Shown here one piece after another: positions 1-64,000 of a stretch of DNA of 64,000 nt. Numbering within the stretch: the stretch's first letter is position 1; each line of letters begins with the position of its first letter. Source of the DNA: Pseudoclavibacter sp. AY1H1 (GTDB taxonomy: Bacteria; Actinomycetota; Actinomycetes; Actinomycetales; Microbacteriaceae); contig NZ_PSXX01000011.1 in the NCBI RefSeq assembly GCF_002931055.1, forward strand, positions 62,001 through 126,000, in the 5' to 3' direction. The position numbers and the translations under genes are program-made. The notes under the pieces are model-generated. The model did no database searches. It was not told the origin of the DNA and worked only from the letters and a program-made list of their open reading frames with translations.

Positions 1-859
1 CCGCCGCGGCGCGGTGGATGCCCTGTCCGACGTCGACCTGTCGATCGGCCGCGGTGAGATCGTCGCGCTCGTCGGCGAGTCCGGGTCGGGCAAGTCGACG
101 CTGGCGCGGTGCGTCGCGCGCCTCGAGCAGCCGACGTCGGGAACCGTCGAGCTCGACGGAGTGGATGTCCTGCGCTCCGAGCGCCGCTCAGCCTCCCGCG
201 CCTACCGGAACCGCGTGCAGATGGTGTTCCAGGACCCCTTCGGATCGCTCAACCCGGCCCACCGCGTCGGGGCGGTCCTCGAGCGGACCTTCCAGCTGCA
301 CGGCATGGGCCAGGGCGACGTGCACGAACGCTGCGCCCAGCTCGTCGAGTCGGTGGGCCTGGATCGCCAGGTCCTGAGCGCATTCCCGCACGAGCTCTCG
401 GGCGGCCAACGGCAGCGCATCGCCATCGCACGCGTGCTGGCCGTTGAGCCCGATGTCATCCTCGCCGACGAACCGACGTCGATGCTCGACGTCTCCGTGC
501 GCATCGGCGTGCTGAACCTGCTCGCCGGGCTCAGGGACGAACGCGGCATCGCCATGCTCTACGTCACGCACGACCTCGCCTCGGCGAGGTACCTCGCCGA
601 TCGGATCCTGGTCATGCACCGCGGACGGATCGTCGAGGGCGGCGAGTCGACCACGCTGCTCGCCAACCCCAGCCACCCCTACACGCGCCTGCTCGTCGGC
701 GCCGTCCCCGACCCCAATCGGAGCTCCGCGCCGGATGTCGGCGTTCGCGCCCGCCTGCGGGAGGAGATCGCCGCGTGGACCTCCGCGCCAGCGCTCTCGC
801 GCCGCATCGTCGACGCCGACAACGACCACTGGGTGCTCGCACCCGAGGAGAACGAATGA
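1..859 (+). CDS. Opp/Dpp-family ABC transporter ATP-binding protein (5' truncated by window edge)
   Basis: ATPase of an oligopeptide/dipeptide-type (OppF/DppF) ABC importer, expected on the cytoplasmic face of the membrane. The reading frame is open to the left edge from base 2. A GTG at 14 exists, but the residues before it (RRGAV) fit the family, so the true start lies outside. Walker A GESGSGKST, Q-loop VFQDPFGSLNP, signature LSGGQRQR, Walker B VILADEPTS and H-loop YVTHD are all present. The C-terminal HPYTRLLVGAVPDP is the oligopeptide-transporter C-terminal motif. Its stop overlaps the ATG of the next gene (ATGA), a GH32 fructosidase, so this Opp-type system more likely imports fructo-oligosaccharides than peptides. 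That substrate is inferred from context; the permeases and binding protein must lie to the left. Confidence 0.9.
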   Translation, partial: RRGAVDALSDVDLSIGRGEIVALVGESGSGKSTLARCVARLEQPTSGTVELDGVDVLRSERRSASRAYRNRVQMVFQDPFGSLNPAHRVGAVLERTFQLHGMGQGDVHERCAQLVESVGLDRQVLSAFPHELSGGQRQRIAIARVLAVEPDVILADEPTSMLDVSVRIGVLNLLAGLRDERGIAMLYVTHDLASARYLADRILVMHRGRIVEGGESTTLLANPSHPYTRLLVGAVPDPNRSSAPDVGVRARLREEIAAWTSAPALSRRIVDADNDHWVLAPEENE

Positions 860-2358
860 CCGACACCACCGTCCGCGCCGACGAGCAGCTCGTAAGGGCT
901 CAATCGGACCGGCTTCGCCCCGCCTTCCACTTCACCTCGCCGGCCGGCTGGCTCAACGACCCGAACGGGGTCGCGCAGATCGACGGCCTCCACCACCTCT
1001 TCTACCAGCACAACCCGGAAGCTCCGGTGCACAACCGCATCCACTGGGGTCACGCCGTCAGCGACGATCTCGTGCACTGGCGCGATCGTCCGATCGCGCT
1101 CCGCCCCGGAGAGGGCGCCGACGGCGACGGCTGCTGGTCCGGCGTGCTCGTCGACGACGCTGGCACGCCGACACTCGTCTACTCTGGCCGCCAGGGGCTC
1201 CGCGAGCTGCCGTGCCTCGCCGTCGGCTCGGCCGATCTCGAGGAGTGGTCGCCGCTGCCTGAGCCGGTCATCTCGACCCCTCCCGAAGGTGACCTCACGG
1301 CGTACCGCGACCACTGCGTGTGGCGCGAGGGCGACGTGTGGCGCCAGCTCATCGGCTCGGGGGTGCGCGGGGACGGTGGGTGCGCATTCCTCTACGAGTC
1401 CACTGACCTCCGCGAGTGGCGGCTCATCGGCCCGCTCGCGTCGCTCCCCGCTGGCCAGATCGCCCTCGACGACCCGGACTGGACGGGAACGATGTGGGAG
1501 TGCGTCGACTTCTTCCGGCTGCTCCCCGGCGACTCAGCTGGAACCGCGGCGACGGCAGCGCCGGACGCCGCGAGCGGCGACCCGCACGCGCTCATCTTCT
1601 CCGCATGGCACGAGGGCGCGACCCTGCATCCGCTGATCGCCCTCGGGAGCTATCGGGGTGACCGGTTCCAGATCGACCGTGTCCAGCGGCTCGATCTCGG
1701 GAGGCGCCACGCCTACGCCCCGCAGACGTACCGCGACGAGGCGGGCCGACGCATCCTCTGGTCGTGGATGCAGGAGGGGCGCACCGACGAGGCCATGATC
1801 GCCTCGGGCTGGTCGGGGGCCATGGCCCTCCCCCGGACCCTGTGGCTCGACCGTGACGGCGTCGTCCGACAGGAGCCGGTTCCGGAGTTCGCCGCCCTGC
1901 GAACGCACGAGCTCGCCGGCGACTGGTCTGGCGACACCCTCGACATCGAGGTGGATGCGCTCGTCGGGGACGGTCAGCGGCTCGCCGTGACCGTTCTCGC
2001 CACCCCGGACGGCGAGGAGGCGTGTGTCGTCGAGCTCGCTCGCCGGGACGGAGCGCTGCACCTGAGCCTCGACCGATCCCGGTCCTCCGCCGACACGACC
2101 GCGGACCGTTCGCGCCTCGCCGGCACGGTGCCGGAGCCGGGCACCGCCGACGACCGCGAGCGCCCCTCGCGTCTCCGCATCGTCGTCGATCGGTCCTCGA
2201 TCGAGGTGTTCTGCGATGGCATCGCCTTGACGGCTCGTGTCTACCCCACCCGCACCGATGCGCTCGGCGCGAGAGTCGAGGGGAACGCGGCGGTCACGCG
2301 CGCGACCGCGTGGCACATGGCAGGCGCCGAGGAGCACAACCGGATCCAGCTGCACTGA
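856..2358 (+). CDS. Glycoside hydrolase family 32 (beta-fructosidase), cytoplasmic
   Basis: Predicted to hydrolyse terminal beta-fructosyl residues of sucrose or fructo-oligosaccharides. 500 aa from ATG 856, which overlaps the upstream stop; the frame stays open further upstream, but a longer start would run deep into the ABC gene. The GH32 catalytic triad is visible: nucleophile D35 in WLNDPNG, stabiliser D152 in AYRDHCVW (RDH replaces the usual RDP), and acid/base E215 in MWECVDFF. A C-terminal beta-sandwich contains the typical VDRSSIEVF motif. There is no signal peptide, so it should act inside the cell on sugars brought in by the neighbouring transporter. Whether it prefers sucrose, kestose or inulin-type oligomers cannot be told from sequence alone. 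Confidence 0.93.
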   Translation: MTDTTVRADEQLVRAQSDRLRPAFHFTSPAGWLNDPNGVAQIDGLHHLFYQHNPEAPVHNRIHWGHAVSDDLVHWRDRPIALRPGEGADGDGCWSGVLVDDAGTPTLVYSGRQGLRELPCLAVGSADLEEWSPLPEPVISTPPEGDLTAYRDHCVWREGDVWRQLIGSGVRGDGGCAFLYESTDLREWRLIGPLASLPAGQIALDDPDWTGTMWECVDFFRLLPGDSAGTAATAAPDAASGDPHALIFSAWHEGATLHPLIALGSYRGDRFQIDRVQRLDLGRRHAYAPQTYRDEAGRRILWSWMQEGRTDEAMIASGWSGAMALPRTLWLDRDGVVRQEPVPEFAALRTHELAGDWSGDTLDIEVDALVGDGQRLAVTVLATPDGEEACVVELARRDGALHLSLDRSRSSADTTADRSRLAGTVPEPGTADDRERPSRLRIVVDRSSIEVFCDGIALTARVYPTRTDALGARVEGNAAVTRATAWHMAGAEEHNRIQLH

Positions 2359-2390
2359 ACACGGCACCGACCCACCCCCGAGGGAACCTG

Positions 2391-3836
2391 ATGACGAGCA
2401 CCGCACCGACCACCTTCCGTCCCGCGTTCCACATGAGCGTGCCCCGCGGGTGGAAGAACGATCCGCAGCGCCCCATCCGCGTGGGCGACGAGTACCTCTC
2501 CTACTACCTGGCGAACGACGACTACGTCGAGGGCGGGATCGGAACTTCGTGGCGGCTCGCGACCACGCGGGACCACGTTCGCTTCAGCGATCAGGGAACG
2601 GCGATCCCCAAGTTCGCGAACGGGAACGGGGACTGCTGGTCGGGCTCCGTCGTCGTCGATGCGCACAACACGGCCGGGTACGGACGTGACGCGGTTGTCG
2701 GGCTGGTCACGCAGGCGCCGGCTGGCGTGCAGGCGGTGTACCTCTGGGTCTCGACGGATGGCGGGCGCACCTTCACTCCTGGCCCGCCCGACCCCGTCCT
2801 CGCGAACCCCGGGGTCGTCGACTTCCGCGACCCGAAGGTCGTGTGGGATGACGACCGTGCGCGCTGGTGCATGCTCCACGCGGAGGGCGACACGATCGGC
2901 TTCTACGTGTCGGCTGACCTGCACGGTTGGCGGCGGGTCGGCGAGCATCGCATCGAGGGCATCGGCCTCCTCGAATGCCCCGACCTGTTCCGGATGCGCG
3001 CGAGCGACGGCACGCGGCACTGGGTCCTCGGCACGAGTGCGAACGGCAAGGCTAGGGGCCTGCCCGCGACGTACGCCTACTGGGTCGGCGAGTTCGATGG
3101 CTCGGCCTTCACCTGCGACGAGCGGGAGGCCCTGTGGCTCGACCACGGGTTCGACTTCTACGGCGCCGTCACCTACGACGCGCATGACGCGGGCGGAGAC
3201 GTCGACGAGTCGCTGCGCCGCGCCATCGGCTGGGCGAACTTCTGGGACTACCCGCACAATGCGCCATCGATGGTGACCGACGGGTACAACGGCGACGACA
3301 TGATCGTGCGGGAGCTTCGCCTGCACCGACGCGGCAGCGGTTACGCGCTGAGCGCTCAGCCACCGGCCGCGCTCCTGGAGCACGCCACTCGCCGCCATTC
3401 GCTGGGGACCGTCGCCGTCGCCGGGTTCTCGGACCTCGAGGTGCGGGCGGTGGCGTACGAGCTGCGCTGCGAACTGCGCTGGGACCCGAGCTCGCCACCC
3501 ACCGGTGCCGGGCTGGAGCTCCGTCGCGCGAGCGGGGGTGCTCGGCGCATCGGGGTAGGGCTGTCGTTCGCGGATGCCTCGATCTCCGTGGACCGCGGTG
3601 AGACGTGGAGCCCGAGCGGCGGCGCGACGACGACGAGCATCGACGCGTCGACGGGATCGCTCCACCTTCGGATCCTCGTCGACCGGTCCAGCATCGAGGT
3701 CTTCGTCGGCGAGGGGTTCGAGGTGCACTCGCATCGTGTGTTCCCGCTGCCAGCCGACGACGGCATCCGGCTGCTCGCCGCGGGCGGCCAGATGACCTTC
3801 GCGGACCTCGAGATCATCGAGCTCGAGGTCCGCTGA
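2391..3836 (+). CDS. Second glycoside hydrolase family 32 protein, cytoplasmic
   Basis: 481 aa from ATG 2391, 32 nt after the previous GH32 and probably co-transcribed with it. The GH32 residues are D24 in WKNDPQRP, D147 in DFRDPKVVW and E195 in LLECPDLF. The C-terminal sandwich carries VDRSSIEVF. WKNDPQR in place of WMNDPNG makes it a divergent paralogue. Together with the upstream enzyme it may split different linkages (beta-2,1 against beta-2,6) or chain lengths. No signal peptide is seen. It converges on the PfkB kinase gene with only 19 nt between the two stop codons and no clear terminator there. Family assignment is firm; exact specificity is not. Confidence 0.92.
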   Translation: MTSTAPTTFRPAFHMSVPRGWKNDPQRPIRVGDEYLSYYLANDDYVEGGIGTSWRLATTRDHVRFSDQGTAIPKFANGNGDCWSGSVVVDAHNTAGYGRDAVVGLVTQAPAGVQAVYLWVSTDGGRTFTPGPPDPVLANPGVVDFRDPKVVWDDDRARWCMLHAEGDTIGFYVSADLHGWRRVGEHRIEGIGLLECPDLFRMRASDGTRHWVLGTSANGKARGLPATYAYWVGEFDGSAFTCDEREALWLDHGFDFYGAVTYDAHDAGGDVDESLRRAIGWANFWDYPHNAPSMVTDGYNGDDMIVRELRLHRRGSGYALSAQPPAALLEHATRRHSLGTVAVAGFSDLEVRAVAYELRCELRWDPSSPPTGAGLELRRASGGARRIGVGLSFADASISVDRGETWSPSGGATTTSIDASTGSLHLRILVDRSSIEVFVGEGFEVHSHRVFPLPADDGIRLLAAGGQMTFADLEIIELEVR

Positions 3837-3855
3837 GGCGCATTCGCCCGTGTGC

Positions 3856-4842
3856 TCAGTCCAGCGCGGCCGAGACGGGCACGCGTGGCCGGGGCTCTTC
3901 AGCCAGCTCGGCGGATGAGGGCGGGTCCGCGCCGGGACGGGAGACGGTGATCGCCGCCGCCCTGGCCGCTCGTTCCAGCAGGCTGCTCAGGTCTGCGCGA
4001 TCGATGCGGCGGAGGGCCCCGCGGGCCGCGCCGTCCCTGAAGCCGAGCCGGAGCATGCCCTCGATGATCGCCGACATAAACGTGTCACCGGCGCCCACCG
4101 TGTCGGCCACCGCCACCGAGGCCGCGGCGACGTCCGTCGTTCCGGCCTCGGTCACTGCGGTTGCACCGTTGCCCCCTGCGGTCACGACGACGACCGAGGG
4201 GCCCATCGCGCGCCAGGCGCTGGCGACGTCGACGAGGCGTTCCCCGGGGTAGAGCCAGGCGAGGTCCTCGTCGCTGGCCTTCACGACATCCGCGAGCGCC
4301 ACGATCTCCTCGACGCGCCCACGGACCTCGCGGTGATCGCCGAGGAGTGCAGGCCTGATGTTCGGGTCGTAGGTGACGAGCGCGCCTCCGCGCAGTCGCC
4401 GGATCGCCTGGAGCACCTCGCGTGCGCCCGGCTCGAGCAGCGCCGCGATGGACCCGGTGTGCACGATGCCGGCAGTCACGGCGTCATCGACTCGGACGTC
4501 CCAGTCGAGCTGGAAGTCGTAGCTCGCCGACCCCGACTCGTCGAGGAATGCGGTCGCCGTCGACGTGGTGCCTGTGCTCGATCCCCCTCCGGTCAGGATC
4601 TCGACGCCGGACGCCTGCAGCCACGCGCGGACGCTCTCGCCGCGCCGGTCGTCGCCGATCCGCGTCAGCAGGCGGGGGCGACAGCCGAGTCGTCCGAGCG
4701 CGAGCGCCACGTTCGCGGGGCTTCCCCCTGGGCTCTCGTCGATGCTCCCGTCCACCCGGTGGACGACATCGACGAGCGCCTCGCCGATGACGAGGACGCT
4801 GGCGGTTGACAGGCCGGGCGCCATGCCTGCGGTGCCTCGCAT
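3856..4842 (-). CDS. PfkB-family carbohydrate kinase, probable fructokinase
   Basis: Phosphorylates a sugar with ATP, most plausibly fructose to fructose-6-phosphate given the locus. The N-terminal PfkB signature lies in GGSPANVALALGRLG, and the C-terminal signature DTVGAGDTF holds the catalytic Asp of the GAGD anion hole. Length is about 330 aa, normal for the family. Last gene of the minus-strand importer operon. The start is uncertain: ATG 4842 is used here; a TTG at 4851 would overlap the upstream stop (TTGA), and an ATG at 4824 also fits. Ribokinase-type alternatives cannot be excluded, but three GH32 enzymes nearby favour fructose. Confidence 0.85.
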   Translation of the reverse strand: MRGTAGMAPGLSTASVLVIGEALVDVVHRVDGSIDESPGGSPANVALALGRLGCRPRLLTRIGDDRRGESVRAWLQASGVEILTGGGSSTGTTSTATAFLDESGSASYDFQLDWDVRVDDAVTAGIVHTGSIAALLEPGAREVLQAIRRLRGGALVTYDPNIRPALLGDHREVRGRVEEIVALADVVKASDEDLAWLYPGERLVDVASAWRAMGPSVVVVTAGGNGATAVTEAGTTDVAAASVAVADTVGAGDTFMSAIIEGMLRLGFRDGAARGALRRIDRADLSSLLERAARAAAITVSRPGADPPSSAELAEEPRPRVPVSAALD

Positions 4843-4847
4843 CCCGA

Positions 4848-5177
4848 TCAACGCCCCGTCGAGCGCAGGAAGCTCAGCTCGCTCTGCGCCTCTTCGATGA
4901 GCGGGGTGAGCCGGTCGTTGAAGGCCTGCCCAGCAGGATGCGCCAGGTGGGCCTGGAACGCGGCGTCGTCCGCGTAGATCTCGAAGACCAGGAATCGGGC
5001 AGGCGCCTCCTGCCTGCGGTAGACCTGGAACTCCAGATTGCCTGGCTCGGCTCGCACGACCTCGGCGTAGGCGAGGATCAGCTCCAGGACTGCGGCCTCG
5101 GTGCCGGGCCTGGCCGTGAACTCCGCGTAGAGCGTCGTCTGCTCAGCGCCCGATGCGCCGTCCTCGCCCTCACGCAT
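4848..5177 (-). CDS. Small ABM-fold (antibiotic biosynthesis monooxygenase-like) protein
   Basis: 109 aa with the dimeric alpha/beta-barrel pattern of the ABM/YgiN superfamily: an N-terminal strand (TTLYAEFTARPG), a helix with EPGNLEFQVYR, then FLVFEIYADDAAFQAHLAHP. Members include quinol monooxygenases and small sugar-handling or detoxifying proteins. It overlaps the ABC ATPase stop by 8 nt and runs up to the kinase start, so it is a true operon member. Its role with sugars is unknown. A mutarotase-like function is possible by analogy with other dimeric barrels found in sugar operons, but nothing in the sequence proves it. Confidence 0.75.
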   Translation of the reverse strand: MREGEDGASGAEQTTLYAEFTARPGTEAAVLELILAYAEVVRAEPGNLEFQVYRRQEAPARFLVFEIYADDAAFQAHLAHPAGQAFNDRLTPLIEEAQSELSFLRSTGR

Positions 5178-5970
5178 CAGCGGCCCCCGTCATGATCGCG
5201 ACGGCGTCGGTCATGCTGTGCGACTGCGGCGTTATGGTCGCCGCTCGCTTCCCGAGGCGCTGGATGTGGATCCGGTCGGCGACCTGGAAGACGTGCGGCA
5301 TGTTGTGCGAGATCAGGATGACGGGAACGCCCTGCTCGCGGAGCCGCTCGATGAGCTCGAGCACCTGCTTCGACTCCCGGACGCCAAGCGCCGCCGTCGG
5401 CTCGTCGAGCACGACGACCTTCGATCCGAACGCCGCCGCCCGGGCGACCGCGACCGCCTGCCGCTGACCGCCCGACAGGTTCTCGACGGCGACCGTGACG
5501 TCCTGCAGCGTCGAGATGCCGAGGCGCTGGACCTGCTCGCGGGCCTCCTTGCGCATCCCCGAGGTGTCGAGGGCACGGAACACCGTGCCCGCGATGCCAG
5601 GCTTGCGCCGTTCACGCCCGAGGAAGAGGTTGGATGCCACGTCGAGCGCAGGCGACACCGCGAGGTTCTGGTACACGGTCTCGATGCCAGCGTCGCGTGC
5701 ATCCTGCGGTCGCTTGAAGTGAACCGGCTCGCCGTCCAGCAGCAGCTCCCCCTGGTCCGGCACGTAGGCGCCGGTGAGGCACTTGATGAGCGTCGACTTC
5801 CCGGCGCCGTTGTCGCCGATGATCGCGAGCACCTCTCCGGCGTGCAGCTGAAGGCTCACCCCATCCAGCCCCACGACCTTGCCGAAGGTCTTGACCAGCC
5901 GCTTCGCCTCGAGGACCGGGACCCCCTTCGGTGCTGTCATGGGCTCGACCGCGTCTGCTACGAGGCTCAT
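5170..5970 (-). CDS. Sugar ABC transporter ATP-binding protein (FrcA/RbsA half-size type)
   Basis: 266 aa single nucleotide-binding domain of a fructose/ribose-class importer. Walker A GDNGAGKSTL, signature LSGGQRQAVAVARAAAF, Walker B VVLDEPTAALG and H-loop ILISHN are present. Unlike RbsA it has one domain, as in FrcA-type systems. The ATG at 5970 overlaps the permease stop by 4 nt (ATGA); a longer open frame upstream runs inside the permease and is rejected. It should pair with the permease and binding protein just upstream to import a monosaccharide, probably fructose, to feed the kinase at the end of the operon. Confidence 0.92.
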   Translation of the reverse strand: MSLVADAVEPMTAPKGVPVLEAKRLVKTFGKVVGLDGVSLQLHAGEVLAIIGDNGAGKSTLIKCLTGAYVPDQGELLLDGEPVHFKRPQDARDAGIETVYQNLAVSPALDVASNLFLGRERRKPGIAGTVFRALDTSGMRKEAREQVQRLGISTLQDVTVAVENLSGGQRQAVAVARAAAFGSKVVVLDEPTAALGVRESKQVLELIERLREQGVPVILISHNMPHVFQVADRIHIQRLGKRAATITPQSHSMTDAVAIMTGAADA

Positions 5971-7001
5971 TTGCGTACCTTCCTGATCCACTGGTCGACG
6001 GAGACCGCGACGATGACGAGAATTCCGATGGCGAGGGTCTGATAGAGACCGTCGACGCCTGCAAGGAAGAGGCCGTTTCGGAAGACGCCCACGATGATCG
6101 CCCCGAGCAGCGTTCCCCAGATGATTCCCCGCCCGCCGAAGAGCGAGGTTCCGCCGATGACGACGGCGGTGATCGAGTCCAGGTTGAGGTCGGCGCCGGC
6201 GTTGGGGCTGGCGGCACCCGATCGGCCGATCTGGATCCACGCGGCGACCGCGAGGACGGCACCGGCGACGACGTAGACGCTCATGAGCACCTTCGTCGTG
6301 GAGATGCCAGCCAGTCGCGCAGCCTCGGCATCGTCGCCGACCGCGTAGACGTGCCTCCCCCACGCGGTCCGCCCGAGCACGTACGCGACGAGCACGTAGA
6401 GCGCGAACATGATGATGACGCCGACGGTGAGCATGACGTCGCCGACCGGGAAGGCCGTGGCCGTCCACGTGAGAAGCTCTGGCATCTCCGCCTTGCGGAT
6501 CGTCTGCCCGCCGCTGTACAGCAGCGTCAGCGCGACGAAGACGTTCAGCGTGCCGAGCGTCGCGATGAAGGGCGGCAGCTTGACCCTCGTGACCAGGAAC
6601 CCGTTGAGGGTGCCGGCGGCCAGCGCGGCGAGTAGGCCAGCGAGCAGCGCCAGCGGGGCGGGGAACCCGTTCTGGACCGCGGTCTGCGCGGTGACCATCG
6701 AGGCCAGGATCATGGCAGCCCCGACCGACAGGTCGATGCCTGCGGTCAGGATGATGAGCGTCTGGGCGATCGCGACCGTGCCCACGACCGAGACCTGGTC
6801 GAGGATGAGCGACAGGTTTCCCGGGGCGAAGAACCTGGGGTTGATCGTGCCGAAGACGATGATGGCGATCACGAGCACGACGGCCGGGCTGATGGCCGGA
6901 TAGCGGTGGAGGACGCCGCGGACCCGATCGAGCGGGGTCCGCCGGTCGAGGAATTCGGCGGCGAGGTCGAGAGATGAGGTGGGAGGAGAGGTCTGAGTCA
7001 C
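5967..7001 (-). CDS. Sugar ABC transporter permease (FrcC/RbsC family)
   Basis: 344 aa integral membrane protein of the BPD_transp_2 class. Hydrophobic segments begin at AISPAVVLVIAIIVFGTI and run through to the last segment, ALAIGILVIVAVSVDQW. Family motifs include GIDLSVGAAM and VIGGTSLFGGRG. It forms the membrane pore with the adjacent ATPase, whose ATG overlaps its stop. Gene order is binding protein, permease, ATPase, ABM protein, kinase. The gap to the binding-protein gene is 66 nt, the widest in the operon, which may allow the binding protein to be made in excess. Confidence 0.93.
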   Translation of the reverse strand: MTQTSPPTSSLDLAAEFLDRRTPLDRVRGVLHRYPAISPAVVLVIAIIVFGTINPRFFAPGNLSLILDQVSVVGTVAIAQTLIILTAGIDLSVGAAMILASMVTAQTAVQNGFPAPLALLAGLLAALAAGTLNGFLVTRVKLPPFIATLGTLNVFVALTLLYSGGQTIRKAEMPELLTWTATAFPVGDVMLTVGVIIMFALYVLVAYVLGRTAWGRHVYAVGDDAEAARLAGISTTKVLMSVYVVAGAVLAVAAWIQIGRSGAASPNAGADLNLDSITAVVIGGTSLFGGRGIIWGTLLGAIIVGVFRNGLFLAGVDGLYQTLAIGILVIVAVSVDQWIRKVRK

Positions 7002-7067
7002 GAGTTCACTTCCTTGCAGTGGCGAGAGGCGTCGCGGCGCCGTGTGGCTGTCGCGACGGGTGCTGGA

Positions 7068-8177
7068 CTACTTCGTGCCCCAGCAGAGCTCCGCACCCTC
7101 GGTCGTGTCGATGGACTCCACACCGTCAGCGGGCTGGTCGGTCACCAGCGAGACACCCGTGTTGAAGAAGTCCAGGCCTTCGCTGGTCTCCGGGGTGCTG
7201 CCCGTTCCGACGAGCTCAGCGATCGCCTCGACGCCGAGCTCCGCCATCTTCACCGGGTACTGCTGGCTCGTGGCGTCGATGATGCCGTCGGCGACCTGGC
7301 CGACACCGGCGCATCCGCCGTCGATCGAGACGATCGTGACATCGTCCTTGCTCTTCCCCGCTGCCTCGAGAGCCTGGTAGGCGCCGTAGGCGGCGGGTTC
7401 GTTGATGGTGTAGACGACGTTGATGTCCGGGTTCTTGGCGAGGAGGTTCTCCATCGCCGTGCGCCCACCGTCCTCGGCACCCTGGGATGCCTCGTTCCCG
7501 ACGATCGTGTACTTGCCGCCCTGTCCGCCGGAGTAGTTCCCCTGCGGGGCTTCGTCGCCGTTGACCGTGTCACTGCCGAGCTCGATGCCCATGCCCTGGA
7601 GGAACCCCTGGTTCCGGTTGTAGTCGACCGAGACCGCCTTGTCGTCGAAGAGGTCGATGAGGCCGATGACGGCATCCTTGCCAGCAAGCGAGTCCGCTGC
7701 CCACTCGCCGACGTACTGCCCGGCGAGGAAGTTGTCGGTCGCGAAGGTGATGTCGACGGAGTCCGCCGGGTCCGGCACGGTGTCGAGGGCGATGACGAAC
7801 AGGCCGGCGTCGCGAGCCTTCTGGACGGCGTCGAGCACGGCAGGCCCGTTCGGGGTGATGAGGATTCCCGCGTCGCCCTTGGAGATGGCCGCCTCGATGG
7901 CCTGGATCTGCGTGTCCTCGTCGCCGTCCTCCTTGCCTGCTGCGAGGGTGAGCGTCACCCCGTTCGCATCCGCTGCCGTCTGCGCGCCGTCCTGCATCGC
8001 GATGAAGAACGGGTTCGAGTTGGTCTTGACGATGAGCGAGACGCCGATGTCGCCCTCTCCCCCACCCTGCGCGCCCTGGTCGGCTCCGGCGCATCCCGTC
8101 AGCGTCAGCGCTGCGATGGCGAGCACCGAGGAGGCGGCGAGAAATGGCTTCCGAGCGATTGGATTGCGGTTCTTCAT
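7068..8177 (-). CDS. Sugar ABC transporter substrate-binding lipoprotein (FrcB/RbsB-like)
   Basis: 369 aa periplasmic-binding-protein type 1 fold (Peripla_BP_4). The start is ATG 8177 (MKNRNPIARK), followed by a hydrophobic segment and the lipobox LTGC, so it is lipid-anchored on the outer face of the membrane. After a short Gly-rich linker come GVSLIVKTNSNPFF, typical of the ribose/fructose class, and GILITPNGPAVLDAV. First gene of the minus-strand operon. A perfect 16-bp palindrome sits 27 nt upstream of its start, so LacI repression is likely. The longer frame reaching 8219 would start inside that palindrome and is rejected. Confidence 0.93.
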   Translation of the reverse strand: MKNRNPIARKPFLAASSVLAIAALTLTGCAGADQGAQGGGEGDIGVSLIVKTNSNPFFIAMQDGAQTAADANGVTLTLAAGKEDGDEDTQIQAIEAAISKGDAGILITPNGPAVLDAVQKARDAGLFVIALDTVPDPADSVDITFATDNFLAGQYVGEWAADSLAGKDAVIGLIDLFDDKAVSVDYNRNQGFLQGMGIELGSDTVNGDEAPQGNYSGGQGGKYTIVGNEASQGAEDGGRTAMENLLAKNPDINVVYTINEPAAYGAYQALEAAGKSKDDVTIVSIDGGCAGVGQVADGIIDATSQQYPVKMAELGVEAIAELVGTGSTPETSEGLDFFNTGVSLVTDQPADGVESIDTTEGAELCWGTK

Positions 8178-8203
8178 TGAATTCCCCTGATCGTCTGCGT
8201 TGA

Positions 8204-8219
8204 TTGACAACGTTGTCAA
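8204..8219. promoter_or_regulatory. LacI-family operator, perfect palindrome
   Basis: TTGACAACGTTGTCAA is a perfect 16-bp palindrome centred on CG, the usual LacI-family operator form. It lies between the divergent binding-protein gene (start 8177) and the lacI gene (start 8279), so it can repress both. The first six bases also read as a -35-like TTGACA on either strand. A near-identical site precedes the secreted GH32 gene. Confidence 0.8.
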
Positions 8220-8278
8220 CGACGTTTGTACTCCATGCGCCGAGTAGAGTCAACAGGCCGTCGAAAGAAAGGTCGATC

Positions 8279-9331
8279 GTGACAACAGCACCTCGGCGAG
8301 ACGACCCCGCGAGCGGGCGCTCGCGCACGACCATGAAGCAGGTCGCCTCCCTCGCAGGCGTCGGAGTGAAGACCGTCTCCCGCGTCGTCAACAACGAGCC
8401 GAACGTGTCCGCGACCACCACCGAGCGAGTGTGGAACGCCGTCAGGGCCCTGAACTACCACGTGGACCTCGCCGCCGGGAACCTCCGCAGAGCCGACGGA
8501 CGCAGCCGGACGATCGGCCTCCTGGTCGGCAGCGTCGACAACCCGTTCGCGGCCGCGATCCACCGCGCGGTGGAGGACGCGGCCCTGCACCACAGCGTGG
8601 CCGTGTTCGCATCGTCGCTCGACGACGACGCCACCCGCGAGGAGGGTGCCGTCAGCGCATTCATGCGACGGCGCGTGGACGGCCTGATCCTGACGACGAC
8701 CCAGCAGCCCACCTACCTCACCACCCTCCGCGACCGGGACATCCCGGCCGTGTTCGTCGACCGTGTCCCCCAGGGGCTCGACCTCGACGTCGTCTCGAGC
8801 GACAACCAGGCCGCGGCAGCACGGGCGACGGCGCACCTGATCGAGCACGGCCACCAGCGGATCGCGCTCCTCACCGACCGACTCTCGATCCAGACGGCCG
8901 AAGAGCGCCGTCGAGGCTTCCTCGAAGCCCTGGGTGAGGCCGGCATCCCCACACGGCTCGCCACGATCGTCACGGAGCTCCACGACGAGGAGACCTCGCG
9001 CGCGGCGCTCGGCCGACTGCTCGACTCCGAGACGCCACCGACGGCGGTCTTCAGCGCCCAGAACCTCGTCACCATCGGGGCCCTGCGCGCCCTCCGGGAG
9101 CGGGGCCTGCAGAACGAGATCGCGCTGGTCGGCTTCGATGACCTCCCACTTGCAGACCTGCTGGTTCCCGGCGTCACCGTGATCGCCCAGGACCCACAGC
9201 AGATCGGGCAGCGCGCAGCCGAGCTGCTCTTCGACCGCCTCGGCGGCGACCGTGGCCCCGCCCAGCGCGTCACCGTCCCAACCCGCCTCATCGAGCGCGG
9301 CAGCGGCGAGATCCTCGCCCCCGCCTCCTGA
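8279..9331 (+). CDS. LacI-family transcriptional regulator of the fructan/fructose locus
   Basis: 350 aa. GTG 8279 is chosen because GAAAGAAAGG lies just upstream and the protein then begins shortly before the DNA-binding domain; the frame to 8204 would start within the operator. Helix-turn-helix: MKQVASLAGVGVKTVSRVVN, followed by the hinge helix ending NLRRADG. The effector domain begins TIGLLVGSVDNPFAAAI and includes VGFDDLPLADLL, a standard PBP1-like LacI ligand domain. Expected to repress the importer operon and the secreted GH32 gene and to release DNA on binding fructose or a phosphorylated derivative (effector inferred). Probably autoregulated through the operator at 8204-8219. Confidence 0.93.
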   Translation: MTTAPRRDDPASGRSRTTMKQVASLAGVGVKTVSRVVNNEPNVSATTTERVWNAVRALNYHVDLAAGNLRRADGRSRTIGLLVGSVDNPFAAAIHRAVEDAALHHSVAVFASSLDDDATREEGAVSAFMRRRVDGLILTTTQQPTYLTTLRDRDIPAVFVDRVPQGLDLDVVSSDNQAAAARATAHLIEHGHQRIALLTDRLSIQTAEERRRGFLEALGEAGIPTRLATIVTELHDEETSRAALGRLLDSETPPTAVFSAQNLVTIGALRALRERGLQNEIALVGFDDLPLADLLVPGVTVIAQDPQQIGQRAAELLFDRLGGDRGPAQRVTVPTRLIERGSGEILAPAS

Positions 9332-9418
9332 CGAGGCCATCACCCCCTCCCGTCGAGGTTGACGCCAATCGACTCTTGCTTTGTCCGGTGGACAGTCTCT
9401 AGCATCGCTCGAAATGGA

Positions 9419-9434
9419 TTGACATCGTTGTCAG
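9419..9434. promoter_or_regulatory. Second LacI operator, before the secreted GH32 gene
   Basis: TTGACATCGTTGTCAG matches the palindrome at 8204-8219 at 14 of 16 positions. It lies 46 nt upstream of ATG 9481. The TTGACA it contains could be the -35 element, so repressor binding would cover the promoter. The remaining spacer after lacI (from 9332) shows no other clear signal. Confidence 0.7.
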
Positions 9435-9480
9435 TCCAGTCCGTTGCATTCGACGCACTGAGAAGAAATCGAGCGAATCC

Positions 9481-12396
9481 ATGACATCGACGTCACCGAG
9501 ACACCCGAGAAGGACGCGGAAGGCTCTCGCCGCGCTGGCAGCCACCAGCATCGCGTTCGCCGTCCTCGCCGGCACAGCCGCCACAGCCACCGCCGAGGAG
9601 TCGGCCGAGGCGGGACAGGAGCAGTTCCGCCCGCAGTTCCACTTCTCCCCCGAGAAGAACTGGATGAACGACCCCAACGGCATGGTGTACGTCGACGGCA
9701 TCTATCACCTCTACTACCAGCACAACCCAGAGGGCACACGCTGGGGGAACATGAGCTGGGGCCACGCGACCTCCACCGACCTCATGCACTGGGAGGAGCA
9801 GCCGCTCGCACTCCCCCAGACCTTCGACGATTCCGGAGTCGCGATCGAGGACATCTTCTCTGGCTCCATCGTCGTCGACGAGACCAACAGCTCCGGTTTC
9901 GGGACCGGAGACGAGCCCCCGCTCGTCGCCATCTACACGAGCGCATACACCCAGGATCATCCGACTCACCCCGGGATCCAGGCCCAGTCGCTCGCCTACA
10001 GCAATGACGGCGGATACACCTGGACGAAGCACGAGGGCAACCCCGTCTACGACCGCGGCTCCGCCAACTTCCGAGACCCGAAGGTCTTCTGGTACGACGG
10101 TCCGGCCGGTGCGTACTGGGTCATGGCGGCCGTCGAGGCGGTCGACCACAAGGTGATCCTCGCGAAGAGCACCGACCTGCGCTCCTGGGAGCACCTCTCG
10201 GAGTTCGGGCCCGCGAACTCCACGGAGGGCATCTGGGAGTGCCCGGAGCTCTTCGAGCTGCCCGTCGACGGCAACCCGGATGAGACGAAATGGGTCATGG
10301 TCGTCAATCTCAACCCGGGTGCCGTGGCTGGCGGCAGCGGGGGCCAGTACTTCGTCGGCGACTTCGACGGCACCGAGTTCACCAGCGAGACCACCGTCGA
10401 GCCAGGCACCACGGCAGAAGGAACCCCGTTCGCGACCTTCGACGGCGGAGACTTCAGCGGGTGGACCGTCACCAACGAGTCCGGGAACGAGGCCGATGGC
10501 CCGTGGGGGCTTGCACCGGCGGCCGGGACGCTGCCGGGCCAGGGCCCCGTCAAGGGCACCATCGGAGCCGGCTTCGCGAACGGCTTCCACGGCGGAGACT
10601 GGCCGGTGGGCTCGCTCGAGTCCCCGCAGTTCACGATCGAATCCGACGTCATCAACCTGCTCGTCGGCGGAGGCAACCACCCGCACGTGGACGGCTCGCA
10701 GCTCGGGAACGAACCGCCGGCGGGCACCACCGTCTTCGACTTCGAGCTCGCCGATGGCGAGACCCTCCTCGGCTCAGGCTGGGAGGCGACGGGCGACTTC
10801 GCCCTCGACCCGGCACGCAGTCCCTCGACGACGAGCGGCGAGTACGCGCTCGGCGACAAGCGCGTCAACACGTGGGAGGGCGGGCCGCTCGGAGACGACA
10901 ACACGGGCACGATCACGTCGCCCTCCTTCACGCTCGACGGCGATTTCGCTTCCTTCCTCGTCGGCGGGGGCAACCGCACCGACGGCACCCTCCAGGTCGA
11001 GCTGCTCGTCGATGGCAGCGTCGTGCGCACGCAGACCGGCGCCAACGCCGGGCAGATGACATGGCAGTCGTGGGACATCAGCGAGTTCGCCGGCAAGGAT
11101 GCGCAGCTCCGCGTTCGAGACGAGGCGACAGGCGGCTGGGGGCACCTCACCTTCGATCACCTCGTGATCGGCGACGAGCCCTCGCAGCTTCGCTCGGAGG
11201 AGACCGCGGTCAACCTCATCGTCGACGGCGAAGTCGTGCGCACGGCGACCGGCAGGAACAGCGAGACGCTCGACTGGTCGAGCTGGGACGTCTCCGACCT
11301 CCGCGGACAGCAGGCCACGATTCAGGCGGTCGATCAGAACAGGTCGGGCTGGGGCCACCTGATGCTGGACCAGATCATGTTCGCCGACACGAGCGTCCCA
11401 TCGACGCTCGAGAGCTACGACTGGCTCGACTGGGGCCGCGACTACTACGCGACGGTCTCGTACTTCGGCACCCCGGACGGGAGCCGGATCATGCAGGGCT
11501 GGATGAACAACTGGGATTACGCCAACGACATTCCCACCTCGACGTGGCGCAGCTCGATGACGCTCCCGCGCGAGGTCGTCCTGACCTCGACTCCAGCGGG
11601 ACCGCGCCTCAAGCAGCAGGTCGTCCCCCAGGTCGCTGAGCAGCTCGACGTGGCAGGCGCGGCCACGCGCACGGACGTCGCCCTCAATGGCGCGGTGGAT
11701 CTCGGGCTCTCGGGAGACGTCGTGAAACTCGAGGTGACCCTGGAACCGGGCGAGGCGCAGCGGGCGGGAATCACGGTCTTCGGGGACGCCGAGTCGGGAA
11801 CCCGCATCGGCTACGACGCCGCGCAGGGACGCCTGTTCGTCGACCGGACGAACTCCGGCGACGTCGACTTCCACCCCGCCTTCGCATCGGTGGAGGATGC
11901 GCCGGTCGCCCTCGACGACGACGGCTCGGTTACCTTCTCCCTCTACCTGGATCGCGCATCCGTCGAGCTCTTCACGGCGGACGGGATGGTGACCATCACC
12001 GATCAGGTGTTCCCGAACGAGGGCGCGGACGCCATCACCGCCTGGTCCGAGGGCGGAGCGGCGACGCTACGACGCATCACCGTCACGCCGGTCACGCCGA
12101 CGATGTGGCAGGAGCCCGGACCCGTCGTTACCCCGCCGACCGCGACGGCCACGGCAGCTCCGACCGGGGGCGCCACGCCCTCGCCGTCAGCCACCTCCGC
12201 ATCCACATCCGCACCCACGTCCACGTCCGCACCCACATCCACGCCTCAGGGTGGATCGGACACCGGGACGCCGACTCCGGAGGGGCTGGCGTCGACCGGC
12301 GCGGACTTCCCCCTGGCGGCGGTCCTCTTCGGCCTGGCGCTTGTCGGCGGCGGAGCGGTGCTGGGTGCTCGACGACTCGGTCGCCGAGGTCAGTAG
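9481..12396 (+). CDS. Secreted, cell-wall-anchored GH32 fructanase (levanase-like) with nested inserted modules
   Basis: 971 aa exoenzyme. Signal peptide about residues 1-38 (basic start, then ALAALAATSIAFAVLAG). GH32 residues: D64 in WMNDPNG, D199 in NFRDPKVFW, E253 in IWECPELFEL. After about residue 313 the propeller is interrupted by a 325-residue insert and resumes near 641 (YDWLDWGRDYYATVSYFG). The insert holds two copies of a beta-sandwich-like module, one apparently nested in the other: first half about 313-415, complete module about 416-574, second half about 575-638. Both copies share LVGGGN, VDGxVVRT, SWD and GWGHL. The C-terminal GH32 sandwich includes LDRASVELF. A Pro/Thr/Ser linker, LASTG at 936-940, a membrane segment and a basic tail follow, typical of sortase-E-type anchoring. 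Probable LacI control from 9419-9434. Confidence 0.92.
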   Translation: MTSTSPRHPRRTRKALAALAATSIAFAVLAGTAATATAEESAEAGQEQFRPQFHFSPEKNWMNDPNGMVYVDGIYHLYYQHNPEGTRWGNMSWGHATSTDLMHWEEQPLALPQTFDDSGVAIEDIFSGSIVVDETNSSGFGTGDEPPLVAIYTSAYTQDHPTHPGIQAQSLAYSNDGGYTWTKHEGNPVYDRGSANFRDPKVFWYDGPAGAYWVMAAVEAVDHKVILAKSTDLRSWEHLSEFGPANSTEGIWECPELFELPVDGNPDETKWVMVVNLNPGAVAGGSGGQYFVGDFDGTEFTSETTVEPGTTAEGTPFATFDGGDFSGWTVTNESGNEADGPWGLAPAAGTLPGQGPVKGTIGAGFANGFHGGDWPVGSLESPQFTIESDVINLLVGGGNHPHVDGSQLGNEPPAGTTVFDFELADGETLLGSGWEATGDFALDPARSPSTTSGEYALGDKRVNTWEGGPLGDDNTGTITSPSFTLDGDFASFLVGGGNRTDGTLQVELLVDGSVVRTQTGANAGQMTWQSWDISEFAGKDAQLRVRDEATGGWGHLTFDHLVIGDEPSQLRSEETAVNLIVDGEVVRTATGRNSETLDWSSWDVSDLRGQQATIQAVDQNRSGWGHLMLDQIMFADTSVPSTLESYDWLDWGRDYYATVSYFGTPDGSRIMQGWMNNWDYANDIPTSTWRSSMTLPREVVLTSTPAGPRLKQQVVPQVAEQLDVAGAATRTDVALNGAVDLGLSGDVVKLEVTLEPGEAQRAGITVFGDAESGTRIGYDAAQGRLFVDRTNSGDVDFHPAFASVEDAPVALDDDGSVTFSLYLDRASVELFTADGMVTITDQVFPNEGADAITAWSEGGAATLRRITVTPVTPTMWQEPGPVVTPPTATATAAPTGGATPSPSATSASTSAPTSTSAPTSTPQGGSDTGTPTPEGLASTGADFPLAAVLFGLALVGGGAVLGARRLGRRGQ

Positions 12397-12407
12397 CAAG
12401 AGCCTCC

Positions 12408-12438
12408 CGGCGATAGGGCCCGGCGGGCCCTATCGCCG
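12408..12438. terminator. Hairpin, 14-bp perfect stem
   Basis: Arms 12408-12421 and 12425-12438 are perfect inverted repeats with a 3-nt loop (GGC). It lies 11 nt after the GH32 stop and upstream of a second, longer hairpin. There is no T-run, as is common for actinobacterial terminators. Likely ends the GH32 transcript. Confidence 0.6.
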
Positions 12439-12442
12439 ATCA

Positions 12443-12496
12443 CTGCCCGGCGTTTCGCCCTCTGAGACCGCTCCCAGAGGGCGAAACGCCGGGCAG
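12443..12496. terminator. Long perfect hairpin, 22-bp stem, between convergent genes
   Basis: Arms 12443-12464 and 12475-12496 are perfectly complementary over 22 bp around a 10-nt loop (AGACCGCTCC). It lies between the stops of the secreted GH32 gene (plus) and the GH35 gene (minus) and can act in both directions. The stem is longer than usual for a simple terminator, and no T-run follows. Confidence 0.65.
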
Positions 12497-12555
12497 CGTC
12501 GCAGACGGGCGGGCGCAGGGGCCGGCGGGTGTGCGGGGCGCGGGGCGGACCCCGG

Positions 12556-14358
12556 TTACTCCTCGAGGGGGCCGAGCGTGGCCTGCGCGACGAAGCGAGC
12601 GACGGGAGACGCCGTCACCTCGAGCTCGACGATCGCGACCGTGTTGACGCCGGCGCGGAGCACCGAGCCCGGCACGTAGAGCGTCTGCTGCGGTCCGCTG
12701 CGCCAATAGCGCCCGAGCAGGAACCCGTTCACCAGGGCGTACCCCTTGCCCCACTCGGCGGTGTCGAGGTAGAGGTCGCTCGGCGCTTCGAGCTCGAACT
12801 CGCCGCGAAGCCCGGTGAGCCCGAGCGGCGTCTCGGGATGAGCCAGTGGCGCGGATGCATCGGCCGCAGCAAGAGCAGCACCACCGGCGCCGGGTGCGCT
12901 GGTGAGCGCCGAGCCGATCGCGATTCCGGCCTCTGCGACGTCGATGGGCGTCGCCGTCCACCCTTCGAGGGGAGCCCCGTCGAGGAGCGGCGTGCCGATG
13001 ATGCCCTTTTCCTCGCCGATGCGCTCGGCGTAGTTGACGCGACCCTGCTCCTCCACGAGCACGCGCAGCCGCGTCCCGGCGGGCACGACGATCGACGTCT
13101 CGTGGAGGGTGCGCGATAGCGTGCCGAAGGGGACGCCGTCGATGGAGAGCCACGCGAAGTCGCGCACGTCCTCGAACTCCAGCAGGCGGGGTGCGGATGC
13201 GCGCGGCAGCTCGGTCTCGTAGGCGACCAGGGCGCTCAGATGCTGCAGGGCATCGAAGGTCGGGGGCGTCGTGTGGCGTTCGGGACTGACGGGCGGGAGC
13301 CACGCATCCGGAGCCACGACGGAGAGCGGCACCTCGAACTCGGAAGCTGGGACCGCGAGCGCGGGGGTCTCCGCCGGCACATCGGCGTACTTCGCGATGA
13401 CGTCCCTGAACGCGAAGAACTTCGGGGTGGGGTTCCCTGCCTCGTCGAGCGGCGCGTCGTAGTCGTAGGAGGTCGTGATGGGCAGGTACCTGCCCTTGTG
13501 GTTCGCCCCGTTGGTGAGGCCGAAGTTGGTGCCACCGTGGACCATGTAGAAGTTCACGGAGGCGCCTGCGGCGAGCAGCGCGTCGAGCTCGCGAGCCGCA
13601 TCCTCGACGCTCGTCGTGTGATGGAAGGCGCCCCACCAGTCGAACCAGCCGTCCCAGAACTCGGCGCACATGAGCGGGCCGGTCGGCTGGTGGCGCCGCA
13701 GGGTGGCGAGGCGCTCCTCGGCGCGCGACCCGAACGAGCCGGTGAGGTGCACGCCGTCGACGCTGCCGTCGCTCAGCATCTGGTCGGTGGGCTGATCGAT
13801 CGTCGTGAGCGGCACCGTGATGCCAGCCTCGCGGGTGACCTCGACGAGCCGCTCGAGGTAGGCAGTGTCGTTGCCGTAGGCGCCGTACTCGTTCTCGATC
13901 TGCACGAGCACCACGGGGCCGCCGACGTCGATCTGCCGCGGCGCGACGATGTCGTAGACGCGCTGCAGGTAGGTCTCGACCTCGTGCAGGTAGCTAGGTT
14001 CCGAGCGTCGCAGCCCCACCCCGGGCATCGCGGTGAGCCACGTCGGGAGCCCGCCGTTGTGCCATTCCGCGCAGATGTAGGGGCCTGGGCGCACGATGGC
14101 GTGCATCCCCTCGGCCGCGATCAGGTCGAGGAACCGGCCGAGGTCGTTCCAGCCGGTCGCATCCCACTCCCCCTTGCGGGGCTCGTGGGCGTTCCAGGCG
14201 ACGTAGGTCTCGATCGTGTTGAGGCCCATGAGCTTGGCCTTGTGGATGCGGTCGGCCCACTGCTCGGGATGCACGCGGAAGTAGTGCAGCGCCCCGGAGA
14301 GCACGCGGTGGGGTTCGCCGTCGAGGAGGAAGTGCTCTTCGCCGATCTCGAAGGTCAT
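12556..14358 (-). CDS. Beta-galactosidase, glycoside hydrolase family 35
   Basis: 600 aa with the GH35 fold. N-terminal FLLDGEPHRVLSGALHYFRV and NTIETYVAWNAHEP are family signatures; the acid/base Glu is in VQIENEYGAYG and the nucleophile Glu in CAEFWDGWFDWWG. C-terminal beta-sandwich domains follow (DLYLDTAEWGKGYALVNGFL). ATG 14358 has AGGAG upstream. There is no signal peptide, so it should cleave beta-galactosides inside the cell. It is the last gene of the minus-strand run kduD-kdgA-kdgK-GH35 (67 nt after kdgK), which suggests it handles galactose side-chains co-imported with uronate-containing oligomers such as pectin fragments; this is inference. Confidence 0.92.
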   Translation of the reverse strand: MTFEIGEEHFLLDGEPHRVLSGALHYFRVHPEQWADRIHKAKLMGLNTIETYVAWNAHEPRKGEWDATGWNDLGRFLDLIAAEGMHAIVRPGPYICAEWHNGGLPTWLTAMPGVGLRRSEPSYLHEVETYLQRVYDIVAPRQIDVGGPVVLVQIENEYGAYGNDTAYLERLVEVTREAGITVPLTTIDQPTDQMLSDGSVDGVHLTGSFGSRAEERLATLRRHQPTGPLMCAEFWDGWFDWWGAFHHTTSVEDAARELDALLAAGASVNFYMVHGGTNFGLTNGANHKGRYLPITTSYDYDAPLDEAGNPTPKFFAFRDVIAKYADVPAETPALAVPASEFEVPLSVVAPDAWLPPVSPERHTTPPTFDALQHLSALVAYETELPRASAPRLLEFEDVRDFAWLSIDGVPFGTLSRTLHETSIVVPAGTRLRVLVEEQGRVNYAERIGEEKGIIGTPLLDGAPLEGWTATPIDVAEAGIAIGSALTSAPGAGGAALAAADASAPLAHPETPLGLTGLRGEFELEAPSDLYLDTAEWGKGYALVNGFLLGRYWRSGPQQTLYVPGSVLRAGVNTVAIVELEVTASPVARFVAQATLGPLEE

Positions 14359-14425
14359 GTGAGCAGACTCCTGTCTTCTGTCTTCGCTGACATCGGGGGG
14401 GGGTGTTGAGAGGAACCGGGGTGGA

Positions 14426-15373
14426 TCAGCGTTGGACGGCGTCGCCGACGCCGTCCACGAGCTCGCGCAGGTCACCCCAGCTCGGCAGCGACTCCCAGTC
14501 GCCGTCGCTGCGGCAGGCGCTGGCTCCGCACGCGGCGGCCGTCAGCATGCGCTGCTCGAGGGGCGCCCCACGCGTGAGCTCGACGAGGTAGCCGGCCGCG
14601 AAGGCATCGCCGGCGCCGACCGTGTCGACGACGTCGACCGCGAAGGCGGGCACCTCGGCCTCGAGGTCGCCGTCGACGCCGGACGCGCCGTGCTCGCCGC
14701 GCTTGATGACGGCCTGCCGGGGACCGAGGGCCTGCAGGGCGCGGGCCTGCTCGATCGGGGATGCCTCGCCGACGAGCATGGCGGCCTCGTCGTCTCCGGC
14801 GAAGACGATGTCGCTGAGCGCGGCGAGCTCGCGGTAGCGGGGAGCCGCGGCCTCGGCCGACCACAGCTTGCTGCGGTGGTTGACGTCGAACGACACGATC
14901 ACGCCGTGTTCGCGAGCGAGGCGGACGGCGCTGAGCACCGTCTCGGCGGCGCTGTCGCTGAGGGCGAGGCTGATGCCCGTGACGTGCAGGACCTGGGCGC
15001 CCACAATGGCCTCGCTTGGGACGTCGGCCGGCGTGATGCGGCTGCCGGCGAGTCCGCCGCGGTAGTAGGTGACGCGGCTGCGGCCCGGACGGGGCCGGTC
15101 CTTGAGCATGATTGCGGTCGGTGCATCCGCGTCGACCGTCTCGTGCAGCTGCACCTGTTCGGCCCTGAGGGCGCGGAGGATGCGCCTGCCGACGGCGTCA
15201 TCGCCGACCCGGCCGATCCACGCGGCCTCGACGCCGAGTCTGGCGGCGGCGATCGCGACGTTGCTCTCTGCACCGCCGAAGCTCATCTCGGCGTCGGACT
15301 GCAGGTCGAAGCCGCCGGCCCGGCGCGCGATCACCAGCCCGAGCGCCTCCCCGATCGTGACGATGGCGCTCAC
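14426..15373 (-). CDS. kdgK: 2-keto-3-deoxygluconate kinase (PfkB family)
   Basis: 315 aa; phosphorylates KDG to KDPG, the substrate of the aldolase encoded just upstream. PfkB features: MSFGGAESNVAIAAARLG near the N-terminus and the catalytic DTVGAGDAFAAGY near the C-terminus. SRVTYYRGGLAGSRI is typical of the KDG-kinase branch (YYR). The GTG start at 15373 overlaps the aldolase stop (GTGA). Gene order kduD, kdgA, kdgK supports the assignment over fructokinase. Confidence 0.88.
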   Translation of the reverse strand: MSAIVTIGEALGLVIARRAGGFDLQSDAEMSFGGAESNVAIAAARLGVEAAWIGRVGDDAVGRRILRALRAEQVQLHETVDADAPTAIMLKDRPRPGRSRVTYYRGGLAGSRITPADVPSEAIVGAQVLHVTGISLALSDSAAETVLSAVRLAREHGVIVSFDVNHRSKLWSAEAAAPRYRELAALSDIVFAGDDEAAMLVGEASPIEQARALQALGPRQAVIKRGEHGASGVDGDLEAEVPAFAVDVVDTVGAGDAFAAGYLVELTRGAPLEQRMLTAAACGASACRSDGDWESLPSWGDLRELVDGVGDAVQR

Positions 15374-16011
15374 GTGCGGCCGACCTTGGCGGCGCTCACG
15401 CGGGTCGCGATGTCGGCCGCCGCGCGGGCTGCCTCGGCGACCGCGTCTGCACCCTGGTCGAGCAGCTTCGAGCTGCCGAGCCAGCTTCCGCTCGCGGCGA
15501 AGACCGCCGGGTGCTCGAGGTGCTCGGCGAGGTTGGCGATGCTGATGCCGCCGCTCGGCATGAACGTGATGCCGCGGAACACGGAGGCATACGTGGTGAG
15601 CAAGGACAGCCCGCCGAAGTTGCCCGCCGGGAAGAGCTTGAGCTGCGACAGCCCGAGGTCGCGGGCCGCCGTGATGTCGCTCGGCGTGAGCGTTCCCGGG
15701 AGGATCGGAACGTCTGCGTGCTGCGCGACTCGGACGACCTCCGCCGACAGTCCGGGCGAGACGAGGAACTGCGCCCCCGCATCCAGCGCCTGCTTGGCCT
15801 GCTCGGTGTCGAGCACGGTGCCAGCACCCACGATGAGGTCGGGGCGCCCCGCGATGTGGCGCAGTGCATCCAGTGCCCCGTCGCCGCGCAGTGCGATCTC
15901 GACGATGCCGATGCCGCCCGCGACGAGACCGTCGGCGAGCGCCTCGGCCTGCGCCTGCGTGCTCGGCGTTGAGAGGGGAACGACGGAGTGGCCCTCGAAC
16001 AGGGCGCTCAT
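15370..16011 (-). CDS. kdgA: 2-keto-3-deoxy-6-phosphogluconate aldolase
   Basis: 213 aa class I aldolase of the KDPG/KHG family; splits KDPG to pyruvate and glyceraldehyde-3-phosphate. The family Glu lies in GIGIVEIALRG, followed by VGAGTVLD and FLVSPGL, and the Schiff-base Lys is in LSQLKLFPAGN. FMPSGGIS forms the phosphate site. ATG 16011 overlaps the kduD stop (ATGA); an ATG 12 nt further up is less likely because of that coupling. Length is normal for the family. Confidence 0.92.
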   Translation of the reverse strand: MSALFEGHSVVPLSTPSTQAQAEALADGLVAGGIGIVEIALRGDGALDALRHIAGRPDLIVGAGTVLDTEQAKQALDAGAQFLVSPGLSAEVVRVAQHADVPILPGTLTPSDITAARDLGLSQLKLFPAGNFGGLSLLTTYASVFRGITFMPSGGISIANLAEHLEHPAVFAASGSWLGSSKLLDQGADAVAEAARAAADIATRVSAAKVGRT

Positions 16012-16757
16012 CGTGCGAGCCATCCGCCGTCGACGGGGAGGACGACGCCCGTGACATAGGCAGCGGCCGGGCTCGCGAGGAACACGGCGGCACCGCCGAG
16101 GTCTTCTGCCTCGCCCCAGCGACCCGCGGGGATGCGCTCGAGGATGGACCGCGAGCGGTCGCTGTCTTCGCGCAGCGCCTCGGTGTTGTCGGTCGCGATG
16201 TAGCCGGGGGCGATCGCGTTGACGGTCACGCCGCGGGATGCCCACTCGTTGCTGAGGGCGTGGACGAGGCCCGCGATGGCCGACTTCGACGCCGTGTACC
16301 CGGGCACGTTGATGCCGCCCTGGAAGCTGAGCAGGCTGGCGGTGAAGATGATGCGCCCGTTGCCGCGTTCGACCATTGCCGCGCCAACGATCTGGCTGAG
16401 CACGAACTGGCTCGAGAGGTTCACCTGGATGACCTCGTCCCACCAGTCGAGGGAGTGCTCGGCGGCGGGCGCGCGGCGGATGGTGCCTGCGTTGTTGACG
16501 AGGATGTCGGCGTGCTTCACGGATGCGCCGAACTGCTCGACGGCGGCACGGTCGGTGAAGTCGACGCCGTGGCCCTCGAAGCTGCGGCCGAGCGAGCGGA
16601 CACGCGCCCCGACTTCGCCGCCGTCGGCTTCCTGCTGGGAGGACGCGGCGATGATGTCCGCCCCCGCCTCAGCGAGTGCCGTGGCGATGCCGAGGCCGAT
16701 GCCGCGGCGGGCGCCGGTGACGACCGCGGTCTTTCCAGTGAGGTCGAAGCTGGTCAT
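16008..16757 (-). CDS. kduD: 2-deoxy-D-gluconate 3-dehydrogenase / DKI-II reductase (SDR)
   Basis: 249 aa classical short-chain dehydrogenase. The nucleotide-binding motif TGARRGIGLGIA, NNAG, a Ser in the FTASLLSFQGG segment and the catalytic Tyr-Lys in YTASKSA are visible, with a C-terminal VLPVDGGWLAR. KduD reduces 2,5-diketo-3-deoxygluconate, made by KduI, to KDG. ATG 16757 is preferred for its GAAAGGG upstream; an in-frame start at 16811 would reach into the divergent promoter. First gene of the operon and divergent from kduI, as in many pectin/uronate loci. Confidence 0.9.
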   Translation of the reverse strand: MTSFDLTGKTAVVTGARRGIGLGIATALAEAGADIIAASSQQEADGGEVGARVRSLGRSFEGHGVDFTDRAAVEQFGASVKHADILVNNAGTIRRAPAAEHSLDWWDEVIQVNLSSQFVLSQIVGAAMVERGNGRIIFTASLLSFQGGINVPGYTASKSAIAGLVHALSNEWASRGVTVNAIAPGYIATDNTEALREDSDRSRSILERIPAGRWGEAEDLGGAAVFLASPAAAYVTGVVLPVDGGWLAR

Positions 16758-16792
16758 AGCGACCCTTTCGCGTGAGGCCAGGTCCACCTGGC

Positions 16793-16805
16793 GGAACTCG
16801 GTTTC
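16793..16805. promoter_or_regulatory. Candidate IclR/KdgR-type site between kduD and kduI
   Basis: GGAACTCGGTTTC (minus strand GAAACCGAGTTCC) is an imperfect inverted repeat with half-sites GAAAC and GTTCC around three bases, similar in style to IclR-family sites of the form GAAAC-N3-GTTTC. It lies in the 96-nt divergent spacer between kduD and kduI. TACTAT at 16813-16818 could be a -10 for kduI. Weak evidence, position-based. Confidence 0.3.
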
Positions 16806-16853
16806 ATTCACCTACTATAGACGTGCCACGAACGAATCACGAGAGGAACTCCC

Positions 16854-17687
16854 TTGTCCCAGCAGTACCGCCCGGGTCGCCCGGAAGACATCCCCACCCT
16901 CGACCAGCAGGCACTCCGTGACCGCTACCTCGTCGAGCAGCTCCTCACGCCAGGTGAGATCCGCGTCGTCGCGACGCACTTCGACCGCGTCGTCACCGTC
17001 GGCGCCGTCCCCACCGACAGCCCCCTCACGCTTCAGACCGTCGACGAGCTTCGCAGCGAGAACTTCCTCGACCGCCGCGAGCTCGGCATCGTCAACACGG
17101 GCGGCGCCGGCGCCGTCGTCGCCGACGGCGAGCGCTACGAGCTCGCGAAGACCGCCGTGCTCTACCTCGGCCGCGGCACCGTCGACGTCACCTTCGAGAG
17201 CAACGACGCCGCCGACCCCGCCAAGTTCTACGGCTTCAGCGCCCCCGCGCACACGCCCTACCCGAACACCCTCGTCACCCCCGAAGAGGGCACGATCCGC
17301 GAGCTCGGCGACCAGGTCACGTCGAACCGCCGCACGCTGCGCCAGTGCATCCACGAGAACGGCGTCAAGAGCTGCCAGATCGTCATGGGCGTCACGAGCC
17401 TCCACGCCGGCAGCATGTGGAACACCATGCCGGCGCACACCCACGACCGTCGCACCGAGGTGTACCACTACTTCGACCTCGAAGAGGACCAGCGGGTCGT
17501 GCACCTCATGGGCGACCCCAAGGAGACGCGCCACCTCATGGTCGCGAACGGCGACGTCGTGCTCTCCCCGAGCTGGTCGCTGCACTCGGGAGTAGGATCT
17601 TCCAGCTACTCGTTCGTGTGGGCGATGGCCGGCGAGAACCAGTCGTTCGACGACATGGACTCTGTCCCGATCACCGCGATGCGGTGA
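16854..17687 (+). CDS. kduI: 5-dehydro-4-deoxy-D-glucuronate isomerase
   Basis: 277 aa. Isomerises 4-deoxy-L-threo-5-hexosulose uronate (DKI), the product of pectate/uronan lyases, to DKII for KduD. Zinc-binding residues of the cupin fold are seen in WNTMPAHTHDRRTEVY (two His and the Glu) and in PSWSLHSGVG. It starts at TTG 16854 with GAGAGGA just upstream; no ATG or GTG gives a full-length protein. Divergent from kduD and followed 26 nt later by an IclR regulator. Length matches the family. Confidence 0.94.
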   Translation: MSQQYRPGRPEDIPTLDQQALRDRYLVEQLLTPGEIRVVATHFDRVVTVGAVPTDSPLTLQTVDELRSENFLDRRELGIVNTGGAGAVVADGERYELAKTAVLYLGRGTVDVTFESNDAADPAKFYGFSAPAHTPYPNTLVTPEEGTIRELGDQVTSNRRTLRQCIHENGVKSCQIVMGVTSLHAGSMWNTMPAHTHDRRTEVYHYFDLEEDQRVVHLMGDPKETRHLMVANGDVVLSPSWSLHSGVGSSSYSFVWAMAGENQSFDDMDSVPITAMR

Positions 17688-17713
17688 CGACTCCAACAAC
17701 GAGGGTGGTCAGG

Positions 17714-18487
17714 ATGGACGACGCAGGCCAGTCGCCGACCCCGCCCGCGGGCGCAAGCGAGAAGACGCTGCTTGTGCTCGCGGCGGCCCTCGCGCATCCG
17801 CGCTTCACGGACATCGTCGCCGAAGCCGGACTCGCGAAGGCCACCGTCCACCGCATCCTGGGCACCCTCGTCGCGCAGCACTACCTCGGAGGCAACTCCG
17901 AGCAGGGCTACCGGGCCGGGCCCAACCTGCTCGCCCTCGCGGGCCGGGCGCTCGCGAGCGTCGACATCTCGCAGGTCGCGGGCCCCATCGTCGACGAGCT
18001 CGCCGCCTCCGTCGACTGCACCATCCACGTGGGCGTCGCGACGGAGAGCGAGATGGTCTACCTCATCCGCCGCGACTCGGCGAAGCCGTACCGCATGCGC
18101 TCGCGCGTCGGCCTCGGCGTGCCCCTGCACAGCTCCGGCATGGGCAAGGTCGTGCTCGCCGACTGGGCGCCCGAGCGAGTGGATGCGCTTGCGGAGCGCG
18201 TCGGCCTGCCCCGGCGCACCGACCTCACGATCACCGACCTCGGCCTGCTGCACGAGGAGCTCGCCCGCGTCCGCGAGCGCGGCTACTCGACGGACCTGGG
18301 CGAGAACGAGACGGGCACCGTGTGCGTCTCGGCACCCATCCGCGACCACACCGGCGCCGTGACGCACGGCCTCTCGGTGTCCTCGATCGAGCTCGAGTAC
18401 CCGGGCCTCAGCATCGAAGCCCTCGCGCCTGCCGCGATCGCGGCCGCCGACCGCATCTCCCGCGAGCTCGGCGCCCCCGCGGCGTAG
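17714..18487 (+). CDS. IclR-family transcriptional regulator (KdgR-like)
   Basis: 257 aa. An N-terminal winged helix-turn-helix (TLLVLAAALAHPRFTDIV, then GLAKATVHRILGTLV) is followed by the IclR effector domain (MRSRVGLGVPLHSSGMGKV, ENETGTVCVSAPIRD). ATG 17714 has a GAGGGTGGTC stretch upstream; the longer frame overlaps kduI out of phase. Placed right after kduI, it is the likely local regulator of the kdu/kdg genes, with KDG or a related keto-sugar acid as ligand, as known for KdgR-type IclR proteins (inferred). Confidence 0.9.
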   Translation: MDDAGQSPTPPAGASEKTLLVLAAALAHPRFTDIVAEAGLAKATVHRILGTLVAQHYLGGNSEQGYRAGPNLLALAGRALASVDISQVAGPIVDELAASVDCTIHVGVATESEMVYLIRRDSAKPYRMRSRVGLGVPLHSSGMGKVVLADWAPERVDALAERVGLPRRTDLTITDLGLLHEELARVRERGYSTDLGENETGTVCVSAPIRDHTGAVTHGLSVSSIELEYPGLSIEALAPAAIAAADRISRELGAPAA

Positions 18488-18528
18488 GGCGAGCTGCCGA
18501 CTCTCGGAGACACCCGCCGCTGCTGCCT

Positions 18529-18604
18529 GACCAACTTCAGTGCTCAGACGGCCGTTTCCCGCCGCTCGAAGCCGAAACCGGCCGGATCAGCACTGAAGTT
18601 GGTC
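18529..18604. repeat. Palindromic 76-bp intergenic repeat, copy 1
   Basis: Bounded by perfect 16-bp inverted repeats (GACCAACTTCAGTGCT at 18529-18544 and its complement at 18589-18604). A second inner pairing, GGCCGTTTC at 18550-18558 with GAAACCGGCC at 18574-18583, allows one long hairpin. Same length as copy 2, with about 7 differences. Resembles a small non-coding mobile or REP-like element; no coding capacity. Confidence 0.85.
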
Positions 18605-18692
18605 CGAGGTGGGGGCGGTAATGGCGGCCGAGGCGGTGGCCGAGGCGGCGAAGTGGCGGAGCGTCACACCATCGCCCCCATCCGGCACCCCT

Positions 18693-18768
18693 GACCAACT
18701 TCAGTGCTCAGACGGCCATTTCCCGCCGCTCCAGGCCAAAACCGGCCGAATCGTCACTGAAGTTGGTC
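18693..18768. repeat. Palindromic 76-bp intergenic repeat, copy 2
   Basis: Direct copy of 18529-18604, about 91% identical by eye. Its end palindromes extend to 16 bp when two flanking bases are included (CTGACCAACTTCAGTG at 18691-18706 with its complement at 18755-18770). The inner GGCC...GGCC pairing is kept although the bases between vary, which fits selection on folding. Confidence 0.85.
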
Positions 18769-18803
18769 AGCGGCGGCGGAGCTACCGAGCGGCGCCGATG
18801 AAA

Positions 18804-18838
18804 GGGGCCCGAGGCGTCACAACGACACCCCGGGCCCC
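18804..18838. terminator. Bidirectional terminator between iclR and dctA
   Basis: A 15-bp stem with two non-perfect positions (arms 18804-18818 and 18824-18838, 5-nt loop ACAAC) containing GGGGCCCG/CGGGCCCC. On the plus strand GCCGTTTTCC follows; on the minus strand TTTCAT follows. It sits 12 nt beyond the dctA stop. Confidence 0.75.
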
Positions 18839-18850
18839 GCCGTTTTCCGG

Positions 18851-20410
18851 TCAGCCGCGGGCGTTCGACTCGCTGGAGGAGCCTCTGCGGTCCGAGGTCC
18901 CCTCAGCTGAGTCCGCAGCCGGCCCGCCAACCGCGAACTCCGTCTTGCGGTCGATGCTGTCGGAAGCCAGCTCCAGGTTGCTCTCCCCCTCGGCGCGAGC
19001 TTCGGCGTCCTCCTCGCCGTCGAGGCTCATGAGGTGCTCGACGTCGACGTCGTTGGGGTTGTCGAGCACTTCCTGCAGTCGATCGCGGTCGAGCGCCTTC
19101 GTCCAGCGGGCGATGACGAGTGTGCCGATGCCGTTGCCGGTGAGGTTCGTGAGGGCACGGCCCTCCGACATGAACCGGTCGATGCCGACAATGAGCGCGA
19201 GCCCCACCATGGGGATGATGTGGTCGAACGCGGCGATGGATGCGGCGAGGGTCACGAGTCCAGCGCCGGAGACGCCCGCTGCTCCGTTCGAGGAGATGAG
19301 CATGAACGCGAGGAGTGCGATCTGGGTGCCGATGGGCACGTCCACTCCGAACGCCTGCGCGATGAAGATGGCGCCCATGGACATGTAGATGGCGGTGCCG
19401 TCGAGGTTGAACGAGTAGCCGGTGGGGATGGTGAGGCCGACGACGTGCTTGGGCACGCCGGCCGCCTCGAGCTTCGTCATCATGCGGGGCAGCACCGTCT
19501 CGGAGGAGGAGGTGCCGAGCACGATGAGCAGCTCGTCCTTGATGTAGCGGAGGTACTTGAAGATGCTGAAGCCAGCCCAGTGGCAGATGGGGCCGAGCAC
19601 CAGGAAGACGAAGATGAGGCAGGTGAGCCAGAAGGAGCCCATGAAGAAGGCGAGGTTGCCGAGGATCTCGGCGCCGTGCTTGCCGATCGTGAAGGCGATG
19701 CCGCCGAAGGCGCCGATGGGGGCGACCCACATGACGATCTTGATGATGCCGAACATGACCTTCGCGAGCGAGTCCATGGCGCGCACGACCTTCTCGCCAC
19801 GCTTGCCGAGCATGGCGATCGCGATGGCGGTCAGGATGGCGAGCAGCAGCACCTGGAGGAGCTGGCCATCGACGAACGCCGACATGAACGAGGTGGGGAT
19901 GAGGCCGAGGATGAAGCCGGGCAGGCCCTCTCCCCCGGCGTCGCCCGCGTCGGCGATGGTTGCGTCGGCGGCGGATCCGTCGAAGCTCGCGACGTCGTAG
20001 TTCAGGCCGGCGCCCGGCTGGAACACGTTGATGGCGATGAGGCCGAGGCCCAGGGCGACGACGGTGGTGATGTTGAAGTAGACGGCGGTGCGCAGGGCGA
20101 GGCCGCCCGCTTTCGCGAGGTTGCCGAGGCCCGCGATGCCGACGACGACGGTCGCGAAGATGGTCGGCGCGATGACGACCTTGACCAGGTTGATGAAGAG
20201 CGTCGCGAGCCAGCGCAGCTCGGAGGCGAAGGCCGGGAAGATCAGGCCGACGGCGACGCCGAGCGCGATGCCGACCAGCACCCACACGTAGAGGTGGTGC
20301 CAGAACGGCTTCTTCTTCTTGGCGGGAGGGGTGCTGCCTGCTGCCCGGCTTGGTGAGCTCGGGGTGGTCTTGACCGCTTTGCCCTTGTCGGGGCTCGAGT
20401 CGTGTGTCAC
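18851..20410 (-). CDS. Dicarboxylate/amino-acid:cation symporter (DAACS, DctA-like)
   Basis: 519 aa secondary transporter for C4-dicarboxylates or acidic amino acids. Several long hydrophobic segments span most of the protein; family motifs are the serine-rich GTSSSETVLPRMM and YSFNLDGTAIYM, with NLTGNGIGTLVIARW late. Extra charged, low-complexity extensions occur at both ends (a Lys/Pro-rich N-tail and a Glu/Ser-rich C-tail of about 70 residues) compared with enterobacterial DctA. GTG 20410 is preceded by AAAGGAG. It is divergent from a TAXI solute-binding lipoprotein and close to a two-component system, which suggests substrate-induced expression. Exact substrate unknown. Confidence 0.9.
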   Translation of the reverse strand: MTHDSSPDKGKAVKTTPSSPSRAAGSTPPAKKKKPFWHHLYVWVLVGIALGVAVGLIFPAFASELRWLATLFINLVKVVIAPTIFATVVVGIAGLGNLAKAGGLALRTAVYFNITTVVALGLGLIAINVFQPGAGLNYDVASFDGSAADATIADAGDAGGEGLPGFILGLIPTSFMSAFVDGQLLQVLLLAILTAIAIAMLGKRGEKVVRAMDSLAKVMFGIIKIVMWVAPIGAFGGIAFTIGKHGAEILGNLAFFMGSFWLTCLIFVFLVLGPICHWAGFSIFKYLRYIKDELLIVLGTSSSETVLPRMMTKLEAAGVPKHVVGLTIPTGYSFNLDGTAIYMSMGAIFIAQAFGVDVPIGTQIALLAFMLISSNGAAGVSGAGLVTLAASIAAFDHIIPMVGLALIVGIDRFMSEGRALTNLTGNGIGTLVIARWTKALDRDRLQEVLDNPNDVDVEHLMSLDGEEDAEARAEGESNLELASDSIDRKTEFAVGGPAADSAEGTSDRRGSSSESNARG

Positions 20411-20561
20411 GGTGTTCTCCTTTGAACTCCAGCGTGTGCGTCATCGGTGACGGCTCGTCTTCCAAGGGTGGGCGCCCACAAGCCAGGAGCCCAGGGGCTC
20501 GGCGCATCCTTAAGGTGTTCTTGACATTCGGTCGCGGATGCCCGCTTGTTAGGCTCGAACC

Positions 20562-21524
20562 GTGGCGTTTGCACCGTGGATGTCGTCGGTTGAGCTGCCA
20601 GCAGGCGGCGTCACGCGGCGAGCGCTCCTGGGAGGCGCGGCGGCCACGCTGTCTTCGCTTGCGCTCGCGGCGTGCGCCTCGCCGAAGCCTTCCGGGCAGG
20701 TGCTGACGCTCGCGACCGGCCCAGAGGGGGCGGTGTTCCGGGAGATCGGGGCGGCCTACGCCGACGCGGTGAACGCCTCGTGGCCGGCCGGCGAGATGCT
20801 GGTGCGCGACACCGCATCATCGCTCGAGAACGCGCAGCTGCTGAGCTCGGGCGAGGTGGATGCGGCGCTCATCAACGTCGATGTCGCTGCGGAGTTCGAG
20901 GGCGAGATCGTAGCGCTTGCGCGTGTCTTCGATTCGGTGCTGCACCTCGTGGTTCCGGAGGACTCGGACATCACCGACCTGCGGGGCCTGCATGGCAAGA
21001 CCATCGCGGGGGGACTCGAGCTGTCTGGCACCCGCTTCACGACGTCGGCGATCCTGGACGAGTTGGGCGTCGAGGCGGACTACGTGAGCCTTTCGCAGGC
21101 CGATTCCGTGGCGGCGCTCGCGGGCGGCGCGGTCGAGGCGGCGGCGAGCCTCACGGGCATGCCCACCCCTGCGATCAGCGAGATCGGCGCCGGGCAGCGG
21201 GTGCGCTTCATCGACCTCGGCGCGAACGCGGAGCATCTCATCGACCGCTTCTCGCTCGTGTACTTCCCGGTCACGATCCCGTCGACGATGTACGAGGGCC
21301 TGCAGGCGGCGACGACGCTCGCGGTGCCGACGGTGCTCGCGGTGAGGCCTGGCATGGCGGATTCGGTGGCCGAGTTCCTCACCGCCTGCCTGTTCGAGAA
21401 CTCGGATGCGTTGTCGCACGTGCGCCCTGAGGCGGGACAGATCAACCCTCGGACGGGCGCGGGGACGACTCCCATCGCGCTGCATCCCGGGGCCGCCGGC
21501 TGGTTCACGGCGAACAAGCCATAG
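20562..21524 (+). CDS. TAXI-family solute-binding lipoprotein, without TRAP permease
   Basis: 320 aa. A twin-arginine-like signal (TRRALLGGAAATLSSLAL) ends in a lipobox (LAAC), so it is an exported lipoprotein. The mature part matches the TAXI (TRAP-associated extracytoplasmic immunogenic) fold: LTLATGPEGAVFREIG, a DTASSLENAQLLSSGEVDAA segment and DLRGLHGKTIA. No TRAP membrane subunit (DctQM) occurs in the window, so it more likely senses a ligand for the convergent histidine kinase or assists the divergent symporter. The GTG start has no clear ribosome site; TAGGCT sits 6 nt upstream (20550-20555), a layout seen in leaderless mRNAs. An ATG at 20580 is an alternative. Confidence 0.85.
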   Translation: MAFAPWMSSVELPAGGVTRRALLGGAAATLSSLALAACASPKPSGQVLTLATGPEGAVFREIGAAYADAVNASWPAGEMLVRDTASSLENAQLLSSGEVDAALINVDVAAEFEGEIVALARVFDSVLHLVVPEDSDITDLRGLHGKTIAGGLELSGTRFTTSAILDELGVEADYVSLSQADSVAALAGGAVEAAASLTGMPTPAISEIGAGQRVRFIDLGANAEHLIDRFSLVYFPVTIPSTMYEGLQAATTLAVPTVLAVRPGMADSVAEFLTACLFENSDALSHVRPEAGQINPRTGAGTTPIALHPGAAGWFTANKP

Positions 21525-21550
21525 GGGCCACTCGAAGGGCGACAGGCCGG

Positions 21551-22929
21551 CTACTCCTCGCCGGCCAGGGGCACCGCAGCTTCGACGCGGAGGCCGCCGC
21601 CGGGCGCATCCGCGAGCGTCAGCCCGCCCCCGATATCTCGCAGGGCTTGCGCGACGATGCTCAGGCCGAGGCCGGTTCCCGGCAGGTTGCTGGTGCGGGG
21701 TGAGCGCCAGAAGCGCTGCGTGGCATGCTCGCGGTCGTCAGATGCGAGCCCGATGCCGTTGTCGTCGACCGTGACCACGTAGCTGCGCGAGCCGATGTCC
21801 GGCCTGCCAGCGACGCGCACCTCGGTGCCGCCGGAGAGCTTGATGGCGTTGGTGACGAGCTCGCTCACGACGGCGTCGAGGCCGCCGGCCGGCTCCTGCA
21901 CTTCCAGCGTCTCCCCCTGGAGGTGCACGGTCTGCACGGCGATGCCGGCTCGCGCTCCGGCTTCTGCCCACCGGAACGCCGCCCCGGCGAGCGCGTCGCC
22001 GATCGCCGAGATGCGCGGCGGCCGGCTCTGGAACTGGGTCGCGTCGAGCAGTCCCGCGACGGTGCCGGTCATGCGGTCGATGGTCTCGATGGCTTCGGCG
22101 TGCACCTCTCGGGCTTCGACGTCGTCGCGGAGGTACGGCTCGAGGTTCTCGACCGAGATGCGCGTGGAGGCGAGGGGCGTGCGCAGCTGATGCGACGCAT
22201 CCGACACGAACTCCTGCTGCCTCGTGACGGTCGCGGAGACGGTGCCGACCATGGAGTTGAAGGTGGAGGCGAGGAGCCGCAGTTCGCTCGGGCCCGCGTC
22301 GGTGCCGGCCTTCGCGTCGAGGTCGCCGCGCGCGACGGCGTCGACGGAGCGTTCGAGCTCCTGCACGGGGCGGAGGATCCACCGAGACATGGGCCAGAGC
22401 AGCCAGAAGGCGACGGCGCCGGGAACGAGCAGCCCTGCGGCGAGGATGAGCCATTCGGTCAGGATCGTGGTGCGGGCCGTTTCGGTGGGCACGTCGAAGA
22501 CGAGGGCGCCGACGACCTGCGAGTCGCGGCCGACAGGGGCGACGATCGTGAGCCGCTCGGGCCCCCACGGCCAGACGGTGGTGGTGATGTCTGGCGATTG
22601 CCCGGAGAGGGCGGCGTCGACGAGCGCGAGGTCTGCGTCGTCGACCGCGTAGGGCAGGCCTGCCGAGTGGATGATCTGCCCGTCGCGGTTGAGGAGCCAG
22701 GTGGGGGTGTCGAAGAGCTCGGCGTAGTCGTCGAGCTCGGCCTGGAGGCGAACGGGGTCGGTGCCGATGGCCGTGTAGGCGGCGGTCGAGAAGCGGGCGG
22801 CGTCGTTGAGGCGGTCGTTGGTGAGCTCCGCCGAGTGACGGTCGGCGATCGCGACGGCGGTGGGCACGGCGATCATGATGAGCAGCAGCACGAGCAGCGG
22901 GACGGCGCACAGCACGAGTCGCCGGTGCA

Positions 22930-22930
<1 letters not shown>
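21551..22930 (-). CDS. Sensor histidine kinase (EnvZ/OmpR class)
   Basis: 459 aa. An N-terminal membrane segment (VLCAVPLLVLLLIMIAVPTA), an extracellular region of about 130 residues and a second membrane segment (LILAAGLLVPGAVAFWLLW) are followed by HAMP (WILRPVQELERSVDAVARGD), the phosphoacceptor H-box DASHQLRTPLAS, and ATPase boxes N (ELVTNAIKLS), G1 (VDDNGIGL) and G2 (GTGLGLSIV). The start codon shares one base with the upstream response-regulator stop (TGATG), so the two are co-translated. It converges on the TAXI gene with a 26-nt gap; sensing of the TAXI ligand or of dicarboxylates is inferred from that neighbourhood. Confidence 0.93.
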
Positions 22931-23649
<719 letters not shown>

Positions 23650-23659
23650 GGGGTCGAGT

Positions 23660-24193
23660 TTATTTGACGCGTCTCTCGGGGGTCGGTGGCACTCTCCGGG
23701 CCACTGGCCTCGTGAGCCAGAGCCAGCCGGTGAGGGCGAGCCCCCAGAGGAGGAAGAGCGGGTCCCAGAGGAGGGCGTGCCCGATCATGGCATCCCGGTC
23801 GTAGCCGCCTTCGGGCACGAGTACCCCGAGCAGCACGGCGCCGCTCGCGACGATGTTGACGAGCCCGTAGAGCACGATGCCGGGGCCGCCCACCCAGCAG
23901 ATGGCGCGCCACACTCTCGGCCACGGCATCCGCTGCGCGTCGAGAGCGACGGGAATGAGGGCGGCGAGCAGCTTGACCAGCGCGACGGTGCCCAGCAGGA
24001 GGCCGGACTCCAGTGGTTCTCGCCTCGAGAACTCGACGGCGATCGCCCCGATGGTCGACAGCAGCCAGGTTCCACCGAGCGCCCAGGAGGCGCTGAAGGC
24101 GGCGTGCACGACGCCGATGACGGCAGCGGCCAGCACGAGGATGCGTGCGGCGTTGCGCGAGCGGCGGGTGCGGGCGCGGGTGTCTTCGCGCAT
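23660..24193 (-). CDS. DUF3995-like four-helix membrane protein
   Basis: 177 aa with about four hydrophobic segments (ILVLAAAVIGVVHAAFSASW; LLLGTVALVKLLAALIPVAL; PGIVLYGLVNIVASGAVLL; LFLLWGLALTGWLWL). FSASWALGG near the first helix and the overall pattern fit DUF3995, a family of unknown function common in actinobacteria. It starts at ATG 24193, 8 nt after the VOC protein stop, and ends 10 nt before the response-regulator start, so it is co-transcribed with both. No catalytic motif is visible. Confidence 0.75.
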   Translation of the reverse strand: MREDTRARTRRSRNAARILVLAAAVIGVVHAAFSASWALGGTWLLSTIGAIAVEFSRREPLESGLLLGTVALVKLLAALIPVALDAQRMPWPRVWRAICWVGGPGIVLYGLVNIVASGAVLLGVLVPEGGYDRDAMIGHALLWDPLFLLWGLALTGWLWLTRPVARRVPPTPERRVK

Positions 24194-24201
24194 CCGCGCC
24201 C

Positions 24202-24588
24202 CTACTCCCCCAGTGTCTGGCCGGGCTGGTCCTCCAGGTAGACGAGCCCGTTGCCGTCTGGGTCTTCGAACGAGAACATGGGTGCAACGCTCTCCCAGCG
24301 CAGCACTTCGGCGTTGTGGAGCTCGACGCCGCTGGCCTTGATCCGGTCGTGCGCCTCTTGCGCGTCGGTGGTGCCGAGGCGCACGGCGATGGGGATCTCG
24401 CTGTCGTGCGGGAGCAGGACGATGCCGACGCTCGAGCCAGGCGGGAGCACCTCGACGTAGCGGGCGCCTGGCCATGCTTCGACGTCCATGACGAGCTCGC
24501 AGCCGAGCACGTCCGTATAGAAGGCGAGCGCCGCGTCCACATCGGAGACGGGAACCGAGACGCTGAGCACGCGTGTTGTCTTTGCCAT
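24202..24588 (-). CDS. VOC-superfamily (glyoxalase/bleomycin-resistance-like) protein
   Basis: 128 aa with two beta-alpha-beta-beta-beta halves: VLSVSVPVSDVDAALAFYTD with GCELVMDVEAWPG, then FSFEDPDGNGLVYL near the C-terminus, the usual VOC ending. Members bind metals and act as lyases, dioxygenases or drug-binding proteins; the substrate cannot be told. First gene of a minus-strand operon with a DUF3995-like protein, a response regulator and a histidine kinase. The 187-nt region upstream shows no clear feature other than promoter space. Confidence 0.85.
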   Translation of the reverse strand: MAKTTRVLSVSVPVSDVDAALAFYTDVLGCELVMDVEAWPGARYVEVLPPGSSVGIVLLPHDSEIPIAVRLGTTDAQEAHDRIKASGVELHNAEVLRWESVAPMFSFEDPDGNGLVYLEDQPGQTLGE

Positions 24589-24775
24589 GGGTCAAGTCCA
24601 CCTCGGGGTGAACGACGACGCCAGTGGTTGCCATGGATGCGCAGGAAGTTCGGTGGGGCGGACCGGCCGCCCTCGAGTCGATCAGCGGTAGACGAAACCC
24701 GCAGGTCGCCGCCCCCGACATCTGGTGGATGCTCCGGGCGCGGCGGGCCTGCGGGCCTCGTGTTCTCGCCGTCTG

Positions 24776-26260
24776 CTAGCTGTTCGTCTTCGCGGAGCGC
24801 TTCCGCACGACGAGTGCGGTCAGACCGGTCCCGAGCAGCGCGAATGCGGCGAGGATGCCAGCGCCGACGTTCTCGGCGCCGGTTGTCGCGAGCGCGTCCG
24901 AGCCGTTATCGGCGTTGCCGCCGCCAGCGACCGGTGCGGTCGTCGACGTGGCGGAGACGGAGGGCGTGGTCGTCGCCGAAGCGGTAGGCGCCGCAGTCGC
25001 GGACGCGGTGGGCTCCGTGGTGGCGGTGGGCGCCACCGTCGGGGCTGGGGTCACGGTGGGCTCGGCGGTGCCCGGCGTACTGGGCTCGGGTTGCTCGGCT
25101 CCTGCGTCGACGAGGCTGATGTTCCCGTCGGCGTCGACCTCGACCTGAGCTGCCATGGCGGCGGCCAGGTTGAGGCGCTGCCAGCTGCCTTCTGCGCCCT
25201 CATCGAGCGGGTAGCCGGAGTCGAGCGCGGTGAGCTCGAGCACCTGGCGGCGCTGCTCGGGCGTGAGGTCGGGGTGGCTCGTGATGAGCAGCGACTCGGC
25301 GTTCGCGGGGATCGTCACGGCTTCCCCGGCGGGCGCGATCTGCGGGAAGTCGTACGACATGCGCTGCTCGTAGAGCGCGAGGGCGTCGTCCTCGGAGAGG
25401 TACGGGGTGTCGGCTTCGATGCAGTCGGCGAGGGCGGCGCCGCATCCGGCCTCGAGCACGCCGCGCAGCTCGGCCTCGGCCTCGGCGAAGAGCTCGCGGA
25501 ACGCGGGGTCGCTCATGCGGCGCTCGACGATGTGCTGTCCCATCATGCGTCCGCTCATCACGTCGAGCGGGTAGTGCGCTGCCATGACGATGCGGTTGTT
25601 CCCGGCTTCGGAGGTGCGCGCGAGGATCTGCGGGGCGAGCTCTGGCAGCATCATCGAGAGCGACGTGCCCTGCCAGTACGCCTGCGAGGTGTGACCGCTG
25701 GGGTAGGCGCCGCTCGTGGAGTCCCAGGCGTCGCCGCCCTCCTTGTCGCGGTATTGGAGCAGCTCGGGGAAGCGGATGTAGGGGCGGTCGTAGTCGAAGT
25801 AGTTCTTCGACGGGTTCGACGAGGAGTAGTACCCGACGAGGCCGCCGCTCTTCGCGAGGAGTGCGTCGATCTTCGGGAGCTCGCCCGCGAGGCGCGCCTC
25901 GGTGTAGATCGCGCCGAGGTTCTCGCCGAGTCCGTCGGCCATGGAGACCGACATGTCGTCGTACTGGTCGACGATCGCGCGCTCGACCTGCTCGGGGGTG
26001 GCCGAGGTGTTGATGTCGACGGTCTGGCTGTCGTTGAGCGCGATGATGTCGGCGCGGTCGGTGACGAGCCAGGAGAACTGGTCCATGATCGGCACGTAGT
26101 CGTACTCGGCGTTCGACGGGTAGTCGTAGGCGAGCTGGTCGTCGGTGAACGGCTCGGCGGCGGATGCGGCCCCCGCGCCGAAGCCGGAGAGGAGCACCCC
26201 CAGCCCGGTCGTCACAGCGATGGTGGAAGCGAGGCGTCGTCGAGACGTCGTGATGCGCAT
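24776..26260 (-). CDS. Wall-anchored PAP2-type acid phosphatase
   Basis: 494 aa. A signal peptide (to about residue 35, ASAAEP) is followed by a class A acid phosphatase-like domain with the PAP2 motifs KNYFDYDRPY, YPSGHTSQAYW and NRIVMAAHYPLDVMSGR, which supply the catalytic His residues. A Thr/Pro/Ala-rich linker, LATTG, a hydrophobic helix (AGILAAFALLGTGLTALVV) and the basic tail RKRSAK form a sortase-type anchor. Expected to release phosphate from organic phosphates at the cell surface. Length is larger than simple PAP2 enzymes because of a C-terminal extension before the linker. The regulatory region is the 173-nt spacer to galU. Confidence 0.88.
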   Translation of the reverse strand: MRITTSRRRLASTIAVTTGLGVLLSGFGAGAASAAEPFTDDQLAYDYPSNAEYDYVPIMDQFSWLVTDRADIIALNDSQTVDINTSATPEQVERAIVDQYDDMSVSMADGLGENLGAIYTEARLAGELPKIDALLAKSGGLVGYYSSSNPSKNYFDYDRPYIRFPELLQYRDKEGGDAWDSTSGAYPSGHTSQAYWQGTSLSMMLPELAPQILARTSEAGNNRIVMAAHYPLDVMSGRMMGQHIVERRMSDPAFRELFAEAEAELRGVLEAGCGAALADCIEADTPYLSEDDALALYEQRMSYDFPQIAPAGEAVTIPANAESLLITSHPDLTPEQRRQVLELTALDSGYPLDEGAEGSWQRLNLAAAMAAQVEVDADGNISLVDAGAEQPEPSTPGTAEPTVTPAPTVAPTATTEPTASATAAPTASATTTPSVSATSTTAPVAGGGNADNGSDALATTGAENVGAGILAAFALLGTGLTALVVRKRSAKTNS

Positions 26261-26381
26261 GCGGGGTTCGGCCTAACGGTCGGGGGATGAACCCGGCGAG
26301 CGTAGAGGCCCGGGGAGATCACCCGATGTCCACTAGGTGACCGGCTAGTGAACGAGGTCGCGGAGATCGGCGAGAAGCAGA

Positions 26382-26416
26382 ACGGGGACCCGGCGCGTCC
26401 TGCGCAGGGCCCCCGT
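26382..26416 (-). terminator. Probable galU terminator
   Basis: Arms 26382-26396 and 26402-26416 pair over 15 positions with two mismatches and a 5-nt loop; the outer ends are ACGGGG and CCCCGT. It lies 18 nt beyond the galU stop in the direction of transcription, and TTCTGCTTCT follows on the minus strand. Confidence 0.65.
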
Positions 26417-26433
26417 CTGGTGGTCGTCTCGGT

Positions 26434-27351
26434 TCAGTCGGCGATCTGCGCCGCGAAGGACTGCAGCCAAGGGCGGAGCTCGGGGCCGAGCTTCGGGTCC
26501 TGGCTCGCGAGCTCGACGGTCGCCTTGATGTACTCGAGCTTGTTGCCGGTGTCGTAGCGGCGTCCGCTGTAGACGACGCCCACGACTCCGCCGAACGCCT
26601 CGGGGTCGCCGGCGAGCACCTCGAGGGCGTCGGTGAGCTGGATCTCCCCGCCGCGGCCGGGGGCTGTGCGCTCGAGGACCTCGAACACCTCGGGACGCAG
26701 CAGGTAGCGACCGATGACGGCGAGGTTCGAGGGTGCGTCTTCACGGGCTGGCTTCTCGACGAGCCCGGTCAGCTGGATCGTGTCGGGGCCGACGACGCCC
26801 TGTTCGCGCGGAATGCTCGTGTCGTAGGCGGCGACTCCATACGCGGAGATCTGGTCGAGGTCGATCTCCTGGAGCGCGACCACACTGGCGCCGGTCTGCT
26901 CGTGCACCTCGATCATGCGCTTGAGCAGGGACCCGCCGGAGGACATGATGTCGTCGCCGAGCAGCACGGCGAACGGCTCGTGGCCGATGTGCTGCTTGGC
27001 GCGCAGCACGGCGTGGCCGAGGCCGAGCGGGTCGCCCTGACGGAGGTAGTGCACATCGGCGAGGTTGGTCGCCGCGTTCACGCGGGCGAGCTTCTCGTGC
27101 TCACCGCGAGCCGCGAGGAGCGTCTCGAGTTCGGCCACGCGGTCGAAGTGGTTCTCGAGCGACGCCTTGTGTCTGCCGGTGATCATGAGCACGTCGGAGA
27201 GGCCGGCCTCGACAGCCTCCTCCACGACGTACTGGATCGCGGGGCGGTCGACGACGGGGAGCATCTCTTTCGGGATGGCCTTCGTGGCAGGCAGGAAGCG
27301 AGTCCCGAGGCCTGCCGCGGGGATGACAGCCTTGGTTATTGGTGCGCGCAT
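26434..27351 (-). CDS. galU: UTP-glucose-1-phosphate uridylyltransferase
   Basis: 305 aa; makes UDP-glucose from glucose-1-phosphate and UTP. The nucleotidyltransferase signature AVIPAAGLGTRFLPATKAIPKEM, shortened here to GLGTRFLPATKAIPKE, is perfect; later motifs are LGLGHAVL, LLGDDI, LVEKP and YDTGNKLEY. UDP-glucose feeds ugd and galE, both further right in the polysaccharide region. ATG 27351 has no ribosome site, but TACGCT (27358-27363 on the minus strand) ends 6 nt before it, suggesting a leaderless transcript. It sits alone between two surface-protein genes. Confidence 0.95.
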   Translation of the reverse strand: MRAPITKAVIPAAGLGTRFLPATKAIPKEMLPVVDRPAIQYVVEEAVEAGLSDVLMITGRHKASLENHFDRVAELETLLAARGEHEKLARVNAATNLADVHYLRQGDPLGLGHAVLRAKQHIGHEPFAVLLGDDIMSSGGSLLKRMIEVHEQTGASVVALQEIDLDQISAYGVAAYDTSIPREQGVVGPDTIQLTGLVEKPAREDAPSNLAVIGRYLLRPEVFEVLERTAPGRGGEIQLTDALEVLAGDPEAFGGVVGVVYSGRRYDTGNKLEYIKATVELASQDPKLGPELRPWLQSFAAQIAD

Positions 27352-27432
27352 GGAGCTAGCGTATTGGAATTCGGTATCCGGGAGGTTTCGCGACCCGGTC
27401 CGCGAGGTCTTGCGCGTTTCGCGGCAGGTCCA

Positions 27433-29346
27433 CTACTTCTGCGACTTCGTGGGCATCCGCCGCCCCAGGAACAAGGCGGCCCCGAGGAGCAGGGCGCTCC
27501 CGGCGAGGAAGATCGGCCAAGGGCCGCCTCCGTCGGTTCCGGTCGTCGCGAGGCCTGTTCCGCTGTCCGTCGCTGCTGCAGTCGCCGCCGGCACGCCAGC
27601 GATCGATGATGCAGACGGAGATCCGGGGGCCGCTGGTTGGGTCGCGGATTCGGACGGCAGCGGATGCACGGTCGGCGTTGCCCACCAGGTGGGCTCGGGC
27701 ACGGTTTCGCCGGGCACCGGTTCCGCGGACTGGGTGGGAGGAGCCGTCTCCGGCGGAGCCGAGGCGGTCGGCGCCTCGGTTGAAGTGGGCGTGGCGGTCG
27801 CTGTCGTCGTCTCCGTCGGGGCGGTCGTCTCCGTGGGGGCAGCCGTCTCGCCCGGAGGCGCCGTCTCCGTCGGAAGCGCCGTCTCCGTCGGAAGCGCCGT
27901 CTCCGTCGGAACAGCAGTCTCCGTCGGAAGCGTCGTCTCCGTCGGAAGCGTCGTCTCCGTTGGAACAGCAGTCCCCGTCGGAACCGCCGTCTCGGTCGGA
28001 ACAGCAGTCCCCGTCGGAACCGGCGACTCGGTGGGGGCGGCCGTCTGGCACACCGCCGGCACCTCTGTCTCGCTGGGCGTCGGGGCAGCCGTGGGCGCCG
28101 GGGGCTCGGTGACCTCGTAGCCGAGGAAGGTGAAGGTGGGCAGGGACGCGAGGATGCAGTTGTCTTCCGCGTTCACGACGCTGATGTTGTAGTAGATGTC
28201 CCTGAAAGCGATGCCGGTGACCGTGTAGGTCCCGTCCGGGCCCGCGGGAGGCTCGAAGTGGGTGAAGGCGATGCTGGTGAACAGGCCGTCTGCGTCCTTC
28301 GTCCGGGGAATCGGACCACGGTTGGGCATCACGTACTCCTCGCCATCCGGACCTTCAAGGATGACAACCATGTCCTGGATCGCGCTGTCGTCTCGAGCCC
28401 GCCATTCGACGAGCACTTCCTGCTGGCCCCAGACGATCTGAGGCGAGAGGAACCTCGCGGTCACGAACTCGGGAGGCGAGTTGTCAGGCTCCCCGATGTA
28501 GGTCACGTTGAAGGACGGCAGCGAGGCGAGCATCGCATTATTCGCAGCGTCGATCACCCGCAAATTCCAGAACCCGTCGGTGAGCGCGGACCGCACAACC
28601 GCGTACTCGCTGATCCTCCAGGAGGGACGATCGACCGTGAAGGTGACGGTTCCAGCTACCGTGTCCCCGTCGACACTGTCTGGCGCAGAGGTCTCCGTCT
28701 GCTCGGACCCGTCGGGAGTGGAGACGGTGAAAGCGACACTCTTGACCCCGGCGGGGTCGCGCGCGGTGTAATCGATGGTGAACTGGTCACCGAGCACCAG
28801 GTCACCGGGTGGGTCCATTGACACGGACAGGAGCTCGGGGGCGTCCTTGTCACCACCGGTTCTGCCATCGACGTGCAGCCTCGGGACATTCGCGATGATG
28901 TCCCTGAAGTTGTCGTCATAGGCGAGCGAGTTGCCTTCGACATCCCTGAACCGGAAGAAGTCGACGTACCACGTGCGTGCGCCCCAAGTCGGCCCACCCA
29001 CGACGAACGAGTCCGTTCCGGAGATGATGTCGCCAACCCGAGTCGTCGGCTCGGTGTCTTCACGGCCGACGATCTGCCAGTCCGGCTGGCCTCGCTTGGG
29101 GGTCACGGCTTTCAGGCTCACGTGAGAGGAGTCGATGTCGGCTTTGCTGCGGACGGTCCAGTTGAATCGGATCTCTTCGCCTCCCTTGACCTTGAGGGAG
29201 GACACGATCTCGAGGGAGAGCAGCTCGGGCTCCTCGCTGGCAGCCTGCGCCACGATGGCAGGCTCTGCCGCTGCGGGGGCTGCGGCGACGCCTCCGATGA
29301 GGAATCCGGCGAGCATCGCGCAGACAAGGGCGTGGAACTTCTTCAT
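27433..29346 (-). CDS. Wall-anchored surface protein with Ig-like domains and PTET-repeat stalk
   Basis: 637 aa. A signal peptide is followed by three related beta-sandwich-like domains (about 40-150, 155-290 and 300-410); each ends in a similar pattern, e.g. FRDIIANVPRLHV, NNAMLASLPSFNV and DNCILASLPTFTF. A stalk of 13 PTxTxx hexapeptides, then Ser/Pro-rich linker, LATTG, a hydrophobic helix and the tail GRRMPTKSQK. A sortase substrate that projects its domains beyond the wall. No catalytic motif is seen; adhesion or polysaccharide contact is a guess from its place at the edge of the polysaccharide region. ATG 29346 has GGAGAA upstream. Confidence 0.8.
   Translation of the reverse strand: MKKFHALVCAMLAGFLIGGVAAAPAAAEPAIVAQAASEEPELLSLEIVSSLKVKGGEEIRFNWTVRSKADIDSSHVSLKAVTPKRGQPDWQIVGREDTEPTTRVGDIISGTDSFVVGGPTWGARTWYVDFFRFRDVEGNSLAYDDNFRDIIANVPRLHVDGRTGGDKDAPELLSVSMDPPGDLVLGDQFTIDYTARDPAGVKSVAFTVSTPDGSEQTETSAPDSVDGDTVAGTVTFTVDRPSWRISEYAVVRSALTDGFWNLRVIDAANNAMLASLPSFNVTYIGEPDNSPPEFVTARFLSPQIVWGQQEVLVEWRARDDSAIQDMVVILEGPDGEEYVMPNRGPIPRTKDADGLFTSIAFTHFEPPAGPDGTYTVTGIAFRDIYYNISVVNAEDNCILASLPTFTFLGYEVTEPPAPTAAPTPSETEVPAVCQTAAPTESPVPTGTAVPTETAVPTGTAVPTETTLPTETTLPTETAVPTETALPTETALPTETAPPGETAAPTETTAPTETTTATATPTSTEAPTASAPPETAPPTQSAEPVPGETVPEPTWWATPTVHPLPSESATQPAAPGSPSASSIAGVPAATAAATDSGTGLATTGTDGGGPWPIFLAGSALLLGAALFLGRRMPTKSQK
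27808..28040. repeat. Tandem 18-bp repeats encoding the PTETxx stalk
   Basis: About 13 in-frame 18-bp units (plus-strand unit of the form GTCTCCGTCGGAAGCGCC). Neighbouring units are nearly identical in DNA, which points to recent slippage; copy number is likely to vary between strains. Confidence 0.85.
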
Positions 29347-29420
29347 GAGTTCTCCGACGTCGACGGGGGTGTCAGGTCGATACTAGGTGACCGACCACTC
29401 CCCGAGACACCCCCGGAGCG

Positions 29421-31472
29421 TCACTGCAGCGATTCCGCGAGCACCCTCCCGAAGCTGGCCGAAGCGTCGTTCGTCAGGTGGGCCCCGTCGTAACGGAGCA
29501 CGGTGTCGTCGATCAGCATCGGGCAGGAGCCATGCGAGCAGAACCAGTCGATGACGTCCACGTACCGCCCGCCGGCGGCGTCGACGGCCGACGCCTCGGC
29601 CTGGGCCTTCGCCAGGGTGCTTTCCTGGAGGCTGCTTGTGCAGGCGAGGGGTCCCGTCGCACGGGTCACGCATTCCTGCGGGTTCAGGCCAGCAGGTGGA
29701 TTGCCTATGACGACGACCTGGGCTCCGGATGCAGCTGCTTCGGTCGTGAACGCCTCAACACCGAGCTGCCATTCGTCGAGCGCGGCATCCGCTCTCGCCC
29801 CCGAGGACAAGCCGGCGAGACTTGACTGCGCCGACGAGGTGAGCACGAGATCGGGGGCTTCCGCAGCGACGAAGTCGAGCATCCGCTGCTGTGCGGCGGC
29901 GCACTGCTCACCGCGTTCCCCACTGCCGACCGGGGCGAGTACCGCCGGGCATGCTGCGTAGCCGAAGCCGAGCACGCGCCATCCAGGAAGGGCCTGCTCC
30001 ACAGCGGGGATCCAGGAGATCGCGACCGAATCGACCACCACCACCGCGGTGCGAGTCTCTCCCCCGGAAGCTGCTCGCTCACAGACGAGCGCCTCGGAGC
30101 TCGAGACGCTGTTGCGGCAGCCGACCTCCGTGTCCATCCCCGGAGTGGCAAGGGACTCGTCGAGTGACCCGAGGTCGATCTCCGGCCAGGTGTTCGTGCG
30201 CAACGACTCGTCGACACGGGCCGAGAGGGCCGCCGCGCTGTCCCAGCCCGGCGCGATCGTCGCCTCGGCCACCGACGCACCCGTGCTGCTGTCGCCTCCT
30301 GCGGCGACGAGCGAGTACGGGCCGCGCAGCTGGACTGCCGACATGCCGAGGACGAAGACCCCGACCGCAATCGCGCCGATGAGCTGCCTGCTGCGGCGCG
30401 CCGAGGTGTGCGACTTCAGCCAGGAGGAGTTGATGATCGGGAGCTCGATGAAGTGGTACGACAGGATCGAGAGCCCGAACATCATGAAGACCGCCGCGAT
30501 GCCCATGACGACGCTGTTCGCCGAGTCGACGGAGTGCAGGAAGACGATCACGGGGAAATGCCAGAGGTACAGCGAGTACGAGATGCGTCCGATGTACCGG
30601 GCAACGGCGTTGTCGAGCAGCACGATTCCCCTCCCTTGAGCACCTCCAGCGAGGATCAGCAGGGAGCCCGCAACCGGGACCACGGCCCAGGGCCCGGGGA
30701 ACGGCCATTCTGGCGTGATGACGAACGCGCCGACCACGATGAGGGTGACCCCCGCATAGGCCAGCAGACGGCCGACCCCGTGCGAGATCTTGGCGAAGGG
30801 AAGCAGGAGCGCCGCTATCGCCCCGAGACCCAGCTCCCAGACGCGTGAGATGGTGTCGAAGTAGGCGAACTCCGGCATGGCCCTGGACGAGTAGAGCGCC
30901 CAGGCGAAGGAGAGCGCCGTCGCCGCCACCATGAACCAGAGCAGTGGCCGCACGATCTTCCTGCCACGTTTCGTGGCGAGACTCGCGACCATCAGCAGCG
31001 CGATCGGCCAGACCACGTAGAACTGCTCCTCGACAGCCAGCGACCAGTAATGCTGCAGTGGAGACACTGGCCCGGTCGCCTGCAGGTAGTCGGTGCCGAG
31101 TCGCACGAAATGCCAGTTCGAGACGAAGAACAGCGCGGCGAGCGCATCCAGCACCGTCTGGTTCGCTCGCGTCGGGAACCAGACGAGGAAGGCGACCGCG
31201 ACCGTGACCAGCAGCACGAGCGTCGCGACCGGCAGGATGCGCTTCACACGACGGATATAGAAGTGCTGGAAGGAGATGGACCCCGTCCGCTGGTATTCGC
31301 GGATGAGGATTCCGCTGATCAGGAAGCCGGAGAGCACGTAGAACACGTCAACGCCGATGAACCCGCCAACGGGACTGACCGTCAGATGATTCGCGACCAC
31401 GAGGAGGACCGCGACAGCGCGGAGGCCATTGAGGTCACCGCGTCGAGTATGAGCGGTGGGAGGTGCGGTCAT
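29421..31472 (-). CDS. Acyltransferase-3 membrane protein with C-terminal SGNH-like domain (OafA type)
   Basis: 683 aa. N-terminal acyltransferase-3 domain with ten or so membrane helices (LNGLRAVAVLLVVANHL, GGFIGVDVFYVLSGFLISG, HYWSLAVEEQFYVVWP), then a linker and an extracytoplasmic SGNH-like domain. Such proteins O-acylate surface glycans using a cytoplasmic acyl donor. The SGNH nucleophile block reads VVVDSVAISW rather than the usual GDSHAxxW, while the final DGAHL block is kept, so the esterase-like domain may be altered. Divergent from a second protein of the same architecture. ATG 31472 with GAGG upstream. Confidence 0.9.
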   Translation of the reverse strand: MTAPPTAHTRRGDLNGLRAVAVLLVVANHLTVSPVGGFIGVDVFYVLSGFLISGILIREYQRTGSISFQHFYIRRVKRILPVATLVLLVTVAVAFLVWFPTRANQTVLDALAALFFVSNWHFVRLGTDYLQATGPVSPLQHYWSLAVEEQFYVVWPIALLMVASLATKRGRKIVRPLLWFMVAATALSFAWALYSSRAMPEFAYFDTISRVWELGLGAIAALLLPFAKISHGVGRLLAYAGVTLIVVGAFVITPEWPFPGPWAVVPVAGSLLILAGGAQGRGIVLLDNAVARYIGRISYSLYLWHFPVIVFLHSVDSANSVVMGIAAVFMMFGLSILSYHFIELPIINSSWLKSHTSARRSRQLIGAIAVGVFVLGMSAVQLRGPYSLVAAGGDSSTGASVAEATIAPGWDSAAALSARVDESLRTNTWPEIDLGSLDESLATPGMDTEVGCRNSVSSSEALVCERAASGGETRTAVVVVDSVAISWIPAVEQALPGWRVLGFGYAACPAVLAPVGSGERGEQCAAAQQRMLDFVAAEAPDLVLTSSAQSSLAGLSSGARADAALDEWQLGVEAFTTEAAASGAQVVVIGNPPAGLNPQECVTRATGPLACTSSLQESTLAKAQAEASAVDAAGGRYVDVIDWFCSHGSCPMLIDDTVLRYDGAHLTNDASASFGRVLAESLQ

Positions 31473-31775
31473 GAGGTCCTCGACCTGTCGACCACCACCT
31501 CGTGGGCGCGTGGCGCTCGACGAAGGCGACCGATCGGCGGCGCGTCCATGCAGGGGGTAGGTGGGGCGAAGTCGCGTCGGCTGGCGTCACACGAAGACGG
31601 GTCCGGAGTGCACAGCCGAGCGACCGTGGCTCGATACTGTCGGGGCGCTCGCGCCCATCGGGTCACATGCGCGGGCCGAGACTCTCGTAAACTCGCGATG
31701 CGAGCCGCGCAGCCTCGCTCATGACAGACTTCCGCACCGCCCCTGCACTCCCCCGACGCGAGCCGAAAGCAGACT
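31473..31775. other. 303-nt divergent spacer between two acyltransferase genes
   Basis: No gene is supported; short open frames here have no ribosome site and poor codon use. It should carry both promoters. TAAACT at 31688-31693 is a possible -10 for the plus-strand gene. No clear operator palindrome was found. Confidence 0.6.
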
Positions 31776-33824
31776 GTGACGCCGAACGCATCCACCTCCC
31801 CCGTGACGAGCGCGACCCCCCCGCGCGGTGGGTTCCGGAACGATATCCAGGGCCTCCGTGCGATCGCCGTCGGCGCCGTCGTCCTCTATCACGCCGGTGT
31901 TCCCTTCCTCACGGGCGGCTACGTGGGCGTCGATGTCTTCTTCGTCATCTCCGGATTCCTGATCACCTCACACCTCCTCGCGACGCTCAATCGTGACGGC
32001 AGGATCTCGTTCGCGAGCTTCTACGCGAAGCGAGTTCGACGCATCCTGCCCGCTTCGTTCGTCGTCCTCGCCCTCTCTGTGCTCGCCGCACTCATCTGGT
32101 ACCCGCCGCTCCTCCTGCGCGAGGTCTGGACCGGGGCCGTCGCCACGGCGCTCTACGTTCCGAACTACCTGTTCGCCGCCCAGGGCACGAACTACCTCGC
32201 AGAGACGACGCCGTCCCTCTTCCAGCACTACTGGTCGCTCGGGATCGAGGAGCAGTTCTACCTCATCTGGCCGGTGCTGATCGCCCTCGGCTTCGCGCTC
32301 TTCAAGCGCCCGCGGGCGCTGCTCATCGCGCTCGTCGCGCTCGTGGCGCTGTCCTTCGCCGCCGGTGTGCTCCTGACGTACCAGTCGCAGCCATGGGCGT
32401 TCTTCGGGCTCCCGACACGAGCCTGGGAGCTGGGTGTCGGCGGCATCATCGCGTTCGTCCTGGTCTACCGTCCGTCCGTCGTGGATCGGAGCTGGGGAGC
32501 TCCGCTCGCGTGGCTCGGCCTCGCTGGAATCCTCGCGCCCGTGTTCCTCTTCACGAGCGCGACTCCGTTCCCGAGCTTCTGGGCGGCGATCCCCGTCCTC
32601 GGTACCGCCGCGGTCATCCTCGGCGGTTCCGCGTCCGGTGGGTGGGGCCCAGCACGCGCGCTCTCTGTCCGTCCCATGCTCTTCGTCGGGACGATCTCCT
32701 ATTCGCTGTACCTGGTGCACTGGCCATTGCTCGTCGTGCCGCAGACCGCGGTCGGCTACGAGAGCCCGCTGCCGCTCTGGCAGACCTTGGCCCTCGGGGC
32801 GGTCGCCTTCCCGCTGGCATGGCTCATGTACCGGTTCGTCGAGGATCCAGCCAGGAAGGCGAGATGGCTGACCTCGGCTCGGCCTCGCCGATCGCTGCTC
32901 GCCGCCGCGGCCGCCTCGGCAACCGCGATCGCACTGGTCGGCGGTAGCTTCGTCTACTCCAACTCGCAGCCGCTCTACGTCGACAGGGCGGCGACGGCTG
33001 GAGCTCTCACGGCCCCACCGACCGCAACCGACTTCGTGCCGAGCAACCTGCAACCGTCACTGCGCAGCGTCTCCGGCGACCAGCCTGACATCTATGCCGA
33101 CGGCTGCCACCTGGACTTCGAGGCCACGGCGCCTGCGTCCTGCATCTACGGGGAGAGCTCGGATCCTCGGATCGTGCTCTTCGGCGACTCCCACGCGGCG
33201 CAGTGGTTCCCTGCCGTCAGCACGTGGGCGCTCGCGAACGGCTACTCGGTGGAGTCGCACACCAAGAGCTCGTGTCCTTCGATCTCAGCGCCACTCACCA
33301 GGAACGCCGTTCCCTACGCGGCGTGCGACGAATGGCGGACACAGGTGCTCGATCACATCTCGGCCATCGACCCCGCCCTCGTCCTCATCGCCAACTACGG
33401 CCAGGTGACCTTCCTCGATGACGGGGGAAGCTACCAAACCGCCTGGGCGAGCGCACTCGGCGCGACCTTCGATGCCGTGGATGCCCCCGTTGCACTCATC
33501 GCAGACACCCCTGACATGGGCAGCACTCCTGCGATCTGCCTCTCGAACCACCTCTCCGACGCAGACGCCTGCGACGTCGAGCGCTCACGAGCCTTGGAGA
33601 CGCCGGTCCGCGGCGTCGAAGTGGACATCGCCGCGGCCTCGGGAGTTCCGCTGCTGGATCTGACGCCATACATCTGCGGCGAATCGATGTGCCCGACCAT
33701 CATCGGCGACACGCTCGTGTACCGAGATGCCCATCACCTCACGGCGACCTTCAGCTCGGAGCTCTCCGGAGCGTTCGGCGAGGCTCTGACCGCGAGCGGC
33801 TTGATCCCCGCGAAGGTGAGCTGA
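31776..33824 (+). CDS. Acyltransferase-3 membrane protein with C-terminal SGNH domain (OafA type)
   Basis: 682 aa from GTG 31776. Acyltransferase-3 helices include DIQGLRAIAVGAVVLYHAG, where the catalytic His lies, GGYVGVDVFFVISGFLI and HYWSLGIEEQFYLIWP. The C-terminal SGNH domain has an intact nucleophile block (VLFGDSHAAQWFP) and the final YRDAHHLT block. It probably O-acetylates the polysaccharide made by the genes to its right: the flippase gene starts 3 nt after its stop, so the two are coupled. Similar in length and domain order to the divergent neighbour at 29421-31472, but with canonical SGNH residues. Confidence 0.92.
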   Translation: MTPNASTSPVTSATPPRGGFRNDIQGLRAIAVGAVVLYHAGVPFLTGGYVGVDVFFVISGFLITSHLLATLNRDGRISFASFYAKRVRRILPASFVVLALSVLAALIWYPPLLLREVWTGAVATALYVPNYLFAAQGTNYLAETTPSLFQHYWSLGIEEQFYLIWPVLIALGFALFKRPRALLIALVALVALSFAAGVLLTYQSQPWAFFGLPTRAWELGVGGIIAFVLVYRPSVVDRSWGAPLAWLGLAGILAPVFLFTSATPFPSFWAAIPVLGTAAVILGGSASGGWGPARALSVRPMLFVGTISYSLYLVHWPLLVVPQTAVGYESPLPLWQTLALGAVAFPLAWLMYRFVEDPARKARWLTSARPRRSLLAAAAASATAIALVGGSFVYSNSQPLYVDRAATAGALTAPPTATDFVPSNLQPSLRSVSGDQPDIYADGCHLDFEATAPASCIYGESSDPRIVLFGDSHAAQWFPAVSTWALANGYSVESHTKSSCPSISAPLTRNAVPYAACDEWRTQVLDHISAIDPALVLIANYGQVTFLDDGGSYQTAWASALGATFDAVDAPVALIADTPDMGSTPAICLSNHLSDADACDVERSRALETPVRGVEVDIAAASGVPLLDLTPYICGESMCPTIIGDTLVYRDAHHLTATFSSELSGAFGEALTASGLIPAKVS

Positions 33825-33826
33825 CG

Positions 33827-35308
33827 GTGGCCGTCGCATCCGACGATGATGGAATCGGCGCGAAGGCTGTCCGCGGCATCGGATGGATCGTCCTCGAGCG
33901 ATGGGCCTCGCGGTTCATCGCGCTCGGCGTCTTCGCGCTCCTCGCTCGGTTCATCGCACCTGGAGACTTCGGGCTCCTCGCCCTCTCCACGGTCTTCACC
34001 GCGATCCTGCAGGTGTTCGTCGACTCGAGCTTCAACAAGGTGCTCGTCCAGCGGCTCACCCTGGAGCCCAAAGACGCGTCGACGACCTTCTGGACCAGCC
34101 TCGGCATCTCCGTCGTCATCTACGTCGCCCTCTTCTTCAGCGCGCCGCTCATCGCCCTCCTGCTCGGCGAACCGGAGCTTGGCGACATCCTGCGCGTGCA
34201 GTCGATCGCGATCGTGCTCGCCGCACTGAGCAGCACCCCGGCGGCACTCCTCGAACGCGACTTCCACTTCAAGCAGCTCTCCATCCGCAAGCTCGCGGGC
34301 ACGGTGGCCGGCGCCGGCGTCGCGGTCCCCATGGCGATCATGGGCTACGGCGTCTGGGCGCTCGTCGGGCAGGCCCTGGTGCAGAGCTTCGTCGGATTCG
34401 TGACGCTCTGGGCAGCCTCGCGCTGGCGTCCCAAGTTCGAATTCTCCTGGACCTCGCTGCGCTCCATGGCCTCGATCGGCTTCAGTGTCCTCGGCGTGGA
34501 GCTGCTCAGCGCGACGCAGGCGAACATCGACAAGCTCGTGATCGGCGCTGCCATCAATCCGACCGCGCTCGGCTATTACTTCTTCGCGCAGCGGATCCTC
34601 ACGATCACCTCGGAGCTCGTGACCTCGGTGGTCGGCCGCGTCTCGCTCACCACCTTCTCCCGAACACAGGGAGACGTCGCGAAGACCAACGTGGTCATGC
34701 GCAGCCTCACCTTCGCCTCGTCCGCAGTCGCGATCCCGGTCTTCCTCATCCTGGGACTGCTTGCGCCGGACTTCATCCCCTACCTCTTCGGCGAGGAATG
34801 GGTTGCATCGATTCCGGTGTTCCAGCTCCTGATCCCGTCGATCATCCTGGTTTCCGTGACCTACTTCGATGGAAGCGTGCTCATCGCAGCAGGTCGAGCG
34901 AAATCCGCCTTCGGACTCGCGCTCGCCCAGAACATCGTGGGCGTCATTCTGCTGTTCGTCGCCTTGCCGTTCGGCATCCAGGGGGTGGCGCTCTCCCGCA
35001 GCGTCCGCGTGATCCTGCTCTGGCCGCTGCGCCTCGTGCTGCTTGCGAAACAGGCCTCAATCGCCATCGGCCCCTACATGGGGCAGCTCATCCGATGTAC
35101 AATTGCCGCCGTCCCGATGGTCGCGTTGCTGCTGATCCTCGACCTGACACCGTGGGCTGCGGTTGAGCCCCGCGTCGTCGGGTACACCGTGCCAGCGGCC
35201 ATCACCGCGTTCGCACTGTATCTCGGCGTCCTGTGGTTCGTCGCCGGTCGTGAGCAGCGGACGACGATCATCGGACTGGTACGAAAACTGCGTCGCCGGT
35301 CCGCGTGA
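33827..35308 (+). CDS. Polysaccharide flippase (Wzx-like, PST/MOP superfamily)
   Basis: 493 aa with roughly 12-14 hydrophobic segments; family features are GIGWIVLERWASRFIALGV and the early FIAPGDFGLLALSTVF. Predicted to move lipid-linked repeat units across the membrane for the polymerase encoded at 37168. GTG 33827 has AAGGTGAG just upstream and begins two bases after the acyltransferase stop. The downstream gene overlaps its stop by 4 nt (GTGA). No cytoplasmic enzyme domain. Confidence 0.9.
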   Translation: MAVASDDDGIGAKAVRGIGWIVLERWASRFIALGVFALLARFIAPGDFGLLALSTVFTAILQVFVDSSFNKVLVQRLTLEPKDASTTFWTSLGISVVIYVALFFSAPLIALLLGEPELGDILRVQSIAIVLAALSSTPAALLERDFHFKQLSIRKLAGTVAGAGVAVPMAIMGYGVWALVGQALVQSFVGFVTLWAASRWRPKFEFSWTSLRSMASIGFSVLGVELLSATQANIDKLVIGAAINPTALGYYFFAQRILTITSELVTSVVGRVSLTTFSRTQGDVAKTNVVMRSLTFASSAVAIPVFLILGLLAPDFIPYLFGEEWVASIPVFQLLIPSIILVSVTYFDGSVLIAAGRAKSAFGLALAQNIVGVILLFVALPFGIQGVALSRSVRVILLWPLRLVLLAKQASIAIGPYMGQLIRCTIAAVPMVALLLILDLTPWAAVEPRVVGYTVPAAITAFALYLGVLWFVAGREQRTTIIGLVRKLRRRSA

Positions 35309-36276
35309 CATCCCCCCGCAGTGCTACGAGGAGTCACGTTCGAATGGTCTTTCGCACGCTGGTCAGACGCCAGAACCTGGCGCTGTCGACAAGTCTGCGT
35401 TCGGCAGCACACGACGCTGGCCTGAGCGACGTCTTCAACGTGTGCGTCCTCGAGCGCGACAACGCACTGCATGTCTCCTTCCGAGCGCTCGACGAGAGCG
35501 GCCAGAAGCCATTCCGGGCATATCTCGCCTCGGCCCCGGTCGGGAGCGACGACTGGACGGTCGTCGATCTCACCTCCCACGCTGGCTCGCACGGGGTCGC
35601 CCCGGTCGCCGACCCGAAGCTCTTCGCGACGAAGGACGGGGTGTTCGCGACCTTCAACACGGGATGGCCGAGCGGAGCTCAGAACGACATCTTCATCATG
35701 AGGGTCGCCCCCCTGCTGTCCGCACCGAGCCGGGTGCAGCTCGCCAACGCCGAACGGCAGCGCATCGAGAAGAACTGGGCGTTCCACCAGCTCTCCGACG
35801 GGGAGCTTGGCGGCATCTACAGCCTGCAACCGCTCATGACGCTCCTCCGCGTCGACGGGCAGGTCGGCGAGACGCCGGACATCACCTTCGAGCTCACGCG
35901 GCACGACGCCCAGTACCCGGTGAGGGTTCCTCGAGCGACCACCATCGGCTCTCAGCCCTGCCTGACCGCAGATGGCTCGCTCGTGCTCATGGCGCACGAG
36001 CGCTTCTCCATCCGGTCCAAGCGCGCCTACGTCGGACGTCCCGTACGCATCTCTCGGCTCGACACGACGACACCGACGGTGGAGTTCTCCAAGCACCGCC
36101 TGGTGCACTCGGTCGCAAGCGCTCTCCCACGGCGAGGCGTCCACAATCGCAATCTGCTGAGCGCAAGCTACTTCGCCGGGGCCGATGTCCTCGGGTCGAC
36201 GGTTCGGCTCAGCTACGGAGTCAATGACGTGAAATTCGGCATCGCGGAAATCGAGGAGCAGGCACTGTGGCAGTAA
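35305..36276 (+). CDS. Unrecognised protein, possible GH130-like five-bladed beta-propeller
   Basis: 323 aa, no signal peptide or membrane segment; GTG 35305 overlaps the flippase stop (ATG 35344 is an alternative). I do not recognise the family with certainty. Blade-like repeats are suggested by VADPKLFATKDGVFATFNTG and RIEKNWAFHQLSDGELGGIY, and the C-terminal VRLSYGVNDVKFGIAEIEE resembles the closing YGAADT-type strand of GH130 phosphorylases; the EKNW motif also occurs in that clan. It overlaps the pyruvyltransferase gene by 10 nt. A glycan phosphorylase or a modification enzyme is possible; neither is proven. Confidence 0.6.
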   Translation: MTSPRSATRSHVRMVFRTLVRRQNLALSTSLRSAAHDAGLSDVFNVCVLERDNALHVSFRALDESGQKPFRAYLASAPVGSDDWTVVDLTSHAGSHGVAPVADPKLFATKDGVFATFNTGWPSGAQNDIFIMRVAPLLSAPSRVQLANAERQRIEKNWAFHQLSDGELGGIYSLQPLMTLLRVDGQVGETPDITFELTRHDAQYPVRVPRATTIGSQPCLTADGSLVLMAHERFSIRSKRAYVGRPVRISRLDTTTPTVEFSKHRLVHSVASALPRRGVHNRNLLSASYFAGADVLGSTVRLSYGVNDVKFGIAEIEEQALWQ

Positions 36277-37088
36277 AGACGTTCTACTGGGACCCGGTCG
36301 ACCGGACCCGTCGCTTCTCGATCCCCCGACGAGGCAAGCTTCGGGTCGGCAACGCCGGCGACCTCTTCAATCGAGACCTCGTGCGCTTCCTCTACGACGA
36401 CGAGCCGGACAACCTGACCGACATCGGCGGGCGCCTGCTGCTCGTCGGTTCCGTCATCCATCGCGCGCTGCCTGGTGACATCGTGTGCGGGGTCGGGACG
36501 AAGGGGCGTGAGCTGCCTGCTGTGGCTGAGGGGCCTTCCGACATCCGCGCCGTGCGTGGCCCGCTGACGATGCGAGCCCTCGACGAAGCCGGGTACGACA
36601 CCTCGAACGTCACGTCTCAGCTCGACCCGGGTCTCGCAGTCGAATCGATCTACGCCAAGACCTGCGCCGAGACTCAGGCCGAAGCGGGTCGGGTCATCTT
36701 CATCCCCCACTACCGCGACCTGCCGCTCTTCCGCCGCCGCCGCGAGTTCTCCCTCGTCAGCATCGACTGCGAGCCGGAGGACCTGGTTCGCGAGATCCTC
36801 CGCGCGGAGTTCGTCTACACCTCGTCGCTCCACGGGCTGATCTTCGCGCATGCGCTCGGACGCCCCGTCAAGCTCGTGGCACCGGTCAACGGCGAGCCTG
36901 AACTCAAGTACCAGGACTACTTCGCATCCGTCGACCTCCCCTGGTCGACCCCCGTCTCCATCGACGAGGCCCTGCGCGGGCCTCGCCTCGGCTCCCCGGT
37001 CCACATTCAGAAGACCCTCGACGACTTCGCGTTCCCTACTCGAGCCGAACTCGTCGAACGCGGCATCGCATCCGCATCCTCCGCGTGA
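36267..37088 (+). CDS. Polysaccharide pyruvyltransferase family protein (first copy)
   Basis: 273 aa. Family marks: GNAGDLFNRDLVRFL, then AVRGPLTMRAL, the nucleotide-sugar-like region ELKYQDYF and the conserved SSLHGLIFAHALGRP. These enzymes add ketal pyruvate from PEP to a sugar of a polysaccharide unit, giving it negative charge. GTG 36267 overlaps the previous gene by 10 nt. The protein shares its motif order with the second copy at 38502, on the other side of the polymerase gene. Some family members are not true pyruvyl transferases, so activity is inferred. Confidence 0.85.
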   Translation: MAVKTFYWDPVDRTRRFSIPRRGKLRVGNAGDLFNRDLVRFLYDDEPDNLTDIGGRLLLVGSVIHRALPGDIVCGVGTKGRELPAVAEGPSDIRAVRGPLTMRALDEAGYDTSNVTSQLDPGLAVESIYAKTCAETQAEAGRVIFIPHYRDLPLFRRRREFSLVSIDCEPEDLVREILRAEFVYTSSLHGLIFAHALGRPVKLVAPVNGEPELKYQDYFASVDLPWSTPVSIDEALRGPRLGSPVHIQKTLDDFAFPTRAELVERGIASASSA

Positions 37089-37167
37089 CGGCGCGGCGCT
37101 GACCTGTGAGTATGAAGGAACCCGAAAGTCAGCAGAGCGCTGACGCACCGAGAAAGGAATTGGTTCG

Positions 37168-38466
37168 ATGACCGAAGTCCTCCTGCCGATCCTCATCGTC
37201 GTCGCGACGCTGATTGGCCTCCGCGTCGCGGGAGCCACAACCACGGTCGCGCTCGTCGCGCTCGTCGGTCTGGCGCTGTTCCCACGCAGCCAGGTGTACC
37301 TATTCGGTTTCGACCCGGTGCCGCTGTCCACGGTCAGCATCTTCATCTGCGTCATCATCGCCTGCTTCGCCAAGCCGCGGCTGCCGATTCCCGTCGTCTT
37401 CATCCCGCTGGTCGCCTACCTCCTCCTCATGGTGACCACCGGATGGACGAATCCGCACGTCTCGGCGGACGCTCTGACGCTCATCCTCGTCGCGATCCTC
37501 GCCTGGTTTGTCGGCACGTTCATCGGACGCGCCGAGAAAGCCCCGCACCTCGAGCGCTGGCTTGCCCTCGCGATCCTCGCCATCCTCGGCTTCCAAGCGC
37601 TCATCGCGCTGGGCCAGAGCTTCGGGCTCTCCTGGTTCGCCGCCGTCTCCGAAGCGTCCATCCTCGAATCCGGGCGCTCGGCAGGCACGGCTGGACACCC
37701 CGGAAACCTGGGGAAGATCGTCATCTGCCTGACGGCGATCGCGCTGCCGCTGAGCACGTCCAGCGACAAGGTCGTCGCTCGCGCAGCGACATTCGCGATG
37801 CTCGCCGGCCTGCTGGGCGTGGGTCTCTCCGCGAGCCGCACGAACTTCATCGCGCTGATCGGCATGCTCGGACTCTGGATCATTCTCCAGCGCGGCAAGG
37901 GCGTCATGAAGCGACGTATCTGGTTCGGTGGCGCGATAGCGCTCGTGGGCGCGCTCTCTCTCGATGCCATCCTCGCGCGCTTCCAACAGGACCCGCTCGG
38001 CGGAGAGCGCGAGCACCTCCTCGCAGTGGCGCAGGAGTATATCGGCAGGAACCTCATGCTCGGAATCGGGCCGGGCAACTACATCACCTACTTCGGCCAG
38101 TTCGATGCGCTCACCGCGCGCGGGTGGCCGGTGCACAACGTGTTCTACTACGTCACGGCAGAACAAGGTGTCGTAGGGGCACTCCTCTTCTTTGGACCGA
38201 TGGTCGCTCTGGTAATCAAGGGACTGCGCGACTACAACAGGAAGAACCAGCACTCAGATTCCGGTCTCGCGCTTTTCACCCTGACCATGGCAATGATCGT
38301 CGTGGGCTTGACCGGATGGGGATTCGCGGGAGGCTTCCTGCTCCACATCTGGTTCTTCACGTTCGGCTACTTCAGCGGGAAGCTCGCGAAGAAGCCCGTC
38401 GAACTCCCGCCGGCGGTCGCCGCCCTGCCGATCCGTCCGGCCACCAGGGGTCTGCGCTTGCGCTGA
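37168..38466 (+). CDS. O-antigen polymerase/ligase-like membrane protein (Wzy)
   Basis: 432 aa with about 10-12 hydrophobic segments and the typical large loop: SAGTAGHPGNLGKIVICL early, GIGPGNYITYFGQ and VHNVFYYVTAEQGVVGALL late, as in Wzy_C-type proteins. Expected to polymerise flipped repeat units outside the membrane. ATG 37168 is preceded by AAAGGA. The 79-nt gap upstream is the largest in this run and may hold an internal promoter. Whether it acts as polymerase or ligase cannot be told; a Gram-positive has no lipid A, so polymerase is more likely. Confidence 0.88.
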   Translation: MTEVLLPILIVVATLIGLRVAGATTTVALVALVGLALFPRSQVYLFGFDPVPLSTVSIFICVIIACFAKPRLPIPVVFIPLVAYLLLMVTTGWTNPHVSADALTLILVAILAWFVGTFIGRAEKAPHLERWLALAILAILGFQALIALGQSFGLSWFAAVSEASILESGRSAGTAGHPGNLGKIVICLTAIALPLSTSSDKVVARAATFAMLAGLLGVGLSASRTNFIALIGMLGLWIILQRGKGVMKRRIWFGGAIALVGALSLDAILARFQQDPLGGEREHLLAVAQEYIGRNLMLGIGPGNYITYFGQFDALTARGWPVHNVFYYVTAEQGVVGALLFFGPMVALVIKGLRDYNRKNQHSDSGLALFTLTMAMIVVGLTGWGFAGGFLLHIWFFTFGYFSGKLAKKPVELPPAVAALPIRPATRGLRLR

Positions 38467-38501
38467 CGACTCCCTCCCAACGAACATTCCAGGAGAAGCC
38501 T

Positions 38502-39332
38502 GTGCTCAAGCACGTCCACGGTGTGCCCGCATTCATGTGGAACCCCCACCGGTACCGTCGTCTGCGACTCGCAGGTCGCACGTTCGGGCCCCGGAAGAAC
38601 AACTTCGGTGACCTGATCGGCCCGCAGGTCGTCGCGCAGGTCGCCGAGTCCCGACTCGGCTCGGCCCCCCACCAGGCGGTGGACTCGACGCGGACGCTCT
38701 TCTCCGTCGGATCCGTCATGCACTTCGCCGTCGACAACGACGTGATCTGGGGAACCGGCGTCAACGGCAAGACGGACGAGCAAGCCCACCGCTTCACTCG
38801 ACTCGATGTGCGCGCTGTGCGGGGGCCGCTCACCCGGGAATGGCTTCGCCGCGAGCGCGGAATCGACGCGCCCGAGGTCTACGGCGACCCGGCTCTGCTG
38901 CTGGGCGAGGGATTGCGCGCGCGGCACCCGCTCCTCCCGTCCCGGCGCTTGAGCGTCATCCCGAACCTCAACGACGCGCGGGAGTACCGCAGCCACCCGG
39001 ACTTCTTCAGCCCCAGGCGCTCCGTGGACGAGATCGCAGCCCGCATCGCCGGCAGCGAGGCACTCGTCACAAGCTCACTCCACGCACTCGTCTTCGCCGA
39101 GATGCTCGGCGTGCCGGTCGTGCTCATCGCCTCTCCCGTCGAGCCTGTCTTCAAGTACGAGGACTACTTCCGCGGCACGGGGAGGAGCAGTTGGACGATC
39201 GCCTCGAACCTCGACGAGGCTCTGCAGCTGCTTCCTGCCCGGACGGCCTCGACGGAGGACCCGCTTGCCGCCTGGGACCCCGCGCCCCTCGAGGCGGCCT
39301 TCCCCACCGATCTGTGGACCACGGCGAGCTGA
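38502..39332 (+). CDS. Polysaccharide pyruvyltransferase family protein (second copy)
   Basis: 276 aa from GTG 38502, with AGGAGA at 38491. Motifs parallel the first copy: NNFGDLIGPQVV, VRAVRGPLTREWLRRE, then TSSLHALVFAEMLGVP and FKYEDYFRGTG. GTG is chosen because the long open frame upstream lies inside the polymerase gene. Eleven nt later a glycosyltransferase begins. Two family members in one cluster imply either two pyruvylated sugars or a partner pair. Confidence 0.85.
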   Translation: MLKHVHGVPAFMWNPHRYRRLRLAGRTFGPRKNNFGDLIGPQVVAQVAESRLGSAPHQAVDSTRTLFSVGSVMHFAVDNDVIWGTGVNGKTDEQAHRFTRLDVRAVRGPLTREWLRRERGIDAPEVYGDPALLLGEGLRARHPLLPSRRLSVIPNLNDAREYRSHPDFFSPRRSVDEIAARIAGSEALVTSSLHALVFAEMLGVPVVLIASPVEPVFKYEDYFRGTGRSSWTIASNLDEALQLLPARTASTEDPLAAWDPAPLEAAFPTDLWTTAS

Positions 39333-39343
39333 GGGCACTGAAC

Positions 39344-40429
39344 ATGTCGAGCGTTCCCCCGAAGCCCAGAGTGCTGATGTCCTACAACCGGCCGCCCGGA
39401 GGTGGGAACCCGTACACGGCATTTCTCGCACAAGCGCTCGCCGACGACGTCGACCTGCAGTTCTTCTCGTGGAAGACGGCGCTCATCGGCCGCTGGGACA
39501 TCTTCCACCTGCACTGGCCCGATGCTCTTGTCGTCGCCCCCTCCGCCGTGCGTGAGCTCCTGAAGTCCTTCCTCCTGGTCGCCCTGGTCCTGCGCATCCG
39601 GCTCACCCGCAAGACGCTGGTGTGGACGGTGCACAATCTCAAGCCCCACGAAGCAGGGCGGCGGACCACAGCGTTCGCGATCGACCTCCTGATCCGGGCC
39701 GTCGACGTGCGCATCTACCTGAACAGCTCAGAAGACAACGACCTCTCGCTGGGGGTCACCGTGCCCCACGGGGACTACGTCCCACTTCTGCGTCAGCACA
39801 AGGAGGGGGGCTGGGCGTCTCAGGAACGCGTGGTGCACCAGATCCTCCACTTCGGCCTCGTTCGCCCTTACAAGGGCATCGAGTCCCTCATCGAGAGCTA
39901 CGACCAGCAGCGGCTGCCTGGGTCGAGCTTGGTCATCCTCGGTGCCGCGAAGAACGCGCAGTACCGTCACACGATCCAGCAGCTCGCGGATGCGCATCCC
40001 GGCACGGCGTTCGATGCGCGCTTCGTCGAAGACCCCGAGCTTCTCGATCAGCTCGCCGAGAGCAGACTCGTGGTGCTCCCGTACCTCCAGATGTACAACT
40101 CGGGCGCCCTCATCTACGCGCTCAGCTTCGGGTGCCCCGTGCTCGCGCCGGTCAGCTCCTCCAACCTCGCGCTCCAGCGAGAGGTCGGGTCGAAGCTCCT
40201 CACGCTCTACCAGGGACCTCTCACGGGCGAGGTGCTGGAAGCCGCCTACCGGGATGCCCCGGCACGGCGCACGTCAGCCTCCGCCTTCTCCGAGCGTCGC
40301 TCGTGGGCGACCACCGGCCTCGCACACGTGCGCCTGTACCGGGCGCTGCGCGGAGCCCGAGCCGCCCGAGCCGCGGACATGCGTGCGCGGGTTGCCGCAG
40401 CAGTCGCCGCTCCGGATCAAGCCGCCTGA
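39344..40429 (+). CDS. Glycosyltransferase, GT-B fold
   Basis: 361 aa. N-terminal half: YNRPPGGGNPYTAFLAQAL and DIFHLHWPDALV (the HxHW pattern of some GT-B transferases), then TLVWTVHNLKPHE. C-terminal half: HFGLVRPYKGIESLIESY and LVVLPYLQMYNSGALIYALS, where the sugar nucleotide would bind. Cytoplasmic; adds one sugar to a lipid-linked unit. ATG 39344 follows the pyruvyltransferase stop by 11 nt. Last plus-strand gene of this block; it converges on a minus-strand glycosyltransferase with 10 nt between stops. Confidence 0.87.
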   Translation: MSSVPPKPRVLMSYNRPPGGGNPYTAFLAQALADDVDLQFFSWKTALIGRWDIFHLHWPDALVVAPSAVRELLKSFLLVALVLRIRLTRKTLVWTVHNLKPHEAGRRTTAFAIDLLIRAVDVRIYLNSSEDNDLSLGVTVPHGDYVPLLRQHKEGGWASQERVVHQILHFGLVRPYKGIESLIESYDQQRLPGSSLVILGAAKNAQYRHTIQQLADAHPGTAFDARFVEDPELLDQLAESRLVVLPYLQMYNSGALIYALSFGCPVLAPVSSSNLALQREVGSKLLTLYQGPLTGEVLEAAYRDAPARRTSASAFSERRSWATTGLAHVRLYRALRGARAARAADMRARVAAAVAAPDQAA

Positions 40430-40439
40430 GGGCAGGCTC

Positions 40440-41501
40440 TCAGCCGGCCGCCAACTCCCGGAGGCGAGCGTCGACGCGTGCAACCGACCGCTCGATGGTG
40501 ATCTCGCGTGCGTTCTCCACGAGGTGGTCCGAGAGCCGTCGCCGCAGCGCCTCGTCGTCGAGGAGTCGTTCAACCGCGTCAACCCACAGCTCGACGGGCT
40601 CGCTCGGCAGCACGAAGGCATCCACGAGCTCGGGGTCCGTGATGAGGAACGGTGCGGCACCGTAGTCCCGGGAGAGAATCACGGGGACGCCGTGCTGCGC
40701 GGCCTCGACCGCGCTCCTGCCGAACGCCTCACGGCTCGACGTGCCGAGGAAGGCCGTCGCTCCCTGCCAGAGGGCGGCCGGGTCCACCCAGCCGGAGATG
40801 TCGAGCGTCTCGGGCCGTGACTGCTCGAGCTCGCCCTGCAATGGGCCGGCGCCGAACGCCTTGGCCAGCGCCCCCGTCCGGCGCACGATCTCAGCGAAGA
40901 AGAGTGGGCGCTTGTCGCGGTCGAGGCGACCGGCAAACACGAGGTGCCCGTCCCGTCCCAGTGACCCGTCAGCGATGCGCTCGACAGAGGGGACCCCAGC
41001 CGGCACGATCACCGGATCGACCGCAGAGCGGACTCCGTCGGCGAGCACCGTCGTCGTCGCCCAGACCTCGTCGGCTTTCCGCATGGCACGGGTCACGAGA
41101 ACTCGCTGGAGCACTCGGCGCAGCGCCTTCGCCTCACCGTGCGCCGGCCACGGCAGTCCGCGGACGAACGAGACCCACGTGCTCGGCCGGTTGCTTCCCA
41201 GGCCGCTCACCGCGATGTCGCTCTGGCCGATCATCGTGATGACGACATCGGCCTCGCGGAACTCGGCACGGCTCAGCAGAAGCCGCCTGATCGCCGGGAT
41301 CAGCTTCATGCCGTGCACGTCGATCGTGGTCTCGTGCACTCCGAGATCGCCCTGCGGCGGGGAGCCGAGTGCGCTCGGCCTCATGGCGATGATCCCGGAC
41401 CAGTCGAGGCCGGCTTCCCGCGCGGCGGTCACGAGGTCGTAGGTGGAGCGGTAGACGCCGCTCCTCGTGGTGAGTGGGACGGAGACGATGCAGACCTTCA
41501 T
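40440..41501 (-). CDS. Glycosyltransferase family 4-like protein
   Basis: 353 aa GT-B enzyme. VCIVSVPLTTRSGVYRSTYD at the N-terminus, LVFAGRLDRDKRPLFFAEIV opening the C-terminal domain, and SSREAFGRSAVEAAQHGVPV, the EX7E-type motif of retaining GT4 enzymes. ATG 41501 lies 5 nt after the stop of the upstream GT4 gene, so the pair is one transcript. Sugar donor unknown. Confidence 0.88.
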   Translation of the reverse strand: MKVCIVSVPLTTRSGVYRSTYDLVTAAREAGLDWSGIIAMRPSALGSPPQGDLGVHETTIDVHGMKLIPAIRRLLLSRAEFREADVVITMIGQSDIAVSGLGSNRPSTWVSFVRGLPWPAHGEAKALRRVLQRVLVTRAMRKADEVWATTTVLADGVRSAVDPVIVPAGVPSVERIADGSLGRDGHLVFAGRLDRDKRPLFFAEIVRRTGALAKAFGAGPLQGELEQSRPETLDISGWVDPAALWQGATAFLGTSSREAFGRSAVEAAQHGVPVILSRDYGAAPFLITDPELVDAFVLPSEPVELWVDAVERLLDDEALRRRLSDHLVENAREITIERSVARVDARLRELAAG

Positions 41502-41506
41502 GTCGC

Positions 41507-42643
41507 TCAGACGCTCTTCTCGAGTTCGGCGACGATGGAACGCGTCCCTGCCGCGTACTGCTCAGTCGAGAACCGCTCGAGGACTCGGGCGCGTCCCGCG
41601 GCAGCCATGGCCACAGCCCGATCCGGGTCGGCGATGAGCTGCGCGCAGGCCTCGGCCAGCTCCCCAGCGTTCTCGGCCTCGAAGGTCAGCCCGACCTCTG
41701 CCGAGTCGACGATCTCCACCAGACCCTGCGTGCGAGCGACGATCGTGCACCGACCCGCGGCCATGCCCTCGGCCGCCACGGTTCCGAACGGCTCGAGCCG
41801 CGATGGGACGAGCACCAGGTCAGCTTCTCCGAAGCGCTCCGCTGGCTCCGGGTCGAAGCCGGCGAAGACGACGGCATCCTCGAGACCGTGCTTCGCGATC
41901 TGCGCGCCGAGCTCGTCCCGGTACCACTCGTACCCGTCGAACACGTCACCGATGAGCGTCAGCTTCGTGTCGATGCCTCGCTGCCTGAGGAGGTGGACAG
42001 CCTCGATCGCGGTGTCGGTGCCCTTGCGAGGGCTGATGCGCCCCACCAGGAGCAGGCGAACGGGCTCCGCGAACCCTTCGAATGCCGGAGCCTCGTACGG
42101 GGCCCAGTCCTTGCCGTTGTACAGGACCGAGGTCTTGCCCGTGACGCCGGACGCGTCGTCGAGCACGTACCGCTCGGTGGCCTTGCTGTTGCAGACCACT
42201 CGGGTCGCGAGTGCCAGCGGAGCGAGCAGAACCCTGCGGACGATCGCCGGCTGCTCTGATTCCGCTTCGCGCACGTGCACGAGCCTCGGCTTCTTCGCCA
42301 AGGCAGCTGCGAGGAGCCACCACGGCTGCGTGATCGTGTTGACGTAGACCACATCGGTCTCGAGGCGACGCAGGACCCTCATCGAGCGAACGATCGTGCG
42401 CGGCATCGTGGCTGCGAGCTGCAGCAGCTTGAGGGGGCGCAGCATCGCCTTGCGCAGCACGGGAAGAGGGAGAACGAGCACCCTGGCGCCCGCCTCCGTG
42501 AGGAGCGGCACGAGCGGTCCGTCAGACGGCAGCACCACATCCACCTGGTCGCCGGCTTCGACGAGCGCACGCACCGAGGCTACGGCCATGCGATCACTTC
42601 CGTACAGCTCCGCACCAGGATGGGTAAGGAGGACGCGAGTCAC
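41507..42643 (-). CDS. Glycosyltransferase family 4
   Basis: 378 aa. N-terminal THPGAELYGSDRMAVASVRA (acceptor domain), VVCNSKATERYV, then LLLVGRISPRKGTDTAIEAV and PSRLEPFGTVAAEGMAAGR, the canonical GT4 EX7E region. Starts at GTG 42643 with AAGGAGG about 11 nt upstream on the minus strand. First gene of a two-gene operon with the following GT4, divergent from another glycosyltransferase gene across a 262-nt spacer that must hold both promoters. Confidence 0.9.
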   Translation of the reverse strand: MTRVLLTHPGAELYGSDRMAVASVRALVEAGDQVDVVLPSDGPLVPLLTEAGARVLVLPLPVLRKAMLRPLKLLQLAATMPRTIVRSMRVLRRLETDVVYVNTITQPWWLLAAALAKKPRLVHVREAESEQPAIVRRVLLAPLALATRVVCNSKATERYVLDDASGVTGKTSVLYNGKDWAPYEAPAFEGFAEPVRLLLVGRISPRKGTDTAIEAVHLLRQRGIDTKLTLIGDVFDGYEWYRDELGAQIAKHGLEDAVVFAGFDPEPAERFGEADLVLVPSRLEPFGTVAAEGMAAGRCTIVARTQGLVEIVDSAEVGLTFEAENAGELAEACAQLIADPDRAVAMAAAGRARVLERFSTEQYAAGTRSIVAELEKSV

Positions 42644-42905
42644 GATCGGCTGGGCCTTTCGGTAGGTTCAGGCACGTGCAAACAGCTCGGTCCTGACTCG
42701 CAGAAGCATGAGTCTTCGCACGAAACAGGACCGTCATCGGGGATGCCATAGAGTGTAGCGTGATCGAGCTATCGCATCGCGTCGCGCTCGTTTCCCCCGT
42801 TAGCGCATCCCCCACCTGCGCTGGAGGTCGGTCGACCTCAGCCCTGCGAGTCGCAGGACTGACGTTCACCCCCTTCCCACCTCAACGCGAAAGAGGCCTG
42901 ACCTG

Positions 42906-44039
42906 ATGAATCGATCAGTCGCGATCATCGGTACTCGCGGTTACCCGAGCTACTACGGCGGCTTCGAGACAGCCGTTCGGCGCCTTGCTCCGTACCTCGT
43001 CGACCAGGGCTGGGACGTGACTGTCTACGGCAGGGATGGCTCCACGAAAGAGGGCGACCCGACGCGCGACCCACGTGTGCACACTCCCGTGACTCGAGGC
43101 ATCGAGTCGAAGTCCCTCAGCACGCTGTCGTACGGCGCGACGGCCATGTTCGACGCGTCCAGGCGCCGCCCTGACGTCGCGCTCGTGATGAACGTCGCCA
43201 ATGGATTCTGGCTCCCCTTCCTCCGCGCACGCGGAGTCCCGACGCTGCTCAACGTCGACGGCATCGAGTGGGATCGCGCCAAGTGGGGGCGCCTGGCGAA
43301 GGCCATGTTCCGAGGAGGAGCCAAGGCGACCGCGTGGTGGGCGGACGAGCTCGTCTTCGACGCGCACGCCATCGGCGATCGTTGGCGCAGGGACTTCCGT
43401 CGCGACGGTGTCTTCATTCCCTACGGTGGCGATGTGCCGGAGGACCTCCCCATCGAGCCCGGCCTGACGCACCGCGGATACGCCCTGGCGGTCGCGAGGT
43501 TCGTGCCGGAGAACACGGTGGGCGAGTTCCTCGAAGCGGCGGAGACCGTCGCGAAGACGCACCACGTGGTCATCGTCGGCTCAACCGGCTACGGTGGCGA
43601 GCTCGACGACAAGGCACAGAAGCTCGCAGATGCGAACGCCAGGGTGCACTGGCTCGGCCACGTCAGCGATGACGACCGGTTGCACTCGCTCTGGCAGCAC
43701 GCTGGAGCCTATTTCCATGGACACAGCGTTGGCGGCACGAACCCGGCGCTCGTTCAGGCGATGTCGTGCGCCGCACCGACCGTGGCGCGGAACACCGTCT
43801 ACAACCGAGAGGTGCTCGACGATGCGGCGGTCTTCGTCGAGCCCACACCGTCAGCCATCGCGGACGGTGTCCTCCGCCTCCTGGGCGACCCAGCTCTGCA
43901 GGAGGACCTGAGCGCTCGTGCGTTCGCTCGCGGCCGAGCGGAGTACTCGTGGGAAGGCGTGTGCGCGCGCTACGAGGAGAGCCTCGACAAGCTGGCGCGA
44001 GGGCGGTCTGGGAAGAAGTCAGCCGCCGGACGCCGCTGA
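42906..44039 (+). CDS. Glycosyltransferase with DUF1972-type N-terminus (rhamnosyltransferase-like)
   Basis: 377 aa. The opening AIIGTRGYPSYYGGFETAVR is the DUF1972 signature found in bacterial rhamnosyl- and related transferases; the C-terminal GT1-like part includes LAVARFVPENTVGEFLEA and GHSVGGTNPALVQAMS. Cytoplasmic. Starts at ATG 42906 after GAAAGAGG. Its last 21 bp overlap the 3' end of the convergent PASTA-protein gene, so the two transcripts are complementary at their ends. Confidence 0.9.
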   Translation: MNRSVAIIGTRGYPSYYGGFETAVRRLAPYLVDQGWDVTVYGRDGSTKEGDPTRDPRVHTPVTRGIESKSLSTLSYGATAMFDASRRRPDVALVMNVANGFWLPFLRARGVPTLLNVDGIEWDRAKWGRLAKAMFRGGAKATAWWADELVFDAHAIGDRWRRDFRRDGVFIPYGGDVPEDLPIEPGLTHRGYALAVARFVPENTVGEFLEAAETVAKTHHVVIVGSTGYGGELDDKAQKLADANARVHWLGHVSDDDRLHSLWQHAGAYFHGHSVGGTNPALVQAMSCAAPTVARNTVYNREVLDDAAVFVEPTPSAIADGVLRLLGDPALQEDLSARAFARGRAEYSWEGVCARYEESLDKLARGRSGKKSAAGRR

Positions 44040-44720
44040 CCACTCGACCGGCACTCCGTCCGAGGTGGTCAGCACGACCTTCTCGAGATCGGGGTACGTG
44101 CCCTTGACCAGGGCGCCGATCTCAGCGACCAGGCGACGCCGGTCGGTGTCGCTCACCGAGCCCGAGTCTGCGCGGAGCTCGACCTGGAGCCCGTCACTGA
44201 CTGAGCCGCTGACCTCGCCCACGTACCAGCTCGCGGCGCCGCCATCGTGCGGTCGATCGAACCCGTCTGCGAAGTCCTGCACCTGCCAGAGCCGTTCGAG
44301 AAGCGCCTGGGCATCGCTCCCCGAGCCGCTGCCCTGCGGTGATCGCACCGGTGCCGACACGCGGAGTGCGACCGTCCCATCCTCCGTGATCTCACCGGAC
44401 TGGGGCCAGGCAGTCACGACGATCCGGTCCTCCGGATCCCAGTCGATGTCACGCTCCGAGATGTAGATCGGTGCAAGGCCTGCCTCAGCGAGCCGCGCGG
44501 CCGCCTCGTCCACGCTGAGGCCCACGACGACCGGCACCTGGGTCGCCACTGCGCTCGTCGGCGGAAGGGCCTCGCTGGATGGCGGGGGCGGCTTCGGCTG
44601 GGTGAAGTCGCTGACCGAGAAGACGAGCACCCCGGAGAGAGCGACAAGCAGCACCCCGCACAGAAGGAGCAGGGCGGCCTTGAGCGGCGGTTTCAACCCA
44701 TCAGTTTCTGGTGCCGTCAC
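44019..44720 (-). CDS. Membrane-anchored single-PASTA-domain protein
   Basis: 233 aa from GTG 44720. A short cytoplasmic start, one membrane helix (AALLLLCGVLLVALSGVLVF), a Pro-rich linker, then a PASTA-like domain (VPVVVGLSVDEAAARLAEAG, ending VALRVSAPV) and a C-terminal domain of about 90 residues without clear match. PASTA domains bind peptidoglycan fragments, but here there is no kinase or transpeptidase attached. It starts 6 nt after the DUF218 gene stop, so the two form an operon. Function unknown; a wall-contact role is plausible. Confidence 0.75.
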   Translation of the reverse strand: MTAPETDGLKPPLKAALLLLCGVLLVALSGVLVFSVSDFTQPKPPPPSSEALPPTSAVATQVPVVVGLSVDEAAARLAEAGLAPIYISERDIDWDPEDRIVVTAWPQSGEITEDGTVALRVSAPVRSPQGSGSGSDAQALLERLWQVQDFADGFDRPHDGGAASWYVGEVSGSVSDGLQVELRADSGSVSDTDRRRLVAEIGALVKGTYPDLEKVVLTTSDGVPVEWSAASGG

Positions 44721-44726
44721 GAGCTT

Positions 44727-45275
44727 CTACGCCGCGTCGGGTTGTGCGCAGCCGTCGAGGGCGAATTTCGCGTAGCCGCCCGTCTGGTAGGCGAACTCGT
44801 AGAGCCACGTCCCCGGGTCGAGCACAGTCGGAGATGCCACGACGTTCACGGCGATCCCGCTGCAGGACTCGAAGATGGTCCGCGCGCGCGCGACGTGCGG
44901 CGTCGCCGTGATGACGGTCACCGAGGTCCAGCTATCGCGTTCTGCGATCTCCTGGATCTTCAGCGCCTCGCCCGAAGTGGTGGCGGGCACCGGCATGAAG
45001 CAGTCAGCTGTGCGATCACGGCACTCGGGAATGGAGGCCTTGTCGTAGGCCCAGCCCGGCCTCCCCGCCGAGATGATCATGCGATCGGCGCGGCCTTCAT
45101 CGACGAGTTGCTGGCCGAGCGCGACACGGTCGGGCGTCGCTGGCCCGAGGACGATGACGGCGTTGGCATGCTCGACATCGTCCGAAGCCGGGAAGACGTA
45201 GACGATCGTCGCCGCGACCAGCGCCGCGACGACGACGAACGCGCCAACAGAAAGCCAGAGAACGAGCCGACGCAC
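44727..45275 (-). CDS. DUF218 (YdcF/SanA-like) membrane protein
   Basis: 182 aa. GTG 45275 is chosen over the in-frame GTG at 45317 because GGAGG lies 5 nt before it. One membrane helix (GAFVVVAALVAATIVYVF) and then the DUF218 domain: NAVIVLGPATPDRVALGQQL, MIISAGRPG and VITATPHVARA, where SGEAxxI-type contacts are kept as TSGEALKIQE. SanA/YdcF proteins act in envelope integrity in other bacteria; the reaction is not known. Operon with the PASTA protein. Confidence 0.82.
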   Translation of the reverse strand: MRRLVLWLSVGAFVVVAALVAATIVYVFPASDDVEHANAVIVLGPATPDRVALGQQLVDEGRADRMIISAGRPGWAYDKASIPECRDRTADCFMPVPATTSGEALKIQEIAERDSWTSVTVITATPHVARARTIFESCSGIAVNVVASPTVLDPGTWLYEFAYQTGGYAKFALDGCAQPDAA

Positions 45276-45377
45276 AAGAACCTCCAGAGCTAGAAGGAAG
45301 CACGTCGTCGTGACCACCGAATGAAGATGAAACGATACCCGCTCTCCTGGCGATTCGCGTGTGAGCCGCTGGGGCGC

Positions 45378-47759
45378 TCAGTCGCCGAACACGATCGTCT
45401 CCGTGAAGTCGGCCCCGTGGGGGACCTTGACGACCACGCGCCGCTTCGCGGTCGACAAGTACGTCTTCTCGTACACGAGGAACGAGAGCTCGGACGCCGA
45501 CGCCCTGGTGCCCTCGGAGAACATGAAGGTGAGCCGATTCGCTCGGTTCGCGCCCGTGACGATGGTGAACCGGTCGGTCGATACTCTGAGCGTGGACTTG
45601 AGCTGCGAGTTCACGACGAGCGGGCGTCCACTCACCGAGCTGTCGACCACCGCACCGACGACCGCAGACGGCTGCACGGAGAACTCGATATGGTCCTCCG
45701 GGCCCAGGAGCAGGGGGATGCAGTGGTACCCGGTTCTGCCGGGTGTCTGAACGCGTCGCACAAACCGGTCCTGCTCGCCCTGCATGCTGCCGAAGACCCG
45801 GCCGGCGTTGAACCGCAGCGTCGTCGTCATGACTGGCGACTTCGCCGAGCTCACGGCGGTCACCGTGAACGCCCCAGTGGATTCCCCGGCGCCCATCACC
45901 GCACCTGAGGCACTTCTCGAGGTCGCGATCATCGGGGTGAGGGCTTCGGCGTACCCGGTCGCCGTCTTGCCAGCGTAGGTGCCCCAGCTCCGGTCGATGG
46001 CCTCGTTGTCCCTGACCACCTTGGAGCCCGAGAGCTTCGCGACGGGCTCGTTCGAGGACAGGACGACCGTGCCTCGGGTCGGAGTCCAGAGGATCCCCGG
46101 GCCGTAGCGCGGGCGAGCTTTCGTGTCACCCTCGTACGCGAGGTTCTCGAGTCTGTTCGATCCGTACTGGAAGCCCAGATGGAAGTTCTTCCTCTGCACG
46201 AACCCGTACCAGCGCGGCAGGATCTCGGGCGCCGTCGGGGCGGTGTCCGCCAGCAGGGTATTGCTCGACGCGGCGGTGAAATACGGGTAGTCGGCGGCGG
46301 ACGCGCGACGCTCAGCATCACTGGGGGCGGGTGCGACGGTCTGCACCGTCCCGAGAAGGCGACGTGGGCTGAGCAGCTCGCGGCTCCCGGAGAGCACCCT
46401 CGCCGCCCAGTCCGTGATCGGGTACATGGCGGGGTCGCTCACCCAGTTGTCGAACCAGGCCTGCACCGCTTCCTGAGAGGGGTGCAGCGCGGCGAACTCG
46501 GGAGTCACCGCGAGCAGGTCGCGGCTCGGGGTCAGCGAGCTCTGTGTCTGGTTCGACTTCCCGAGGGGTGCCTTCCAGGCTCCGGGGATCGCATCGTAGG
46601 GCTGGAAGGTGAAGACGGTGTTGCGGGCGGAAAGGCCAGCGTAGTGGAAGCCTTCCACATAGTTCGGGGAGCCATCCGGTCCTGGAGTCGGCTCGAAGAA
46701 AACTGTGTGTGTCACGAACCTAGTCACCTGCTGGGCGATGTCCTCGGTCGTGGTGGCGACGTCTGCTCGTCCCATCTCGCGAGCTAGGCGAGCGATGACT
46801 GCAAGGTCCGGAACTGCAACGTTCGCCGTGTACCCGTAGTCGTAGGCCTTGCGCTCCACGGTGTGGCCGCTTGTCGAGATCCCACGCTCAGCAATGATGG
46901 CCAACGTAGCGGGCACGTTTGCCAAAAGTGCTGTTCGATCGTCTGGTATCTCGAAGGCCGCGAGCACTGCCGCAGCGATCATGCCGATTGGCTGATTGGC
47001 GACGTCAATCTCAGCGCGGCCCCAGAGCTGCGAGTTGGGGTCGAGACCAGTCGCCACGGCTTTGCCGATCATGCTTCGCAGCGAGGAGAGCGCGGCGTCA
47101 ATTGCGCCTTGGTCTGCTGCGGGGGCAGTCGCACGATCTTTCGTGAGAAGACCGAAGGTGGAGGCCATGGCCTGCACCCCGAATGCAGTGGCAGCAAGAC
47201 CAGACACAACCGTCGGGTTTGGAACGGCAGCATCGCTCTGTGCGCCTGAATCCTCAGGGAAGAAGCCATCCGCGAGCTGTGTTGCTGCGTAGGTTTCTAT
47301 CGCAGCGAGGAGTCGAAGCCTCAGCTCGCGGTTACCCCGGTACTCCACATTCCACGGTTCGTCGTTCGCAAGGAAGTAGGCGAGCGTAGAGATGTGCTCC
47401 TGAGTGCGCGCGTTCCACCATGTTGACGCGGCTGCTCTCCAGTACTTGCCCGTAAACCACCCTCTTGGTGCCACGTGTCGACCGGCTCCCGCCGCTACCG
47501 GTCCATCGCCGACCATCGCGTTGGTCACCGCTGCCAGGGAGCGTTCGTAGTAGGCAGCGATCGCTGACGTTTCCGTGTACAAAGCGCGGTCTGCCGGCGT
47601 CCAGGTCGAACTCAGAGTGCGTATCTTCGCCAACGACGCGGTCGCGGCATGTGCGGGGTTCTGCGCCGCGAACAATCCGACCGTAGAAACAGCGCCGCCG
47701 ATAATGGCCGCTCGAAGGAGGCCTCGCCTACTCAACGCATGCTTGGACGGTTCTGTCAT
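45378..47759 (-). CDS. Large Tat-exported protein, possible polysaccharide lyase-like fold
   Basis: 793 aa. ATG 47759 has AGGAG upstream; a GTG three codons earlier overlaps that site. Tat signal LSRRGLLRAAIIGGAV, cleaved near PAHAAT. The first half is mostly helical (WWNARTQEHISTLAYFLAND, GRAEIDVANQPIGMIAAAVL, YDYGYTANVAVPDLAVIARL), the second half rich in beta strands (VLSSNEPVAKLSGSKVVRDN, FVRRVQTPGRTGYHCIPLLL). An alpha-toroid plus beta-sandwich order is shared by several polysaccharide lyase families, and a surface glycan locus is a fitting place for one, but I recognise no catalytic signature. The 5' half has lower GC than the rest. Confidence 0.65.
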   Translation of the reverse strand: MTEPSKHALSRRGLLRAAIIGGAVSTVGLFAAQNPAHAATASLAKIRTLSSTWTPADRALYTETSAIAAYYERSLAAVTNAMVGDGPVAAGAGRHVAPRGWFTGKYWRAAASTWWNARTQEHISTLAYFLANDEPWNVEYRGNRELRLRLLAAIETYAATQLADGFFPEDSGAQSDAAVPNPTVVSGLAATAFGVQAMASTFGLLTKDRATAPAADQGAIDAALSSLRSMIGKAVATGLDPNSQLWGRAEIDVANQPIGMIAAAVLAAFEIPDDRTALLANVPATLAIIAERGISTSGHTVERKAYDYGYTANVAVPDLAVIARLAREMGRADVATTTEDIAQQVTRFVTHTVFFEPTPGPDGSPNYVEGFHYAGLSARNTVFTFQPYDAIPGAWKAPLGKSNQTQSSLTPSRDLLAVTPEFAALHPSQEAVQAWFDNWVSDPAMYPITDWAARVLSGSRELLSPRRLLGTVQTVAPAPSDAERRASAADYPYFTAASSNTLLADTAPTAPEILPRWYGFVQRKNFHLGFQYGSNRLENLAYEGDTKARPRYGPGILWTPTRGTVVLSSNEPVAKLSGSKVVRDNEAIDRSWGTYAGKTATGYAEALTPMIATSRSASGAVMGAGESTGAFTVTAVSSAKSPVMTTTLRFNAGRVFGSMQGEQDRFVRRVQTPGRTGYHCIPLLLGPEDHIEFSVQPSAVVGAVVDSSVSGRPLVVNSQLKSTLRVSTDRFTIVTGANRANRLTFMFSEGTRASASELSFLVYEKTYLSTAKRRVVVKVPHGADFTETIVFGD

Positions 47760-48002
47760 GCTCGGCACTCCTTGCTGATCAAGGCGAAGTCGGACGTGAC
47801 GCGCACACCTGCGAGACTCGCTTTCGACTGGCGGGTCAGTGTTCCCCGAAAGTCGCCGGGACTTGCCGAGTCAAGCTGGGATGCCCCATTCGCGCCGCTC
47901 CAAGCCTAACCGGGCTATGTTTCGAGTCAACGAACGGAGTCTGACGATCCCGTTCGACGCCCGAGCCTTTCCCCGCGCACCTGCATCTCCGAGCTCGCGC
48001 AG

Positions 48003-49304
48003 CTAGCGTCGTCCCATGCCGACGAAGTTCCAACCTGCCTCACGCCACGCAGCCGGGTCGAGCACGTTCCTGCCGTCGATGATCGCGCGGTTCGCGACGA
48101 GCTGAGCTGCCGCGGCCGGGTCGAGCGCACGGTACTCGGCCCACTCGGTCACCAGCACGATCACCTCGGCGTCGCGGAGGGCTTCCTCGGTCGACTCGAC
48201 GTACTGAAGCTGCGGGTGGCGCCGACGGGCGTTCTCGATGCCCTGCGGGTCCGTCGCGACGACGTTCGCGCCGAGCCCCTTGAGCTGCACGGCGACGTCG
48301 AGGGCAGGCGAATCACGCACGTCATCGGACTCCGGCTTGAAGGTCACGCCGAGCACGGCGATCTTCTTGCCGTTCACGGATCCGTCCAGCGCGTCCACAG
48401 CCAGATCGATGACCCGCTGGCGACGCCGCAGGTTGATCGCATCCACCTGCTTCAAGAAGGCGACCGACTCGCCACGTCCGAGCTCTTCGGCGCGAGCCGT
48501 GAACGCACGGATGTCCTTCGGGAGGCAACCGCCGCCGAACCCGACACCCGCGTTCAAGAACTTGCGACCGATGCGCACATCGTGTCCGATCGCATCCGCG
48601 AGCTCCTTGACATCGGCACCGACGACCTCGGAGATCTCCGCCATGGCGTTGATGAAGCTGATCTTCGTGGCGAGGAACGCGTTCGCCGCGACCTTGACGA
48701 GCTCTGCCGTCGCGTAGTCGGTGATGATGCGAGGTGTGCCGGTGGACAGGGCCTGTGCGTAGACCTCGTCGAGGACGTCGGCCGCGGTCTGGTCAGCGAC
48801 GCCATAGACGAGGCGGTCGGGCTCGAGCGTGTCCTTGACGGCGAAGCCCTCACGGAGGAACTCCGGGTTCCAGGCGAGCGTGGCGCCGCTTCCGTGCTCT
48901 GCGACGATGGCGGCGAGACGCTCCGCGGTTCCAACGGGGACCGTGGACTTGCCGACGATGAGGTCCCCGGCCTTGAGGTGCGGGAGGAGCCCGTAGAGCG
49001 CCGCATCAACATAGGTGAGGTCAGCTGAGGCGCTGTCCTTGGCCTGCGGGGTGCCCACCGCGATGAAGTGCACCGTGGCTGAGGCCGCCGCTGCGATATC
49101 GGTGCTGAACTCAAGGTTCCCGCTCGCCGTGGCCGACGTCAGGATCTCGGGGAGACCGGGCTCGAAGAAGGGTGGCTGACCGGCGGCCAGGGCCTCGATC
49201 TTCCGCTCGTCGACGTCGATGCCGATGACCTCGTGACCGAGCTCGGCCATCGCCGAGGCGTGGACGGCTCCCAGGTACCCGCATCCGATAACGGAAACTC
49301 GCAT
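48003..49304 (-). CDS. ugd: UDP-glucose 6-dehydrogenase
   Basis: 433 aa; oxidises UDP-glucose to UDP-glucuronate with NAD, supplying an acidic sugar for the polysaccharide. Rossmann motif VIGCGYLGAVHASAMAELG, STVPVGTAERLA, WNPEFLREGFAVKD, the active-site Cys in GVGFGGGCLPKD and VTFKPESDDVRDSPAL are typical. ATG 49304 is used: GAGAAGAAG ahead of it forms its ribosome site, although an ATG 15 nt further up is in frame. The 243 nt between its stop and the upstream start of the Tat protein gene show only promoter-like, lower-GC sequence. Confidence 0.95.
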   Translation of the reverse strand: MRVSVIGCGYLGAVHASAMAELGHEVIGIDVDERKIEALAAGQPPFFEPGLPEILTSATASGNLEFSTDIAAAASATVHFIAVGTPQAKDSASADLTYVDAALYGLLPHLKAGDLIVGKSTVPVGTAERLAAIVAEHGSGATLAWNPEFLREGFAVKDTLEPDRLVYGVADQTAADVLDEVYAQALSTGTPRIITDYATAELVKVAANAFLATKISFINAMAEISEVVGADVKELADAIGHDVRIGRKFLNAGVGFGGGCLPKDIRAFTARAEELGRGESVAFLKQVDAINLRRRQRVIDLAVDALDGSVNGKKIAVLGVTFKPESDDVRDSPALDVAVQLKGLGANVVATDPQGIENARRRHPQLQYVESTEEALRDAEVIVLVTEWAEYRALDPAAAAQLVANRAIIDGRNVLDPAAWREAGWNFVGMGRR

Positions 49305-49427
49305 CTGCTTCTTCTCCATGAATCTCACCCGACTGACTGAAGACCGGGCTGGGGGATGATTTCTTGAGGAACGTGCGCGTTGCCCAGTGCTCGGAGGTGT
49401 CCGCGCACTGGGCAACGCATTCGAGGA

Positions 49428-50891
49428 CTAGTTGTTGCGCCTGGACTTCGCGCTGATGATCGGCATCTGCCCCGTGCCGATCTTGCGGTACTCGGTCGTC
49501 GGGTTGCCGGCCTCATCCGTCCCGTAGTACGCACCGTAGGCGCCGTACGAGCCGTAGGCGTAGGAGTCAGGGCCCTTGGTCGGAACCTTCGTGACGACGA
49601 TTCCCGAGACCTCGGAGCCGATGCCCTCGAGCTGGGCGACCGCACCGGCGAGCGCCGAACGCGGGGTCTGCCCGCTCGCGACGACGAGAAGCGTGCCGTG
49701 GGCGAGCTCGCTCAGCACCGCACCATCGGTGACGAGGAGCAGCGGGGGCGCATCGATGATGACGTAGTCGTGCTCGGCGAGCAGCTGGTCGTGGACCTGC
49801 TGCATCGTGTGCGAGCCGAGCAGCTCGCTCGGGTTCGGGGGGATGCGTCCGGCGGGGAGCACGTAGAGGCGACCACGGCCCCAGCGCTGCAGGACGTCCT
49901 TGGGCTCTGCGCGGCCGCTCAGGAGGTCGGTCAGACCAACCGAGCCGTCGACGCCCATGGTGGTCGCGACCTTCGGCTTGCGGAGGTCGCCATCGACCAG
50001 GACGACCTTGGCGCCCTGCTCGGCGAGCGCGATCGCGATGTTCGCGGACGTGGTGCTCTTGCCCTCCGAGGGGAGCGAGCTCGTCACGACGAAGCTGTGG
50101 CGAGTGTTCTCGATGTCCATGAAGCGCAGGTTCGTGCGCAGAGCACGGTAGGACTCGGCCTTCGGGCTCTTCGGCTCCTCGTGCACGATGAGCGGCCGCT
50201 TGCCGGCATCCGGGTCGAACGTGATCGTGCCGATGATCGGACGGTCAGTGATCTGCGCGATGTCGTGAGTGCTCCGGACCTTCGTGTCGACGAACTGGCG
50301 GAGGAAGGCGATTCCCAGACCGACCAGGAGCCCGATCAGGGCGCCGAATCCGACGTTCATGGGCACTCGAGGGCTGACGGCGGTTCCCGAGGGCTGAGCC
50401 GACTGCACAGGTTCGATCTTCACGAGGCTGGGCGACGCGCCATCCGGCTTCTCCAGCTCGTTGACGATCACATCGATGAAGTTCGTGGCCACGGAGTTCG
50501 CGATGGACGCGGCCTGGACCGGGTCCTCGTCAGTGACCGCGATCTCGATAACAACCGTGTTGAGCTCGTTGGTCGCCGTGATCTTGGAGGCGAGTTCCGC
50601 CGGCGTCATGTTGAGGCCGAGCTCCGCGATGACCCGTGAGGTCACGATCTCCTTGTTGACGACTGTCGTGTACGACTGCACTGCCTGCCGGGCGAACGAG
50701 GTTCCCTGGTTCAGCTCCTGGACAACAGCACCGTCAGAGGAGCGCACCGAGACGTAGAGTTCCGCCGTCGAGGAGTACTTCGGTGTCTGCAGCAGCGAGA
50801 CGCCGGCACCGCCAGCGACCCCCGCAAGCGTGCAGATCAAGATGATGATCCAGTTTTTGTGCAGGATTCGCAGGTAGTCGCGCAGTTCCAT
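49428..50891 (-). CDS. Polysaccharide co-polymerase with BY-type tyrosine kinase domain
   Basis: 487 aa. Wzz part: two membrane helices (IIILICTLAGVAGGAGVSLL and GFGALIGLLVGLGIAFL) flank an extracellular region with SSDGAVVQELNQG. The kinase part has Walker A SLPSEGKSTTSANIA, A' VVLVDGDLRKP and B YVIIDAPP. The C-terminal cluster YAYGSYGAYGAYYG is the autophosphorylation tail. Such proteins set chain length and export of polysaccharides. ATG 50891 is chosen; the longer frame lacks signals. The 212-nt spacer upstream has an AT-richer stretch (51010-51075) that probably holds its promoter, with TAGTAT (51015-51020, minus) as a possible -10. Confidence 0.92.
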   Translation of the reverse strand: MELRDYLRILHKNWIIILICTLAGVAGGAGVSLLQTPKYSSTAELYVSVRSSDGAVVQELNQGTSFARQAVQSYTTVVNKEIVTSRVIAELGLNMTPAELASKITATNELNTVVIEIAVTDEDPVQAASIANSVATNFIDVIVNELEKPDGASPSLVKIEPVQSAQPSGTAVSPRVPMNVGFGALIGLLVGLGIAFLRQFVDTKVRSTHDIAQITDRPIIGTITFDPDAGKRPLIVHEEPKSPKAESYRALRTNLRFMDIENTRHSFVVTSSLPSEGKSTTSANIAIALAEQGAKVVLVDGDLRKPKVATTMGVDGSVGLTDLLSGRAEPKDVLQRWGRGRLYVLPAGRIPPNPSELLGSHTMQQVHDQLLAEHDYVIIDAPPLLLVTDGAVLSELAHGTLLVVASGQTPRSALAGAVAQLEGIGSEVSGIVVTKVPTKGPDSYAYGSYGAYGAYYGTDEAGNPTTEYRKIGTGQMPIISAKSRRNN

Positions 50892-51103
50892 AAAGGTCCG
50901 TCCGTGTGTCTCTTGCGCTCGTGCCGCTGCCGCTTTCGCGGCTGGCACGAAACGGGTGGCTCGCGGTTCGGAGCGCAGGGGGTATCTCAGGCAAGCTGGG
51001 GCGAGCCCGGCCTCATACTACTGGTGTGATGTTATTGGGCTGTAAATTCGTGAAATGTGATCAATCAGTCGCAGAGTGACCACACTTCGGTGCCGAGCGA
51101 CGA

Positions 51104-51886
51104 TCAGCCGCCGATCTCCACCGGAAGGCCGGCGTCGACCGCGTTCGCGATGAGCTGGTGGCCGGCGTCGTCCGGGTGCAGGCCGTCGAGCTCGAAGTAC
51201 TGGAACTCGTCCTCGAAGAGGTGACCGACATCCAGGTACTGGCCGCCGACGGAAGTGACGTCAGCCTCGATGAGCTCGCTCGTGAGCGCCAGCTGGGCGG
51301 GGTACGCCGTGCTGACCCAGAACGGCGAGACCGCGAGGATGCGGGCATCCGGCAGACCGGCACGGAGATCGGTGAAGACCGACTCGACGCCGAGCTCCTG
51401 GTCGAGCTCCGACATGTTCAGACCGCCGGAGACGATGACCACGTCCGGCTCGGCCGCGATCGCCTCTTCGACCTGGAGCGCGTAGGAGTTCCACTCCTCG
51501 AGGCCCTGGCCGTAGCTCGCGCCGCTCACGCCGAGGTTCAGCTCTTCCCAGCCGTTGGCTGAAGCCAGCAGGGTCGTCCAGCGCAGCGACGGGTCGCTCG
51601 CGCCGACACCCTCGGTGTAGGAATCGCCGATGAACGCGACGGTCAGGCCGGTGCCCGCAGGGGTCGCGGATGGCGCCGAAGCGGATGGACCACCAGCGGA
51701 GCTCGTCACCGAACCGGCGTCTTCTGAGCTGGAGATCGTAAGAATAGGTTCTGCGCCAGCCCCCGCGGGGGCCTCACGTGGCATGAACGCCAAAGCCACC
51801 AACGCGACCGCAGCGAGAGCCACGACCACGAGCAGTGTCAGCTGGGGCCAACGACGCGCACTCTGGTTGCGTGTTTTCATTTCCAT
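51104..51886 (-). CDS. Membrane-anchored SGNH hydrolase
   Basis: 260 aa. One N-terminal membrane helix (LTLLVVVALAAVALVALAF), a Ser/Ala-rich linker, then an SGNH/GDSL domain: nucleophile block VAFIGDSYTEGVGA, block II Gly in NLGVSGASYGQG, block III VSGGLNMSE, where the usual GxND Asn is kept as GGLN, and block V DGLHPDDAGH with catalytic Asp and His. Likely an extracytoplasmic esterase that trims acyl groups, a natural partner for the acyltransferases nearby. ATG 51886 or 51880 could be the start. Divergent from the acyltransferase at 52065. Confidence 0.88.
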   Translation of the reverse strand: MEMKTRNQSARRWPQLTLLVVVALAAVALVALAFMPREAPAGAGAEPILTISSSEDAGSVTSSAGGPSASAPSATPAGTGLTVAFIGDSYTEGVGASDPSLRWTTLLASANGWEELNLGVSGASYGQGLEEWNSYALQVEEAIAAEPDVVIVSGGLNMSELDQELGVESVFTDLRAGLPDARILAVSPFWVSTAYPAQLALTSELIEADVTSVGGQYLDVGHLFEDEFQYFELDGLHPDDAGHQLIANAVDAGLPVEIGG

Positions 51887-52064
51887 GTGATCGTACCGGC
51901 CCAGCGGCCAAGCTGATACTCCCCTGGGAACTTTCGATTGCCCCGACACGCTCAAATCCCCGGGATTTAGCCCCGGAATTGGTCCGAACTTTGTCTCGAT
52001 TCGCCATGTTCCGGCCCAGAAAACCGGGAAGTGTAGCGTCGAGACACGGCGAGACGGGGAATTC

Positions 52065-53150
52065 ATGGCAGCACACGACGCGGCGAGACAGCCCGCGGCG
52101 ACCCTCCCCCGCCACCGCGAACGGTGGATCGACATCATCCGCGGCGCTGCCATCCTGCTCGTCATCGCCAACCACGCCATCGACGTGCCCATGCACATCG
52201 CAGACGTCACCCCGGGCACGGTCATCGACGACCTCACCCTGTACTTCGCGCCCTTCCGCATGACCTCGCTCATGCTGCTGTCTGGACTCCTCCTCCCCCT
52301 CGCCCTCGCCAAACCGCGTGGTCGCTACTACGCCGGCAAGCTCCGCACCCTCGCCTGGCCCTACGTGGTGTGGCTCGTCATCTTCTGGATCGCCACCGAG
52401 AACGCGACCGAGTGGATGCGCCCGGACGGCTGGATCACCCGCAGCTGGCTCTGGTTCATCCTCTGCCTGTTCCTCGCCTACCTCGCCGCGCCGCTGCTCA
52501 CCCGGATCCCGAGCCCCTGGTTCGCCTCCGTGCCGGTGACCCTCTGGCTGCTGAGCATCGCCGCGCCGGACGGCACCCTCTTCGACCTCGCCTACTACGG
52601 CGGCTTCTTCTTCGCGGGCTACCTCGTCGCCGAGAACCGGCACCGGCTGCGCCGTTTCGACACGACGCCGACGATGCTCGCGCTCCTCGCCGGCAGCTCG
52701 ATTTTCGCGGTCCTCCTCGTGCTCCAGGAGCACGGCCTGGCCCTCGGCGGCGCGGAGACACCGGCAACCGACGACAACGGCGCCATCGAGCGCTTCGACC
52801 TGATCTGGGTTCCCGTCGTGCTCGCCGGGATCGCGGGCACCATGCTGCTCGCGAGACGCGTCCGCGGAGCGCTCGACGGCGCGCGCCAGTCCGCGCTGTC
52901 CCGCGCGCTGCAGTATGTCGGCCGCAACTCGATCGTCTTCTACCTCGTCCACTACCCGCTGCAGATCGTGGTCGTGAAGCTACTCGATTCCTGGGGCGTC
53001 ACCGCCCAGCCCATGATGATGACCGCGTGCATCCTGGCCGCACTTGCCGTAGCGTTCGCCGCTGTCGCACTCCGCCGCCGCAGCCGCGTCGTGGATGCGC
53101 TCTTCGTCTTCCCGAGACGAGAGCAGCTGAGCCCGGCACGTGCACGGTGA
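52065..53150 (+). CDS. Acyltransferase-3 family membrane protein (first of tandem pair)
   Basis: 361 aa, about ten hydrophobic segments and no SGNH domain. WIDIIRGAAILLVIANHAID carries the conserved His; LYFAPFRMTSLMLLSGLLL and YVGRNSIVFYLVHYPLQIVV are typical of the fucose-4-O-acetylase-like branch. ATG 52065 has GGGGA upstream. Its close relative follows directly at 53180, sharing the same order of motifs (RGAAILLV, FAPxRM, YYGGFFFAG, IGRNS/VGRNS), which suggests a local duplication. Confidence 0.9.
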   Translation: MAAHDAARQPAATLPRHRERWIDIIRGAAILLVIANHAIDVPMHIADVTPGTVIDDLTLYFAPFRMTSLMLLSGLLLPLALAKPRGRYYAGKLRTLAWPYVVWLVIFWIATENATEWMRPDGWITRSWLWFILCLFLAYLAAPLLTRIPSPWFASVPVTLWLLSIAAPDGTLFDLAYYGGFFFAGYLVAENRHRLRRFDTTPTMLALLAGSSIFAVLLVLQEHGLALGGAETPATDDNGAIERFDLIWVPVVLAGIAGTMLLARRVRGALDGARQSALSRALQYVGRNSIVFYLVHYPLQIVVVKLLDSWGVTAQPMMMTACILAALAVAFAAVALRRRSRVVDALFVFPRREQLSPARAR

Positions 53151-53179
53151 CCCCCGCCTGCGCCCCGTCTGAAAGCCCG

Positions 53180-54355
53180 ATGACCACACCAGCCCACGCA
53201 CTCGCACCCACCGAGCGGCCGTCGCCTCGAGGCCCATCGCGCCAGGCGACCCCGCCCGCCTCGGGCCGCGAGCACTGGATGGACCTCGTGCGCGGTGCCG
53301 CGATCCTGCTGGTCGTCACCTTCCACGCCAGCGCGATCCCCATCTTCCTCATCGACGTCGCGCCGACGAGCCTCATCAGCGACCTCAACACGTTCTTCGC
53401 CCCCTACCGCATGAGCACGCTGCTGCTGCTCTCCGGCATGCTGCTCGGCCGCTCCCTCGCGAAGACCGGCCCCACCTACTTCGCGGGCAAGCTGCGCACG
53501 CTGCTCTGGCCCTACCTCGTCTGGGGCACGGTCTACTGGCTCGTCACCATGCAGGACGGCTGGACGCAGCCCAGCAGCTGGATAGCTCTCAGCTGGCTGT
53601 GGTTCATCTTCTACCTGGCGATCTACTACCTGGTCGCTCCCCTGCTCACGCGCATCCGCGGCCCCTGGTTCGCGGTCGTCCCGCTCGGACTCTGGGCGCT
53701 CAGCGCGATCCTCTCCACCCGCGGAATCGTCCCCCTCGTCCCGCTCGGAGACCTGGCCTACTACGGTGGTTTCTTCTTCGCCGGCCACCTCATCGCGCAG
53801 TACCGCGGCCAGCTCGCGCGCTTCGAGCGGTGGCCGGTGATCATCGCCTGCACGCTGACCGCCGTCGGCTTCGGGGCCCTGCTCATCGGCCAGACCCACG
53901 GCACCTACTTCGGCCTCGACCAAGCACTCCGCCTGGTCTCCGACACCAGCTCGACCGCGCCAAGTGACGGATCCCTCACCGCCGCAACGCGCCTCATCGA
54001 CCGCTACGAGCTCGTGTGGATCCCCGTCGTGCTCGCCGGCGTCGCCGCCATCATCATGATCACGCGGCGCCTCACCGGCGCGACGCGCGGCCGCGACGGC
54101 GACAGCGCCCGCTGGCTGCAGTACATCGGCCGGAACTCGGTGGTCTTCTACGTGGTCCACTACCCCGCGCAGATCATGATCACCTCGTGGGTCGGCGACT
54201 GGGGCCTGCTCGACCCCACCTGGATGCTGATCATCAACACGGTCGTCGCGATCGGCCTCAGCTGCCTGTTCTGCTGGCTGCGACGGTGGCCAGCAGGTGA
54301 CGCCGCATTCGTCTTCCCCAAGCTGCGGACGAGCGGGAGCCCCGCTACGCCTTGA
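53180..54355 (+). CDS. Acyltransferase-3 family membrane protein (second of tandem pair)
   Basis: 391 aa with the same layout as its upstream neighbour: MDLVRGAAILLVVTFHASAI with the catalytic His, FFAPYRMSTLLLLSGMLLG, DLAYYGGFFFAGHLIAQY and YIGRNSVVFYVVHYPAQIMI. ATG 53180 has GAAAG upstream; a GTG at 53147 overlapping the previous stop (GTGA) is an alternative. It ends 11 bp inside the convergent galE gene. Probably acylates a surface glycan at a different position or with a different donor from the first copy. Confidence 0.9.
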   Translation: MTTPAHALAPTERPSPRGPSRQATPPASGREHWMDLVRGAAILLVVTFHASAIPIFLIDVAPTSLISDLNTFFAPYRMSTLLLLSGMLLGRSLAKTGPTYFAGKLRTLLWPYLVWGTVYWLVTMQDGWTQPSSWIALSWLWFIFYLAIYYLVAPLLTRIRGPWFAVVPLGLWALSAILSTRGIVPLVPLGDLAYYGGFFFAGHLIAQYRGQLARFERWPVIIACTLTAVGFGALLIGQTHGTYFGLDQALRLVSDTSSTAPSDGSLTAATRLIDRYELVWIPVVLAGVAAIIMITRRLTGATRGRDGDSARWLQYIGRNSVVFYVVHYPAQIMITSWVGDWGLLDPTWMLIINTVVAIGLSCLFCWLRRWPAGDAAFVFPKLRTSGSPATP

Positions 54356-55334
54356 GCGGGGCCCCGTTGTGCACGAAACCCGCCCAGGCGGACGTCACCA
54401 TGTCGTCGAGCGTGTACTGCGCGGTCCAGCCGAGCTCGTCCGTGATCCGGGATGCGTCGGCCACCAGCAGCGCAGGGTCGCCGGGCCGACGCGGAGCCAC
54501 CTCGGGCTCGAACGACAGGCCGCTCGCGCGACGCACCGCATCCACCACCTCGAACACCGAGTAGCCCTCACCGCGACCCACGTTGTACTCGGCAGAGACC
54601 GGCGTGCCCGCCGCGATCGCGTCGAGCACCGCCAGGTGCGCATCCGCCAGGTCGACGACGTGCACGTAATCGCGCACGCACGTGCCATCCGGAGTCGGGT
54701 AGTCGTCGCCGAACACCAGCGGAGCCTTGTCCTCAGCGAGCTTCTCGAAGATCATCGGCACGAGGTTGAGGGCGAAGCGGTCGGCCAGCTCGTCGCTGCC
54801 AGCGCCGGCGACGTTGAAGTAGCGCAGCGAGACGGCCGTGATTCCTGCGGCCTTCGCCGCGGCCTGCACAAGCCACTCGCCGGCGAGCTTCGTCTGCCCG
54901 TACGGGTTGATGGGGTTCTTCACGTCCGACTCACGGATCGGCTCGTCCGAGCCCGTGCCGAGCCCGTACACCGCCGCCGATGACGAGAACACGAGGCTCT
55001 TCACGTTGGCCCGCTGCATCGCCTCGAGCACGTTCGCGAGGCCACCCATGTTCTGCTGGTAGTACCACGCGGGCCTCGCGACCGACTCCCCCACCTGCTT
55101 CTTCGCGGCGAAGTGCACGACGCTCGTCACCTCGAGCGCCTGCATGATGTCGGCCAGCGCGTCCGCCGCACCCGTCGTCGAGATGTCGAAGTCGAAGTGC
55201 GGCGTGGCACCGACCTTCTCGGCCGTTCCCGTCGTGAGGTCGTCGATGACAACCACCTTGTCTCCGCGAGCCTCGAGGGCCGCGAGCACGTGAGCGCCGA
55301 TGTAGCCGGCACCGCCGGTGATGAGCACAGTCAT
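54345..55334 (-). CDS. galE: UDP-glucose 4-epimerase
   Basis: 329 aa; interconverts UDP-glucose and UDP-galactose. NAD motif LITGGAGYIGAHVLAALE, catalytic Ser/Tyr/Lys in SSSAAVYG and NPYGQTKLAGE, then RYFNVAGA and CVRDYVHVVDLADAH. It completes, with galU and ugd, the UDP-sugar set in the window. Its 3' end overlaps the convergent acyltransferase gene by 11 bp. ATG 55334 is the only good start. Confidence 0.95.
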   Translation of the reverse strand: MTVLITGGAGYIGAHVLAALEARGDKVVVIDDLTTGTAEKVGATPHFDFDISTTGAADALADIMQALEVTSVVHFAAKKQVGESVARPAWYYQQNMGGLANVLEAMQRANVKSLVFSSSAAVYGLGTGSDEPIRESDVKNPINPYGQTKLAGEWLVQAAAKAAGITAVSLRYFNVAGAGSDELADRFALNLVPMIFEKLAEDKAPLVFGDDYPTPDGTCVRDYVHVVDLADAHLAVLDAIAAGTPVSAEYNVGRGEGYSVFEVVDAVRRASGLSFEPEVAPRRPGDPALLVADASRITDELGWTAQYTLDDMVTSAWAGFVHNGAPLKA

Positions 55335-55358
55335 GGAGAATCCCCTCAGAGGTGCGCC

Positions 55359-55382
55359 AACGACGCGCTCCTGCGCGTCGTT
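55359..55382 (-). terminator. Hairpin between rpmJ and galE
   Basis: AACGACGCGC (55359-55368) and GCGCGTCGTT (55373-55382) form a perfect 10-bp stem with loop TCCT, 130 nt beyond the rpmJ stop and 25 nt before the galE start. It could end rpmJ transcription or act in the galE leader. The rest of the 177-nt spacer shows nothing clear. Confidence 0.55.
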
Positions 55383-55511
55383 GCCGATGTCGTCGAGCCC
55401 ACCGAAGTGCGCCCTCCGACATTCTGGCAGTTCTCGGAGCCGCCCGGGCCGACCGTGGTCGATCTCCCTGATCGCGCGCCTAAACGAAGCGAAACGATCA
55501 TGGGAACGGAC

Positions 55512-55634
55512 TCAGCCCTGCCGGGCTTTCATGCGCGGGTTCTTCTTGTTGATGACGAAGACGCGGCCGCGACGCCGTACGATCTGCGCACCAGGGACCT
55601 TCTTGAGCGCCTTGAGCGAGTTGCGAACTTTCAC
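55512..55634 (-). CDS. rpmJ: 50S ribosomal protein bL36, cysteine-free form
   Basis: 40 aa, starting at GTG 55634 with AGAAAGG upstream. The sequence begins [12 protein letters not shown], contains [19 protein letters not shown] and ends RMKARQG, the usual bL36 pattern. It has no cysteine, so it is the zinc-independent (C-minus) paralogue that replaces the zinc-binding bL36 when zinc is short. Such genes are commonly under Zur control, and a Zur-like palindrome lies 15 nt upstream of the start. Confidence 0.92.
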
Positions 55635-55649
55635 GAGGACCTTTCTTCT

Positions 55650-55664
55650 TGAGAATCTTTCTCA
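55650..55664. promoter_or_regulatory. Zur-like operator shared by rpmJ and the CobW-like gene
   Basis: TGAGAATCTTTCTCA is a 6-3-6 inverted repeat (TGAGAA/TTCTCA), close to the TGAAAATNATTTTCA type of actinobacterial Zur/Fur sites. It lies 15 nt upstream of the rpmJ GTG and 13 nt upstream of the CobW-like ATG. TAGACT at 55666-55671 fits a -10 for the plus-strand gene, so binding would block that promoter. The metal specificity is inferred from the two target genes. Confidence 0.7.
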
Positions 55665-55677
55665 TTAGACTAGCCCC

Positions 55678-56754
55678 ATGACCTCCGATCGACCAAGCGC
55701 CCAGACCGTCACCAGCTCGCTCGGCCTGACACTCGTCAGCGGGCTCGAGACATCGGGCCGACAGCTCGTCACCGCGCTCATGTGCGGAGAACCGAGCGGA
55801 CCGACACCCGTCACGGAGTTCGGCGACGAGCAGACGAACGCCCTGGAACTCGGCGTCGACATCGCCGACGACCTCCTCCGGCAAGCCGCGGACGGACGCA
55901 GGGGCAACATCATCGTCGAGCTCTCCTCGGACGCCGAGACGCAGAGCGTCGGCCTGGCCATAGACCACGTCATCGCCGAGGCACGCAGCCACCCCTCCGC
56001 GCCGGACACCGCCGACGTCACCGTCGGGGCCAGAGAGTTCATCACCGTCGCGAGCATCGGCGACATCCGACGCCTCCTCTTCCAAGAAGGCACGCCGCTA
56101 CCCGAGGATGCCAACACCTCCGCCACGCTCGCCGAGCAGCTCGAGTTCGCCACCATCGTCGTGCTCACCGGAGCCGACGCACACCCCTCAGGCCTCATCA
56201 GCGAGACCTGCACGCTCATCCAGCAGCTCAACCCGACGGCGGTGATCACCACCCCGGCCGCGGCCTCGGATCTCGGCAGGCACCTCAGACCGATCCGACC
56301 AGGGCTCGCACACCAGCTCGCCTCGACCGCCGGATGGATGCTGCGCCTCGACGACCGCATGCACTTCCCGCCAGCCCGCGGCCACATCGACTGCACCGTC
56401 TTCACCGAGCCACGACCGTTCCACCCGGAGCGCCTCGCCGCCGGTCTCGCGAACCTCACCCCCGAGCAGGTCGGGCTCATCACCAGATCACGCGGCCACT
56501 TCCGCCTCGCCAACAGGACAGATCACGTCGGCGACTGGTCGAGCACGGGAGGCAACATCCAGCTCGGGGCATCCGGCGTCACGAGCGCTGATCCCGAAGC
56601 GCCCCTCGGCACCTCGATCGCCGTCTTCGGGCGCCAGCTCCGCACCGACGCCATCGCCAGCCTGCTCCACGAGTGCGCCCTCACCGACGAGGAGCTCATC
56701 GCGGGCCCCAGTGCCTGGTGCGACTACGCCGACCCGTTCCCCGGGTGGGAATGA
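55678..56754 (+). CDS. CobW/YciC-like protein with degenerate GTPase motifs
   Basis: 358 aa. The C-terminal half matches the CobW C-terminal domain (VFTEPRPFHPERLAAGL, then SRGHFRLANRTDHVGDWSS), and the middle EFATIVVLTGA...QQLNPTAVI follows the CobW pattern EFADVVVLNK...LNPxA. The N-terminal P-loop position reads TLVSGLETSGRQLVTALM instead of GFLGAGKTT, and the family CxCC metal motif is absent, so GTP binding and metal insertion as in normal CobW are doubtful. It may be a regulatory or storage relative. No ribosome site; TAGACT ends 6 nt before the ATG, suggesting a leaderless mRNA. Divergent from cysteine-free rpmJ over a Zur-like box. Confidence 0.8.
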   Translation: MTSDRPSAQTVTSSLGLTLVSGLETSGRQLVTALMCGEPSGPTPVTEFGDEQTNALELGVDIADDLLRQAADGRRGNIIVELSSDAETQSVGLAIDHVIAEARSHPSAPDTADVTVGAREFITVASIGDIRRLLFQEGTPLPEDANTSATLAEQLEFATIVVLTGADAHPSGLISETCTLIQQLNPTAVITTPAAASDLGRHLRPIRPGLAHQLASTAGWMLRLDDRMHFPPARGHIDCTVFTEPRPFHPERLAAGLANLTPEQVGLITRSRGHFRLANRTDHVGDWSSTGGNIQLGASGVTSADPEAPLGTSIAVFGRQLRTDAIASLLHECALTDEELIAGPSAWCDYADPFPGWE

Positions 56755-56796
56755 CCGGCTGAGGAGACGAGCCCGCCCCACCCTCCGTGGCCGCCC

Positions 56797-58527
56797 TCAG
56801 CGCGCGGAGAGCGGGAGGTGGATCTCGAACGTCGTGCCGCTGCCGACCGTGCTGGACGCCTCGAGGCGCCCACGGTGCGCCTTCACGATCGCGAGCGTGA
56901 TGTTCAGGCCGAGACCCACACCGGGGACCGCCTGCTTCGTGGCCGTCGTCGCACGGAAGAACTTCGTGAAGAGGCGGTGCATCTCCTCCTCGGGAATGCC
57001 CATGCCGGTGTCCGAGACGTAGACCACGACCTCGTTGCCGTCACGCCGCACCCCGACACGGACGACGCCGCCCTCCGGAGTGAACTTCACCGCGTTCGAG
57101 ATCAGATTGTCGATCGCCTGCCCGAGCCGCATCGCGTCCCCGGAGAGGACGACGTCCTCGCCGCCGGCCTCGCCGACCAACTCGACCGACGCCTGCGCGG
57201 CAGTCGGCAGGGCCGTCTCCAGGGAAAGCCGCACGACCTCCCCCAGACGCACCGGCGAGAACTCCATCGGCACCTTCCCGGCATCGACCTGCGCGACGAA
57301 GAGCAGGTCGCCGACCAGCGACAGCAGGCGGTTCGCATTGCGCTCCGCGACGTCCAGGTAGTGGCGCTGCTCGTCGTTCAGCGGGCCGCTCTCCTCATCG
57401 CGGGCGAGCTCGAGGTAACCGAGGATCGAGCTCAGCGGCGTGCGCAGCTCGTGCGAGATGGTGCCCACGAACTCGTCCTTGAGCCGAGACGCCTCGTTGA
57501 CCGGCGTCATGTCGTAGGCGATGAAGATGTGGCCGACCGTCTCACCATCCGGCGTCTTGCGAGGAGCACACGTCATGAGCGCCGGCATGGGTTCGTCCTC
57601 GGCGCGCACGAGCTCGACCAGCGTGCCGGCCTGCTCGTTGCATCCCGCGGTCTCGACCAGACGCCGCAGCAGACGGTTTCCGTCCTCCTCGTCATCGCCC
57701 TCGCCGCGGATCGCGGACGCGGAGTCCTCCGAGAGGAAGTCCGTCACATTTCGTTTGCCGACGACAGCAGAGGACGACGGACCGAGGAGGTTGCGCGCCC
57801 CTGGCCCCCACGCCACGATCGTCCCGTCGAGCTCCGTCACGATGGCGATCTCGTGGACCGCCGCGTTCCAGACGCTGAGGTTGAAGGCCTCCGAGGCGCG
57901 CAGCTCACGGGTGGCCACCTCTCGCGCCTTCTCGCTCGCCTGCACCTCCAGCAGGCGTCGCTCGCGCTCCTCGGCATAGAGCCTGGCGCTCTCCACCTGC
58001 ACCCTGGCACGGTGGGACATCTCGTTGATGACGCTCGCGATGACCGCGAACACCAGCGGCGTGAAGACGATCCGCAGGATCTGCGGATCATTCCACGGCG
58101 CCGTCCCCATGAGGTAGGGAAGCGCGAGCGTCACCAGCAGCGTGCCGATGGCACACCAGATCGCCCGACGCCCGGGCTCGGTCGCGATGAAGATCAGCGG
58201 CAGGAGGACGAGGGACGTGAACATCGACAGCGCCCCACCGGTTCCCACGCGGAAGAGGCCAAGGGCGAGCATGGAAGCCATGGGGAGGATCAGCCGCGTG
58301 CACGGCGGCGCTGTGTCCCACGGAACCAGGAAGGCAGCTCCCGCGAGGGCGACGACGATCACCACCCCCGTCCACGCCGGAACGGGCTCCGTGATCAGGG
58401 CCCCGGGAACGAGGAGGATGGCCCCGAGCGCTATCAGCAGGCCGAGCACCGACGCGAGCTGACGGATGGCGGGCGACGTCGTGTCGACCGTGAACTGGCC
58501 GAATGGACTCTTCACCGAGACACTCAT
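56797..58527 (-). CDS. Sensor histidine kinase with membrane input and PAS domain
   Basis: 576 aa. About six N-terminal hydrophobic segments (LASVLGLLIALGAILLV through LRIVFTPLVFAVIASVI), a coiled-coil-like linker (ARLYAEERERRLLEVQASEK), a PAS-like domain (AVHEIAIVTELDGTIVAWGP), then the H-box VGTISHELRTPLSSILGYLE and ATPase boxes NLISNAVKFTPEGG, VSDTGMGI and GVGLGLNITLAIV. ATG 58527 overlaps the response-regulator stop (ATGA). It is the last gene of an eight-gene operon with a GT2 synthase, so it probably senses membrane or envelope state and signals to the two receivers just upstream. Confidence 0.93.
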   Translation of the reverse strand: MSVSVKSPFGQFTVDTTSPAIRQLASVLGLLIALGAILLVPGALITEPVPAWTGVVIVVALAGAAFLVPWDTAPPCTRLILPMASMLALGLFRVGTGGALSMFTSLVLLPLIFIATEPGRRAIWCAIGTLLVTLALPYLMGTAPWNDPQILRIVFTPLVFAVIASVINEMSHRARVQVESARLYAEERERRLLEVQASEKAREVATRELRASEAFNLSVWNAAVHEIAIVTELDGTIVAWGPGARNLLGPSSSAVVGKRNVTDFLSEDSASAIRGEGDDEEDGNRLLRRLVETAGCNEQAGTLVELVRAEDEPMPALMTCAPRKTPDGETVGHIFIAYDMTPVNEASRLKDEFVGTISHELRTPLSSILGYLELARDEESGPLNDEQRHYLDVAERNANRLLSLVGDLLFVAQVDAGKVPMEFSPVRLGEVVRLSLETALPTAAQASVELVGEAGGEDVVLSGDAMRLGQAIDNLISNAVKFTPEGGVVRVGVRRDGNEVVVYVSDTGMGIPEEEMHRLFTKFFRATTATKQAVPGVGLGLNITLAIVKAHRGRLEASSTVGSGTTFEIHLPLSAR

Positions 58528-58892
58528 GACTGGACCTCTCTGAGCCTCGCGACGAGGCTGGCCAGCGAGAAGGGCTTCGTCAGATAGTCATCCGCCCCCG
58601 CCGCCTCACCAGCCTCCTGCGCCACGACATTGGCATTGGCCGACACGATGATCGCGTGCGCCCGAACGTCGCCCTCCTGGGCGCGCACACGCGCGAGCAC
58701 CTCGAGCCCCGACAGCCCAGGCATTGAGACGTCCAGGAGCAGCAGATCCGGCACCGACTCGAGGGCGGCCCGCAGCGCGCTCACCCCATCGCCGTACGAG
58801 CCCACGATCTCGAAGCCTGCCCGCCGCGCGGCAGTCTCGAGCAGGAAGCGGATGTCGTCGTCGTCATCCGCGATCACCACCCTCGCCGCCAT
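58524..58892 (-). CDS. Single-domain response regulator
   Basis: 122 aa, receiver domain only: acidic pocket VVIADDDDDIRFL, phosphoacceptor Asp in LLLLDVSMPGLSG, switch Ser in IIVSANAN, Lys in YLTKPFSLASL. There is no output domain, so it acts by protein contact or as a phosphorelay step. ATG 58892 shares one base with the upstream receiver stop (TGATG), and its own stop overlaps the kinase start. Confidence 0.93.
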   Translation of the reverse strand: MAARVVIADDDDDIRFLLETAARRAGFEIVGSYGDGVSALRAALESVPDLLLLDVSMPGLSGLEVLARVRAQEGDVRAHAIIVSANANVVAQEAGEAAGADDYLTKPFSLASLVARLREVQS

Positions 58893-59251
58893 CAGGTGCG
58901 CCTCGCACGCAGACGCGCGACAAGCCCCTTGACCTGCTTGCCCGTGAACGGCTTCGGGAGCACATCGTCCGAGCTCGGGTAGTCGGTCTCGTCGAGCACC
59001 GAGGAGATGACGATCGCCACCTCGGGAACCAGCTCGCAGATCCGCTCGCGCACCTCCCAGCCGCTCCCGACCCCCAGCAGCAGATCGATCACCGCGACGT
59101 CCGGGACCTCCACGCGGATGCTCGCAAGGGCCTCGTCGAGCGTTGCCGCCGACTTCGCGGCGCACCCCGCCTTCCGGAACTGCGTGCGCAGCAGCTCGCG
59201 CTGGTCCGCATTGTCGTCCACGATCAGCACCCGCAACTGGTCACCGCTCAC
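58892..59251 (-). CDS. Single-domain response regulator (second)
   Basis: 119 aa receiver: VLIVDDNADQRELL, phosphoacceptor Asp in VAVIDLLLGVGSG, SS switch region VAIVISSV and Lys in DVLPKPFTGKQVKG. No output domain. GTG 59251 overlaps the stop of the 46-aa membrane protein gene (GTGA). Two adjacent stand-alone receivers next to one kinase suggest branching or a phosphate sink. Confidence 0.92.
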   Translation of the reverse strand: MSGDQLRVLIVDDNADQRELLRTQFRKAGCAAKSAATLDEALASIRVEVPDVAVIDLLLGVGSGWEVRERICELVPEVAIVISSVLDETDYPSSDDVLPKPFTGKQVKGLVARLRARRT

Positions 59252-59388
59252 AGGAAGAACACCTCTCTCACGACAACCAGCACTGCGACACCCACAAACG
59301 CCAGCGTCGCCTGCAGGTACAGGCGGTTCTCCGCTCTGGCGTCCCGCTTGATCTCCTCGGTCAGACGGCGTTCACCCAACTCGCTCAT
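59248..59388 (-). CDS. 46-aa single-pass membrane protein
   Basis: Starts at ATG 59388, overlapping the GT2 stop (ATGA), and its stop overlaps the next GTG (GTGA). Hydrophilic half MSELGERRLTEEIKRDA, then one helix LQATLAFVGVAVLVVVREV and FFL at the end. Phase-locked overlaps on both sides make a real gene likely despite its size. It may be a small accessory subunit of the GT2 synthase; no family is recognised. Confidence 0.75.
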   Translation of the reverse strand: MSELGERRLTEEIKRDARAENRLYLQATLAFVGVAVLVVVREVFFL

Positions 59389-60884
59389 GCCAGCACGGCT
59401 CCGCTCTTCTCCGTCTTGTCCCACGTCATCGCGGCGCCACGCGCCTCCTTGATGTAGGAGTCGAACGTCACCGCGCAGAGAATCGGCCCGTAGCCGATGA
59501 GGTAGACGAGGATGGGATTCACCACCCGGCCGAACTTCGTCGAGTCGATCAGCTTCATGCCCCACGCCGCGACCATGCACAGCGAGATCCACGCGAAGAT
59601 CGCCAGGTTCCACGCGTCGTATCCGCCCTCGGTGAGCGTCAGACCGAACATCGCCGGGATGCGCTGCTCGAACAGGCCGGGGAAGAACGCCGCCAGCAGC
59701 ACGACCATCGAGATCAGCCCGGGGAAGAGCAAGACCTCACGCCACGCCACCCTGCCCACCTTCGGATCGAGCTGTGCGGCGAACAGCATGATGTACACGT
59801 ATGCGCAGCCCACCACGATCCAGAGCGCGCGGAACACGAGCATGGCAAGCGGCGAATCCATCAGGTACAAGCCGATGAGGCCCACCGACGAGAGCAGCAT
59901 CAGCACCGGCAGCAGGAACACGCTGAACCAGAAGAGGCCGAACGAGATCGTGCCGAGCTTGTGCTCCTTCGACGGGCGGAACCAGAGGTGGCTGTACCGC
60001 TTCGTCAGCTGCACGTTGCCCCTGGCCCAGCGCAGCCGCTGCTTCCAGAGATCCCCGACGTGACGCGGCTCCTCGGCCAGCACGACAGCGTGCGGCTCGA
60101 ACACCACCTTGCGGCCAGAGAGCTGCGTCTCGAACGTGGTGACCGTGTCCTCCGCCAGCGAGCTCGTGTCAATCTGCCCGCCGATGGCAAGCAGGTTCTC
60201 GCGCGAATGCAGCTGCGCACCTCCAGCGAGGCAGGCCAGAGCTCCGAGCACATTCTGCGCACGCCGGCTGCCGACCTGCGACAGGACGTACTCGAACGCG
60301 ATGAACCGCGTCAGGTAGTTCTTGCGCAGGCTGCCCTCGCTGATGTACGCCGTGACCGACCCCACCTCGGGGTCGGCGAGATGCCTCGTCATCTTCCGCA
60401 TCGAATCCGGAAGGTAGATGACGTCGGCGTCCATGATGAGCAGCGCCTCCATCCAGTCCTCGCTGAGCACGCGACGGAGCCCGTGGTTCAAGGTGTGCGC
60501 CTTGCCCTCCCCGCCCTTCTCGCGACGAAGGTGGAAGACCCGGCCCGGGTACCGACCGGCACGCTCGAGGACGACGTCAGGGGTGTCGTCCGTCGACGCG
60601 TCGTCGACGACGTACACCCTGAGCCGCTCCGGCGGGTACTCCAGGGCCATGAGCCGGTCGATGGACCCGCCGATCACCGCCCCCTCGTTCCACGCCGGGA
60701 CGACGACGGCCACGTTCGGCAGGTACGGCGCAGCCTTCTCGTAGTGGTTGAAACGAGCGTGCAGCGGCACGATGAGGAACTGGTAGGCCATCGTGAAGGC
60801 CGGTATAGCGCCGATGGCGACGAACACGACGAAGATCGTCGCCAGCACCGCACCGCCGATATCGAGCCAGGCGTCGGCGCTCAC
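59385..60884 (-). CDS. Processive family 2 glycosyltransferase (cellulose/hyaluronan synthase-like)
   Basis: 499 aa from GTG 60884. An N-terminal helix, then the GT2 domain with VAVVVPAWNEGAVIGGSI, VYVVDDASTDDTPDV, the DxD-type site LIMDADVIYLPDS, EDTVTTF and QRLRWARGN (the QxxRW motif of processive synthases). Several membrane segments follow (LFWFSVFLLPVLMLLSSVGL, VLLFPGLISMVVLLAAFFPG). Together these predict an inner-membrane synthase that extrudes a beta-linked polymer or builds a glycolipid. The start overlaps the PHP gene stop (GTGA). The substrate is not evident; a PIG-L domain in the same operon hints at an N-acetylated sugar. Confidence 0.92.
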   Translation of the reverse strand: MSADAWLDIGGAVLATIFVVFVAIGAIPAFTMAYQFLIVPLHARFNHYEKAAPYLPNVAVVVPAWNEGAVIGGSIDRLMALEYPPERLRVYVVDDASTDDTPDVVLERAGRYPGRVFHLRREKGGEGKAHTLNHGLRRVLSEDWMEALLIMDADVIYLPDSMRKMTRHLADPEVGSVTAYISEGSLRKNYLTRFIAFEYVLSQVGSRRAQNVLGALACLAGGAQLHSRENLLAIGGQIDTSSLAEDTVTTFETQLSGRKVVFEPHAVVLAEEPRHVGDLWKQRLRWARGNVQLTKRYSHLWFRPSKEHKLGTISFGLFWFSVFLLPVLMLLSSVGLIGLYLMDSPLAMLVFRALWIVVGCAYVYIMLFAAQLDPKVGRVAWREVLLFPGLISMVVLLAAFFPGLFEQRIPAMFGLTLTEGGYDAWNLAIFAWISLCMVAAWGMKLIDSTKFGRVVNPILVYLIGYGPILCAVTFDSYIKEARGAAMTWDKTEKSGAVLA

Positions 60885-61660
60885 GCGAGCCCCCCGGCGT
60901 CCGACGAACCGAACGCGGGCACCTCCGCCAGCAGCTCGCGAACCCGGGCATAGACGCCGACGTCAGCAGCACGGTGGCTATCCGTCGAGGCGACCAGCGT
61001 CGCCCCCTCCGAGAGAGCAGCCTCGATCGCCCGCGAACTCGGGCATACCCACTTCTCGTTCACCTCGATGGAGGTTCCCGTCTCACGAGCGGCAGACGCC
61101 CACGCCGAGAGGTGCTCCGCAGAGAGCTGAGACTCTTCGATGCCCACCTTGGGAAGGATCGAGAAGGGATGCGCCAGCTGCGCACCGCCACCGGCCGTCC
61201 GCATCGCGCCGATCGTCGCCCCGATCAGCAGATCGAGTGCATCCTCGACCGCAAGACCAGCCGCCAGACGCTCCCGCGTCTCACGCGGCGACCACGGGCC
61301 ATCCGGACCAGGGAACTGATGATCGGCGATGACGATGCCATCCACCCCTCCGGCCCCCACCCGCAAGTCGCTCGGCACGTCGAGCGTGCCCCGCGCATCC
61401 ATGATCTTCGCCTCGACGCCGATCACCAGCTCGACCCCGGTGGTGCGCCTCGCCGCGACGACCGCAGCCACGAAGTCCGGCACCCAGGCCGTGCTGCCGC
61501 GCACGTGATCGGTCGCCCGCATCGTCACCAGGCCGCGCTGTTCGGCGGCACGGACGTTCGCCGAGATGGGACTCTCCGCGTCGTCCGAGAAATCGGAATG
61601 GACATGCCAGTCGCCGAGCAGCAGCGCTTCGAGACCGGGACCCGCCTTCGTGTCAGTCAC
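60881..61660 (-). CDS. PHP-domain phosphoesterase
   Basis: 259 aa. Metal-binding motifs of the PHP superfamily in order: GDWHVHSDFSDDAESP, MRATDHVRG, GVEAKIMD, VIADHQF, AQLAHPFS, EVNEKWVCP and the final ASTDSHRAADVGV. All the expected His, Asp and Glu are there, so it should be an active metal-dependent phosphatase or phosphodiesterase in the cytoplasm. GTG 61660 overlaps the ATP-grasp stop by 8 nt; the longer open frame upstream is inside that gene. Target unknown; a phosphorylated sugar or lipid intermediate of the GT2 pathway is a reasonable guess. Confidence 0.88.
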   Translation of the reverse strand: MTDTKAGPGLEALLLGDWHVHSDFSDDAESPISANVRAAEQRGLVTMRATDHVRGSTAWVPDFVAAVVAARRTTGVELVIGVEAKIMDARGTLDVPSDLRVGAGGVDGIVIADHQFPGPDGPWSPRETRERLAAGLAVEDALDLLIGATIGAMRTAGGGAQLAHPFSILPKVGIEESQLSAEHLSAWASAARETGTSIEVNEKWVCPSSRAIEAALSEGATLVASTDSHRAADVGVYARVRELLAEVPAFGSSDAGGLA

Positions 61661-62615
61661 GAGCGAGAACTTCGTCAAAGGGCAGGAACACATCCTCGAG
61701 GAAGCGGACATTCGCGACCTCACGGAACTCGACGCGCGACGGAACCGGCCGTTCGAGCGCGATATCCACCGCAAGCGACGGCATATCGACACCGGCCGCG
61801 ATCGTCAACGGCATGGCGCCAGAGAACCTCGGGTTGATCTCCAGCAGCGCGGGGCGACCATCGGTGCTGTACCGCAGCTGCACGTTCGCCACCCCCACGA
61901 GCCCAGCCGCACGGGCGCAGGCGGCAGCCGTCTCCTCGAGCTCAGCGCGGTGCACCGTCCTGCCGGCGACCGCCACGCCCGAATCGACGCGAGCACGCAG
62001 ACGGGGAACCGCCGCGATCGCCTCGCCGTCGGCACCCATCACGACGTCCACGGAGAACTCGTCGCCCGGGAGGTTCTCCTGGATGAGCAGGGCAGCATCC
62101 CGCGTCTTCGCCTCGAGCTCCTCCCGCGAATGCACGAGGTGCACGCCGCGAGAGCCCGCACCGCTTCGGGGCTTCACGATGACCGGGAACACCCAGTCGC
62201 GGGCGATGCCCTCGTCGTCGAGCAGAGCCGTGGCCGGCACCAGTGCGTGCGGCTCGCACGCCTGCACCAGCAGCCACTTGTCGAGGCACGTCGCGAGCGC
62301 CTCCGCGGAGGGCGCGGCGAGCACCGCGCCGAGCTCCGCGCGTCGCGCCGCGAGCGGCGGGAGCTCCACGTCGACGGTCGACACGAGCACATCGATGCCG
62401 TCTGCGGCGACCAGGTCGATCAGCGCATCGCAGAAGCCTTCGGAGAGGCCAGGAGGAACGAGCCTCCGGTGCGCCTCATCCACGAGGTACAGGCCACTCG
62501 CCCAGCCGTCCATATCGGCGGCGAACACCTCGAGGTCATCTCGACCGAGGAGAGAGCGGATGACCGCCACCCCAGCCGGCCCGCCGGCACCCGTGACCAG
62601 GACTCGAAATCTCAT
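61653..62615 (-). CDS. ATP-grasp ligase (CarB-like)
   Basis: 320 aa. A pre-ATP-grasp Rossmann-like start (RVLVTGAGGPAGVAVIRSLL), the ATP-binding loop VFPVIVKPRSGAGSRGVHLV, QENLPGDEFSVDVVM and the metal-binding LLEINPRFSGAMPLT. ATP-grasp enzymes join a carboxylate to an amine or similar group through an acyl-phosphate. It lies between the PIG-L fusion and the PHP gene, with ATGA overlap to the former. It could form an amide on the sugar amine exposed by the deacetylase; this is inference from gene order only. Confidence 0.9.
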   Translation of the reverse strand: MRFRVLVTGAGGPAGVAVIRSLLGRDDLEVFAADMDGWASGLYLVDEAHRRLVPPGLSEGFCDALIDLVAADGIDVLVSTVDVELPPLAARRAELGAVLAAPSAEALATCLDKWLLVQACEPHALVPATALLDDEGIARDWVFPVIVKPRSGAGSRGVHLVHSREELEAKTRDAALLIQENLPGDEFSVDVVMGADGEAIAAVPRLRARVDSGVAVAGRTVHRAELEETAAACARAAGLVGVANVQLRYSTDGRPALLEINPRFSGAMPLTIAAGVDMPSLAVDIALERPVPSRVEFREVANVRFLEDVFLPFDEVLARD

Positions 62616-63697
62616 GCGCGGTTCTTCTTCTCAGTCTCAGTCGTGCCCAGATTATGCACCGTCGCGAACTCACCGTCGCCGCGCTCCGCAGTGATGCTAC
62701 TCGCATCCCGGATCACCTCGAGCGGCTCGCTGTACGTGCCAGTGCCGAAGCGCGACCAGTACCGTGCGGCGGAGAGCACGAAGTCCGGCGCCAGGTAGTC
62801 GCGGATGTCGGCCTGCGACGCGAATTGCGCAAGCAGACCGAGCTTCATATCCGTGAATCCGTCGACCGTCACGAACCGCGTCGGACGGAAGTCGATCGTG
62901 GACGACGGGCTCTGATAACAGGCCACACTCGCCACCCTGCGACTCGCGACGAGCGTCGCCTCGTGCACGGCACGGTGGTCTTGATGCCGGTCATTCCGAG
63001 AATGCGTGTAGACGATCGTCGGGTCGGTCTCCGCGATCACCCGCTCGATGATGCCCACCGTCGGGTCATTGTTCGGAATGGCGGTATCCGTGAGGTCCTC
63101 GAGAAAGAGACGAGCACCGAGCGACTCCGCAGAGGCAAGCGACTCGTGCTGCCGATCCGCAGCGTCACCGCCGCGGCCGCCGCGAGACAACGTCAGGATC
63201 ACGATCGAATCTCCGGCTGCCGCGTGCGCCGCCAGCGTGCCGCCGACGCCGATCTCCACGTCGTCCGGATGCGCGCCGATCGCGAGGACCCGACGGCGCG
63301 GGCTGCGCGCCCGCTTGACCCTCGCCGCCTCGACGAGACGCTGCACCGTGCTCACCAGCACCGCCCCAGGGATGGGCTTCTGCAGGAACTCGTCGGCGCG
63401 ATCGCGCAGGGCGCGAACCGCGTACTCGACGGAGGCGTGTGCCGTCATGACGACGACGGGCAGATCTGGCTTGATCTCGCGCAGACTCCCGAGAACCTCG
63501 AGTCCGTTCGCCCCCGGCAGCTCGACATCGGTGAGCACCAGGTCGGGGTTGAAGTCATTCACGTGCATCAGCACCGCAACCGCGTCCCGAAGCACGCGGA
63601 CCTCGCACCCGAGGCGCCTCCGGAGCACCGTCTCCAGGAACTCGGCGACGTCGCCATCGTCTTCGATGATGAGAATGCGGTACGAAGCCTCTGGCAT
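62612..63697 (-). CDS. Response-regulator receiver fused to PIG-L/LmbE-type deacetylase
   Basis: 361 aa. Residues about 1-125 are a receiver domain: LIIEDDGDVAEFL, phosphoacceptor Asp in LVLTDVELPGANG, VVMTAHAS and the Lys in FLQKPIPG. Residues about 140-345 are a PIG-L domain: LAIGAHPDDVEIGVGGTL with the zinc-binding His-Pro-Asp-Asp, then LSRGGRGGDAADR and THSRNDRHQDHRAVHEA with the second zinc ligand. PIG-L enzymes N-deacetylate GlcNAc-containing substrates. The fusion predicts phosphorylation-controlled deacetylation. ATG 63697 has no ribosome site; TACTGT (63706-63711, minus) lies 8 nt before it, so the mRNA may be leaderless. First gene of the eight-gene operon. Confidence 0.9.
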   Translation of the reverse strand: MPEASYRILIIEDDGDVAEFLETVLRRRLGCEVRVLRDAVAVLMHVNDFNPDLVLTDVELPGANGLEVLGSLREIKPDLPVVVMTAHASVEYAVRALRDRADEFLQKPIPGAVLVSTVQRLVEAARVKRARSPRRRVLAIGAHPDDVEIGVGGTLAAHAAAGDSIVILTLSRGGRGGDAADRQHESLASAESLGARLFLEDLTDTAIPNNDPTVGIIERVIAETDPTIVYTHSRNDRHQDHRAVHEATLVASRRVASVACYQSPSSTIDFRPTRFVTVDGFTDMKLGLLAQFASQADIRDYLAPDFVLSAARYWSRFGTGTYSEPLEVIRDASSITAERGDGEFATVHNLGTTETEKKNRA

Positions 63698-63841
63698 AGT
63701 CGCCAACAGTAATCGGAAAAGCAACCAGCGGCACCCGCTTCCGGCGATTCTCGAATGCGAGCGAAATACCCGGAGAATGCGAAAAAGGAATGCCTATGAA
63801 CTTGCCGCCTTTCCGACGATGCGGCAGCTCAACGACGACCG

Positions 63842-64000
63842 CTACGCGGCGACCGCATCCTGCGATGCCGACGGCTCCTCTCCTCCCGGAGGAATGCGAC
63901 ACCACGACTCCGCGATAAGACCGATAACAAGCAGAGCCACCGCCCCGGCAAGCGAGAGGACCGCGTGCCAGATGGGCTCCTCAGGCGGCACCGTGCGAGT
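63842..64000 (-). CDS. C-terminal fragment of a membrane protein, cut by the right edge
   Basis: An open minus-strand frame from the right edge to TAG at 63842-63844 encodes the last 52 residues of a protein: a short hydrophilic part (TVPPEEPIWH), one hydrophobic helix (AVLSLAGAVALLVIGLIAE) and a Ser/Ala-rich tail. The helix and good third-position GC support it as coding. The product cannot be named from this piece. The 144-nt spacer to the operon start holds only the candidate promoter described there. Confidence 0.5.
   Translation of the reverse strand, partial: TRTVPPEEPIWHAVLSLAGAVALLVIGLIAESWCRIPPGGEEPSASQDAVAA

Follow-up and report, generated by a model that had tools for sequence, protein, structure and literature searches.

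The window, that is, the whole 64,000-nucleotide stretch that was analysed, contains eight genes on the minus strand running from 63697 to 56797, with all reading frames present (Table 1). The sequence-only reading had described this gene set with an overlap at every junction, and both points were borne out when the reading frames and junctions were re-read from the sequence. The Pfam cut-offs were passed by Response_reg and PIG-L in the fusion protein, by ATP-grasp, PHP and GT2 in the three enzymes that follow, by Response_reg in both single receivers, and by PAS, HisKA and HATPase in the kinase. The best ATP-grasp family match was ATPgrasp_Ter, and the 46-aa protein had no family match in a Pfam and NCBIfam-type profile search. 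Because a DUF3180 gene lies upstream across a gap of 144 bp, followed by folate genes and ftsH, and a convergent CobW-type gene lies downstream, the operon is self-contained.

Table 1. Genes of the operon and the junctions between them.
Feature	Position	Strand	Basis or overlap
Receiver-PIG-L fusion, 361 aa	62612..63697	-	Response_reg 90 bits, PIG-L 84 bits
ATP-grasp ligase, 320 aa (ATPgrasp_Ter / PRK12767-like)	61653..62615	-	profile matches and conserved residues
PHP-domain phosphoesterase, 259 aa	60881..61660	-	profile match and conserved residues
Membrane GT2 synthase, 499 aa	59385..60884	-	profile match, motifs, predicted structure
46-aa one-helix membrane protein	59248..59388	-	helix judged by eye; no family
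Single-domain receiver A, 119 aa	58892..59251	-	Response_reg, 51.6 bits
Single-domain receiver B, 122 aa	58524..58892	-	Response_reg, 84.2 bits
Membrane sensor kinase, 576 aa	56797..58527	-	hydrophobic N-terminus, PAS, HisKA, HATPase_c
Receiver-PIG-L / ATP-grasp junction	62612-62615	-	ATGA
ATP-grasp / PHP junction	61653-61660	-	8 nt overlap
PHP / GT2 junction	60881-60884	-	GTGA
GT2 / 46-aa protein junction	59385-59388	-	ATGA
46-aa protein / receiver A junction	59248-59251	-	GTGA
Receiver A / receiver B junction	58892	-	TGATG, 1 nt
Receiver B / sensor kinase junction	58524-58527	-	ATGA

The first four genes are a conserved unit. Among 297 genomes of the order, GT2 (E 1e-100) and PHP (E 1e-45) were found in the identical 14, ATP-grasp (E 1e-45) in these 14 and three more, and PIG-L (E 1e-60) in these 14 and six more; among 346 genomes of the phylum, GT2 and the receiver-PIG-L fusion were both found in the same two. 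A conserved neighbourhood had been set against scattered homologues as the counter-test, and GT2 was adjoined by PIG-L, ATP-grasp and PHP in 14/14 genomes. When loci were collected by the receiver-PIG-L protein alone (the best 80 of at least 564 relatives, a sample in which Actinomycetota are favoured), the full set of ATP-grasp, PHP and GT2 was present in 49/80, and 47 of these 49 had one order and strand. A gene was counted if it stood anywhere in a locus, and the count covered loci other than the short L086-L100 and L116-L128. The order receiver-PIG-L, ATP-grasp, PHP, GT2 was seen again in Actinomycetota, and cassettes in rearranged or shortened form were seen in Gammaproteobacteria, Burkholderiales, Gemmatimonadota, Myxococcota and Bacteroidetes.

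Of the 31 incomplete loci, six (L017, L062, L067, L070, L073 and L080) break off downstream of PIG-L after less than 3 kb. For the cassettes L008, L014, L016 and L040, GT2 sits on a different contig of their genome, with no cassette genes as neighbours; the GT2-less cassettes of Leifsonia and Cellulomonas algicola were considered as a broken link, which was rejected as GT2 is elsewhere in the same genome. The missing enzymes of L058 and L075 are likewise on another contig of those genomes, and a genome-wide search found no PHP in the genomes of L060, L083 and L078. Six loci (L020, L046, L048, L051, L105 and L107) have the receiver-PIG-L fusion and a kinase without ATP-grasp, PHP or GT2. The genome-wide GT2 search, which covered loci other than the Myxococcota loci L079 and L082, found no GT2 in the genomes of L020, L046, L048 and L051 at E 1e-20 (L046 and L048 are small metagenome bins), nor in those of L105 and L107 at E 1e-100. 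Since the fusion and kinase stand there without the other enzymes, the switch may have another substrate.

The overlap of the cassette genes is more than chance. An overlapping start codon was available at 61/69 PIG-L/ATP-grasp junctions of the relatives, and a start overlapping the previous stop at 59/63 ATP-grasp/PHP and 46/55 PHP/GT2 junctions, against 31/196 conserved pairs of same-strand neighbours that do not belong to the cassette, or 31/131 when these were limited to pairs within 100 nt; the count used the start nearest the stop, which biases cassette and background alike toward overlap, and many of the loci share a genus. The earlier claim that such coupling implies products made in a strictly fixed ratio was too strong, considering that GT2 is on a separate contig in four genomes, that PHP was not found in three proteobacterial genomes, and that several loci have only the fusion and kinase.

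Translated matches to the 46-aa protein occurred in 23/80 loci, for example in Microbacterium, Leucobacter and Agrococcus, and also in L112. Within 1.5 kb behind GT2, the 49 full cassettes had two single receivers in 7, one in 20 and none in 22, so the window's exact tail of two single receivers and then a kinase is not typical. A kinase of the window's family (at least 150 bits) was present in the locus of 46/49 full cassettes.

The usual output of a two-component system is transcription or second messengers. The fusion protein joins a CheY-like receiver (D57, K107) to a de-N-acetylase domain (AHPDDVE, H238, H241); with its acidic pocket, phospho-acceptor Asp and Lys and fused enzyme, it has the make-up of an enzymatic-output response regulator, and the passed Pfam cut-off together with the AHPDD and HxxH residues places its second part in the PIG-L superfamily. 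D57, K107, AHPDDVE, H238 and H241 were invariant in 33/33 receiver-PIG-L sequences (alignment A3, which included the window's protein P0001 and was drawn from part of the loci). The predicted structure (pLDDT 90) showed the PIG-L part to be closest to diacetylchitobiose deacetylases, BC1534, TT1542 and BshB. GalB, a hydratase, was also among the fold matches (rank 22), therefore the reaction is not fixed by the fold alone.

Of the 64 intact fusions flanked by at least 6 kb on either side, 59 have a kinase or receiver gene within 7 kb; none was found in that range of the intact receivers L058, L061, L071, L079 and L081, which have full flanks. Where the receiver is absent or degenerate (L101-L104), a kinase or regulator gene within 7 kb was found in 0/4. 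The three degenerate receivers (3/3) have no lysine at all, the otherwise invariant one included, and whether L103 and L104 have lost D57 is a matter of alignment register, as an Asp stands one column earlier. We propose that phosphorylation of the fused receiver would switch cytosolic de-N-acetylation. This coincidence of receiver degeneration and kinase absence lends it indirect support, and both the gene neighbourhood and the lost residues suggest that the phospho-control is real. It could also be that the receiver-PIG-L protein is mainly a regulator, and that the surrounding enzymes form a separate polysaccharide operon using it as signalling partner. The six loci with only fusion and kinase agree with this, but the active site is invariant and PIG-L keeps its leading place in the cassettes L101-L104, whose receiver is gone or degenerate, and we consider this explanation improbable.

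ATP-grasp residues K113, K148, E259 and N261 were invariant in 26/26 sequences (alignment A2, part of the loci), and the Pfam match and conserved nucleotide and metal residues assign the protein to this family. In the PHP protein, placed by its Pfam match and metal-ligand residues, H21, D26, H52, E83, H114, H164, D227 and H229 were invariant in 20/20 sequences (alignment A4, part of the loci), and H19 was replaced by Gln in 2/20. The ATP-grasp enzyme probably acylates the amine that PIG-L would free.

These reaction types recall mycothiol and bacillithiol biosynthesis, in which a glycosyl transfer, a PIG-L deacetylase and an amide-forming ligation also take part. A soluble cofactor could thus be made by glycosyl transfer, PHP dephosphorylation, PIG-L de-N-acetylation and ATP-grasp amide ligation, the same four reaction types, and the PIG-L part resembles BshB. 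We give this route little credence, because the cassette has a GT2 membrane synthase rather than a soluble GT4 enzyme, the fusion scored only 76.2 bits against the curated BshB1 cut-off of 182.5 bits, and Gram-negative relatives have the TPR/barrel partner described below. The ATP-grasp type of the ligase and the phospho-receiver are further differences from these pathways.

The GT2 protein, the one strong GT2 match in the window's genome, carries DD, DxD, ED and QRxRW motifs and a C-terminal WxKTxK motif, the last of which is conserved in an alignment (A1) of P0004 with 29 sequences from 28 loci. Its model (pLDDT 90.7) best matched PcManGT, a mannosyltransferase (Z 30.7), which is not known as a polymerase, followed by Chlorella virus hyaluronan synthase (8snc; Z 25.3 over 379 residues) and BcsA (Z 24.4). 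The predicted fold resembles those of hyaluronan and cellulose synthases, although the mannosyltransferase scores higher, and a QxxRW-type motif is shared with them; identity in the structural alignments is below 20%, the partner genes differ, and the protein scored 64.2 bits against a cut-off of 699.1 for CelA and 33.2 against 992 for PRK11498.

A second kind of evidence comes from neighbours in relatives. Behind GT2, a TPR protein ending in Phe with a barrel-like C-terminus stands in 4/4 gammaproteobacterial loci reaching that far. When the ORFs of five gammaproteobacterial loci were read, L060, L077 and L083, three of the four with the TPR protein, proved to have an H-NOX (nitric-oxide sensor) gene and a hybrid kinase gene oriented divergently to the cassette, and no H-NOX was seen beside the kinase in L070 and L076 (2/5). 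This arrangement resembles H-NOX/hybrid-kinase biofilm signalling, but occurs in those three loci only, and in the window's operon the kinase is a PAS-containing membrane protein. Clustering of ORFs mostly returned genus-level synteny. Beyond this, TasA/SipW-like genes came up as recurring neighbours, joined in Gammaproteobacteria by a hybrid kinase and by a tyrosine phosphatase. TasA-like genes lie near 8/13 Cellulomonas cassettes, six of these eight with SipW-like peptidases, and near 4/6 Blastococcus cassettes; a genome search found no TasA-like gene in the window's own genome, for which TasA as a general partner was rejected. As a side observation, the low-molecular-weight tyrosine phosphatase of Gammaproteobacteria is an idea for a PHP substitute, and its position and strand vary.

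The earlier suggestion of a glycan polymer or glycolipid now leans toward the polymer, given the fold and the TPR/barrel-like partner in Gram-negatives. We retained the glycolipid as a rival, although a rather doubtful one: GT2 would add an N-acetylhexosamine to a membrane lipid, receiver-PIG-L would deacetylate it at the cytosolic face, ATP-grasp would amidate it and PHP would remove a phosphate, giving a signal-controlled aminoacyl-glycolipid. Human PIG-L deacetylates GlcNAc-PI at the cytosolic face, and the bacterial PIG-L and ATP-grasp enzymes, presumably cytosolic, would encounter a lipid-linked precursor prior to its export; the top structural match is PcManGT, and no polymer-export gene adjoins the window's operon. 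The likeness to hyaluronan and cellulose synthases, which extends over some 370-380 residues, the conserved WxKTxK motif and the TPR protein of the four Gram-negative loci argue against it. The hopanoid glucosamine pathway (HpnI/HpnK) also pairs a membrane GT2 with a deacetylase, but HpnK is not known to be a PIG-L protein and the cassette GT2 scored 45.9 bits against the HpnI cut-off of 310.

The PNAG systems (PgaABCD / IcaADBC) share a membrane GT2 synthase, a de-N-acetylase, a small membrane partner and, in Gram-negative cassettes, the TPR/barrel-like partner. PgaC/IcaA was the best NCBIfam match of the window's GT2, yet below the cut-off (TIGR03937, 114.3 vs 422.3 bits). The PNAG deacetylases PgaB and IcaB are exported NodB-type enzymes; no NodB-type polysaccharide deacetylase was found in the operon, where PIG-L (PF02585) is the sole deacetylase family among the eight proteins. 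The cassette differs in fusing this deacetylase to a receiver and in adding ATP-grasp and PHP.

With moderate confidence, we believe that this cassette makes an exopolymer in a synthase-dependent way and is switched post-translationally by phosphorylation; its product would be an exported amino-sugar polymer. The sensor kinase would phosphorylate the receivers, including the PIG-L-fused one, as the co-loss suggests, and the receiver state would toggle the de-N-acetylase, which may convert an N-acetylhexosamine unit in the cytosol, be it a donor, a primer or lipid-linked, to the free amine, as family, fold and intact active site suggest. It speaks against this reading that a cytosolic deacetylase cannot reach an extruded polymer and must therefore act on a precursor. 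ATP-grasp may then link a carboxylate, perhaps an amino acid, to the freed amine, which is the weakest step; PHP may strip phosphate from an intermediate or regulate the synthase. The membrane GT2 would polymerise and extrude the product, and in Gram-negatives the TPR protein would take it through the outer membrane. Most likely, a polymer of the matrix or cell surface results, and a two-component signal sets its chemistry as well as its amount.

The view of a glycan-related system coupled to two-component genes is supported, as is the conserved neighbourhood, and no counterpart was found: full-text searches of an open-licence library gave no description of the cassette, and the 2009 amidoligase survey, outside that scope, may mention part of it. 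Passages in PMC13390465, PMC3684757, PMC2824669 and PMC12419801 concern gene clusters other than this cassette.

More tentatively, we speculated that these cassettes make a widespread exopolymer class, in which amino-sugar units would be de-N-acetylated and then amidated by ATP-grasp with an amino acid or other acid in the cytosol before polymerisation. Direct phosphorylation of the deacetylase would be the switch, the sensors would be lineage-specific (PAS membrane kinases, H-NOX nitric-oxide kinases), and the receiver would decay without a kinase. Here a receiver is fused directly to an enzyme expected to determine how a surface glycan is charged and substituted. Controls occur naturally, as the enzyme exists with an intact receiver, with a degenerate one and with none. 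The cassette is a defined place to seek amide-linked substituents on bacterial exopolymers and, because it recurs in actinobacteria and distant phyla, could explain quick remodelling of the surface or matrix there.

Read from the sequence, the eight genes of the operon overlap stop to start at all junctions, and the coordinates match those of the sequence-only reading exactly. The domain calls made there also held, as Pfam gave receiver plus PIG-L, ATP-grasp, PHP, GT2, two single receivers and a PAS/HisKA/HATPase kinase. For the 46-aa protein, Pfam gave no family, and in an NCBIfam scan of the 8 proteins, none of the models listed (best 25 per protein) reached its curated cut-off. A DUF3180 gene, with folate genes and ftsH behind it, borders the operon on one side and a convergent CobW-type gene on the other, and we therefore consider the operon self-contained. 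The genome assembly comprises 25 contigs, about 4.2 Mb, and by the similarity of its cassette it probably belongs to a relative of Microbacteriaceae. A gene for ribosomal protein L36 without cysteines adjoins the CobW C-terminal-domain gene, an arrangement typical of zinc-starvation islands.

The receiver-PIG-L protein alone was used as the query for relatives, and the loci (L-numbers) of the best 80 of at least 564 relatives were analysed by profile searches. ATP-grasp, PHP and GT2 were all present in 49 of these 80 loci, ATP-grasp and GT2 without PHP in 7, ATP-grasp and PHP without GT2 in 5, a single partner in 7 (ATP-grasp 3, GT2 2, PHP 2) and no partner in 12. Six incomplete loci break off within 3 kb behind PIG-L; the frames of L084 are broken. 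Among the full cassettes of these best 80 loci, 47/49 share one order and strand, the exceptions being L074 and L081; elsewhere, PHP is divergent in L074 and L079, and ATP-grasp is inverted in L078. L049 has two tandem GT2 genes in a single cassette. In L026 (Blastococcus atacamensis), only a 39-residue GT2 match lies behind PHP; this gene is possibly disrupted or misassembled. A second locus type (L056, L057, L068, L069, L106) has receiver-PIG-L and kinase, together with a distant GT2 at 143-161 bits and an ATP-grasp at 89-104 bits, encoded on the opposite strand.

The co-occurrence that the sequence-only reading had proposed to look for was found in an order sample of 297 genomes (G-numbers), chosen independently of PIG-L (cut-offs: GT2 E 1e-100, PIG-L 1e-60, PHP and ATP-grasp 1e-45). 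GT2 occurred in 14 genomes and PHP in precisely those 14; ATP-grasp was found there and in G358, G397 and G560. Members of the PIG-L family occurred there and in G353, G397, G555, G558, G620 and G627. The four genes lay within about 5 kb in 14/14 GT2 genomes. In a phylum sample of 346 genomes, GT2 and receiver-PIG-L occurred in the same 2 genomes, adjacent in both. The distribution is patchy yet close to all-or-none; because genomes within one genus are not independent, the counts are given without a probability.

GT2 was searched for in 9 genomes and matched in 5. For four cassettes without GT2 (L008, L014, L016, L040), a strong match to it (E 1e-231 or better) lay on a separate contig, and in the fifth genome, that of L058 (Bacteroidetes), ATP-grasp, PHP and GT2 form a separate cassette elsewhere (L133). 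GT2 was not found at E 1e-20 in the genomes of L020, L046, L048 and L051, loci which carry receiver-PIG-L and kinase with no other enzyme. The L075 genome carries ATP-grasp and PHP on a different contig (L134). At E 1e-5, 5/7 genomes searched gave no PHP match, namely Kangiella (L060), Marinicella (L083), Burkholderiales (L078), L068 and L069. Low-molecular-weight tyrosine-phosphatase-like genes lie near five PHP-less cassettes, and their product is a possible replacement for PHP. The overlapping junctions are conserved in relatives (61/69, 59/63 and 46/55), compared with 31/196 flanking gene pairs, or 31/131 when within 100 nt. Functional linkage of the cassette genes is well supported. Because GT2, PHP or ATP-grasp lies elsewhere or is missing in the exception genomes, the claim that the overlaps imply a fixed product ratio was too strong; the earlier interpretation as a whole is borne out in part. 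No such system was found in searches of open-licence papers, an absence that is weak evidence, and passages from PMC13390465, PMC3684757, PMC2824669 and PMC12419801 concern other clusters.

Positions of features in the window and in loci holding cassette relatives
Locus	Feature	Positions	Strand or setting	Basis
Window	Eight-gene operon	63697-56797	minus	sequence
Window	Cysteine-free L36	55512-55634	minus	
Window	CobW C-terminal-domain gene	55678-56754	plus	
L060	H-NOX	9267-9812	divergent from cassette	PF07700
L077	H-NOX	1673-2224	divergent from cassette	PF07700
L083	H-NOX	9218-9829	divergent from cassette	PF07700
L060	Tyrosine-phosphatase-like	14784-15338	near PHP-less cassette	clustering or sequence
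L070	Tyrosine-phosphatase-like	6925-7404	near PHP-less cassette	clustering or sequence
L076	Tyrosine-phosphatase-like	6910-7398	near PHP-less cassette	clustering or sequence
L077	Tyrosine-phosphatase-like	7885-8349	near PHP-less cassette	Pfam
L083	Tyrosine-phosphatase-like	14875-15366	near PHP-less cassette	Pfam
L049	Two GT2 genes	12990-16008	tandem	
L026	39-residue GT2 match	12677-12793	behind PHP	
L045	TasA/camelysin-like and SipW-like peptidase	18048-19524	near actinobacterial cassette	
L012	TasA/camelysin-like	6557-7267	near actinobacterial cassette	

The active sites of the cassette enzymes are intact. Invariant residues were GT2 D94, D95, D152, D154, E245, D246 and QRxRW (30/30 aligned), ATP-grasp K113, K148, E259 and N261 (26/26), PIG-L AHPDDVE, H238 and H241 (33/33) and the PHP metal ligands (20/20), save H19, which is Gln in 2. 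GT2 W488, K490, T491 and K493 were invariant in 29/29 rows extending to the C-terminal region, and this WxKTxK motif may correspond to the gating loop of such GT2 synthases. The nearest folds of the PIG-L part were diacetylchitobiose deacetylases, BC1534, TT1542, BshB and glycopeptide deacetylases; the hydratase GalB was also among the matches (rank 22), and the reaction is therefore not fixed by fold alone.

The GT2 model (pLDDT 90.7) matched PcManGT best (Z 30.7, 341 residues), which keeps alive the reading that the product is a glycolipid instead of a polymer; Chlorella virus hyaluronan synthase (Z 25.3, 379 residues), BcsA (Z 24.4, 372 residues) and Xenopus hyaluronan synthase (Z 23.0) followed. 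An exported matrix polymer is favoured because of TPR partners and TasA/SipW-like neighbours. In L060, L076, L077 and L083, the gammaproteobacterial loci long enough, the gene behind GT2 encodes a 414-452-aa TPR protein; 4/4 of these end in Phe, a usual terminus of outer-membrane barrels. Weak matches were to PgaA (L076, L077, L083) and DUF2490 (L077), and those of L077 and L083 match Slam-type TPR. Of the Cellulomonas loci with ATP-grasp, 8/13 have TasA/camelysin-like genes close to the cassette, 6 of these 8 with SipW-like peptidases, and in 4/6 Blastococcus loci such genes stand right behind the kinase, the family names resting on one representative each. The genome of the window itself lacks a TasA-like gene.

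A kinase of the window's family was present in the locus of 46/49 full cassettes. The signalling tail is variable: within 1.5 kb behind GT2, 7 of the 49 carry a pair of single receivers, as the window does, 20 carry one and 22 carry none. Intact fused receivers kept D57 and K107 in 33/33. L102-L104 have the same cassette with a degenerate receiver, in which the 125 residues ahead of the PIG-L motif hold 0 lysines, E12 is Gly and the acidic-pocket Asp D13 is retained; the D57 position is Ala or Pro in one alignment, and since L103 and L104 have an Asp one column earlier, the loss of D57 is uncertain in these two. In L101, PIG-L has no receiver. Kinase or receiver genes within 7 kb were found in 0/4 of L101-L104, compared with 59/64 intact fusions with flanks of 6 kb or more on either side (79/89 unfiltered); L109-L111, receiver-less PIG-L loci with incomplete cassettes, likewise had none within 7 kb. 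Receiver decay thus goes with the absence of neighbouring signalling genes.

A gene for the nitric-oxide sensor H-NOX and a hybrid kinase are divergent from the cassette in L060, L077 and L083, and a regulator gene follows in L060 and L083, whose contigs extend that far; L070 and L076 have kinase and regulator without H-NOX. H-NOX proteins regulate biofilm behaviour, according to excerpts of, for example, PMC8738867. Most simply read, every lineage connects a sensor of its own to the fused receiver. Phosphorylation of this receiver would gate deacetylation. We infer that the product would be an amino-sugar polymer, with ATP-grasp performing amide ligation and PHP also acting in the pathway.
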